Positions 1 through 34,488 of a stretch of 34,488 nucleotides of DNA are shown piece after piece. How positions within the stretch are numbered: position 1 is the stretch's first letter; the number at the start of each line of letters is the position of its first letter. The DNA lies in contig JAOZLM010000002.1 of NCBI GenBank assembly GCA_029934815.1, positions 1 to 34,488 of the forward strand. Direction: 5' to 3'. The position numbers and the translations under genes were made by a program. Below the pieces are notes generated by a model, which saw only the letters and a program-made list of their open reading frames with translations, made no database searches and had not been told where the DNA came from. This DNA comes from Desulfocapsa sp. (GTDB taxonomy: Bacteria > Desulfobacterota > Desulfobulbia > Desulfobulbales > Desulfocapsaceae).

Positions 1-100
1 GGGCGACCATTCGATCAATTTGAGGATCATGAGCCTGGTAAACCATTCCCATGGCACCACGGCCGAGTTCCGATACAATGTTATATCTTCCGTAATTCAT
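1..100 (-). CDS. Ser/Thr protein kinase, N-terminus only (truncated by window edge), PpkA/Hanks-type
   Basis: Reverse-strand translation from the ATG at 98-100 reads [33 protein letters not shown], a typical Hanks kinase glycine-rich loop ([10 protein letters not shown]). Start overlaps the stop of the protease gene (TAATG). Confidence 0.85.
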
Positions 101-1035
101 TAGTTGAGTTGCTCACTGAGAAAATCAATAATAACTTCCAGTGGAATCAGAAATCCGATTCCCTCTGATACGCGATGTCGTCCTTTGACTATGGCAACAA
201 ATTTTCCTTCGCTGTCAAAGACCGGACTGCCACTACTGCCCGGCTGGATTTCCATACTGGCCTGCCACATTGGCTGATTATTTACCAGGCGGGGAGGGCC
301 GTTGATGTATCCTGAATTAACCGTCCCTCGAAGCCCAACCGGACAGCCTATGGAATAGAGTTTTTCTCCCATGCTGAGCAGGTTGCGTCCTTCTTCAATA
401 TTGATGATCTGTTCTCTGCCGCTTTGAATCTGAATGAGCGCCAGGTCACGTTCAAAATCAATCTTTACAATATCACCTTTAAACAGGGTGTTGATGGTGG
501 AAACAATAGTGACTTCCTCCTGCTCTTTGAGGTCATGGGCTGTACACAGGATTAATCCCTGCTCATCAATGGTGACCCCGGAAAATTGTACAGTTTTTCC
601 CTGTCGGTTAGCTCTCAGGCAGGCAACAGTACCGATCTTATCAAGGACGGGCGTTGGTATTTCCGGCTGTTGGCTTGCTATCTGTTTGTTGCTTTTGTTT
701 CTGCTGTTAAGATATTGCTGGAGTTCTTGTATTCTTAACTCGTCATCTTCGTCGTTGGCAATTCGGATGGAAATTGTTGTGGCAAGAGGAGAGTGTGGGG
801 TGAGATTTATTTGCCACTGCTCATTGTTCTTTGAACTGGAGATATGAATGAGCCCACCTGATTGGGGTATAATCCGGTAGCTTTGATCGTTCATGTCGAG
901 CCAGTGGGAAACGGCTTGCTGACTCGCAGCCATGGAAAGCGGATAGTGCTGACTGCTTTCCATTGCATATACGTTATGGAAAGAGAAGAGCCAGGTGGCT
1001 GCCAGGAGGATATGCAGGCTACGGGGTTTCCTCAT
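100..1035 (-). CDS. Secreted trypsin-like serine protease, no PDZ domain visible
   Basis: N-terminal signal peptide ([24 protein letters not shown]). Catalytic-type motifs: TAHDL (His), [10 protein letters not shown] (Asp), [11 protein letters not shown] (Ser). ATGA overlap with the upstream PP2C gene. Confidence 0.8.
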
Positions 1036-1796
1036 ACCTGCACCTCTATGAGCACTGCGGTAATGTTGTCACGTCCGCCTCCGGACTTTGCCTGTTCTAT
1101 CAGTAGATTGCATCGATTCTCTAGCGGATCTCTGCTGGTTACTGTTTTTTCAATAGCCTCGTCACTCACCATATCGGTTAACCCATCAGAGCAGAGAAGA
1201 AACAGATCGCCGGCAAAATATCGTCCTCGAATAATATCAACTTCCAGCTGATCACTGACTCCCACTGCCCGGCTGATAACATTTCGTAGCCGGTGGGTAC
1301 GTGCTTCATCTTTGGAAATTATTCCCTGATCCAGCTGATCCTGTACCAGCGAATGATCCTTTGTTAAACGTACAAGCTGATTTTGTCGCAGACGATAGGT
1401 TCTGCTATCCCCGATGTGTCCCAGCACAAAACCCTGTTCATGAAAAAGAATAAGCTCGGCAGTGCATCCCATACCGCTGTGGCTGGGGAACTCGGCAATA
1501 TGTGCTCGTATTTTTGTGTTGGCAGTAAGGAATATTTCTTTGACCAGAGCGATGGCGTCTTTTTCGGAACGCTGTTCAGTTTTATGGATTGTCTGAGTCG
1601 CAGTTTCTGTGAAAATCCGGCTGGCAACTTCCCCGGCAGCTGCTCCACCCATACCATCGGCAACAAGACAGAAACCTGCTTCATTGTTCGTGGCAAAGCT
1701 GTCCTCGTTACCGGGACGGCGCAGGCCGGTATCGCTGATGCCGCAGACTTGTAGTATATGCTTTGTTTCCATGTCGCTGAAATCCCTGTTCTGCAA
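1032..1796 (-). CDS. PP2C-family Ser/Thr protein phosphatase (T6SS PppA/Stp-like)
   Basis: PP2C motifs: SDTGLRRPGNEDSF, LVADGMGGAAAGEVAS, GHIGDSRTYRL, LTKDHSL, LLCSDGLTDMV, GGRDNITAVL. Confidence 0.92.
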   Translation of the reverse strand: MQNRDFSDMETKHILQVCGISDTGLRRPGNEDSFATNNEAGFCLVADGMGGAAAGEVASRIFTETATQTIHKTEQRSEKDAIALVKEIFLTANTKIRAHIAEFPSHSGMGCTAELILFHEQGFVLGHIGDSRTYRLRQNQLVRLTKDHSLVQDQLDQGIISKDEARTHRLRNVISRAVGVSDQLEVDIIRGRYFAGDLFLLCSDGLTDMVSDEAIEKTVTSRDPLENRCNLLIEQAKSGGGRDNITAVLIEVQV

Positions 1797-1994
1797 CTGA
1801 AGAAGATCATTGCTTTTCAGTTCTCTGACAAATGAGACAGAAATACTATTAAACTCTAGAGTCTATCGAAAAAAAGCTTTAAGATCAATATGATTTTGAT
1901 ATGATAGGGAAGATGAGCATCGTTTTAAATGTTGATAAACTCGTAAAAAACTAAATTTTGGATGATAACTTTTTTGAATTCATAGTGGTGGCTG

Positions 1995-3020
1995 GTGAAT
2001 ATGTCTGATCTGAAGGTACAATTGGTTCATCTCGACGGGCCATTTAAAGGGGAAATTCAGGACTTTTTTGAATCAGTTATTGCCATTGGAAGGCACCCTG
2101 ATTGCCAACTTGTTTTTCCTAAAGAATGTGGTGCAATCTCCCGTAAACACGCTGAAATCATACGTGAAGGGGATCGTTTTAGATTTGTTGATAAAAGTGC
2201 AAACGGCACCCTGATTAATGGCAAAGCTCAAAAAGATGTTTTTTTAAAAGATGGTGATGTCTTAATCATTGGAGGAGAAGGCGGGCCTAAGGTTAGTTTT
2301 TTGAGTTCACCTCTGGAACCTGGAGACAAGGAAGCTATGGCTGCTGTTGCTGTAGTGGAAAAAACAGTGCCGGTTCCGGAAGCACCTTCCGCAAAGGCAC
2401 TTCCTCTAAAAAAGGAATCGGCAAAAGAAATATCACCACCCAGATTTGTGCCAAAACCCTCGCCTGCCCCCCAACCGGAGTCACCCAAACCACAAGCTCC
2501 ATCACCAGAGCCCCTCCCTACAGTGGCTAAAACACTTATTATTCAGTATGGCGCAACGCTCACATCTTTTAAACAATTGCCAATTACCATAGGCAGTGGC
2601 GCTGATTGTGACTGTCCCTTGCAGCATCAGGAACTTGCTGCAGAGCATGCACAAATATTTTTTCGGGACGATCAATACTGGGTGAAAGACCTTACAGGAC
2701 GTGGCCTGGTGACCGTTAACCAGCAAGTCGTTCAGTCAGAGTCACCGTTACCTCCGGATAGTTGTCTGGCACTCACAGCCAAAGGGCCTGAGTTTCAGTT
2801 CCTTGGTGACGGCAGACTGGCGGAAATTGAACCAACAGAAGTGAAGCAGAAACAATCTTCAGTAAACAGGCAAAAGACGCAAGGCACAAGACGTTCTGAT
2901 GATAACAGCTCAAAAGGGAACGGTAACATGATCTGGCTTCTGATTGCTTTGCTGGGACTTGGTGGTGCTGTTGCCGCTTTGTATTATTTTCAGCCAACAC
3001 TTTTCACTGATTTACTTTGA
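1995..3020 (+). CDS. FHA-domain protein: intact N-terminal FHA, Pro-rich linker, second degenerate FHA-like domain, C-terminal TM anchor
   Basis: FHA1: IGRHPDCQLVF..AISRKHAEI..FRFVDKSANGTLINGK. FHA2-like: ITIGSGADCDCPL..LAAEHAQIFFRDDQYWVKDLTGRGLVTVN. TM: MIWLLIALLGLGGAVAALYYF near the C-terminus. The frame begins with GTG at 1995; ATG at 2001 is an alternative start. Confidence 0.85.
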   Translation: MNMSDLKVQLVHLDGPFKGEIQDFFESVIAIGRHPDCQLVFPKECGAISRKHAEIIREGDRFRFVDKSANGTLINGKAQKDVFLKDGDVLIIGGEGGPKVSFLSSPLEPGDKEAMAAVAVVEKTVPVPEAPSAKALPLKKESAKEISPPRFVPKPSPAPQPESPKPQAPSPEPLPTVAKTLIIQYGATLTSFKQLPITIGSGADCDCPLQHQELAAEHAQIFFRDDQYWVKDLTGRGLVTVNQQVVQSESPLPPDSCLALTAKGPEFQFLGDGRLAEIEPTEVKQKQSSVNRQKTQGTRRSDDNSSKGNGNMIWLLIALLGLGGAVAALYYFQPTLFTDLL

Positions 3021-3097
3021 TTGATGGATTCGTAAAAAACTCCGAAAATAGGATGGAGTTGTAAAAAATAAGACACTATCTCAGCAAGGAGACAGCC

Positions 3098-4663
3098 ATG
3101 GAACAGATATCTATTCCGGATATTCCTTTTTCTATTCTCGCACTTGCACCTTTTACCTCAGAGCCTGATCCCGGTTCTGTAAATGACCCGCAGGCCGTTG
3201 ATCCCCTGGATATTGACCAGACTTTGGCTGCCATGGCTCCTTCTTTCTATCTTTCTCTGCCAGCCACTCAATGTCCTGCTGGTGGTTTTCAAATTCAGTT
3301 TCGGCAAATGAAGGATTTTACTCCCGATGGTTTGCTGAAGAGTCAGGCTTATTTAAAGCAACTGCTGGCTGCAGATCGTTTCTGTGTGGAGGCAGGGCAG
3401 CAGAAAATGTCTCCACAGGATGTGCAGCAAGGGTTGAAACAATGGCCTGATTTGCCTCATATCTCGCTGGATTTTGAGGAAAAAGTCAAAAAAGAAGAGA
3501 GTAATTCTCTCGATAATCTTCTGTCCATGGTAGATTTACCAGATAGCCAGTCGTCGATCCACACTGCTGTATCTGCCGGTACCGGGTCGTACGGTGCGCT
3601 GGCTTGCCAAATTCTCGACGCTATTTATAGTGATCCACTATTTCGCAGTCTTGAATCCAGCTGGCAGAGTTTGCGCTATCTTGGCCGCTATATGAGTAAA
3701 GCAGGAGCGAAGCTGACGATATTATCAGTGTCACCGGATAGTATTGAAACAGTTTTGGAAGAAAACCGGGAGCTGTTACTCACCCATCCCCCTTCTTTAC
3801 TTTTGCTCGATCAATCGTTTGGCAGCTCTGCACAATCTGTCCGGATACTAGAGCAACTTGCTCAGCTTGGACAGGAGATGCTTGTACCTGTGCTGGCCTG
3901 GGTGGATAATTCGTTTTTTCAAATAGAGAGCTGGCGTGAGTTGGATAAACTTTCGTTCCTGCCCCATTATATGGAAGGAGCTTCTTTTGCAAGTCTCAGG
4001 AGCTTTCAGGAATCTGCATCAGGGCGCTGGTTGGCTCTTGCCTGTAACCGTTTTCTAATACGTTTTCCGTATGGACCGGAAAACCGTTCACGCTTGCTAC
4101 CATTCAGTGAAAAGGGTGTGCCCTGGCAATCACCGGTATGGGGTGTCGCGGCTCTTATGGCAAGTCGTGCGCAACAAACTGGCTGGCCGACAAGGATTGC
4201 CTCATCAACTGAGCTTCTCGAAGATCTGGCTCTCACAACAGAAGGATTGAGTGAGACGGGAAGTGTAGAAATTGAATTAGGTGAGAGTCGGCTGGACCAG
4301 TTGACTCGTTGCGGTATAATGGCGCTGACAGGTCGAAAAAGAACAGATACTGCTTTGCTTGCAGGTGATGTTATGGTTTCAGCCGACGCCAGTTTAAGTT
4401 ACCAGATGCTGGTTTGCCGGGTCAGTCATTTTATTCTCTGGTGTCGGGATCACTGGCAGGAAGCTTTTACTGCAGAGGAATTGGCTGTGCAGCTCCGTAC
4501 CGCTTTTCGGCTTTTTGCGGAAAAGCAGAGCGGAACTTCAGCCGGAGACCTGGATGTAACGTGTAAGCATGATCAGGACGCAATCATGGTATCGTTTTGC
4601 TGGCAGCCTTCTTCACAAGTTCTTTCAAGCAGGCAGGAGGTTATGCTGGAATTTGCCTGGTAA
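3098..4663 (+). CDS. TssB-TssC-like single-chain fusion paralog (divergent T6SS sheath protein)
   Basis: N-terminal part aligns by eye with canonical TssB of this window (PFSILALAPFT ~ PLKMLIMGDFT; IQFRQMKDFTPDGLLKSQAYLKQLL ~ LAFESLKDFNPDAIAENSPELKKLM). The rest aligns with canonical TssC (SLESSWQSLRYL ~ KLESAWRSTKYL; RFLIRFPYG ~ RFLLRLPYG; PVWGVAALMASR ~ YLWGNAAFAFAT). Confidence 0.75.
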   Translation: MEQISIPDIPFSILALAPFTSEPDPGSVNDPQAVDPLDIDQTLAAMAPSFYLSLPATQCPAGGFQIQFRQMKDFTPDGLLKSQAYLKQLLAADRFCVEAGQQKMSPQDVQQGLKQWPDLPHISLDFEEKVKKEESNSLDNLLSMVDLPDSQSSIHTAVSAGTGSYGALACQILDAIYSDPLFRSLESSWQSLRYLGRYMSKAGAKLTILSVSPDSIETVLEENRELLLTHPPSLLLLDQSFGSSAQSVRILEQLAQLGQEMLVPVLAWVDNSFFQIESWRELDKLSFLPHYMEGASFASLRSFQESASGRWLALACNRFLIRFPYGPENRSRLLPFSEKGVPWQSPVWGVAALMASRAQQTGWPTRIASSTELLEDLALTTEGLSETGSVEIELGESRLDQLTRCGIMALTGRKRTDTALLAGDVMVSADASLSYQMLVCRVSHFILWCRDHWQEAFTAEELAVQLRTAFRLFAEKQSGTSAGDLDVTCKHDQDAIMVSFCWQPSSQVLSSRQEVMLEFAW

Positions 4664-5431
4664 TTATGCGGCGCTTTTTTGTAATTCCGCTTTCAGCAGA
4701 TCCGGCATATTCTCAACGGCGTCCTGAGCAACAATTTCCTGGAATGCCGGAATACCTGAGAGCTGTGTTACTTCAGTGATAAACTTATCTGGCGGCAGGA
4801 AGGTTGTAAGCGGCGCAGTAATCATGATTGCCGGCAAATTCCCCAGATCCGGTATCTCATAAATATCCACCTGATAACGAAGGTCTTCAAGCAGACTTTT
4901 TAGAGCCGGGAAATATTCCAGAAGTAATACCAGGCTGAGGTGGCAGATAAGCGCCTGGCGCATATCATCCGTCTGTTTAGCTTCCTTGCCGCTCAGCATA
5001 CCCTGTAAGCGCTCAAGGGGACATTCACTCTGGTAGGAAATAAGAAAACGGGTGGGAGAAGTGATAGTGATGCTTTTGCCATTATCACCATCAAGAGCCA
5101 GCTCATATTGCAGTGGAGTGTATTCCAGAACATTGGACATGGCCGGTAAGGGGGCCTGAAGTCTTTTGGGCAGTTGGAACGGTGATTCACAAATAGCGCT
5201 GAATCGTTCCTGCAACTCAGCAAATGCTTTGTCTGAACCGTTTATCTCTTGCTGCGAAGAACTTTTAATATACGTGCCAAGGAGTTTTCGGGGAATAAAG
5301 AGCGGCCGCAGGGTTGTGAGATGTTCCCGTAAGCGCTGCCCCAGAAATGAGCTGATCTTGTCTGTGGCCTGGCGGAGTTCCAGAAATTCCTGGCTGTCCA
5401 GGTCGGTACGGGGGATATTCAGTTCATTCAT
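4664..5431 (-). CDS. Hypothetical T6SS-linked protein, 255 aa
   Basis: Full-length ORF in the same strand block as the T6SS genes. No family recognised. Stop codon directly abuts the stop codon of the convergent TssBC-like gene. Confidence 0.7.
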   Translation of the reverse strand: MNELNIPRTDLDSQEFLELRQATDKISSFLGQRLREHLTTLRPLFIPRKLLGTYIKSSSQQEINGSDKAFAELQERFSAICESPFQLPKRLQAPLPAMSNVLEYTPLQYELALDGDNGKSITITSPTRFLISYQSECPLERLQGMLSGKEAKQTDDMRQALICHLSLVLLLEYFPALKSLLEDLRYQVDIYEIPDLGNLPAIMITAPLTTFLPPDKFITEVTQLSGIPAFQEIVAQDAVENMPDLLKAELQKSAA

Positions 5432-5464
5432 TGTGTTTTCCTTTATTGTTGTGCCTGCTTGAGG

Positions 5465-6244
5465 CTACCGTAATGATATGATAAATGCCTCAGTTTCCTC
5501 TTCAGAAGAGTAGGGGCAGAACATGATTTTTTCTGGTGTTCCTTCAACTTTCAGGTAGTAGGAGCTCCCTGGAGGAAGTTCATTTTGTACTGCCCAGGCA
5601 GTAAATTTGCTCTCACCCACTTCAATTTCCAAACCCTGCTGCGGATAGTTGAGGATAGATTTTTCCGGTAACTGCCCTGAAGGTCCCACTGCATGCAGTT
5701 TGATTTCTCCGTCACTAACCGCAAAGATTGCACCCTGCCAGTCACTGTTTGCAGGCCCTATCTCAAACCATTGGCCAACATTGGTAATCCCGTACACATC
5801 AATTCGATATTCAGTCTGGCTGGGTTGCACAGGTGTGTGGACAGTAGCAAGCAGTTTCGCTCCGTAAGCATCTCCGGCAATCGGCAGCACTTTCGCTTTA
5901 CTAAGCGGTGTGGGAAGAGAATCCGGCGCTATCTCTTCATCTCCAATCTGGAGAATAACAATGGGGAAGTTTGCACCACGCTCAGCCTGAACTGCAAGGG
6001 CGAGCATAGCAAGCCCATAACGGAAGGAGTCTTTTTTAAGACTTTCAGCAGAACAGAGAAGCAGCCACATGGAGACATTAGTATCCAGTAATTCCTTTCG
6101 CGGTGCTGCCCAAGCCATTTTTTCAAGATCGTCTGTGAAAAAATGACCATCAGCGGCAAGGCCGTAGGTTTGTAGTTTTGCGATAACAGATTGCACTGTT
6201 TCTTCGGGACAGTCGAACGCACTGATCCATATTTTTTTCTGCAT
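5465..6244 (-). CDS. Hypothetical T6SS-linked protein (about 259 aa from the internal ATG)
   Basis: The ORF track starts at 6295, but the MQKKIWISAFD start at 6244 is preceded by an AAGGA-like RBS (AAGGACACCATG) and avoids the overlap with the upstream gene. N-terminal alpha/beta-like half, C-terminal beta-rich half. Confidence 0.7.
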   Translation of the reverse strand: MQKKIWISAFDCPEETVQSVIAKLQTYGLAADGHFFTDDLEKMAWAAPRKELLDTNVSMWLLLCSAESLKKDSFRYGLAMLALAVQAERGANFPIVILQIGDEEIAPDSLPTPLSKAKVLPIAGDAYGAKLLATVHTPVQPSQTEYRIDVYGITNVGQWFEIGPANSDWQGAIFAVSDGEIKLHAVGPSGQLPEKSILNYPQQGLEIEVGESKFTAWAVQNELPPGSSYYLKVEGTPEKIMFCPYSSEEETEAFIISLR

Positions 6245-6251
6245 GGTGTCC

Positions 6252-7721
6252 TTATCTTCCCGCCAGATGGAGCGGGTTGTCAAAATTAAAACCAAAGAGA
6301 CGGGGATTCTCCCCGATCACTGCTGCTGAAAAGATGTAAAAGACATAATCATAGGTTTGCTCTGGAATTTTGTCTCGATATTGTTTGAAAAATTTCCAAA
6401 AATTACGTTCCTGCGGATTGTTGGGCATGGCTCTCACCATACGGATAATCCGGTTTTCTCCCCAGTTATACGAAGCCATGACTAACAGACCGGAGGCCTG
6501 TGCATCGGTATCATAAATTTTACGAAGATATTTTGCCGCAGCCACCGTTGATTTTGCAAAGTTATGCCGCTCGTCTTGCGGATCAACTGTTCGTTCTTTA
6601 TACAGAGGGCCTGTTCGCAGTCCATAACGACTCCCGGTTTCAGGAATAAACTGCCACATACCTTTGGCTATTCCCCAGCGGGTTTTGGGGCCCATTGCAT
6701 TGACTTTGAAATTACTTTCCTGTAAAGCCAGATAAAAAAACTGGGGCGGCAAATAGTAGAAACGCATGGTATCTGCAATGGTAGGCGTATAGCCCATATC
6801 GTCGGCCCGTTTTACGGCATTTACAAGGCGTTTGGTGGATTGCCATTTTTTAATGTAACGAAGGACTTCTTTGGTGAAATCATCCGGGACAAGCAGCTCG
6901 CATTCGCCAAAAATCCTGGCAGTTTTGAGGATAGCCTGCTCTTCAGGACTGATACTACTGTATATCCCAAGGGTATCGACAAATTCACTGTAACTGTTCT
7001 CCAGCGCCCGAGCCTTTTGTTTATATTGTTCGACTCGGGCAATGGTGCTTGTGTCTTCACTTTCCCGTCCTTTCTTCAGCACATCAGCAAACTCAACTTC
7101 CAGACTTTTCATTGTATAGAAAATTTCTTCAGCGAGTTTTTTCTGCTTTACAATCTGCTGATGGTTATAAACAGCCACAGAACCAGCTACTAGAAAAAGA
7201 CAGACAACAAAACCAATTATAGCACCATAGGTTCTTTTTTGTTTTTTTTGTACCTGAGCAAAGGCACGTCGTACCATTATGGTGTGTTCACCTGCATTTT
7301 CATCGTTCTGATCACTGAAGTAATGTTGCTGGTAGTGAGCTTCTGTCTGTGGATCTTTTTTTGTTTCTGGAGCTTTCGCAACCGGCGGGTCAATAATTAG
7401 ATTGAGTTGTGGTCCGTTTCTTCCCAGTGTAACTTTGACTTGTTCTTTGATTTCATATCGACCAATAGCTTGTTCATTTACAAAAAGACCATTACCACTG
7501 TTGCAGTCCTGGATCCACCAGGTTCCCGCAAGCAGAACGACTTCAGCATGCTTGCGACTGACCACCGGATCAGCAATGTGGATGTCATTGGTGGGATCTC
7601 TGCCAATACGGAAGGAAGATGTGAACTTTTGCTCTGCAACCTGACCGGCTGTCCAGGTTGCAGAAACACGAATAGCAGGAGGAGAAGCATTCTGCTGATT
7701 GTTTTCCTGATCTGTATTCAT
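6252..7721 (-). CDS. FHA domain - transmembrane helix - MltD/SLT-type lytic transglycosylase fusion
   Basis: FHA: FRIGRDPTNDIHIADPVVSRKHAEVVLLAGTWWIQDCNSGNGLFVN. TM: AIIGFVVCLFLVAGSVAVY. SLT motifs: YLALQESNFKVNAMG, GIAKGMWQFIPETGSRYGLRTG, VASYNWGENRIIRMV (written MASYNWGENRIIRMV in the translation). Confidence 0.9.
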   Translation of the reverse strand: MNTDQENNQQNASPPAIRVSATWTAGQVAEQKFTSSFRIGRDPTNDIHIADPVVSRKHAEVVLLAGTWWIQDCNSGNGLFVNEQAIGRYEIKEQVKVTLGRNGPQLNLIIDPPVAKAPETKKDPQTEAHYQQHYFSDQNDENAGEHTIMVRRAFAQVQKKQKRTYGAIIGFVVCLFLVAGSVAVYNHQQIVKQKKLAEEIFYTMKSLEVEFADVLKKGRESEDTSTIARVEQYKQKARALENSYSEFVDTLGIYSSISPEEQAILKTARIFGECELLVPDDFTKEVLRYIKKWQSTKRLVNAVKRADDMGYTPTIADTMRFYYLPPQFFYLALQESNFKVNAMGPKTRWGIAKGMWQFIPETGSRYGLRTGPLYKERTVDPQDERHNFAKSTVAAAKYLRKIYDTDAQASGLLVMASYNWGENRIIRMVRAMPNNPQERNFWKFFKQYRDKIPEQTYDYVFYIFSAAVIGENPRLFGFNFDNPLHLAGR

Positions 7722-7728
7722 AGTTTGA

Positions 7729-8136
7729 TTATGGTGCCAACAACAACACCTTGGTCTGGCTCGGGATTATCCTCATCCCGGGGACATTCGTACCGTTTTG
7801 CAAGCTCGGACTTGTAAGCCTTGTAGCAGGTTTTCCCTGGAAAAGAACAGTAAAAGCACCTGCCAGGTGCCGGGATGGTCCCATAACTCGTCCAGATGCG
7901 ACTCCCAGAGATATTCCAGCATTATCGCCATTGGTTAATGGCGTTACTGTCCCCATATTGTGAGCCGGCATTCCCATTATAAGGATTTTCATGCATGCCG
8001 TTCCCGGGTTTGCCGTGGGGCCCATTGCTATATTTGGGTATGGAATAGGGACCGGTGCGGGTGCTGGTGGCGCTGGAGTCAGGCAAACATCTGGAAAAGC
8101 AAGATCCTGACCCATCATTTGAGTATTTGCAAACAT
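7729..8136 (-). CDS. PAAR-like (DUF4150) spike-tip protein without toxin extension
   Basis: 135 aa. PAAR-like: FPDVCLTPAPPAPAPVPIPYPNIAMGPTANPGT..ILIMGMPAHNMGTVTPLTNGDNAG..GRVMGPSRHLAGAFTVLFQGKPATRLTSPSLQNGTN. Confidence 0.85.
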   Translation of the reverse strand: MFANTQMMGQDLAFPDVCLTPAPPAPAPVPIPYPNIAMGPTANPGTACMKILIMGMPAHNMGTVTPLTNGDNAGISLGVASGRVMGPSRHLAGAFTVLFQGKPATRLTSPSLQNGTNVPGMRIIPSQTKVLLLAP

Positions 8137-8148
8137 TTGATGCCTCCT

Positions 8149-8799
8149 TTATCCCATATGGATTCGTTCACCGTTAATCTTCACATCTTCTTCCGCTGTG
8201 AGCATGGAATATTTCCCACGAATTGTCAGAAGAGTGTCGGCGGAATAATCCAGTCGATTTGCCTTTAATTGATCGGTTCCTTCTACTTCCCGATAAGAAC
8301 GCTTAACCTTCTGTTTGAAACGATCAAAAAGAGATTCAAAAGTACCTCCCAGTACTTTTGTTTTTGCTATTTCACTCAGTAAATGAGTCGCAATAACTTT
8401 CAATCTGCTGATATTTATTTTTCCATGATCAGCAACAAACTGCATTTCTGAAGCTGTAAGATCGAGTTTTCGGGCAGTCATGATTCCTACGCCTGTTTTA
8501 GCGATGATTTGGATTTTACCATCTTTGCAGAGGAAATCTGTATCACCTTCAAATATCACTTTGTTTTTCTTTCCATTTTTTTCAAGAACGGCAAGAATGT
8601 AGCATTCTCCTTCCGGATCAGTAATGAGAAGTACTTTATCCGTTATATCCGGGTATTGGAGACAGCTTGCCGCTTTTTTTGCAGTGTATCGTGTCTCTTG
8701 GGTCCTGACGATAAATTGCCCCTGATTAACATGTTCAATATATCCAAATTCTTGAAAAACAGGGTGTCCCTGGTCTTTATTAGCTAGTGCATTTAACAT
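8149..8799 (-). CDS. DUF3540-like T6SS accessory protein
   Basis: 216 aa protein between pentapeptide and DUF4150 genes, with the VLLITDPEGECYILAVLEK ... LDLTASEMQFVAD... pattern and beta-rich repeat-like C-terminus. Context (DUF2169/PPR/DUF3540/DUF4150) supports the call. Confidence 0.7.
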   Translation of the reverse strand: MLNALANKDQGHPVFQEFGYIEHVNQGQFIVRTQETRYTAKKAASCLQYPDITDKVLLITDPEGECYILAVLEKNGKKNKVIFEGDTDFLCKDGKIQIIAKTGVGIMTARKLDLTASEMQFVADHGKINISRLKVIATHLLSEIAKTKVLGGTFESLFDRFKQKVKRSYREVEGTDQLKANRLDYSADTLLTIRGKYSMLTAEEDVKINGERIHMG

Positions 8800-8868
8800 G
8801 TTACAACCCTCTGTTAAAAGAATTCTTATTCATGCGTAAATCCTTTTCGGACAGCATGGTAATCGTTG

Positions 8869-9924
8869 TTAAAGTATTGGCTGCCACTGTTCAGCAGCTG
8901 CCTGTTCCGGATCTGTATCAAGCGCTTTTTCTTTATTGGATCCTGTCCAAATAGTATGCTCAGTTTTACACTGATGTAATTTTGTCCTGGTCAAGTTGGC
9001 ATAACTCATATCCGCAGTGGAAATATCTGAATGAGAAAAATCGCAATAAGTGAGATTAGCATGGGAAAAACGGGCACTGGAGCAGTCTGCTTTACACATA
9101 ATCGAGGATTCAAGGTTTGCTTTTGTAAAATCACATCCATTCAGCGTAGCACCATCAAAACAACTCTGGGTAAGAATCGCAGATCCCAAACTTGCATTAC
9201 TCAAGTTAGCTTCCATAAAAATAGATAATGGGCCAACTATCTTTTCAAGATTGGCACCGGAAAGATTTGATCCCATAAAGTTGGTTTGGCTGAGATCGGT
9301 TCCCTGTAAATTGGCCAGAGTAAGATTAGAATCTTTTAACATGGCCATGGAGAGCTGTACGTCACGTAAATCTTTGCCAGACAGATCTGTTTCCTGCAGA
9401 AAAGCTAATCTGAAAATACTTCCTGATAGAGCAGCATTTTTAAGACTGGTTTGAAAAAACATTGCTTGTTCGGCATCAATTCGTATTAGTTTTAAATTAT
9501 TACTTTTACAGCCCTGAAAGAAAGCCTGTTTCAAAATACATTCTGTAAAGTCAGCTTCAGAAAGATCGCAATTCATAAGTATCATATCAGAACAATCTGA
9601 ATTGCTAAAGACAGTACTTTTGCAATCGACATCAACAAGTTTACATTGAATAAGCTTCGCCTGGTTTAGATTGGCTCCTGCCATACGGCTCTCATTGATT
9701 ACAGTCAGGTGAAGATTTGCATTACTGAGATCAGCATTGCTGAAATCGACGTCATAGAAAATAGATTCATTCAGAAGTGTGCCACTCAAATTACAGTTTT
9801 TAAAACACACGTCTTCAAAAATTCCACCAGCGAGTTTCGCACCGGATAGATCCTGTCCAGAGAAGTCCTCCTTTTCGATTAACTCACCGGCATTAATGTT
9901 TTCAATAAGTTCAGCACGTGTCAT
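8869..9924 (-). CDS. Pentapeptide-repeat protein
   Basis: Continuous A(D/N)LXX-type repeats (LSGAKLAGG, ANLNQAKL, ADLSNANL, ANLSNASL...). The MTRAEL start at 9924 has GGAG at good spacing and an ATGA overlap with the upstream stop; the ORF track extends to 9936. Confidence 0.9.
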   Translation of the reverse strand: MTRAELIENINAGELIEKEDFSGQDLSGAKLAGGIFEDVCFKNCNLSGTLLNESIFYDVDFSNADLSNANLHLTVINESRMAGANLNQAKLIQCKLVDVDCKSTVFSNSDCSDMILMNCDLSEADFTECILKQAFFQGCKSNNLKLIRIDAEQAMFFQTSLKNAALSGSIFRLAFLQETDLSGKDLRDVQLSMAMLKDSNLTLANLQGTDLSQTNFMGSNLSGANLEKIVGPLSIFMEANLSNASLGSAILTQSCFDGATLNGCDFTKANLESSIMCKADCSSARFSHANLTYCDFSHSDISTADMSYANLTRTKLHQCKTEHTIWTGSNKEKALDTDPEQAAAEQWQPIL

Positions 9925-12509
9925 GAAGAACTCCATTTACTGAGGATGGTCTTCTCAACATTGGCTTGATCCAGCAGGACGGTAGAAAAATCAACCTGCA
10001 TTAGATCAGCACAAAACAAATTTGCTCCGCGTAGATCACAATCCTGCATGATGGCTTTTTGTAAAGAACCTTCCATGAGGTTAATTGAAACCAGTCTGGC
10101 CTGACTAAGGTCTGCCTGCATAAACATGGTCTGTTTTGCAACAGCCTGATAAAAGGTAGATTGGTTGAGCTTACTTTTACTCAGATCCGCTGCCGATAGA
10201 TCAGCTTTGGTAAAGTTGGAATGTTTGAGGCTTGTTTCTCTGAGATTTGCATTTTTAAGGTTCGCCTGAGTAAAATCAGAATTTTCCATTGAGGTTTTCA
10301 TGGCTGTTCTCAGGTTCTCCATATTGGCATTCTTGAAATCTGAGCCATTGGCATTAACCTGTACAAGGACTGCTTCCATGAGCTTGGCGTTGGAGAAGTT
10401 GGCTTTTTGTACGCTGGTATTATAAAAAAATGCCTCGTTCAGGCTACTGTCTGAAAAATCAGCGCCATTAAGTTTGCTCTCAAAAAACATTGCATTGTCA
10501 AGAGTAGCAGAGGAAAAGTGTGTATCCTCAGCAATGCATTCTGTGAAATCAACTGCTTCCATTTGTGCATGTACAAAGGATGCTTCTGTTAAATCCGCCT
10601 GATAAAATACAGCTTTTTTAAGCTGGCAGTCGGAAAAGTCGGCTTTGTTAAGATTTGCTTTTCCAAGATTTGTTTCTGTTAAATTGGCATTGTTTAAGCG
10701 CGCATCTGAAAGATTAGCTCTTGCCAGCATAGTTTTTGAAAGATTTGCATTTGTTAAAATGGTTCCCTGAAGCTTAGCGCCATCAAGAAAACTTTCACTC
10801 AAATCAATTCCAGTAAGATCAAGGCCAGAAAGGTCAACTCCGGGAAGTTCTCGTTTTGTCAGGCTTTTCCCTTCTTTGACTGCTTGAATAACTTTTTTCC
10901 GCATCTCATCCATCGATTCCTGGGAAGGGGCGGGAACAGGATCAAAAAAATGTCCATATTGGATGCTTAACGAATCAAACTCTTTTTCAATTTTATGTAA
11001 TCTGGCTTCTTTTTTAGGATCATCGATGCCGCTATCTCTCATCAGGGAAATCATTTCTTCGGCAGAAAAACTGACTCGTTCACCTTTTTTCGTCTCAGCA
11101 TCTGCAAGGAACTCGTCATAATCATTTCCCATTGAGGAGAACACGTTTCTCAAAGAGTCTTCCAACTCTTTTTCCTGTTTTTTTGCTTCAAGTTCTATTT
11201 TTTCTACCAGGTCGTCTAGCTGATCCAGATTATCCATGTCGATGTCTACAGAAAAATCTTCATTTTTCTTTTTGTAATCATCCGGGTTCAGACCATAATC
11301 TTTAATACTTTCCCAGGCTGCCTCAATTTCACTATCGGACTTTTTCTGAATGTTTTTTTCTAAAATACCATCACCGGAAGCTGATTCACCTTCTTTCAAA
11401 AGTTGGGACATGGCTGATTGAGCCCCATCAGGGATGAGATCTTTCTCGTTCAAGCTCTGAAGGTATCCTTTTTTCTTGTCCAGCCGTGAAGAAAGTGCTT
11501 CCTTGTAATGTGATAGAGGTCTGCTGTCATCGGTCAGCTTTTCATAGGCCACGACTATCTGAGAAAATTCTGAGGCCTGATCATCGGAGACTTCGATTTG
11601 TCCACGGAACAGGACCACTCCACATTCTTTGTGCGGAAAGAGCCAGACCGTATCTGCCTGCATTTTGATTTCATGGAGATCGATTTCTTTATTCTCTCCA
11701 TTATTAATAAAACAGCGTGTTCGTATTCCCGGCAGTCTGGAATTGATGGAACTTTTCTCAGGGTGCATGTTTTTGCAACTGAATGATTCCAGACATGTAA
11801 ATTTTTCTCTTTGCTGTTGATCCAGTGGGGCTGTATTTAAAAAGGCAGGATCAAAATCTTCTGCAAATCCAGGAAAACGTTCATTGAGCCACTTTTCATC
11901 ATAGGTACCGATTTTAGAAAAGCGTTGGGGCCAGGTTTGGTCGTATGGGCCAAAACCAGCAGGGAGCATTTTTTGATCCGGTATGGAAATGGGTTGATCG
12001 GGCAGAGTAATATTAGGAACCGCAATGACGTTTGATTTATACTGCGCAAGATCCTTTACATACCCTTTTCCCAGCGGATTTTCCGGGTAATCAGGTCCGC
12101 CAAAAGAATATTGATAGTTCAGGGATAACTGTGGCAACATCTCAGGATCACTCAGTTTCCATTGTCCCCCTATGCCTTTTATCCAGTGTCGGTCTCCAAA
12201 AACATTAAGTTCCTTTCGCTGATTACCAATCTGTACCTCTACACTTCCCGCATGTGCGGGTTGGTCATTGGGCGGGAAAAAATTTCCGCATACCAGAAAT
12301 TCAGAACCCATTTTGGGCATACCGGTATCGAGCACACCTTCAGTACCAAGCTCTTCAGCCACCATAGGCCACATCTTCAATTCCATTTTCAGTTTCTCTG
12401 GATCATCAAAGGAAAAGAAGGCGATAATTGTACTGACCAGATAATAGCGCTGATTGAGTTCGTAAGTTCTGTACAGGAGGCCAAGATCCAGTGGCTTGAT
12501 AACTTTCAT
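9921..12509 (-). CDS. DUF2169 - charged linker - pentapeptide-repeat fusion protein
   Basis: N-terminus MKVIKPLDLGLLYRTYELNQRYYLVSTIIAFFSFDDP..VFGDRHWIKG..YQYSFGGPDYPENPLGKG is DUF2169-like. The C-terminal third is pentapeptide repeats (VDLSGLDLTGIDLSESFLDGAKL...). Confidence 0.88.
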   Translation of the reverse strand: MKVIKPLDLGLLYRTYELNQRYYLVSTIIAFFSFDDPEKLKMELKMWPMVAEELGTEGVLDTGMPKMGSEFLVCGNFFPPNDQPAHAGSVEVQIGNQRKELNVFGDRHWIKGIGGQWKLSDPEMLPQLSLNYQYSFGGPDYPENPLGKGYVKDLAQYKSNVIAVPNITLPDQPISIPDQKMLPAGFGPYDQTWPQRFSKIGTYDEKWLNERFPGFAEDFDPAFLNTAPLDQQQREKFTCLESFSCKNMHPEKSSINSRLPGIRTRCFINNGENKEIDLHEIKMQADTVWLFPHKECGVVLFRGQIEVSDDQASEFSQIVVAYEKLTDDSRPLSHYKEALSSRLDKKKGYLQSLNEKDLIPDGAQSAMSQLLKEGESASGDGILEKNIQKKSDSEIEAAWESIKDYGLNPDDYKKKNEDFSVDIDMDNLDQLDDLVEKIELEAKKQEKELEDSLRNVFSSMGNDYDEFLADAETKKGERVSFSAEEMISLMRDSGIDDPKKEARLHKIEKEFDSLSIQYGHFFDPVPAPSQESMDEMRKKVIQAVKEGKSLTKRELPGVDLSGLDLTGIDLSESFLDGAKLQGTILTNANLSKTMLARANLSDARLNNANLTETNLGKANLNKADFSDCQLKKAVFYQADLTEASFVHAQMEAVDFTECIAEDTHFSSATLDNAMFFESKLNGADFSDSSLNEAFFYNTSVQKANFSNAKLMEAVLVQVNANGSDFKNANMENLRTAMKTSMENSDFTQANLKNANLRETSLKHSNFTKADLSAADLSKSKLNQSTFYQAVAKQTMFMQADLSQARLVSINLMEGSLQKAIMQDCDLRGANLFCADLMQVDFSTVLLDQANVEKTILSKWSSS

Positions 12510-12554
12510 ATCATATTATTTAGCGGTAACAGCATTGTCGCTTACGTTTATTCA

Positions 12555-14765
12555 TTAGATAAAAAGGTGAACCAGTGATTTCTTGACGGCTGGCCCTGAA
12601 GACTCTTGTATATCAGATAAACCGGTTTTTATACATGCAGATTCTTTTACAAGTTTAAGTCCGGCACTGTAACCAATATCTATGGAGAAGCTTGCAAAGT
12701 ATTTAAGACCTGCAGAAATCTCAATGCCTGCCGATGCACTTGCTTCATAGTTTAAGCCGGCATGAGCTGTCATGGAAGTACTTAAGTATCGTGCCATGGT
12801 ATGTCCAACATAAGAGGCTATGCAAACTCCGTCACTATGCCCTGTATGATTGCCCGAGACACTTATAGTTCTGTTTCCAATGACATTATATGTTTCACCG
12901 CCGGTCACATTATGTGTTCTTCCACCAGCGGTGACAATATATTGGTCGCCTCCGGAAATGATCTGTGTTTTTCGGGAGTTTGTTATGTAGTTTTGCTGGC
13001 CATTAGCAACGTACCTGTTTTCCTGGTCTCCGACTCGTACTTCCCGATATTGCATTGCATTTGTTCTTTCCTCACCTATGACATCTAACTTTCTGTTTCC
13101 TGTCACGTATTTCCATTCTTTCCCTTTTATTTTTATCGTTTTATCTTCGCCCACGTCTTCAAATGAACCTTTTTTGCAGACGGTAACTTGTGTACCGTCT
13201 GTAGCTAAATAAACATTACCGGCATTCACGTCACCTAAGGAAATAATAGAATTCTCTGTGGGAGAGGACATGTGGATCTGCTGCCCACCTGCACTATCTT
13301 CTATACGAATCTGATTACCACCGGCAGTACGAATCATTGATTGAGTCTGATTGCCGCCGGTAACTGGGCTGCCGGTTTCGGGATTTGGAACGGTTCCTGA
13401 AATAATAGGGCGATCGGGGTCACCATCGATAAAGGTGAGCAGCACTTCAGTTCCTTTGTGCAGAGGAAAATGCATACCGTAATCAGCACCTGCGTATGGC
13501 TGGGACATTCGCATCCAGCGAGAGGCCTTGCCGTCTGCAGAATCACTTTGATCAAATGGTAGTTTTACTTTATAGCGTCCTTCGTCATCAATTTCTGCAT
13601 ACTCACCGTCCCCACTCGCATCGACTGTGCCGTTAAGTGTTCCTTTGAGTTTAGGCTTTTCCGCTAAACGTTCAGGCCTGAATTGGGTATCAGCCGGTAT
13701 GCAACTGAAATTGTTAAAGTATGATGGCCCCTGACTGTCGTCGGTACTCTCGCCGCCAGCTCCGGTAAGATATGTGGATTGCACCCCTTTATGGGATAGC
13801 TCAATGATTAAATAGCGCTGATTATAGGAGTCCCGATAATGATCGTGTAACTCAAAAACATAGCCAGTCAAAAATGGTGGTACGGTTCCTTCTCCGTAGA
13901 AGAGTGCTTCCCGGCAGAGCAGTTCTTCCGCTCGTATTGTAGCCAAGGCATTTCCCTGTTCCGGGGTTTTGAAATGTTCCCCGTAGATATACACGTTACC
14001 CCGGCCTTCGGGATCTACATCTGCCTCTCCCTTCAGAGATAGGGAAGGTTTTCGGTAGTTATAATCTTTTAAAACAATTTTCTTCGGTAAGAGCTGCTGG
14101 TGGCAGGTGAATTCCCTGACCTGCTCTGTGGTTGATGGTGCGAGAGAGTCTGGCGGGGAATAACGAATAGATTCGCCCGAGGTGATATCCTGGTGGGCTG
14201 TGGAGGCATCGGCAATAACCAGTTTTTCTGCTTCACTACCTTGTTCGAAATAGTAGTAGATTCCCTCCCGTTCCATCCAGCGGGAAATAAAGTTAAAATC
14301 AGATTCATTGTACTGGCAGATATATTCCCAGGGATCGTAACTGCCGGTGAGTTTCATCTCGTAATCATTGGTGGTAAGACCGGTTTGTTTAAGGACTTCT
14401 TCGATAATATCCGGGATGCTTTTATCAAGGAATAACTGATTTTCCAGATATTGATCTGCGATCCACAGGCGGGGAACCAGTATGGCACGAAAGTATACGT
14501 GTCCAGAATACTCGTGCAATTGTTCAAAGCGGGAGAGGATGCCATGAAAAACTCGCAGTTGTTCCCCCTCTTTTTCAACGGTTAATTTTACCGGGTTTTT
14601 TAAAACTTCTTTGAGATCGATATCCGGATCATCAGCATAGAGTGTTATCTCGAATTCATAGAGTTTAGAAATAGCTTCTTTACCTGTGAACTCGGCAACC
14701 GTAAAGGTATCATCTGGTTGCGCTGTTGAAGTAAAACTGAATTTAATACTTTCTTCAGTAGGCAT
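12555..14765 (-). CDS. vgrG: VgrG spike protein (TssI)
   Basis: VgrG hallmarks: VFHGILSRFEQL, YICQYNESDFNFISRWMEREGIYYYFEQ, VKLPFDQSDSADGKASRWMRMSQPYAGADYGMHFPLHKGTEVLLTFIDGDPDRPIISGTVPNPE. Start overlaps the clpV stop (TAATG). Confidence 0.97.
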   Translation of the reverse strand: MPTEESIKFSFTSTAQPDDTFTVAEFTGKEAISKLYEFEITLYADDPDIDLKEVLKNPVKLTVEKEGEQLRVFHGILSRFEQLHEYSGHVYFRAILVPRLWIADQYLENQLFLDKSIPDIIEEVLKQTGLTTNDYEMKLTGSYDPWEYICQYNESDFNFISRWMEREGIYYYFEQGSEAEKLVIADASTAHQDITSGESIRYSPPDSLAPSTTEQVREFTCHQQLLPKKIVLKDYNYRKPSLSLKGEADVDPEGRGNVYIYGEHFKTPEQGNALATIRAEELLCREALFYGEGTVPPFLTGYVFELHDHYRDSYNQRYLIIELSHKGVQSTYLTGAGGESTDDSQGPSYFNNFSCIPADTQFRPERLAEKPKLKGTLNGTVDASGDGEYAEIDDEGRYKVKLPFDQSDSADGKASRWMRMSQPYAGADYGMHFPLHKGTEVLLTFIDGDPDRPIISGTVPNPETGSPVTGGNQTQSMIRTAGGNQIRIEDSAGGQQIHMSSPTENSIISLGDVNAGNVYLATDGTQVTVCKKGSFEDVGEDKTIKIKGKEWKYVTGNRKLDVIGEERTNAMQYREVRVGDQENRYVANGQQNYITNSRKTQIISGGDQYIVTAGGRTHNVTGGETYNVIGNRTISVSGNHTGHSDGVCIASYVGHTMARYLSTSMTAHAGLNYEASASAGIEISAGLKYFASFSIDIGYSAGLKLVKESACIKTGLSDIQESSGPAVKKSLVHLFI

Positions 14766-17413
14766 TAGTCATTTCCTCCGAATTTTATGGCGAAGTTCCC
14801 CTCCTGATCCATATCAAGGTGAACACTTTCAGGCATTTTTTCTTCACTCATGCAGGTCAGGATTTCTTTGGACATTTGCGGTAGTACAGTACCATTCATA
14901 ATATGATCGATATTTCTGGCACCGGTTTCAACTTCTGTACATCTGGCTGCAATTTGTGTAATGACTTCATCACTGTAGGTGAGTTTCATTTTATGTGTCT
15001 GCTGCATTCGTTTTACCAGCTTATCCATCTTTAATATGACAATATCACTTAAGATATCCTGTGGAAGCGTCATATATGGGACAACGGTCATCCGGGCAAG
15101 AAGTGCGGGTTTGAAGTGGTTGTTCAAAATAGGACGTACGGCCTCCATGATTACTTCCGGAGGCAGTGGTTCATCACCGGTTGTCATTTCAGTTATCACA
15201 TCGGTGGCAAGGTTGGAAGTAAGGAAAATGATGGTATTTTTAAAATCAATTTCCCGGCCTTCGCCGTCCGACAGAGAGCCTTTGTCGAATACCTGGTAGA
15301 AGAGATTCAGCACTTCGAGATTGGCTTTTTCTACTTCATCAAGCAGGACTATGGAGTAGGGGCGTTGACGTACCGCTTCGGTAAGTACACCGCCTTCTCC
15401 ATAGCCAACGTATCCCGGAGGTGACCCAACCAGACGACTCAAGGTGTGACGTTCCTGGAATTCACTCATATTAATGGAAGTGACAAATCGTTCGCCACCA
15501 AGAATTAAATCAGCAAGGGCAAGGGCAGTTTCTGTTTTACCAACACCACTTGGGCCAACGAGCAGGAAGATGCCAAGTGGTTGTGCAGGATCTTTCAGGC
15601 CTGATTTAGCAGCTTTTATAACTTCTGCAATGGCAGAAAGACCATTGTCCTGACCTTTAATCCGCTTTTGCATCGATTCTTCAAGGTTAACAATATTTGA
15701 AGCCTGATCCCGCATAACACTGCCAAGAGGTACGCCTGTCCAGTCAGAAACTACTTTGGAGACGATATCCGGGTCAACTTCTATGCGTACAAGGGCTTCA
15801 TCTTTTTGCAATTCCTCAAATTCGCCTTTCAGCTGGCTGAGTTCTTTTTCCATTTCTGGAATCTTCTCTTTTGCCTCACTGTCTTCCTCATCCGCTTCTT
15901 TGGCTGCAAAGAGTTCTTTTCTTACTTTGATAAGTTTGTTGGCCAGTTCCTGCTCACTTTTCCACTGCGTTATCAGGGCTTCCAGTTGTTCTGCGAGATC
16001 CGTGAGTTCCTGCTCAATTTCAGTTAAACGTTCTTCATCAACCTCAAAACCATGGAGCTTGTCTCGTCCCATGGCTCGTTTTTCCCGCTCAAGTGCCTGA
16101 ACTGTTCGTTCCCGGTCTTCGATAACATCCGGTTTTGCAGTGAGAAGTACCTTGACTCTGGCGGTGCTGGTATCGAGCAGATCAACAGCTTTATCGGGCA
16201 ATTGTCTTCCCGAGATGTAACGGCTTGAAAGCTCTGCCGCTGCGACAACTGCGTCATCCCGAACAATCACACCATGGGCTTCTTCATATTTTTGTTTCAG
16301 CCCGCGCAGGATGAGAATGGCAGTTTCGGTGGAGGGCTCATCAAGTTTGACCAGTTGAAATCTTCTGGCAAGTGCAGGATCTTTTTCGAAATATTTTTTG
16401 TATTCAGACCAGGTGGTGGCGGCAACAGTTCGTAGTTCGCCTCTTGCAAGGGCAGGTTTCAGGAGGTTTGCGGCATCACTCTGTCCTGCTGCTCCCCCTG
16501 CGCCAATGAGGGTATGGGCTTCATCAATAAAGAGAATAATTGGTTTAGGTGATGCTTTTATTTCGTTAATAACTGATTTTAGGCGGTTTTCGAATTCACC
16601 TTTTACCCCTGCTCCTGCCTGCAACAGTCCCATATCCAGACCGAGAATTGAAACATTCTGCAATAGTTCCGGTACATCTCCTTCTGTAATCCGTAAGGCC
16701 AGTCCTTCCACCACGGCGGTTTTACCAACTCCGGCTTCACCAACAACAATGGGATTGTTTTTTCGTCTTCTTGCCAGAATATCAACCATCTGCCGGATTT
16801 CAAGATCCCTGCCAAAGACCGGGTCAATTTCTCCTTCAGCTGCTTTTTCGGTGAAATCAACACAGAATTTTCCAAGAGCAGTTGAGTCTCTGGGGCCTGC
16901 AATTTCTTGATCATCATCAGCTTCACCGGGAGCAGGTTGCTCGGAAGAGGATTGAACGATTCCCCAGAATTCACTCTTCAGTCCATCAAAAGGGATTACG
17001 TCCAGCTGCTCAAGAAATTGTCCTGCTCCAAAGCGGGATGGATTATTAATCAGTGCTAGCAGGAGTGCTCCTGAGCGGAGTTTGGTTTCATCAAGATCAA
17101 CAGATGCAAGTAGCCAGGCTTCCTGGAACCATTCCATTAATAGTGGTGAAAAAACAGGCTTAGCAGCATTGCCCGTGCTGAATTCCTCAAGGGCGGCATC
17201 TATTCCTTTGCTGAATTTTCCGGGATCTAAATCATAATGACGTAAAATGACGGGCAGATCCGAACGATCTTCTTCAAGAAGTTTAGCAAGGAAATGTTCT
17301 AAGGTAACTTCATAATGGGTGCGTGAAACACAGAGGCCGGCTGCAGCTTCAAGGCAGCGGGTACAGAAAGGATTTAAGCGTCCTAAAAGCGATTTGATGT
17401 CAACAGTTAGCAT
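14765..17413 (-). CDS. clpV: T6SS AAA+ ATPase ClpV (TssH)
   Basis: Two Walker A motifs (VVGEAGVGKTAVVEGLA; LVGPSGVGKTETALALA), Walker B IILFIDEAHTLIG and IVLLDEVEKA, ClpB-like middle domain, N-terminal Clp-N. Confidence 0.97.
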   Translation of the reverse strand: MLTVDIKSLLGRLNPFCTRCLEAAAGLCVSRTHYEVTLEHFLAKLLEEDRSDLPVILRHYDLDPGKFSKGIDAALEEFSTGNAAKPVFSPLLMEWFQEAWLLASVDLDETKLRSGALLLALINNPSRFGAGQFLEQLDVIPFDGLKSEFWGIVQSSSEQPAPGEADDDQEIAGPRDSTALGKFCVDFTEKAAEGEIDPVFGRDLEIRQMVDILARRRKNNPIVVGEAGVGKTAVVEGLALRITEGDVPELLQNVSILGLDMGLLQAGAGVKGEFENRLKSVINEIKASPKPIILFIDEAHTLIGAGGAAGQSDAANLLKPALARGELRTVAATTWSEYKKYFEKDPALARRFQLVKLDEPSTETAILILRGLKQKYEEAHGVIVRDDAVVAAAELSSRYISGRQLPDKAVDLLDTSTARVKVLLTAKPDVIEDRERTVQALEREKRAMGRDKLHGFEVDEERLTEIEQELTDLAEQLEALITQWKSEQELANKLIKVRKELFAAKEADEEDSEAKEKIPEMEKELSQLKGEFEELQKDEALVRIEVDPDIVSKVVSDWTGVPLGSVMRDQASNIVNLEESMQKRIKGQDNGLSAIAEVIKAAKSGLKDPAQPLGIFLLVGPSGVGKTETALALADLILGGERFVTSINMSEFQERHTLSRLVGSPPGYVGYGEGGVLTEAVRQRPYSIVLLDEVEKANLEVLNLFYQVFDKGSLSDGEGREIDFKNTIIFLTSNLATDVITEMTTGDEPLPPEVIMEAVRPILNNHFKPALLARMTVVPYMTLPQDILSDIVILKMDKLVKRMQQTHKMKLTYSDEVITQIAARCTEVETGARNIDHIMNGTVLPQMSKEILTCMSEEKMPESVHLDMDQEGNFAIKFGGND

Positions 17414-17501
17414 GGTACTCTCCCATTATTGTTAAGTAAATATCGTTTTGTGGCTAAATTGTTGCCTGCTATTTGGCAGGCCGCTAAACACTCTGCAATT
17501 G

Positions 17502-18557
17502 CTATTGTACACTTGTTTCCTGCTGCTGGTTCTGGTGAGGGCTAAACAGATTGCTTTTTTCTCCTGTATCCTCACCAGAAAACAGCCAGCTATCAAGGCC
17601 AAGACCAGACCACTCTGCCGCACCAAGACAAACTGTTTGAGCCTGTTGTCCTGCCATGGTTACTTCTATATCATACTCCAGCGGGTCCACAACAAAAAGA
17701 TCTGTGAGTGTAACCAGTTTTTTATACAGGGCACTGCCAGGGAGAAAGGCCCGATAATCAGGTTCATCCAAAGGGCCAATCTTGATTCTGAATTTTCCCA
17801 TTCTGTCTTTGATTTCTTCACCAAGGAAACTGTCACTGCCAAGTCCTACAGCATTTGTTCCCAGCTGAATTCTCTGATCCGCAGGAATCTTGGCTTTACG
17901 CTCAAGACAACTGAGAATTTCAACAGGAAGATGCAAGGCATCACTCAATAATGTTTTCAACCCCACTGAAGATCGTGGCGCCTGGCTGAATAAGCCGATA
18001 TAGCGAAGCAAATCCTTCGGCTTGTCCACCTTTTCTCTGAATTCGGGTTCTCCCATACCCAGCAGACAAAAAAGGCGATCTATATGAGAGCTGTCTTCCT
18101 CTTCACTGATCTGTTGAAATTGTCGATATTTTAGCCAGCTTTGAAAGAAGAGCTGATACAGTCGTTGATGGATAATATCCAGAAAATCACGACTGGCAGA
18201 GGCATCATCTGATTTTTCATCCAGCAGTTCTTCAGTATAAAAAGTAGGTAGTGGCGATGAGGATCCGTATAAACTGAGAAACGTTGCCTCTATGTTAAAA
18301 CTATTCAGCTCATCTGCATCTATATGCTCTTCTATGGATTCAATATCGCTTGCTGGAAAGCCAAGGGATAAATGAGGCCTGATGTGCAGCTGTTTGTGGT
18401 CATAAGCGGCCGTTCCCTCTCCCGCGGGAGGAGCATTTAGAAAAAGACGCAGCAGTCTTATCACCTGAATAAAAGAGAAGTTTTCTCCTTCTTTTAACAG
18501 CGATAATTTAAGCTCCAGTTTTAAATCAGGGGACGTTCCCCTATCCGTGCCGGCCAT
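17502..18557 (-). CDS. tssG: T6SS baseplate protein TssG
   Basis: Pattern FSFIQVIRLLRLFL..HIRPHLSLGFPASDIESIE..FNIEATFLSLYGSSSPLPTFYTEELL is TssG-like. Overlaps tssF by about 37 bp. Confidence 0.95.
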   Translation of the reverse strand: MAGTDRGTSPDLKLELKLSLLKEGENFSFIQVIRLLRLFLNAPPAGEGTAAYDHKQLHIRPHLSLGFPASDIESIEEHIDADELNSFNIEATFLSLYGSSSPLPTFYTEELLDEKSDDASASRDFLDIIHQRLYQLFFQSWLKYRQFQQISEEEDSSHIDRLFCLLGMGEPEFREKVDKPKDLLRYIGLFSQAPRSSVGLKTLLSDALHLPVEILSCLERKAKIPADQRIQLGTNAVGLGSDSFLGEEIKDRMGKFRIKIGPLDEPDYRAFLPGSALYKKLVTLTDLFVVDPLEYDIEVTMAGQQAQTVCLGAAEWSGLGLDSWLFSGEDTGEKSNLFSPHQNQQQETSVQ

Positions 18558-20254
18558 GAAATAATCTCTCCTCTCAGGCTTTCTTTAAGGGTGAACCTGG
18601 TAAAGGAATTAAAGGTTGAATACACAGCAAGAAATTCGTTAAGGATTGACGCAAAAAGGTACAGATCGCCCTGACTGGCAAAATGATCATATCGTGCCTC
18701 AAGGTGAATTTCTCTGCCTCGCAGCATAATTCCGTTTACCAGCCTGTCTCCAGGGTTGGAGCGGATATTCTGTAGGCCATTGATCCGTTTCTGGTTGGCA
18801 AGCAGCGCAGTACGATCCTTGGTGTCTGGAAACAGGTACAGGCCAAGCAGTGTTCGCAGATTTTTAATATCCATAAGCGAAGTATAATTTAGCGAAAGAT
18901 GCCCCAGCAGTCTCCAGAGCAGGTTGTTTTCCAGCGGTGGCTGGGTTCCTGCTGTGGGAGTTGTAATGTTTGCAAATGTAATAAATTCAGGGGTGCTACT
19001 GGTAGGCTTGCAGATATCGCCCACCTGAATGCTGTCCGGTAGTACACCGTTCGTGCAGGTCAGCCCAATACTCAGTGTTTCAGGGGCAGGCGGCCCGTTT
19101 TGTTTCGGGTAGCTTACTGAAATATAGCTGTCTGTTACTCTCCGTGATGGGGATTTCTTCTGGCTGGTATTGTACACAGGGCCAGACACACCATTCTGGT
19201 TAAAATGATCAAAGTGCTGATATTCCCTTGCTGCGGCAGTTCCTTGTATATAGCCAGTGACGCTGTCAACAGAATAGACTTGAAAGTGGGTTGGGTTTGT
19301 AGTCGCTGGTCGTATCCTGTATTCACTCATGCGGTGATCAAGACGAACCGGATCAGCTTCATGGTTGAAAAGATTGAGAACCGGCGTCGCAAAGAGGACA
19401 AAATCTTTGGTGCGAATCCTGGGCATCTGGAAGGGGATTTCTTCCAGCTCAAAAGAGATTTCAAACTCTGTCCCTTCACCTCGATTAAACCATTCGTCAA
19501 GCCCGGTCAGGTCGAGAAAAAGAAAGTTTTCCGGCAGTGTGAAATACTCCTGTATAATACGATATCCCGGAAAAGAATTACCGGGGTACGGAAGAATTCC
19601 ATCTTCCATACCTAAGCCTACAGGCTGTAGCTTCTCTTTGTTTAAAGAAAATCCGGATTCCTGATCTTTTGCTTTAATTACTATACGGCGCAGGTAGTGA
19701 CGAAGGATGAAATATTTGTCACTGGCAGAGGAGTAGTCTCCAGCCAGATGAAAACGCAAATTTTTAAACTGTAGATTGTTAAGAGCCGTTCCCTTTGTTT
19801 CAAGTTTTATACGAATGGCTGATGCCATGCCTGGTGTTTCCACAAAAGCAACATCAAGGATTTGTATGGGCTGTACTTCAACTTCAAAACCGGTTTGAAA
19901 GAGACAGGTTGTTCCCTCAACAGGTACCGAGGCCAGCTGTACACCTTTCTTTATTGTTAATGATTGTTTTAGAGATGATTTTGGTTCAAATGCCACAATT
20001 GCAGCAGAAGGAAGGGGACGAAGATAATGCGGCCAGATAAGATGAATGAGGTCATGGATAATTTCCGGAAAATCATCATCAAGTTTTTCTCTGATAAGAC
20101 CTGTTAAAAAGGCCACACCCTCAAGCAGCCTTTCCACATCAGGGTCAGAAGAAGATCCACTGAGCATGGAAGCGATGGCTGGATGCGTTTCAGCAAACTC
20201 TGCTCCCAGATCACGTAGAGCAGCAAGTTCCTGAAGATAATAGTGGTTGAGCAT
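18521..20254 (-). CDS. tssF: T6SS baseplate protein TssF
   Basis: N-terminus LNHYYLQELAALRDLGAEFAETHPAIASMLSGSSSDPDVERLLEGVAFLTGLIREKLDDDFPEI is diagnostic of TssF. Confidence 0.97.
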   Translation of the reverse strand: MLNHYYLQELAALRDLGAEFAETHPAIASMLSGSSSDPDVERLLEGVAFLTGLIREKLDDDFPEIIHDLIHLIWPHYLRPLPSAAIVAFEPKSSLKQSLTIKKGVQLASVPVEGTTCLFQTGFEVEVQPIQILDVAFVETPGMASAIRIKLETKGTALNNLQFKNLRFHLAGDYSSASDKYFILRHYLRRIVIKAKDQESGFSLNKEKLQPVGLGMEDGILPYPGNSFPGYRIIQEYFTLPENFLFLDLTGLDEWFNRGEGTEFEISFELEEIPFQMPRIRTKDFVLFATPVLNLFNHEADPVRLDHRMSEYRIRPATTNPTHFQVYSVDSVTGYIQGTAAAREYQHFDHFNQNGVSGPVYNTSQKKSPSRRVTDSYISVSYPKQNGPPAPETLSIGLTCTNGVLPDSIQVGDICKPTSSTPEFITFANITTPTAGTQPPLENNLLWRLLGHLSLNYTSLMDIKNLRTLLGLYLFPDTKDRTALLANQKRINGLQNIRSNPGDRLVNGIMLRGREIHLEARYDHFASQGDLYLFASILNEFLAVYSTFNSFTRFTLKESLRGEIISWPARIGERPLI

Positions 20255-20278
20255 TGATTATCTTTTGGTTATTTTTTG

Positions 20279-20428
20279 TTACTATTCAGCGTACCCTTCG
20301 TAACTTGGGTAAACTTGAAACCGTAACTGTTCAGAAGTGCTCAGGTTCGTTCAGGCTGGTCGTCGTAGTGTACGATTTTGTACATGAGGCGACCAGATCG
20401 GACGAAAATGGGTGCTTCTGAATAGTTA
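20279..20428. repeat. Long imperfect inverted repeat / hairpin element between tssE and tssF
   Basis: Arms TAACTGTTCAGAAGTGC (20324-20340) and GTGCTTCTGAATAGTTA (20412-20428), with inner arms CTGGTCG..../..GCGACCAG around TGTACGATTTTGTACA. A further ACTATTCAG copy lies at about 20281. Confidence 0.75.
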
Positions 20429-20842
20429 TTATTTTTTTATGCTTATCTTGCCGTCAGAATCCAAAAGGCTTTCAAACAGGACTGAGGTATTTGAATCTGA
20501 GGCAGCAAGTTTCGCAAAAATCTGAAATTTTACTGCCAGGCGATCTTCTTCCTGAGGAGTAAATGCCACCCTTACAGCACGCAGCCTTGGTTCAAACTGC
20601 GTGATTGTCTGTTTGATCGCTCTTTCAAAACCACGCAGTGACTGTGGATAGTCAGTGAGAAACTCTGTGAAGTCAGGAGTACCATACTCTTCTGCGATAA
20701 GAACATTTCCCTGTCGGGTATTGAGGATCTGTTTCAAGTGATCCTGAATGGAGTCAATCACCCTTGACTGATCCTCGCTTTCCCGGCGGAGTGGATCCTG
20801 CTCTTTTAGTCGAATACGCTCTAATAACCTGGCTTCCCGCAT
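20429..20842 (-). CDS. tssE: T6SS baseplate protein TssE (gp25-like)
   Basis: gp25 family pattern: LLERIRLKEQD..IQDHLKQILNTRQGNVLIAEEYGTPDFTEFL..IKQTITQFEPRLRAVRVAF. Confidence 0.95.
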   Translation of the reverse strand: MREARLLERIRLKEQDPLRRESEDQSRVIDSIQDHLKQILNTRQGNVLIAEEYGTPDFTEFLTDYPQSLRGFERAIKQTITQFEPRLRAVRVAFTPQEEDRLAVKFQIFAKLAASDSNTSVLFESLLDSDGKISIKK

Positions 20843-20895
20843 AAATCAGTTACTCCGTTTCAACTTGTGAGAAATGCGGGGCAGGTGGCAACGCA

Positions 20896-21384
20896 TTATA
20901 CGTTTGGAGCTTCCCAATCGTCCTCAGCTGTAATACCACCATCCATCCAGGTCCAGATAATCTTCTGGTAGCAGAAAGAAACATGCTCTCTTTCCTTATG
21001 TTGCATATTCTCAGGATATTTATTGTTCAGCATTTCCATTTTAATTCTTGAGATAGAAGCATTTACTAATTCAATGGTGTAATGCTGCACTTCTTTACCC
21101 GTTGCGGAAGGTTGCCAACACTCGAGCTTGAGCTCTGGAATATTCTCATTAGTGACCATGGCATTGTAGAGCAGCGGCGTGGACTTATCAATTTCTTTAG
21201 TAATAGTAAGAGGACCGTGTTGTCTTTTGCCGGTGGGGAGGCCTGATGCGGCATCCCTTGGCGATTTCACTTCCTGATCAAAGGCAATGACAGCAATGGT
21301 ATCTTCACGGCCAGCCTGAGTTACAGATCCCATGATATCGCCCTGAGTTTCTCCTTTGAGTGTCAGGTATGCATTTAGTGCCAT
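20896..21384 (-). CDS. hcp: Hcp tube protein (TssD)
   Basis: ALNAYLTLKGETQGDIMGSVTQAGREDTIAVIAFDQEVKSPRDAASGLPTGKRQHGPLTITKEIDKSTPLLYNAM is a clear Hcp signature. Confidence 0.97.
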   Translation of the reverse strand: MALNAYLTLKGETQGDIMGSVTQAGREDTIAVIAFDQEVKSPRDAASGLPTGKRQHGPLTITKEIDKSTPLLYNAMVTNENIPELKLECWQPSATGKEVQHYTIELVNASISRIKMEMLNNKYPENMQHKEREHVSFCYQKIIWTWMDGGITAEDDWEAPNV

Positions 21385-21444
21385 TTGAGTTTGTCTCCTT
21401 ATGTTATGATGATGTTTCGAACGTCTTCATCTACTTCACAAAAA

Positions 21445-22932
21445 TTATGTTTTATCCAGTTTTCCTACCAGAGAGAGGGTGAAAGAAGCGCCCATATATT
21501 TAAAATGAGGCCTTACTTTCAGACCAACTTTATACCAGCCCGGTTCACCTTCAACTGAATCTACGGTTACTTCAGCCATTCTAAGTGGTCTGCGACTTCT
21601 GGCACTGGCTGAAGGGTTATCCATTTCTGTTACATATTGACCAATCCACTTATTCAGCTCAAGTTCCAGATCACTTTTCTCTTTCCAGGAACCTATATTC
21701 TCTCTTTGTAATACTTTGAGGTAGTGGGCTAAGCGATTGATTACAAACATGTACGGTAATTGCAGGCCAAGTTTGTAATTGAGCTCAGCTTCTTTACCTT
21801 CTTTGGAAATGCCAAAGGTTTTAGCTTTTTGAACAGAATTTGCAGAGAAAAATGCTGCATTATCGCTGTTTTTCCGCATGGTGAGACCGATAAAACCTTC
21901 CTCGGCCAGTTCAAACTCTTTTCGTTCTGAAACCAGTACTTCGGTGGGGATTTTTGTCTGGGTTGCACCCATGGAATCGTACTGATGCAATTTCAGATCT
22001 TCAACTGCGCCACCACCCTGAGGGCCTATGATATTTGCACACCAGCGGTATTTTGCAAAACTCTCTGTGAGTCTGGTAGCAAAGGCAAAGGCTGCATTAC
22101 CCCAGAGATATTTGTTATGACTACCCGCAACATTCTCTTCGTAATCAAAAGTTTTAATGGGGTCACTCTCAGCTCCATACGGTAAACGCAGGAGAAAGCG
22201 AGGCATGGTAAGACCTATATAACGTGCGTCTTCTGATTCACGGAACGCCTGCCACTTTAAATATTTAGGGCCTTCAAAGATCGATTTGAGATCTTTCAGA
22301 TTTGGCAGTTCGTTAAAATCCTCAATATCAAAAAACTGTGGGCCGGCTGCTGCAATAAAAGGCGCATGAGCCATCGCTGCAACACTTGCAATACTTTGCA
22401 GCAGCTTAATATCCTGAGGGCCCGGGCCAAAATCATAATTACCAATCATGGCCGCATAGGGCTGGCCACCAAACTGGCCAAATTCTGCTGTGTAGGCCGT
22501 TTTGTAGAGGCCTGATTTGGGGATCTCCGGTGAATCTTCAAAATCATCAAGCAGATCTTCTTTGCTGATATTCACCATCTCAAGTTTGATGTTCTCACGA
22601 AAATCTGTGTTATCAATCAGGTATTTCGTGGAACGCCAGGCAGATTCGAGTTTTTGAAAATCTTCATGATGCATAATAGCATCCACCTGCAGACCGACCT
22701 TCTTGTCAATCTCAGCAATCATTTCATCAACCACAGCTTTGGTGACTTTATCAACACCTTTGCCTGGTTCTATCAACTGGGCAATTAGGGCTTCAACCCC
22801 TTTTTTAGCCATGCCATACGCTTCATCGGCTGGCTTTAATTTGGTCGCCTGGGTAATTTCTTCGAGCAGGGATATGGATTCTTCCAGAACCTCTTCCTTG
22901 CCTTGAGCAACTTGTTCCTGTTCTTCGGCCAT
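21445..22932 (-). CDS. tssC: T6SS sheath large subunit TssC (VipB)
   Basis: LESAWRSTKYLIDNTDFRENIKLEMVNISKEDLLDDFE; QPYAAMIGNYDFGPGPQDIKLLQSIASVAAMAHAPFIAAAGPQFF; C-terminal VKVRPHFKYMGASFTLSLVGKLDK (LKVRPHFKYMG in the translation). Confidence 0.98.
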   Translation of the reverse strand: MAEEQEQVAQGKEEVLEESISLLEEITQATKLKPADEAYGMAKKGVEALIAQLIEPGKGVDKVTKAVVDEMIAEIDKKVGLQVDAIMHHEDFQKLESAWRSTKYLIDNTDFRENIKLEMVNISKEDLLDDFEDSPEIPKSGLYKTAYTAEFGQFGGQPYAAMIGNYDFGPGPQDIKLLQSIASVAAMAHAPFIAAAGPQFFDIEDFNELPNLKDLKSIFEGPKYLKWQAFRESEDARYIGLTMPRFLLRLPYGAESDPIKTFDYEENVAGSHNKYLWGNAAFAFATRLTESFAKYRWCANIIGPQGGGAVEDLKLHQYDSMGATQTKIPTEVLVSERKEFELAEEGFIGLTMRKNSDNAAFFSANSVQKAKTFGISKEGKEAELNYKLGLQLPYMFVINRLAHYLKVLQRENIGSWKEKSDLELELNKWIGQYVTEMDNPSASARSRRPLRMAEVTVDSVEGEPGWYKVGLKVRPHFKYMGASFTLSLVGKLDKT

Positions 22933-22941
22933 GGTTCTCTC

Positions 22942-23430
22942 CTATTTATCCTCGACGCCGAGTTCTTTCAGCAGTTGATCTTTTGATTCGTCATCTTTAA
23001 CAAGAGTTTGGATTTTCTTGCGAAACTCCGGAACATTTGAAAGAGGTCCTTTCAAAGCTGTTAAGGCCTGGCGGAGTTCCATAAGTTTTTTCAGTTCCGG
23101 GCTGTTCTCTGCTATTGCGTCAGGGTTGAAATCTTTCAGAGATTCAAAGGCAAGTTTAACAGCCATCTCTTCGTCAGGATTGTCTGAAAGTTTGTTGGGA
23201 ACGGTCATGTTCAGATTGAGATTCTGCTCTTTCATCACATCGTTGAAGTTGTCTTTGTCGACATTAATTGGCTCTCTGTCTTCAACCGCTCTGTCGTCTT
23301 CTCTTTGGGTGAAATCACCCATGATGAGCATTTTTAACGGAAGTTCTACCTCTTCCTGGGCATCCCCGGTTGCAGGACGATAGACAATATTGACTCGTTC
23401 CTTTGGAGCTACCGAACCTTCCTTTGCCAT
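22942..23430 (-). CDS. tssB: T6SS sheath small subunit TssB (VipA)
   Basis: PKERVNIVYRPATGDAQEEVELPLKMLIMGDFTQREDDRAVEDREPINVDKDNFNDVMKEQNLNL is a clear TssB signature. Confidence 0.98.
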   Translation of the reverse strand: MAKEGSVAPKERVNIVYRPATGDAQEEVELPLKMLIMGDFTQREDDRAVEDREPINVDKDNFNDVMKEQNLNLNMTVPNKLSDNPDEEMAVKLAFESLKDFNPDAIAENSPELKKLMELRQALTALKGPLSNVPEFRKKIQTLVKDDESKDQLLKELGVEDK

Positions 23431-23467
23431 GATTTGCCTCTATTGTTAAATTGATGGTTGTTAAAAC

Positions 23468-23602
23468 TGATGGATTCGTAAAAAGAAACCATGCGCCAAG
23501 TCCGTCATTCCGGACTCGATCCGGAATCTTGTGGTTACAGCAACTTTTAGGTTCCGGATCAAGTCCGGAATGACAGCACTGGAGCTTTTTACGAACTCAT
23601 CA
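23468..23602. repeat. MITE-like element with terminal and internal inverted repeats
   Basis: Outer TIRs TGATGGATTCGTAAAAAG (23468-23485) and CTTTTTACGAACTCATCA (23585-23602), 16/18 complementary. Inner arms GTCATTCCGGACTCGATCCGGAATC (23504-23528) and GTTCCGGATCAAGTCCGGAATGAC (23551-23574). Confidence 0.8.
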
Positions 23603-23712
23603 AATTTGTATCAATATAAAATGTTTATATCAAGTAGTTTGTTATAAAAACGCTATTTAACGTATCCCCTAAACAGTTGATATGATGAAGAGTTGTGTGC
23701 GGTAAGTTTGTG

Positions 23713-25320
23713 TCAGGACGATATCCTTATCGCTTCCGCCGAATCTAACCCGGCTATTTTATCAAGTAGTTCCGGACCTCGTTCTTTGAATACTTTTGAA
23801 GAGATCTTCTTTAAACAGTGGTAAAAAGTTCTGTAAATAGTCAGTGCCTGTGCGGGATCCCACTGGTCAAGATTGTAATATTGCGCTTCACGGGTCAGTG
23901 TTTCGCAATGAGAAAGAGCTATTTCAGTTTTTTTCCCGCCAATCAGTATTTGCACAAGGACCAGGCGCCACTGCATAGCTTCTCTTGCTGAATGTGCGTT
24001 ATGAATCCCAGTTTGGAGAAGCTCAACAGCTTCCGGCAGTTTTCGTTCTTTTACGAGCTCTCCAGCCAGTTGGATGGCATCAGTCAGTCGTTTTGCTTCC
24101 TCTGGTGAACCTTCACTACTGCTAAAACCTGAAGCCAGATCCACGGAGTTTCCTCCTCCCAGGCTCTGACACCATTCCTGCGTTTCTTCATCCGCAAAAG
24201 CTAAACCGTCGGCAAATTGCAAATTGCTGAGACCGGGCATTCTGACCATAAATGTTGCTGTCTCCTGGCACACAGCGTCATACGCTTTTTCATAGGAGGG
24301 GCCAAGGCGCTCAAGACCATTTGCGCAGTAGCGCTGGAGATCAAGCCAGAAGATATATTGTGCAAAATGGGTTTCTGCGGCGATAACAAGGTTTTGCCAA
24401 TCACCCCGGGAAGTAAGATCTTGCAGTATAGTAATAATATGCGGTTCCGGCGGGGGAATGATTGTTCTGTTATCCACGGCCTGAGGAGGACTATCTAGAT
24501 CTGACCAGATTGCTGTGCGCAGAGAGCGGTGCCCGAGCGGATTTGCCGGATTATGCTCTACCAGACTAAGTGCTGCCCGTTTGATATTTTCATTATGGGA
24601 CTGAATGGCTTTTACTGCGTCATCACTTGACTCGACGGGATGTTGAATAATCGGTTCCGGGGCTGGAGGTGGTGGCTGGGTTACAGGATTTGTAGCTGCT
24701 GCAGGTTGTTCAACCACAGGCGCGGTCTTTGTTTCCGGAACTTGCGTCTGTTGTTCTTGCGGTTCTGCTGCTCCGTTTTCTTCATTAACGGGCAGAGCCT
24801 TAACAACACGGGCTAACATGGATATGGCAGGAGGATCCGGAAAAAGATCCTGAAACAATTGCTTCAGCTGATCACAGTCAGTAAGGAGTTTTTCTTTGGT
24901 CGATTTGTCAACGGACTCAAGAGTAAGCATCTCAAGGGCTGTTGCGCTCTTTTCCACCCACCAGTCAGCAGCTGCAACTCTGCCCCGCATTCGTTTCTTT
25001 TTGGGAAACATGGTGTCCCAGAATGTCTCCAGCAGGTCCTTGAAAACCTGCATGCCTGTCACCAGTCCGGCAAGATCATCAATATAAATTCTGGAAACGG
25101 CAAAGTAACTTCCCACCAGCAGATCTTTGCTTTCTTCTGTTAAGATTTTTTCCGCAAGGTCGCTTACTCGCTGCCAGTTTGTCTCTCCAACAGCGGTTGG
25201 GGAGCCAAGTTTATCTATTTCAGCCTGCAGCTCTTCAAATGCCGGCTCGTAGCGGGTATCAGTTCCGGCTGGAGAATCTTCACTTATAAATGTTTTTCCG
25301 ATTCTTATTTCATCCATCAT
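23713..25320 (-). CDS. tssA: T6SS protein TssA (ImpA N-terminal domain)
   Basis: ImpA_N-like N-terminus ISEDSPAGTDTRYEPAFEELQAEIDKL; VasJ-like C-terminal half (LVEHNPANPLGHRSLRTAIW, CANGLERLGPSYEKAYDAV). Confidence 0.9.
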   Translation of the reverse strand: MMDEIRIGKTFISEDSPAGTDTRYEPAFEELQAEIDKLGSPTAVGETNWQRVSDLAEKILTEESKDLLVGSYFAVSRIYIDDLAGLVTGMQVFKDLLETFWDTMFPKKKRMRGRVAAADWWVEKSATALEMLTLESVDKSTKEKLLTDCDQLKQLFQDLFPDPPAISMLARVVKALPVNEENGAAEPQEQQTQVPETKTAPVVEQPAAATNPVTQPPPPAPEPIIQHPVESSDDAVKAIQSHNENIKRAALSLVEHNPANPLGHRSLRTAIWSDLDSPPQAVDNRTIIPPPEPHIITILQDLTSRGDWQNLVIAAETHFAQYIFWLDLQRYCANGLERLGPSYEKAYDAVCQETATFMVRMPGLSNLQFADGLAFADEETQEWCQSLGGGNSVDLASGFSSSEGSPEEAKRLTDAIQLAGELVKERKLPEAVELLQTGIHNAHSAREAMQWRLVLVQILIGGKKTEIALSHCETLTREAQYYNLDQWDPAQALTIYRTFYHCLKKISSKVFKERGPELLDKIAGLDSAEAIRISS

Positions 25321-28300
25321 TTGTCCCAGCAGCTTGTTATCTCATGAGGTACGTCAGGCAGTTTCTCTTCCCAGCTCTGCTTGATTCGTTGAGCTTTTGC
25401 CTGTTGCCTGGCTTTCCAGGCTTTTTTGACAGCTTCATTTTCAAGGGCTGTCGTTTTTTGTTTTCGATCCCATGTTGCCAGCAGTTCTTTTATACCCTGG
25501 CTACTGCTCACTGCCTGCTCTTTACGCTCTTCTTCCAGGCCAGCTATGACTTGTGCTCTTTTTTCCTGTTGATCGATGATGTTGGTGAGCGCTTGCCCGC
25601 CTTTGAGCTTGAAATTGACTTTGATGGTTTTAATCCGCAGGCGAACCATCTGTTTTTTATGATCGGGAAAGTCTTTGGGGGTAAAGATGTGGCTGCCATT
25701 TTCAAAATCTTTGGCAAAATATGCAAAAGCCAGTTTCCCTTCATATTTTTTCTTTAAAATCAGGCTGCCTATTTCAATCTGAACAGCAACTGCTTCGCAA
25801 TCTGCAGGCTGCCATGACATCTTCTTTCTTATGGGATAGTTAAGGTTGATCAGATTTGTCGTTTTAGAGCCACAGACAAGTTCCAGCGTGGTGACATGGG
25901 GAGTGATGCTTGCCTCTTTATTAACGCTGGTCGGATTTGCAGTTACCTGCACTGCGTAGTTTGCTTTAATTGTCGGTGCTGGTGGAATCGGAGTCTCTTT
26001 TTTGGGTTGAGGTTTTGGAGCAAAAACATCATCAGCTTCAAGCTGCATATCAAGGGGCACTTCATCACTGAGATCAAGGTTTGGCTTGAACTTAGCCAGT
26101 CGGATACCGTCGCTGAGAAAGCGCAGGAATTTTTTCTCGAAGGGAATCATCCTGCCCAGTGCAGTTTTTGGATAAAAACCCTTTTTAAGGCTTCTTCCAA
26201 GAAATGGGGCAGCAGGGCCTTTAATAAAACGAATGGCGTAGCCGTCGTTCAGAAAGAGCTGGTCATTCAGTGTTGTTTTGTCTGTGATATCCTGAACCTC
26301 AACCAGAACATTTTTTTCCCACAGGCCATTTAAGTAACATGCAGCTTCAAGGCATGTGTAATCCCGGAGAAAGGTAAGGGGACCAGCCAGCAGTCGCCAG
26401 ACCATTTTCTGTTCCTGACCCGGTTGGCTCAGCTCACCCCGCAAACCAATGAGATGCTGTTTTGCAGTATAGAATGGTGATTTGGATGTGGCAGGATCTT
26501 CCTTGAATATCTCAGCTGCCATACTGTAAGAAACAGTGCGAGAGGAGGTCGCAAGGCTGATATCCTTTAAGGCATTCCGGTAGTTATTGAATAGTTTACC
26601 GGCTGCAAGTTGCGTGGCAAGAAGATCACCTGAATCGATGCCACTTTTTCTTTCAATGGAGCTAATGGCCTTCTTTCCTTTCTTGGTGACTTTGGCCAGT
26701 AATGAATTATTTTCTTTGATGGCAGCTTCGCGTACAGCTTCTATGCGGGCAAGCTCAATCTGATTGATCAGCAGAATCCACTCATTATCTTTTCCCTCTT
26801 CTTCAAGGGGTGCCAGTTCTCTGGCCATGGTTTGTAACAGAGCAAAGTAAGGACTCTTTTCTGTGGCCATGGTGATTGCAACCTGTTGCCACGAAGAGCC
26901 GTCTGCCAGGTAATATTCAGCCTGTGGGAACTTATCAGCAAAATCATACCAGACCTGTTTGTAAGCCATGGTGTACCATTTCTGAAAACGTGCCTTATTA
27001 GCAGCGATCAGAAGGGGATCGGTCAAGGCAGTCTCGATATCGTCAAGTAAGGCATCGATGATTTCTTTGCCCTTAACAGTGAATGCAGGTGGTACTGTTG
27101 CGATATTTTTCCGGTTTAAAGGTGCGTTCCAGAAATCCTGCATATCAAGTACTTCTAAGTCGGAGTTATGATTGACCCAGGAGGCCAGCCAGTTGAGGCT
27201 GGTATCAGGCATGCTGAGGATATGCTGCAGGTCGCGTTGCAGCCGTTTTTTCTCCTGTCTGAGGATTTCCGGGTCATCCTGCCAGTTCAGGTAATAATGG
27301 TATTGCTGGAGTACACGGTTGCTGAGTTCTGCTATTAACCTTGCATCTTCTCCACCAAAAAGAGGCTGGAAAGATGGTTGTGTGAGATGTGAAAAATCTA
27401 CAGGACTTTCCTTGTCCAGACGAGCCTGAATCAGATTGATCCGGCGTGCCAGGTGGGCAACAAAGGCACCGGTGGTGCCATCCGGAGTTGCGGCAGAAAA
27501 ATCAGCAACAGCTGCGTCGAGCTGTGCAGTTAGTCTTTCATTAAAGTCATTGCTGAAACGAAGGCAGTATTTTTCTTTCAAACGACGTTCTGTCTCTTCA
27601 CTTTCATGCAGGCCAAAACGCGGTATCCACCAGGAGTCATTACGCTCCTCCATAACGCTTACCGCTTTTTGGAATCGTTCCATAATAGCAGTGTCAGTAA
27701 GAAACTCTCCCTGTAGAACAACTGATTGTTTGAAAGATTCGGCACTGTCCTGAAGGGTGGTCAGGTTTTTAACAAAAGAAAAACTCAACAGGCCGCAGAG
27801 GGCAAGAATAATAGTGGCCCAGGCAGTAAGCCCGATATTGCGGGTCAGTTTGTTCCAGGCCATGGCCTTTTGTGTTGGTGCAAAGAGCGTACGGTCTTCC
27901 GGCAGGATGCGGGCGAACAGATCATGGAGGAAGAGACCACGATTGGTACCGGGCAATACTTCCTGCTCTTTAATTAAGCCAAGGGCATGAAGGAAATGGG
28001 AATAGGGTGTGCCTTCCTGACGGCCGCTGCTAAAATACAGGCCACGCAGGATAGGAGGCTCCTGGTAGGGATTTTCCTGAAAGGTGGTTTCGATAAATGT
28101 GGATAATCGTTTATGAAGATTGGCAAATTCATTAGGGAAGAGGAGCAGGTCGGCGGCAGGAGGAGGCTGCTTCTGACCTGGAATCTGCCTGCCATGGAGC
28201 AGTTGCAGACGTAATTGCTGCAACCGGTCACTGATTGTTTGTCCTACTTCCTGGAGAAATGACCTGGTGCCCTTGTTGTCGTGGTTAATGAGACCCATGG

Positions 28301-29132
28301 CCTGCTCAAGACTCTTGTCCGGCAGCTGGTCACAAAACTGGGTCATTCCCTGAACGAGGTCACATTTAGTGATTAGAACGTAAACAGGAAAAACTTTACC
28401 AAGCACCCGCATCAATTCGTCGATACGCTGCCTGATATTTCGTCCATCACTGTCGATGGTTTCCTGGTCAGCTTGTAGCAGTTTATCTGCTGCAATGGTT
28501 ACTACTAAACCATTAAGTGGCTCTTTTTTTCGATATTTGACTAGCAGTGAGAGGAATTTCTGCCATTCCTGTTTATCACGTCCCTCTTCCAGAGGAATGG
28601 TGTAACGGCCGGCTGTGTCGAGGATAATGGCTTGTTCAAAAAACCACCAATCACAGTTTCGAGTGCCGGAAACACCGCCGATCTTACTGGTTTCGGCAAA
28701 AGGTGCAGCCATATCTGCACTTTGAATGGCAGTTGATTTCCCTGAGTGGGACTCACCAATAACCATATACCATGGTAGAACATACAGCGGATTACCTTGT
28801 TTATTCAGATGGGAAGATTTCAGTGTCTCAATGGCTTCCTGCCAGCATCCCTGCAGTTCCCGCAATCCTTCCTGCCCGCTTTCCATTCCTTTAATATACG
28901 CATCGTCCTGCTCTATTACCTGATGAACAAAATTCTGTTCTCTCCGGCGCAGGAGGAGTTTTCTGATAAATATCCAACTCAGATAAAGCCCGGCATAGCC
29001 AAGCAGGAAAAATGATGCAACCCACCATGGCCACTGCATCCAGAGCGTAAAGGCAAAAGTGAGTCCGCCAATCAGAGCCAGCAGGCTGAGCAGCAGGAGA
29101 ATCTTAAAGGCGACAACCATGAATTTTTTCAT
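25317..29132 (-). CDS. tssM: T6SS membrane complex protein TssM (IcmF)
   Basis: N-terminal TMs, Walker A GESHSGKST, then GTRNCDWWFFEQAIILDTAGRYTIP, LITKCDLVQGMTQFCDQLP; 1271 aa. Confidence 0.97.
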   Translation of the reverse strand: MKKFMVVAFKILLLLSLLALIGGLTFAFTLWMQWPWWVASFFLLGYAGLYLSWIFIRKLLLRRREQNFVHQVIEQDDAYIKGMESGQEGLRELQGCWQEAIETLKSSHLNKQGNPLYVLPWYMVIGESHSGKSTAIQSADMAAPFAETSKIGGVSGTRNCDWWFFEQAIILDTAGRYTIPLEEGRDKQEWQKFLSLLVKYRKKEPLNGLVVTIAADKLLQADQETIDSDGRNIRQRIDELMRVLGKVFPVYVLITKCDLVQGMTQFCDQLPDKSLEQAMGLINHDNKGTRSFLQEVGQTISDRLQQLRLQLLHGRQIPGQKQPPPAADLLLFPNEFANLHKRLSTFIETTFQENPYQEPPILRGLYFSSGRQEGTPYSHFLHALGLIKEQEVLPGTNRGLFLHDLFARILPEDRTLFAPTQKAMAWNKLTRNIGLTAWATIILALCGLLSFSFVKNLTTLQDSAESFKQSVVLQGEFLTDTAIMERFQKAVSVMEERNDSWWIPRFGLHESEETERRLKEKYCLRFSNDFNERLTAQLDAAVADFSAATPDGTTGAFVAHLARRINLIQARLDKESPVDFSHLTQPSFQPLFGGEDARLIAELSNRVLQQYHYYLNWQDDPEILRQEKKRLQRDLQHILSMPDTSLNWLASWVNHNSDLEVLDMQDFWNAPLNRKNIATVPPAFTVKGKEIIDALLDDIETALTDPLLIAANKARFQKWYTMAYKQVWYDFADKFPQAEYYLADGSSWQQVAITMATEKSPYFALLQTMARELAPLEEEGKDNEWILLINQIELARIEAVREAAIKENNSLLAKVTKKGKKAISSIERKSGIDSGDLLATQLAAGKLFNNYRNALKDISLATSSRTVSYSMAAEIFKEDPATSKSPFYTAKQHLIGLRGELSQPGQEQKMVWRLLAGPLTFLRDYTCLEAACYLNGLWEKNVLVEVQDITDKTTLNDQLFLNDGYAIRFIKGPAAPFLGRSLKKGFYPKTALGRMIPFEKKFLRFLSDGIRLAKFKPNLDLSDEVPLDMQLEADDVFAPKPQPKKETPIPPAPTIKANYAVQVTANPTSVNKEASITPHVTTLELVCGSKTTNLINLNYPIRKKMSWQPADCEAVAVQIEIGSLILKKKYEGKLAFAYFAKDFENGSHIFTPKDFPDHKKQMVRLRIKTIKVNFKLKGGQALTNIIDQQEKRAQVIAGLEEERKEQAVSSSQGIKELLATWDRKQKTTALENEAVKKAWKARQQAKAQRIKQSWEEKLPDVPHEITSCWDK

Positions 29133-29806
29133 TATTGCACCGAGGAGATAAAGTTTTCGCCAACATTATCGAGAACAAAACGATAAATGAAGAAAAGGAC
29201 TCCATAGAGTAGCACAGGCACTGTGGCACCAAAAAACAGGGCAAGTGGAAATCGTCGTTTATTGCCAGAACTCACCCGCTTTGTTTCACCTTGCAGGTAC
29301 GCATCCGGAAAGAGTGTTTCTCCTTCCATGGCCTGTAGATCTGAAGAACCACCCAGAAGTCTAAGGTTGGAATTTTTTAGTTGTTCCAGAAGGAATTCAT
29401 CACCGGGGTTGCAGTAGCGCCCTGTGAATCCAAGGGTCAGGCAGAGGTAGAACACTTCACGAACCTGTTCCTGCTGGGGGCCAAGTTGATTGAGCTTATC
29501 AAAAAAGAGTTCACCACCATCGGTGGTCTGATAATACGTACGCTGTAACTGTTCACCTTGCCACTTGCTTTTTTCCGGCCAGTTGGAACTGAGGATAGCT
29601 TCATCAATCCAGGCAAAAACAGCAAACCGGGACAGATCAAAATCAGTTTGCGGTAAACGGCTTTTATGGAAATTATCCTCACTTTTAGTGATGAGCTGGT
29701 TGATGTCTGTTCTTACTTGTTCTAAAGAGGCATGGCTTGTCGCTGCCGTTTTAAGCAAGTATGAGACATAAGCAATCAATTCTATGTAACAGTCCATCAG
29801 TCGCAT
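29132..29806 (-). CDS. tssL: T6SS membrane complex protein TssL (DotU), short form without OmpA-like domain
   Basis: FDLSRFAVFAWIDEAILSSNWPEKSKWQGEQLQRTYYQTTDGGELFFDKL..EVFYLCLTLGFTGRY; C-terminal TM. Confidence 0.96.
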   Translation of the reverse strand: MRLMDCYIELIAYVSYLLKTAATSHASLEQVRTDINQLITKSEDNFHKSRLPQTDFDLSRFAVFAWIDEAILSSNWPEKSKWQGEQLQRTYYQTTDGGELFFDKLNQLGPQQEQVREVFYLCLTLGFTGRYCNPGDEFLLEQLKNSNLRLLGGSSDLQAMEGETLFPDAYLQGETKRVSSGNKRRFPLALFFGATVPVLLYGVLFFIYRFVLDNVGENFISSVQ

Positions 29807-29808
29807 TG

Positions 29809-31194
29809 TTATCTCCTGCCTACAACCATGAGTTCAGCTTTGATGCCGGATGGTGCTTCGTCCCAGAAAACTGCCAGCTGGTTACTTTTCTGCACCTGCT
29901 GCCACAGTTCGCCATGATGATCGATTTGAAAATAGAGTGAGCCTGGCCTGCGCGGAAGCTCCTGGGGAGCTGTTTCCAGATACTTCACCTTAACACCTGG
30001 TAAGGCACGGGCAATGAGTAGTGGCAGTGATTCCCGTGAACCTATTTTCGCAAGGTTCGTAAAACTCTGCAGGATCTGGCTTGGCTCCTGTTCGGTTTCC
30101 AGCACCAGATAAAAACGGTTGTGGGCATCAAACATGGCTGCGGACAACTCGCCACTATAATAGGTTCCGTCATAGACCAGTTCCAGTATGTATTCCGGCC
30201 CTGCGGTTATTTCATCCAGCAGGCGGAGCAAAACTTTTTGCGCAGAGAGAAAACAGGTGTGTAGTTTGCGGTGGTTGTATGGAGGAACCTGGCTGCTGCC
30301 GTCTTCCTGCTCACCCAGTACATTTACGGTTTCGGAAAAACTGGAGAGTTCACCGATGATCTGGCGAAGAATGCCATACACTTCCCATGGATGCACATTC
30401 CGGGCTTCGGTAATATGGTAGAGGAGAGGAACATAACGATTCAACGAACGCAGAGCGAGCAGGAAGATTGTGTCCTGAGCACCAAATTCTGCAGTGTGAA
30501 CGCCACGCTCCCGTTTGTACGCTTCCAGTAAATGCGCACGGGAAGTCAGCTGGTCACGAATCTCGGTGACCAGAGTCATTAGTGGCCGAACTGCGTCAAT
30601 ACTCAGACAGGGAGGGAAAAAACGCTCAGAACGAACAATAGTGTCGCCCTGGCGCAGAAGACTGGCCAGCGGAATCAACTCATAGTCACCCAATTCATCT
30701 TCTTCACTGTCCCAGAAAATTTTCAGTACATAATGCAGCCGTTTAACCTGAGCACTTGCACCTGACTGATAGAGATCCTGAACTTCTTCCGGCTCTGTGG
30801 TGGTGACAAATCGGGTGGCAACATCACTCACATTCTCAAGACTTGAGAGGACGGTGACATTTTCACCAGCCGGATTCCATTTACGAAGGCCAAGCAGTAT
30901 GCCCAGTGGTTTACCACCCTCAATCCAGTCTTCACTGAAAGAGCGGGGATCGATAATTCCATTGTCCGGTAAGGAGACAAAGCTGCCGTCGGGAAATTGA
31001 AATTGGCCTTTAAGAATCTGCAGGGACAGATTGCCTAATGCTGCATCTTGTATCTGCAGATCGCCAACACCCCAGAAATATGGTTGCAGATAAGTCTGCA
31101 GAGGCATTGTCTGTGACTGGATATAACGATCCTGCATCTGGAAATGCTGGGGCTGGAGAAAGAGGCCCTGATGCCAGAAAAAAGGTCTTTCCAT
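29809..31194 (-). CDS. tssK: T6SS baseplate protein TssK
   Basis: MERPFFWHQGLFLQPQHFQMQDRYIQSQTMPLQTYLQPYFWGVGDLQI is a diagnostic TssK N-terminus. Confidence 0.97.
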   Translation of the reverse strand: MERPFFWHQGLFLQPQHFQMQDRYIQSQTMPLQTYLQPYFWGVGDLQIQDAALGNLSLQILKGQFQFPDGSFVSLPDNGIIDPRSFSEDWIEGGKPLGILLGLRKWNPAGENVTVLSSLENVSDVATRFVTTTEPEEVQDLYQSGASAQVKRLHYVLKIFWDSEEDELGDYELIPLASLLRQGDTIVRSERFFPPCLSIDAVRPLMTLVTEIRDQLTSRAHLLEAYKRERGVHTAEFGAQDTIFLLALRSLNRYVPLLYHITEARNVHPWEVYGILRQIIGELSSFSETVNVLGEQEDGSSQVPPYNHRKLHTCFLSAQKVLLRLLDEITAGPEYILELVYDGTYYSGELSAAMFDAHNRFYLVLETEQEPSQILQSFTNLAKIGSRESLPLLIARALPGVKVKYLETAPQELPRRPGSLYFQIDHHGELWQQVQKSNQLAVFWDEAPSGIKAELMVVGRR

Positions 31195-31204
31195 GGGGTG
31201 CTCC

Positions 31205-31735
31205 TTATCGATTTAAGATGGCGGCTATTTGCTCTGAACCCAGATTGACAATAAGTTTCATGTCGCTTACATGGGCAGATTTCTTGTTTTCAGCGATAAG
31301 AACCGGAATGTCGACGACTCGTACCATTCGATTCTTTTGCAGGGTAAAATAGCCGGCTACCAGCCCAATGTATTTTGTCCCTGCCAGCCTATCCATAACA
31401 ATGGTCAAATCCTGGTCGGGCTGGACAAAAAGGCGTTTAACGGAAGTTACACTGCTGTCGAATGCTTTGCAGTCGAGTAGCTGGTAAATACCATCCTCGT
31501 TTGAGGCTAGCTGGTTGAACATGGCTTTGCTACGTAATTGATAAAGACCGATCATCAGTGTATGTGGAGTGCCTTCATTCAGGTTCAAAAGGTTGTTTGA
31601 TTTCAGTCGGATGCTGATTGCATCCTGTTCAAAAACCCATTGTGGAGTCGGGAGTGGAGGCGGTGTTTTAGATCCGCAGGAAGACAACAGGACAAGACAG
31701 CAGAGCAGAACGGCTAAACTAAGATATCGTTTCAA
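31205..31735 (-). CDS. tssJ: T6SS outer-membrane lipoprotein TssJ
   Basis: Signal peptide with lipobox LLSSC. SIRLKSNNLLNLNEGTPHTLMIGLYQLRSKAMFNQL is TssJ-like. Confidence 0.93.
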   Translation of the reverse strand: MKRYLSLAVLLCCLVLLSSCGSKTPPPLPTPQWVFEQDAISIRLKSNNLLNLNEGTPHTLMIGLYQLRSKAMFNQLASNEDGIYQLLDCKAFDSSVTSVKRLFVQPDQDLTIVMDRLAGTKYIGLVAGYFTLQKNRMVRVVDIPVLIAENKKSAHVSDMKLIVNLGSEQIAAILNR

Positions 31736-32481
31736 GGTGTTACCTCATTAGGTGGCTGGGGTGTTGTGGAACATTGCTTTTCAAAGGTGCGCAGGAACTC
31801 TTCCATACAGCGCCCTGATTCAAACCATTGGCGGCACTTTTTATATGTTTTACCATATTGATTGAAACCATCAACTTTACGTAGTGGGTTAAATGCTAAC
31901 CCACCGCTACTTTTTTCTTTTAACGTTTCAGGATCAAGTTCCTTAAGAATCTTTTCTACTGTGATCTGCATGGCCGATTTAAAAGCACTGTGTGAAGTGA
32001 CAAAAGCTGTGCGAATTTGATCCAGATGTTCTTTCAATGGCTTTGCGTCAAGGCTTCCGGCAAGTTGTTCGCCTATGAGAAAACGGATTGTTTCCTGGGG
32101 ATGGTTATCTGCCTGCAGGGTCAGGTTGATTGTTTCAATCAGCTGGTTAAGGGTCTCAAATATGGAGGTCAGTGATTCGCTTAGGCGTTGTTGGAGACCT
32201 TCGGTTTGCAGGTCGCTGTTATTAACAGGCTGGCCAAGAAGGATAGAACAAAAGCGGAGAAACTGATCGTCAGCGGGGAAACTGGAAGGGTTTGGCTCAG
32301 GTATGGCAGAATTGAAGTGAGTCGCCAACTGTTCCATTACTTCTTGCTTTTCAGGCGCTGTGTTGAAGTTGAGTTCTCGAGTGAGGAAATTTTCTATGGC
32401 AGAAGGGGCATTGTCAGGATTTTGTTTATAAATATTTCTTATGGTATTTGCAAAAGAGCTGATGTTTGGCTGCAAACTCAT
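31732..32481 (-). CDS. Stand-alone protein resembling the C-terminal domain of T6SS FHA proteins (Fha/VasC), without FHA
   Basis: C-terminal pattern ILKELDPETLKEK...YGKTYKKCRQWFESGRCMEEFLRTFEKQ fits the T6SS FHA C-terminal family (by recollection). No FHA motif in the ORF. ATGA overlaps on both sides. Confidence 0.6.
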   Translation of the reverse strand: MSLQPNISSFANTIRNIYKQNPDNAPSAIENFLTRELNFNTAPEKQEVMEQLATHFNSAIPEPNPSSFPADDQFLRFCSILLGQPVNNSDLQTEGLQQRLSESLTSIFETLNQLIETINLTLQADNHPQETIRFLIGEQLAGSLDAKPLKEHLDQIRTAFVTSHSAFKSAMQITVEKILKELDPETLKEKSSGGLAFNPLRKVDGFNQYGKTYKKCRQWFESGRCMEEFLRTFEKQCSTTPQPPNEVTP

Positions 32482-33806
32482 AACTTTTCTCCAGGGCGGA
32501 GGATAATCGTTTCTGCCAGATCGGTATCGTCAGTTTTGATCTCGCGCTCTGGTACTTGACTGTTGCCTGGTGATTGTATGGTTTGTAACTGTTCATTCAC
32601 CACAGGATTGGGTGAGAGTAAAACCGTATCTGTCTGGAGAGTCTCGTTGTTCTTCGGAAGGGAAGGAGCAGGGCTTTTGATTATAATGGTTTCCTGACTC
32701 AGGTCGTCGTCACTATTACTGTATTCGTCGGGTAAAGTAGCGGCGAACTGAGCGTTTGTGTCTGGAATGACCGGCTGTTTAGCCGGGGGATTCTCTCTGC
32801 TTGTGAAAATCTCCCGGGGAGGAGGCGGGGAATGGCCGGTTAATGTTTGATCCGTTGTTTCCTGTTGCCAGCTGTTCGCAAGAGTTTGAATAATAGTATG
32901 AATTGCTTTGTCACTGCTATCCGAAGATGGCTTTTGGCAAGAGGGCTTTGCGGGTGGTATTGAAGAGCTGTTTTCGTGTAAAAGTGTCAGAAAATGAAAT
33001 CCGTCCAGAGCATCACATTCTGTTAATAACATAAAGAATGGGTAGAACGAGAGAGTGAACAGTGTGTCGTAGACTTTCTGTTGGCTTCCGTAACAGTGCT
33101 CGTGCTGTTGGCATCCCAAACAAGGAAGGGTGTTCACCTGTCCCAAGGTTGGAGTAAGGCTTCCAAATGCAAGCATCAACTGTTTACAGTCACGTACTGT
33201 TGGCGGATCTTCTGTGTTTTTCTCAAGAGCCCAGAAAACTTGCACACCATTTTGAGAACACGATGGACAGAACAGATACCGACGCAGGCTGGTTGAGTAT
33301 GGGGGTAAGCCAGCAGCTGTAAGCAGCGAATCTTCTTTGCAGAGACGCAGAGTCTTACCGCATTCAGGGCAAGGAGGTTCGAAGTACGTTTGCTGTTTCT
33401 GGCAATAGAAAAGAGATGTGAATGCCAGTAGCTGCTGCTGTTCTCCAATTTGTGATGCCAGTAGCATGGAGTGCTCAGGATTTCTGGCACGTCGTGTGGT
33501 CATTGCCTGCTGCCAGTAGTTGTCAATTACTGTGTTGGTGAGAGTCGTTCCGCTCTCTGTGGGCCATACGGGAATGTCCCGCTGAATCAACAGATTTGTT
33601 TCCTTAATTATAGAACCAAAATCGGTGACAAATGCTCCCCGAAATATATGGGCAAGAGGATCGCCATCATTCATTGAGGTGAAGGGAAGGGCCGAAGAAT
33701 TACTTGATGACTGTTGTGAATCAGCAGGCTGCAGGCGTAGATAGAAATTTCCTTGTTCAGGCAGAAGATATGACAAAAGGGATGGATGCATATTAATATT
33801 TCCCAT
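32478..33806 (-). CDS. Unknown T6SS-linked protein with Cys-rich zinc-ribbon-like motifs and a disordered C-terminal tail
   Basis: CPECGKTLRLC...YLFCPSCSQNG and LPCLGCQQHEHC motifs; Pro/Ser/Thr-rich tail. First gene of the long minus-strand block. Confidence 0.75.
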   Translation of the reverse strand: MGNINMHPSLLSYLLPEQGNFYLRLQPADSQQSSSNSSALPFTSMNDGDPLAHIFRGAFVTDFGSIIKETNLLIQRDIPVWPTESGTTLTNTVIDNYWQQAMTTRRARNPEHSMLLASQIGEQQQLLAFTSLFYCQKQQTYFEPPCPECGKTLRLCKEDSLLTAAGLPPYSTSLRRYLFCPSCSQNGVQVFWALEKNTEDPPTVRDCKQLMLAFGSLTPTLGQVNTLPCLGCQQHEHCYGSQQKVYDTLFTLSFYPFFMLLTECDALDGFHFLTLLHENSSSIPPAKPSCQKPSSDSSDKAIHTIIQTLANSWQQETTDQTLTGHSPPPPREIFTSRENPPAKQPVIPDTNAQFAATLPDEYSNSDDDLSQETIIIKSPAPSLPKNNETLQTDTVLLSPNPVVNEQLQTIQSPGNSQVPEREIKTDDTDLAETIILRPGEKL

Positions 33807-33895
33807 GCGTTACTTTTGCTTTGCGCCTCAAAGTGTAAATGCAACAAGGATTAGATCTTGAAATCTTCTGGTAATGTCTATTGAAAATCAGGCTT

Positions 33896-33925
33896 AGTAC
33901 AGCATATTTATAGAAACTTTGTCAA
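33896..33925 (-). promoter_or_regulatory. Candidate sigma70-type promoter for the long T6SS transcription unit
   Basis: Minus strand: TTGACA (complement of 33920-33925), 18-nt spacer, TGTACT (complement of 33896-33901), about 90 nt upstream of the first start codon. Confidence 0.4.
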
Positions 33926-33966
33926 GATAATTATCATGTTTTCTCAGATTGTTAGGTTCCACTCGC

Positions 33967-34040
33967 GTCATTCCGGACTTGATCCGGAATCTCTAAGAAA
34001 AACTCTACTTTTACAAGATTTCGGCTCAGGTCCGGAATGA
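33967..34040. repeat. Second copy of the CATTCCGGA-type inverted repeat
   Basis: GTCATTCCGGACTTGATCCGGAATC ... TTCGGCTCAGGTCCGGAATGA, same arm sequence as the element at 23504-23574 but without the TGATNNNNTCGTAAAAA ends. Confidence 0.7.
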
Positions 34041-34488
34041 ATCAAACGGCGAAATCCAGGAAAAGCTGAGTTTTGATGGCAATCAGCATCCCAGTTGGCG
34101 TGCCGTGTTAAATTTAATGACTAATAAAAAACTTTCAAATCAATTGGTTAGCCATTTTGTGTTTCCAATTGGAGCCGGGCGAATATCATTCATCAGTATC
34201 ATATAAAGGAATGAAAGCAGACAATTGATTCTGTCCAGCGGTGGCAACTGTGACCTTGTGGTGAAGTAGAAATTGTCTATCTCATAAAGTGTCCGAAAAT
34301 ACAGAACGATGCGCTGCTTATTGTCTGGTTTCGATATCGTTATTGAGTGTTGTTGACATTTTTGCCAGCTTGGCTGAGGGTTGAGTTGTCAACAACGGAT
34401 AAAATCTTCAGTCAACTGTCAACTACGATTTCTATAGTCCCGTATATTCTGCATCCAAAGAGCAGGGCCTGTCTTGTGGACAGACTCA

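Follow-up and report, generated by a model that had tools for sequence, protein, structure and literature searches.

Why does a locus that encodes a complete type VI secretion system (T6SS) carry, besides separate tssB and tssC genes, a further sheath gene in which both subunits appear to be joined in a single chain? This gene, FUS1, lies in the window (the whole stretch of DNA analysed, 34,488 nucleotides) together with genes for TssA–TssC, Hcp, TssE–TssG, ClpV, VgrG, TssJ–TssM and a PAAR-like protein. The separate tssB and tssC genes that the initial annotation placed beside FUS1 are borne out by their Pfam scores, and the window holds no second tube or baseplate set.

3098–4663, + strand: FUS1, single-chain TssB–TssC paralog, 521 residues (ATG start, Pfam, hhalign, AlphaFold model)
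3116–3394, + strand: TssB-like half of FUS1, residues 7–99, from the first core strand and without N-arm (hhalign)
3569–4381, + strand: TssC-like core of FUS1, residues 158–428, VipB domain (Pfam VipB, hhalign)
4382–4660, + strand: TssC-like handshake (gpW/gp25-like) domain of FUS1 and C-terminal strand with conserved Trp (hhalign, model)
14765–17413, − strand: ClpV (TssH) (Pfam AAA_2, ClpB_D2-small, weak Clp_N)
21445–22932, − strand: canonical TssC (Pfam, 446 bits)
22942–23430, − strand: canonical TssB (Pfam, 194 bits)

FUS1 is a single-chain paralog of TssB and TssC

The FUS1 reading frame (3098–4663) contains no internal stop codon. Pfam VipB (PF05943) matches residues 170–423 (E 3.5e-31, 108.8 bits against a cut-off of 27) and T6SS_VipA (PF05591) matches residues 8–92 with 24.0 bits, equal to its gathering score of 24; FUS1 relatives clear the VipA model with 36.8 and 41.0 bits. 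The initial annotation had proposed a single-chain TssB–TssC paralog, to be abandoned if no TssB or TssC match spanned the two halves. Both halves match, since the FUS1 family profile aligns by hhalign with canonical TssB (probability 97.8, E 8.6e-13, window residues 7–99) and with canonical TssC (E 7.5e-32). FUS1 falls below the NCBIfam equivalog cut-offs for TssC (TIGR03355, 86.3 bits against 271.5) and for TssB (TIGR03358, 17.6 bits against 97.25), and judged by its TIGR03355 score it is a TssC homolog but not a canonical TssC.

An AlphaFold model, built on the window and related-locus sequences, has a mean pLDDT of 74.5 and a pTM of 0.72, with pLDDT of about 91–96 across residues 31–100. 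Its top PDB matches are T6SS sheath structures (VipB of 3j9g, E 3.4e-14, probability 1.00), with phage tail proteins ranking next, and this structure prediction, a check proposed by the initial annotation, supports the single-chain assignment alongside the profile comparison. FUS1 shares with the TssB/TssC (VipA/VipB) protomer the core fold of both subunits, the handshake domain and the conserved W/E/RFL.R.PYG positions. It differs from the protomer in being a single chain without the TssB N-arm, in the shrunken TssB C-terminal and TssC N-terminal regions, in an invariant C-terminal Trp and in forming a deep clade of its own. The TssB–TssC fusion is solid; the role of FUS1 is less so.

FUS1 is a conserved and monophyletic family

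Our searches for FUS1 covered Desulfobacterota genomes, with relatives that are full-length or cut by contig ends, and one pattern scan beyond this phylum. Among 43 sampled Desulfobacterota genomes with a sheath match at E ≤ 1e-20, 19 encode FUS1 (one of them, G380, counted from a contig-end fragment alone), and the search of further loci suggested by the initial annotation thus places the fusion in 10 families. Most FUS1 genomes also have a separate TssC match, and three have none among the matches listed; the genome of the window carries FUS1 once, plus canonical TssC.

When the TssC core was analysed by maximum likelihood, the 24 FUS1 rows included clustered together (100/100), separate from TssC as well as from FUS2, a second single-chain type described below. 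The initial annotation had also considered a decayed pseudogene, and we found open FUS1 frames in more than 20 genomes and dN/dS values of 0.09–0.40 among FUS1 relatives. The family is under purifying selection, monophyletic and conserved, and is an ancient gene family, apparently without prior description: the literature searched, in which subscription papers and preprints are sparsely covered, describes no natural single-chain TssB–TssC protein. FUS1 relates to the known TssB/TssC kind, and both FUS1 and FUS2 apparently lack a description in that literature.

A phage origin was rejected, as matches in the phage collection are confined to the TssC part, and no viral contig relatives of FUS1 were found. 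The same collection holds a TssC-like gene (CAKLQH020000001.1, 108153–109136) in a 328-kb Acinetobacter phage record; this is probably not a phage gene. A search for plasmid carriage gave no place with 80% query coverage.

FUS1 neighbours suggest a possible link to threonine phosphorylation

The genes around FUS1 in the window are as follows.

100–1035, − strand: trypsin-like protease, same module as FHA2x–FUS1 (domain search, gene context)
1032–1796, − strand: PP2C phosphatase, divergent from FHA2x–FUS1 (domain search, conserved position)
1995–3020, + strand: FHA2x, with two FHA domains and a transmembrane helix at its C-terminus, immediately upstream of FUS1 (Pfam FHA, transmembrane prediction)
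4664–5431, − strand: U255, convergent with FUS1 in some family members (gene context)
5465–6244, − strand: N276, about 260 residues, TIR/Rossmann-like N-terminal domain, co-occurring with FUS1 (predicted fold)

FHA2x immediately precedes FUS1 in 20/20 class-A loci and the divergent PP2C gene is present in 18 of these 20, many of which further carry a trypsin-like protein, a PEGA-domain kinase, a TPR protein and a CsgG/LpoB-like protein. The FHA2x C-terminus forms a transmembrane helix in 4/20 loci and a basic amphipathic stretch in about 13/20. At six loci (L079–L083 and L085), the FUS1–FHA2x module has no T6SS core gene inside about 10 kb. Class-B loci (L091–L097) place FUS1 within T6SS clusters, without FHA2x and mostly adjoining N276, ClpV or VgrG. 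With its kinase, PP2C phosphatase and FHA genes, the module resembles in gene content the PpkA–PppA–Fha threonine phosphorylation pathway of T6SSs; unlike that pathway, it also encodes a sheath paralog, a protease of the trypsin-like kind and a protein with two FHA domains.

N276 occurs in 18 of the 19 FUS1 genomes versus 4 of the 24 other genomes with a sheath match (Fisher p 2.3e-7, uncorrected for kinship). T6SS clusters with N276 and without FUS1 (L128–L131) rule it out as a FUS1-exclusive protein. The predicted fold weakly suggests a TIR/Rossmann-like N-terminal domain, the C-terminal half of the model being unreliable, and the gene often adjoins ClpV. U255 has no Pfam or NCBIfam match. 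A further protein of the window (6252–7721), kept in several FUS1 loci, combines an FHA domain, a transmembrane helix and an SLT lytic transglycosylase domain.

Compared with its counterpart in the relative G012, the window's FUS1 is 61% identical, close to FHA2x (60%), PP2C (64%) and TssA (61%), whereas canonical TssB and TssC are 91% and 94% identical. The evolution of FUS1 is therefore unlike that of a bulk lattice protein.

FUS1 lacks the TssB N-arm and keeps the handshake domain

Every complete class-A FUS1 lacks the TssB N-arm and starts, as a rule, 6–9 residues ahead of the first TssB core strand. A start-site artefact is excluded, because only 11 in-frame codons precede the window ATG, so that a TssB N-arm cannot be encoded there. 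The upstream frame is short in nearly all FUS1 relatives too, and the few listed starts that are longer add sequence that is not common among them. The missing N-terminal stretch of TssB reported by the initial annotation is thus real. Its reduced TssC N-terminal region holds for the segment that joins the TssB half to the TssC core, but the handshake domain at the C-terminus is kept; its more general loss of interlacing elements applies to the TssB N-arm, but not to the handshake acceptor domain or the C-terminal strand.

The FUS1 C-terminal part aligns with the TssC handshake domain by hhalign (E 3e-5, score 32.4; no shuffle scored above 18.3), and the Pfam VipB_2 model has no match on FUS1. 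The AlphaFold model places C-terminal strands at residues 485–492, 495–502 and 515–520, and a Trp occupies the position of the window's last residue in 24/24 FUS1 rows compared.

In V. cholerae, the sheath fails to assemble when VipB carries the K223A substitution (PMC5797969). The equivalent residue is basic in 23/24 FUS1 sequences (20 Lys, 3 Arg), the sole exception being the window copy, with Ser299.

3992–3994, + strand: codon of S299, equivalent of VipB K223 in the window FUS1 (alignment)

Lys is found at this position in just 7 of the 13 canonical TssC sequences compared here. The equivalent of VipB D333 (PMC5797969) is acidic in 16/24 FUS1 sequences, and these two positions suggest that sheath-lattice contacts seem to be kept in most FUS1 members.

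A conserved linker motif may contact ClpV

The linker between the two halves is disordered or of low confidence in the model, save for a short helix at residues 138–143, which falls within the best-conserved linker feature.

3509–3541, + strand: FUS1 linker motif LDNLLSMVDLP, residues 138–148 (conservation; low-confidence linker in model)

Family-wide, the motif reads [LVI]D.[IL]L.MV, with conservation of 1.00 at L142, 0.96 at V145, 0.92 at M144 and P148 and 0.83 at D139. Known ClpV-binding motifs of TssC are LLDEIM and ILDSII (PMC4239648). The FUS1 motif aligns weakly with the N-terminal (ClpV-binding) helix of TssC (hhalign score 16.6; the best of 60 column shuffles reached 13.0), and it did not stand out in a position-specific single-sequence scan that used canonical TssC ClpV-helix peptides. 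The linker motif may bind ClpV.

FUS1 as a candidate end piece of the sheath

FUS1 probably serves the sheath as a specialised end piece or as a regulator. We favour, with a probability of roughly 0.4, a reading in which FUS1 is a low-copy sheath-end subunit, probably on the baseplate or membrane side, under the control of an FHA phospho-module. The TssB N-arm and the TssC C-arm of a protomer reach toward the ring nearer the baseplate, and the arms of the first ring have been proposed to dock on TssE (PMC5813253). FUS1 would accept the arms coming from the first canonical ring and need no N-arm site beneath it, at the baseplate/membrane end of the sheath, where it would link TssE to the first TssBC ring as an adaptor or initiator. 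As arms dock baseplate-ward, and FUS1 has lost the N-arm and kept the acceptor, this geometry favours the baseplate end over a distal cap. Membrane-tethered FHA2x would hold FUS1 and then release or recruit it according to the Thr-phosphorylation state that the nearby kinase and PP2C establish, and the start of sheath growth or firing would thereby become conditional on a phospho-signal. Tethering of FHA2x would also place FUS1 near the membrane, a weak argument since the distal end may touch the membrane too. Through the linker motif, FUS1 would contact a general T6SS partner, which may be ClpV.

This reading is supported by fold and homology, by the family-wide lack of the N-arm, by the membrane tether of FHA2x, by the invariable FHA2x adjacency in class-A loci, with PP2C in 18 and a kinase often nearby, by the basic residue at the K223 position in 23/24 members, by the location of class-B genes within T6SS clusters and the co-occurrence of N276, and by fast evolution, unlike that of bulk sheath. 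It is weakened by the presence of TssE, the known sheath initiator, by the retention of the C-terminal strand, which leaves room for a distal position as rings of the VipA-N3 mutant are joined by the VipB C-arm alone (PMC5813253), and by the Ser of the window copy at the K223 position. The FHA linkage may moreover reflect regulation alone, and class-B loci untie FUS1 from any one gene context. TssE would share this end of the sheath with FUS1; homology of the FUS1 C-terminal domain to TssE was ruled out, as it has no gp25-like sequence match (E 0.16). The initial annotation had named a terminator, a baseplate-proximal ring, a cap or a length regulator. These are four distinct roles, of which the baseplate-side one fits better and none is established, one arm only being lost. 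Its view that FUS1 is not a bulk protomer gains support from the missing N-arm and from evolution far faster than that of the sheath.

The FHA, phosphatase and kinase linkage, which the initial annotation did not mention, raises a serious rival, the main one, that we consider somewhat unlikely: FUS1 may be purely regulatory. As a soluble, non-assembling mimic of the sheath, or decoy, which FHA2x holds, it would bind a sheath, TssA or ClpV site and block or license sheath assembly or recycling according to phosphorylation. The persistence of the FHA2x–PP2C–kinase linkage at loci with no T6SS core gene nearby is consistent with such a regulator, as are the evolutionary rate shared with FHA2x, PP2C and TssA and the weak likeness of the linker motif to the ClpV-binding helix. 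The absence of an adjacent FHA2x in class B, the conservation of the assembly-relevant K223 position in most members and the negative single-sequence ClpV scan argue against it.

That FUS1 instead terminates sheath growth as a distal cap, docked via its C-terminal strand only, is quite improbable. Its armless N-terminus and retained C-terminal strand would suit this position, given that a VipB arm joins VipA-N3 sheath rings (PMC5813253) and that fast-evolving distal proteins of the TssA type exist, but its handshake acceptor would let more rings add, and a cap is expected to lack the acceptor, as FUS2 does. That FUS1 is built into the sheath as a bulk protomer, or forms the sheath of another contractile machine, is very improbable: the chain carries a near-complete protomer fold, but it has no N-arm, evolves much faster than TssB/TssC and is encoded once beside single canonical tssB and tssC genes, in a window with no second tube or baseplate set. 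A decayed pseudogene or annotation artefact, for which only the relative G596 with its copy broken by stop codons (L100, 6894–8016) could speak, is refuted by the open frames, dN/dS values and monophyly reported above.

To our knowledge, the sheath end proteins known so far (TssE, TssA and TagA) are not full protomer-like chains. FUS1, a one-armed protomer-like subunit tied genetically to a phospho-switch, offers a handle on sheath ends, and its linkage a route to ask how threonine phosphorylation could reach the sheath.

FUS2 and other divergent sheath paralogs

FUS2, the second single-chain TssB–TssC type, was found at loci L110–L116, L021, L122 and L123, including the following.

L110, 1501–3021: FUS2 (G524)
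L021, C-terminal part of 5439–8432: FUS2 (Burkholderiales)
L122, 13459–16650: FUS2 (Rhodobacterales)
L123, 11980–13758: FUS2 (Burkholderiales)

Like FUS1, it is encoded beside a canonical T6SS and unites TssB and TssC in a single protein; unlike FUS1, it keeps an N-terminal stretch ahead of the TssB core and ends short of the handshake domain. Its clade is separate from FUS1 (100/99) in the TssC-core tree, and within the Desulfobacterota sample both types occur only in G380, an assembly with 8% contamination. We regard it as decidedly unlikely that single-chain end pieces arose twice independently with complementary losses, FUS1 as an FHA-gated baseplate-side adaptor and FUS2 as a distal cap.

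Agrobacterium TssC40/ImpD, a second, divergent TssC homolog that is non-redundant with the TssB/TssC beside it (PMC3702570), provides a precedent for a specialised sheath paralog such as FUS1; unlike FUS1, it is described as a TssC homolog only and not as a fusion. A clade of its own (100/100) and a TssB half rule out FUS1 as a second TssC of this type. An alphaproteobacterial paralog (L020, 11271–12953) has a full TssC part and no recognisable TssB half and branches among TssC; a gene at L107 (2664) likewise encodes a divergent second TssC in which no TssB half was recognised.

Annotated FUS2 copies are labelled just 'contractile sheath large subunit', a label that can mask distinct single-chain proteins. 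Several FUS2 proteins carry an LLDEI-like motif between their halves, and those of L122 and L123 contain repeated acidic LDDLL-type motifs.

Follow-up and report, generated by a model that had tools for sequence, protein, structure and literature searches.

An FHA-lytic transglycosylase fusion of Desulfobacterota and Rhodothermota as a candidate phosphothreonine-linked wall-opening enzyme of the T6SS

How bacteria open their cell wall for T6SS assembly at the right place and time, without lysing themselves, is still poorly understood. TagX and MltE have been described as cases, but we found no description in the literature of a cytoplasmic signal controlling either of them. The window analysed here, a stretch of 34,488 nucleotides from Desulfocapsa sp. 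(contig JAOZLM010000002.1), encodes at 6252..7721 a 489-aa protein that joins an FHA domain, a transmembrane (TM) helix and an SLT domain. Could a threonine-phosphorylation pathway control a wall-cutting enzyme through such a protein? T6SS peptidoglycan hydrolases are known, as is T6SS threonine phosphorylation with FHA proteins (PMC3953482, PMC12607579). What appears to be new is the joining of both in one protein: the open-access literature searched held no description of an FHA-transglycosylase fusion, nor of a T6SS link between FHA and transglycosylase. With the phosphothreonine pathway and the wall-cutting enzyme on one polypeptide, control of wall opening becomes directly testable, and carriers with complete genomes include Desulfopila sp. 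IMCC35008 and Roseithermus sacchariphilus.

A sequence-only reading had proposed an FHA-TM-transglycosylase fusion at these coordinates. The coordinates are correct, the strand, which it left unstated, is minus (as for all features of the protein below), and every motif it quoted is present in the open reading frame. The architecture is borne out by domain searches, with both Pfam domains far above cut-off, by full-length homologs and by an AF2 model of the 489-aa protein (mean pLDDT 83). The FHA domain (residues 38-100; 7422..7610; PF00498, E=2.9e-17) carries the phosphothreonine-binding residues typical of the family (GR, S-x-x-H in the form SRKH, and NG), and G40-R41, S55-R56, H58 and N77-G78 are conserved in a 16-member alignment of the fusion family (A1). 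The SLT domain (GH23, MltD-like; residues 320-434; 6420..6764; PF01464, E=1.1e-14) has GH23-type motifs at the sequence level: E335-S336, W356-Q357-F358 and Y418-N419 are invariant in A1, the codon of the catalytic-type Glu335 (QES) lying at 6717..6719. When the whole model was searched against PDB folds with Foldseek, the best 50 rows were FHA domains (e.g. Rv1747, 6ccd), and the SLT part was therefore assessed by profile searches instead. The A1 profile matches 8rhe, a LysM transglycosylase structure, at E=8.5e-17, and the alignment pairs up the ES, WQFIP and YN motifs; it also matches FHA structures, e.g. Rv1747 and GarA.

Residues 166-184 (7170..7226; hydropathy 2.58) are the sole hydrophobic segment, with a net charge of +6 before and +1 after, and a single TM helix with a positive-inside bias is common to almost all homologs. 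Because of this charge pattern and the one TM helix, the FHA domain is predicted to be cytoplasmic and the SLT domain periplasmic, in agreement with the topology first claimed. In the AF2 model an FHA-type beta region and a helical C-terminal domain are connected through a long helix, residues 145-210, that spans the cytoplasmic side, the membrane segment and the start of a predicted periplasmic helical stalk (residues 187-251; 6969..7163; helices 145-210, 212-220 and 224-251). The FHA domain stands where a signal sequence would be. The protein has no export signal, and a Pfam scan of it found no LysM domain and no PAAR or Rhs delivery domain.

The gene had been placed inside a T6SS locus, and this holds: the T6SS in the window is complete (TssA, B, C, E, F, G, J, K, L, M, Hcp, VgrG, ClpV and PAAR). 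The core genes clpV, tssG, F, E, hcp, tssC, B, A, M, L, K and J occupy 14765..31735 (minus strand). Between them and the fusion lies a cassette (7729..14765, minus) encoding VgrG, a TvpAB-like protein (DUF2169 plus pentapeptide), a TvpB-like pentapeptide protein, a TvpC-like protein (DUF3540) and PAAR, which matches the class III Tvp spike-assembly set (PMC13373197), not an effector-immunity pair. Directly downstream of the fusion is the conserved partner gene X276 (5465..6244, minus), followed by a second conserved T6SS-linked partner, Y255 (4664..5431, minus; no Pfam or NCBIfam match). In the AF2 model of X276 (pLDDT 85), a C-terminal beta domain follows an N-terminal alpha/beta domain that resembles, weakly, both TIR-APAZ and receiver domains (best E about 5e-5, TM about 0.4). 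Beyond these genes a divergent pair on the plus strand encodes a second FHA protein (1995..3020; two FHA stretches by Pfam and a C-terminal hydrophobic segment) and a TssB/TssC-like sheath paralog (3098..4663; VipA-like then VipB-like regions). Then come a PP2C phosphatase (1032..1796, minus; PF13672 and NF033484 above cut-off), a trypsin-like protein (100-1035, minus; in the same place in the close relative G009 and in Desulfopila) and a Ser/Thr kinase gene of which the contig, before it ends, includes 33 codons from the start (2..100, minus), 29 of the 33 being identical to a complete Pkinase+PEGA protein of G009. Of the linked kinase/PP2C pair in the sequence-only reading, the phosphatase is thus present, and the kinase is represented by this fragment at the contig edge. 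The kinase is complete in G009 and Desulfopila, and the locus has the gene content of a T6SS threonine phosphorylation module, namely kinase, PP2C and FHA protein together with the T6SS.

Does the fusion accompany the T6SS elsewhere? We found it in 30 genomes of Desulfobacterota and Rhodothermota, several of the genomes being MAGs. Since full-length homologs occur in two phyla, the fusion is not a chance product; since carriers were found via homology to the window protein, there may be further ones in other phyla. The search of 193 relatives gave full-length homologs in G009 (76% identity), G054 and G070 besides the window genome, and a copy cut by the contig end in G073. G054 and G070 are family-level relatives, and their loci match those of a Desulfocapsaceae MAG and of Desulfopila sp. 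IMCC35008, so that the window genome probably belongs to the Desulfocapsaceae. In G350 a match (E=5e-42) was dropped as an ordinary LysM-type transglycosylase. Scanning contigs of GTDB genomes yielded 14 loci in Desulfobacterota and in Rhodothermota/Bacteroidetes-type genomes. Two unselected genome samples were each searched for the fusion and for TssF. In the phylum sample TssF is found in 45 of 395 genomes and in 6/6 carriers (p=1.6e-6), and in the Rhodothermia-class sample in 13 of 146 genomes and in 11/11 catalytic carriers (p=7e-15; both hypergeometric tests, treating genomes as independent). In a set of 17 carriers 16 have TssF; in the seventeenth (G070), the fusion lies on a cut contig next to VgrG, Tvp-like genes and PAAR. 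Overall, TssF is present in 29 of the 30 catalytic carriers, and the remaining one shows VgrG/PAAR on a contig that is cut. All 30 are T6SS-positive, so that a distribution mainly among T6SS-less genomes, which the sequence-only reading had named as evidence against its proposal, is not what we find.

Most loci with readable flanks have the fusion inside the T6SS cluster, and it takes the same place in G009, G054, G070 and G073. Its neighbours in G009 and Desulfopila are the kinase, PP2C and T6SS genes. In several Rhodothermota loci PP2C and kinase directly follow it, and the sheath paralog directly precedes it (e.g. L107, 4521-6401). At two loci (L044, L045) the fusion lies away from the T6SS cluster, in TssF-positive genomes. 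In G036 the related locus has a HEAT-repeat gene at the fusion position, while both partner genes are retained along with the second FHA protein, PP2C and the kinase; the fusion was not found in G036, which makes it non-essential for this type of T6SS. G156 has X276, and the fusion was not found there. The genome of G006 gave no fusion copy either, but its T6SS contig ends before that position. The view of the protein as a dedicated T6SS enzyme is well supported: carriers are T6SS-positive, the gene mostly lies in the locus, and homologs with a dead active site occur only without TssF.

Directly ahead of the TM helix the alignment reveals a conserved cytoplasmic juxtamembrane segment (residues 131-160; 7242..7331), which in the window protein reads AGEHTIMVRRAF and follows the family pattern GEHTxMxRxAF. 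Its conservation despite a variable linker is newly seen here: the stretch between FHA and TM is tens of residues long in the window protein and >550 in L107. Pairwise identity is 0.57 over residues 143-154, 0.16 over linker residues 111-128 and 0.59 over the SLT region; the juxtamembrane segment is conserved to the same degree as the enzyme domain. Thr147 (codon 7281..7283) is invariant in A1 and kept in 28 of the 29 catalytic members with a readable segment, six of these sequences having been read only after the pattern had been spotted. In the context G-E-H-T147-I-M-V, this conserved threonine is flanked by an acidic Glu at -2 and by V, which is hydrophobic, at +3, and it shares a polypeptide with the FHA domain. 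By sequence, it has the features of a self-ligand and is a candidate phospho-switch.

Four homologs are exceptions. Only L112, L113 and L114, from genomes without a TssF match, lack the catalytic Glu; there the Thr segment is gone as well, while the FHA residues, TM helix and C-terminal region are kept. L110 retains the catalytic motifs, but its Thr segment and its FHA pocket (G-S, R-D, N-Q) are lost; neither a kinase nor a PP2C gene was found beside it, the genome's strong kinase matches being on another contig. Because of these losses, the Thr segment seems to go with FHA binding and catalysis taken together, a suggestive pattern that comprises one group of three and one singleton, perhaps no more than two independent events. 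The conservation of Thr147 could instead reflect a role in capping a helix or in dimer packing.

What else might the FHA domain bind? The far end of the T6SS operon encodes a Cys-rich protein of 442 aa (32478..33806, minus strand; no Pfam or NCBIfam match) whose tail carries ETIII, DTVLL and ETIIL, i.e. three (D/E)T(I/V)(I/L)(I/L) motifs. The pattern was spotted first in the window, where its significance is post hoc, and then tested on six orthologs from other genomes; each of the seven proteins has 2-6 motifs, whereas all other ORFs, in 274,788 aa, have at most one. A Poisson estimate made here counts related proteins as if they were independent. Judging from these tails, the 442-aa protein is a likely candidate for a multi-phosphothreonine scaffold of T6SS FHA proteins. 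In Rhodothermota loci no 442-type ortholog was detected. The kinase of the close relative carries FSETIIQ just ahead of its hydrophobic segment. Overlapping the 442-aa gene by 4 bases, and directly before tssJ, is a gene for a 249-aa protein with a TagH C-terminal domain and no FHA domain (31732..32481, minus; PF20232 T6SS_FHA_C, 24.3 bits, cut-off 23.7). TagH functions appear to be divided among several proteins in these loci.

The fusion resembles several known systems and coincides with none. TagX, the T6SS peptidoglycan hydrolase of Acinetobacter, is an L,D-endopeptidase whose full-length form appears autoinhibited (PMC5061870). Like the predicted fusion protein, it is anchored in the inner membrane, encoded with the T6SS and has a periplasmic C-terminal catalytic domain; however, TagX is a VanY-type peptidase with two TM helices and no FHA, whereas the fusion, of the GH23 transglycosylase type, has an FHA domain, one TM helix and, by Pfam, SLT and no peptidase domain. 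MltE, in EAEC, is a lytic transglycosylase that serves T6SS assembly, being recruited to the membrane complex and stimulated by TssM (review PMC10433429), but it is a housekeeping enzyme acted upon from the periplasm, while the fusion is T6SS-specific and has its own cytoplasmic FHA domain. Like TagH/Fha1 (TIGR03354), it has an FHA domain and is encoded alongside kinase and PP2C in a T6SS locus. It scores 41.5 bits against that model's cut-off of 120.25 and lacks PF20232, the TagH C-terminal domain being on the separate 249-aa protein. Compared with MltD-type LysM transglycosylases (8rhe and relatives), it has the GH23-type catalytic motifs and, in place of LysM and an export signal, an FHA domain and a TM anchor; the match to MltD proper (PRK10783) is 51.7 bits versus a cut-off of 508. 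A parallel to a cis-acting Thr147 is Bdellovibrio DgcB (FHA-GGDEF), in which the FHA domain captures the phosphorylated tail of the same protein, where Glu occupies -2 and a hydrophobic residue +3, and the linked enzyme is switched on (PMC6733907). DgcB, GarA and OdhI all have an FHA domain in cis with a threonine of this kind. Their ligands are N-terminal tails of soluble proteins, whereas the candidate threonine of the fusion lies between FHA and TM, with the enzyme across the membrane.

On balance, we lean towards reading the fusion, from its sequence, as an inner-membrane transglycosylase that is dedicated to the T6SS and is recruited or activated under the control of threonine phosphorylation. 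The MltD-like domain would make openings in the peptidoglycan for the membrane complex or the tail to pass, by a catalysis that we infer from its motifs, and the cytoplasmic FHA domain would couple its activity or placement to the T6SS threonine-phosphorylation module of linked kinase and PP2C. The kinase would phosphorylate cytoplasmic sites, presumably Thr147 and/or the repeated motifs in the 442-aa tail. The FHA domain would bind such a phosphothreonine in cis, in trans or on a scaffold, so that the enzyme clusters at the assembly site and/or the TM/stalk helix is reorganised and the SLT domain works; PP2C would reset the system. Gating by threonine phosphorylation, as the sequence-only reading had proposed, gains indirect support from the kinase/PP2C linkage, the intact FHA pocket, the invariant juxtamembrane Thr and the correlated losses. 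Recurrence in two distant phyla, almost only with the T6SS, suggests that a kinase signal decides where or when the wall opens. Control is presumed to run from the cytoplasm outward, and would then be an uncommon case of a kinase controlling an enzyme across a membrane. A more specific version, which we put forward tentatively and hold to be possible though doubtful, is an inside-out switch: phosphorylated Thr147, captured by FHA in cis or in trans, would rearrange the continuous TM/stalk helix pair and turn on the periplasmic transglycosylase only where the T6SS is built, with the role of TagH divided between FHA domains on the enzyme and on the second membrane protein and a TagH C-terminal domain standing alone next to the multi-phosphothreonine scaffold.

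Would recruitment alone suffice? The FHA domain might dock a constitutively active enzyme on a phosphorylated scaffold, either the 442-aa tail or the kinase, Thr147 being the structural start of a helix. The 2-6 motifs of the seven 442-type orthologs do resemble the proven ligand of the A. tumefaciens T6SS FHA protein, which binds phosphothreonine of TssL (peptide DLPpTVVEI; PMC3953482); the relative's kinase has FSETIIQ just ahead of a hydrophobic segment, the long AF2 helix begins at residue 145, and recruitment of MltE in EAEC is a precedent. However, the Thr segment is kept in Rhodothermota, in loci without a detected 442-type ortholog, and it disappears with catalysis or with the FHA pocket, neither of which a pure helix cap need track. 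We consider recruitment alone rather unlikely. It is improbable, too, that the SLT domain serves mainly as a peptidoglycan-binding anchor or sensor, passing cell-wall information inward to the kinase module and not cutting the wall. Peptidoglycan anchoring is a recognised T6SS accessory role (TagL; see PMC8253398), and since the three Glu-less homologs keep the C-terminal region, TM helix and FHA domain, a scaffold alone can be useful. But these homologs are confined to TssF-negative genomes, and all T6SS-positive members examined by sequence keep Glu, WQFIP and YN.

Two further readings were considered. Peptidoglycan-cutting T6SS effectors are known, and the position directly downstream of VgrG, the Tvp-like genes and PAAR would suit an injected antibacterial toxin. 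We rejected this as very improbable: an N-terminal FHA domain and a TM anchor stand in place of a PAAR or Rhs delivery domain, the adjoining cassette matches the Tvp set, and both downstream proteins are retained in G036, and X276 in G156 as well, although neither genome showed a fusion. These two proteins have no obvious signal sequence and are in this respect unlike periplasmic immunity proteins. The idea of a housekeeping MltD-type enzyme that lies in a T6SS locus by accident we find the hardest of all to credit, and it too was rejected. The SLT domain is MltD-like, as the far-below-cut-off PRK10783 match and 8rhe indicate, but the measured T6SS association is strict, LysM is missing, FHA replaces the signal sequence, and four other SLT genes lie elsewhere in the window's genome.

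Two kinds of variant stand out in the family. L107 (6420-9701), L108 (6575-9766) and L109 (8960-12082) encode versions of 1040-1093 aa with a very long cytoplasmic linker, which in L107 carries repeated SGFF-x-x-L-type motifs, possibly binding sites. L112 (3586-5064), L113 (13571-14908) and L114 (1-1319) are FHA-TM proteins with a degenerate SLT region; these Glu-less homologs still adjoin PP2C and kinase (L112, L113) or sit near a kinase (L114).
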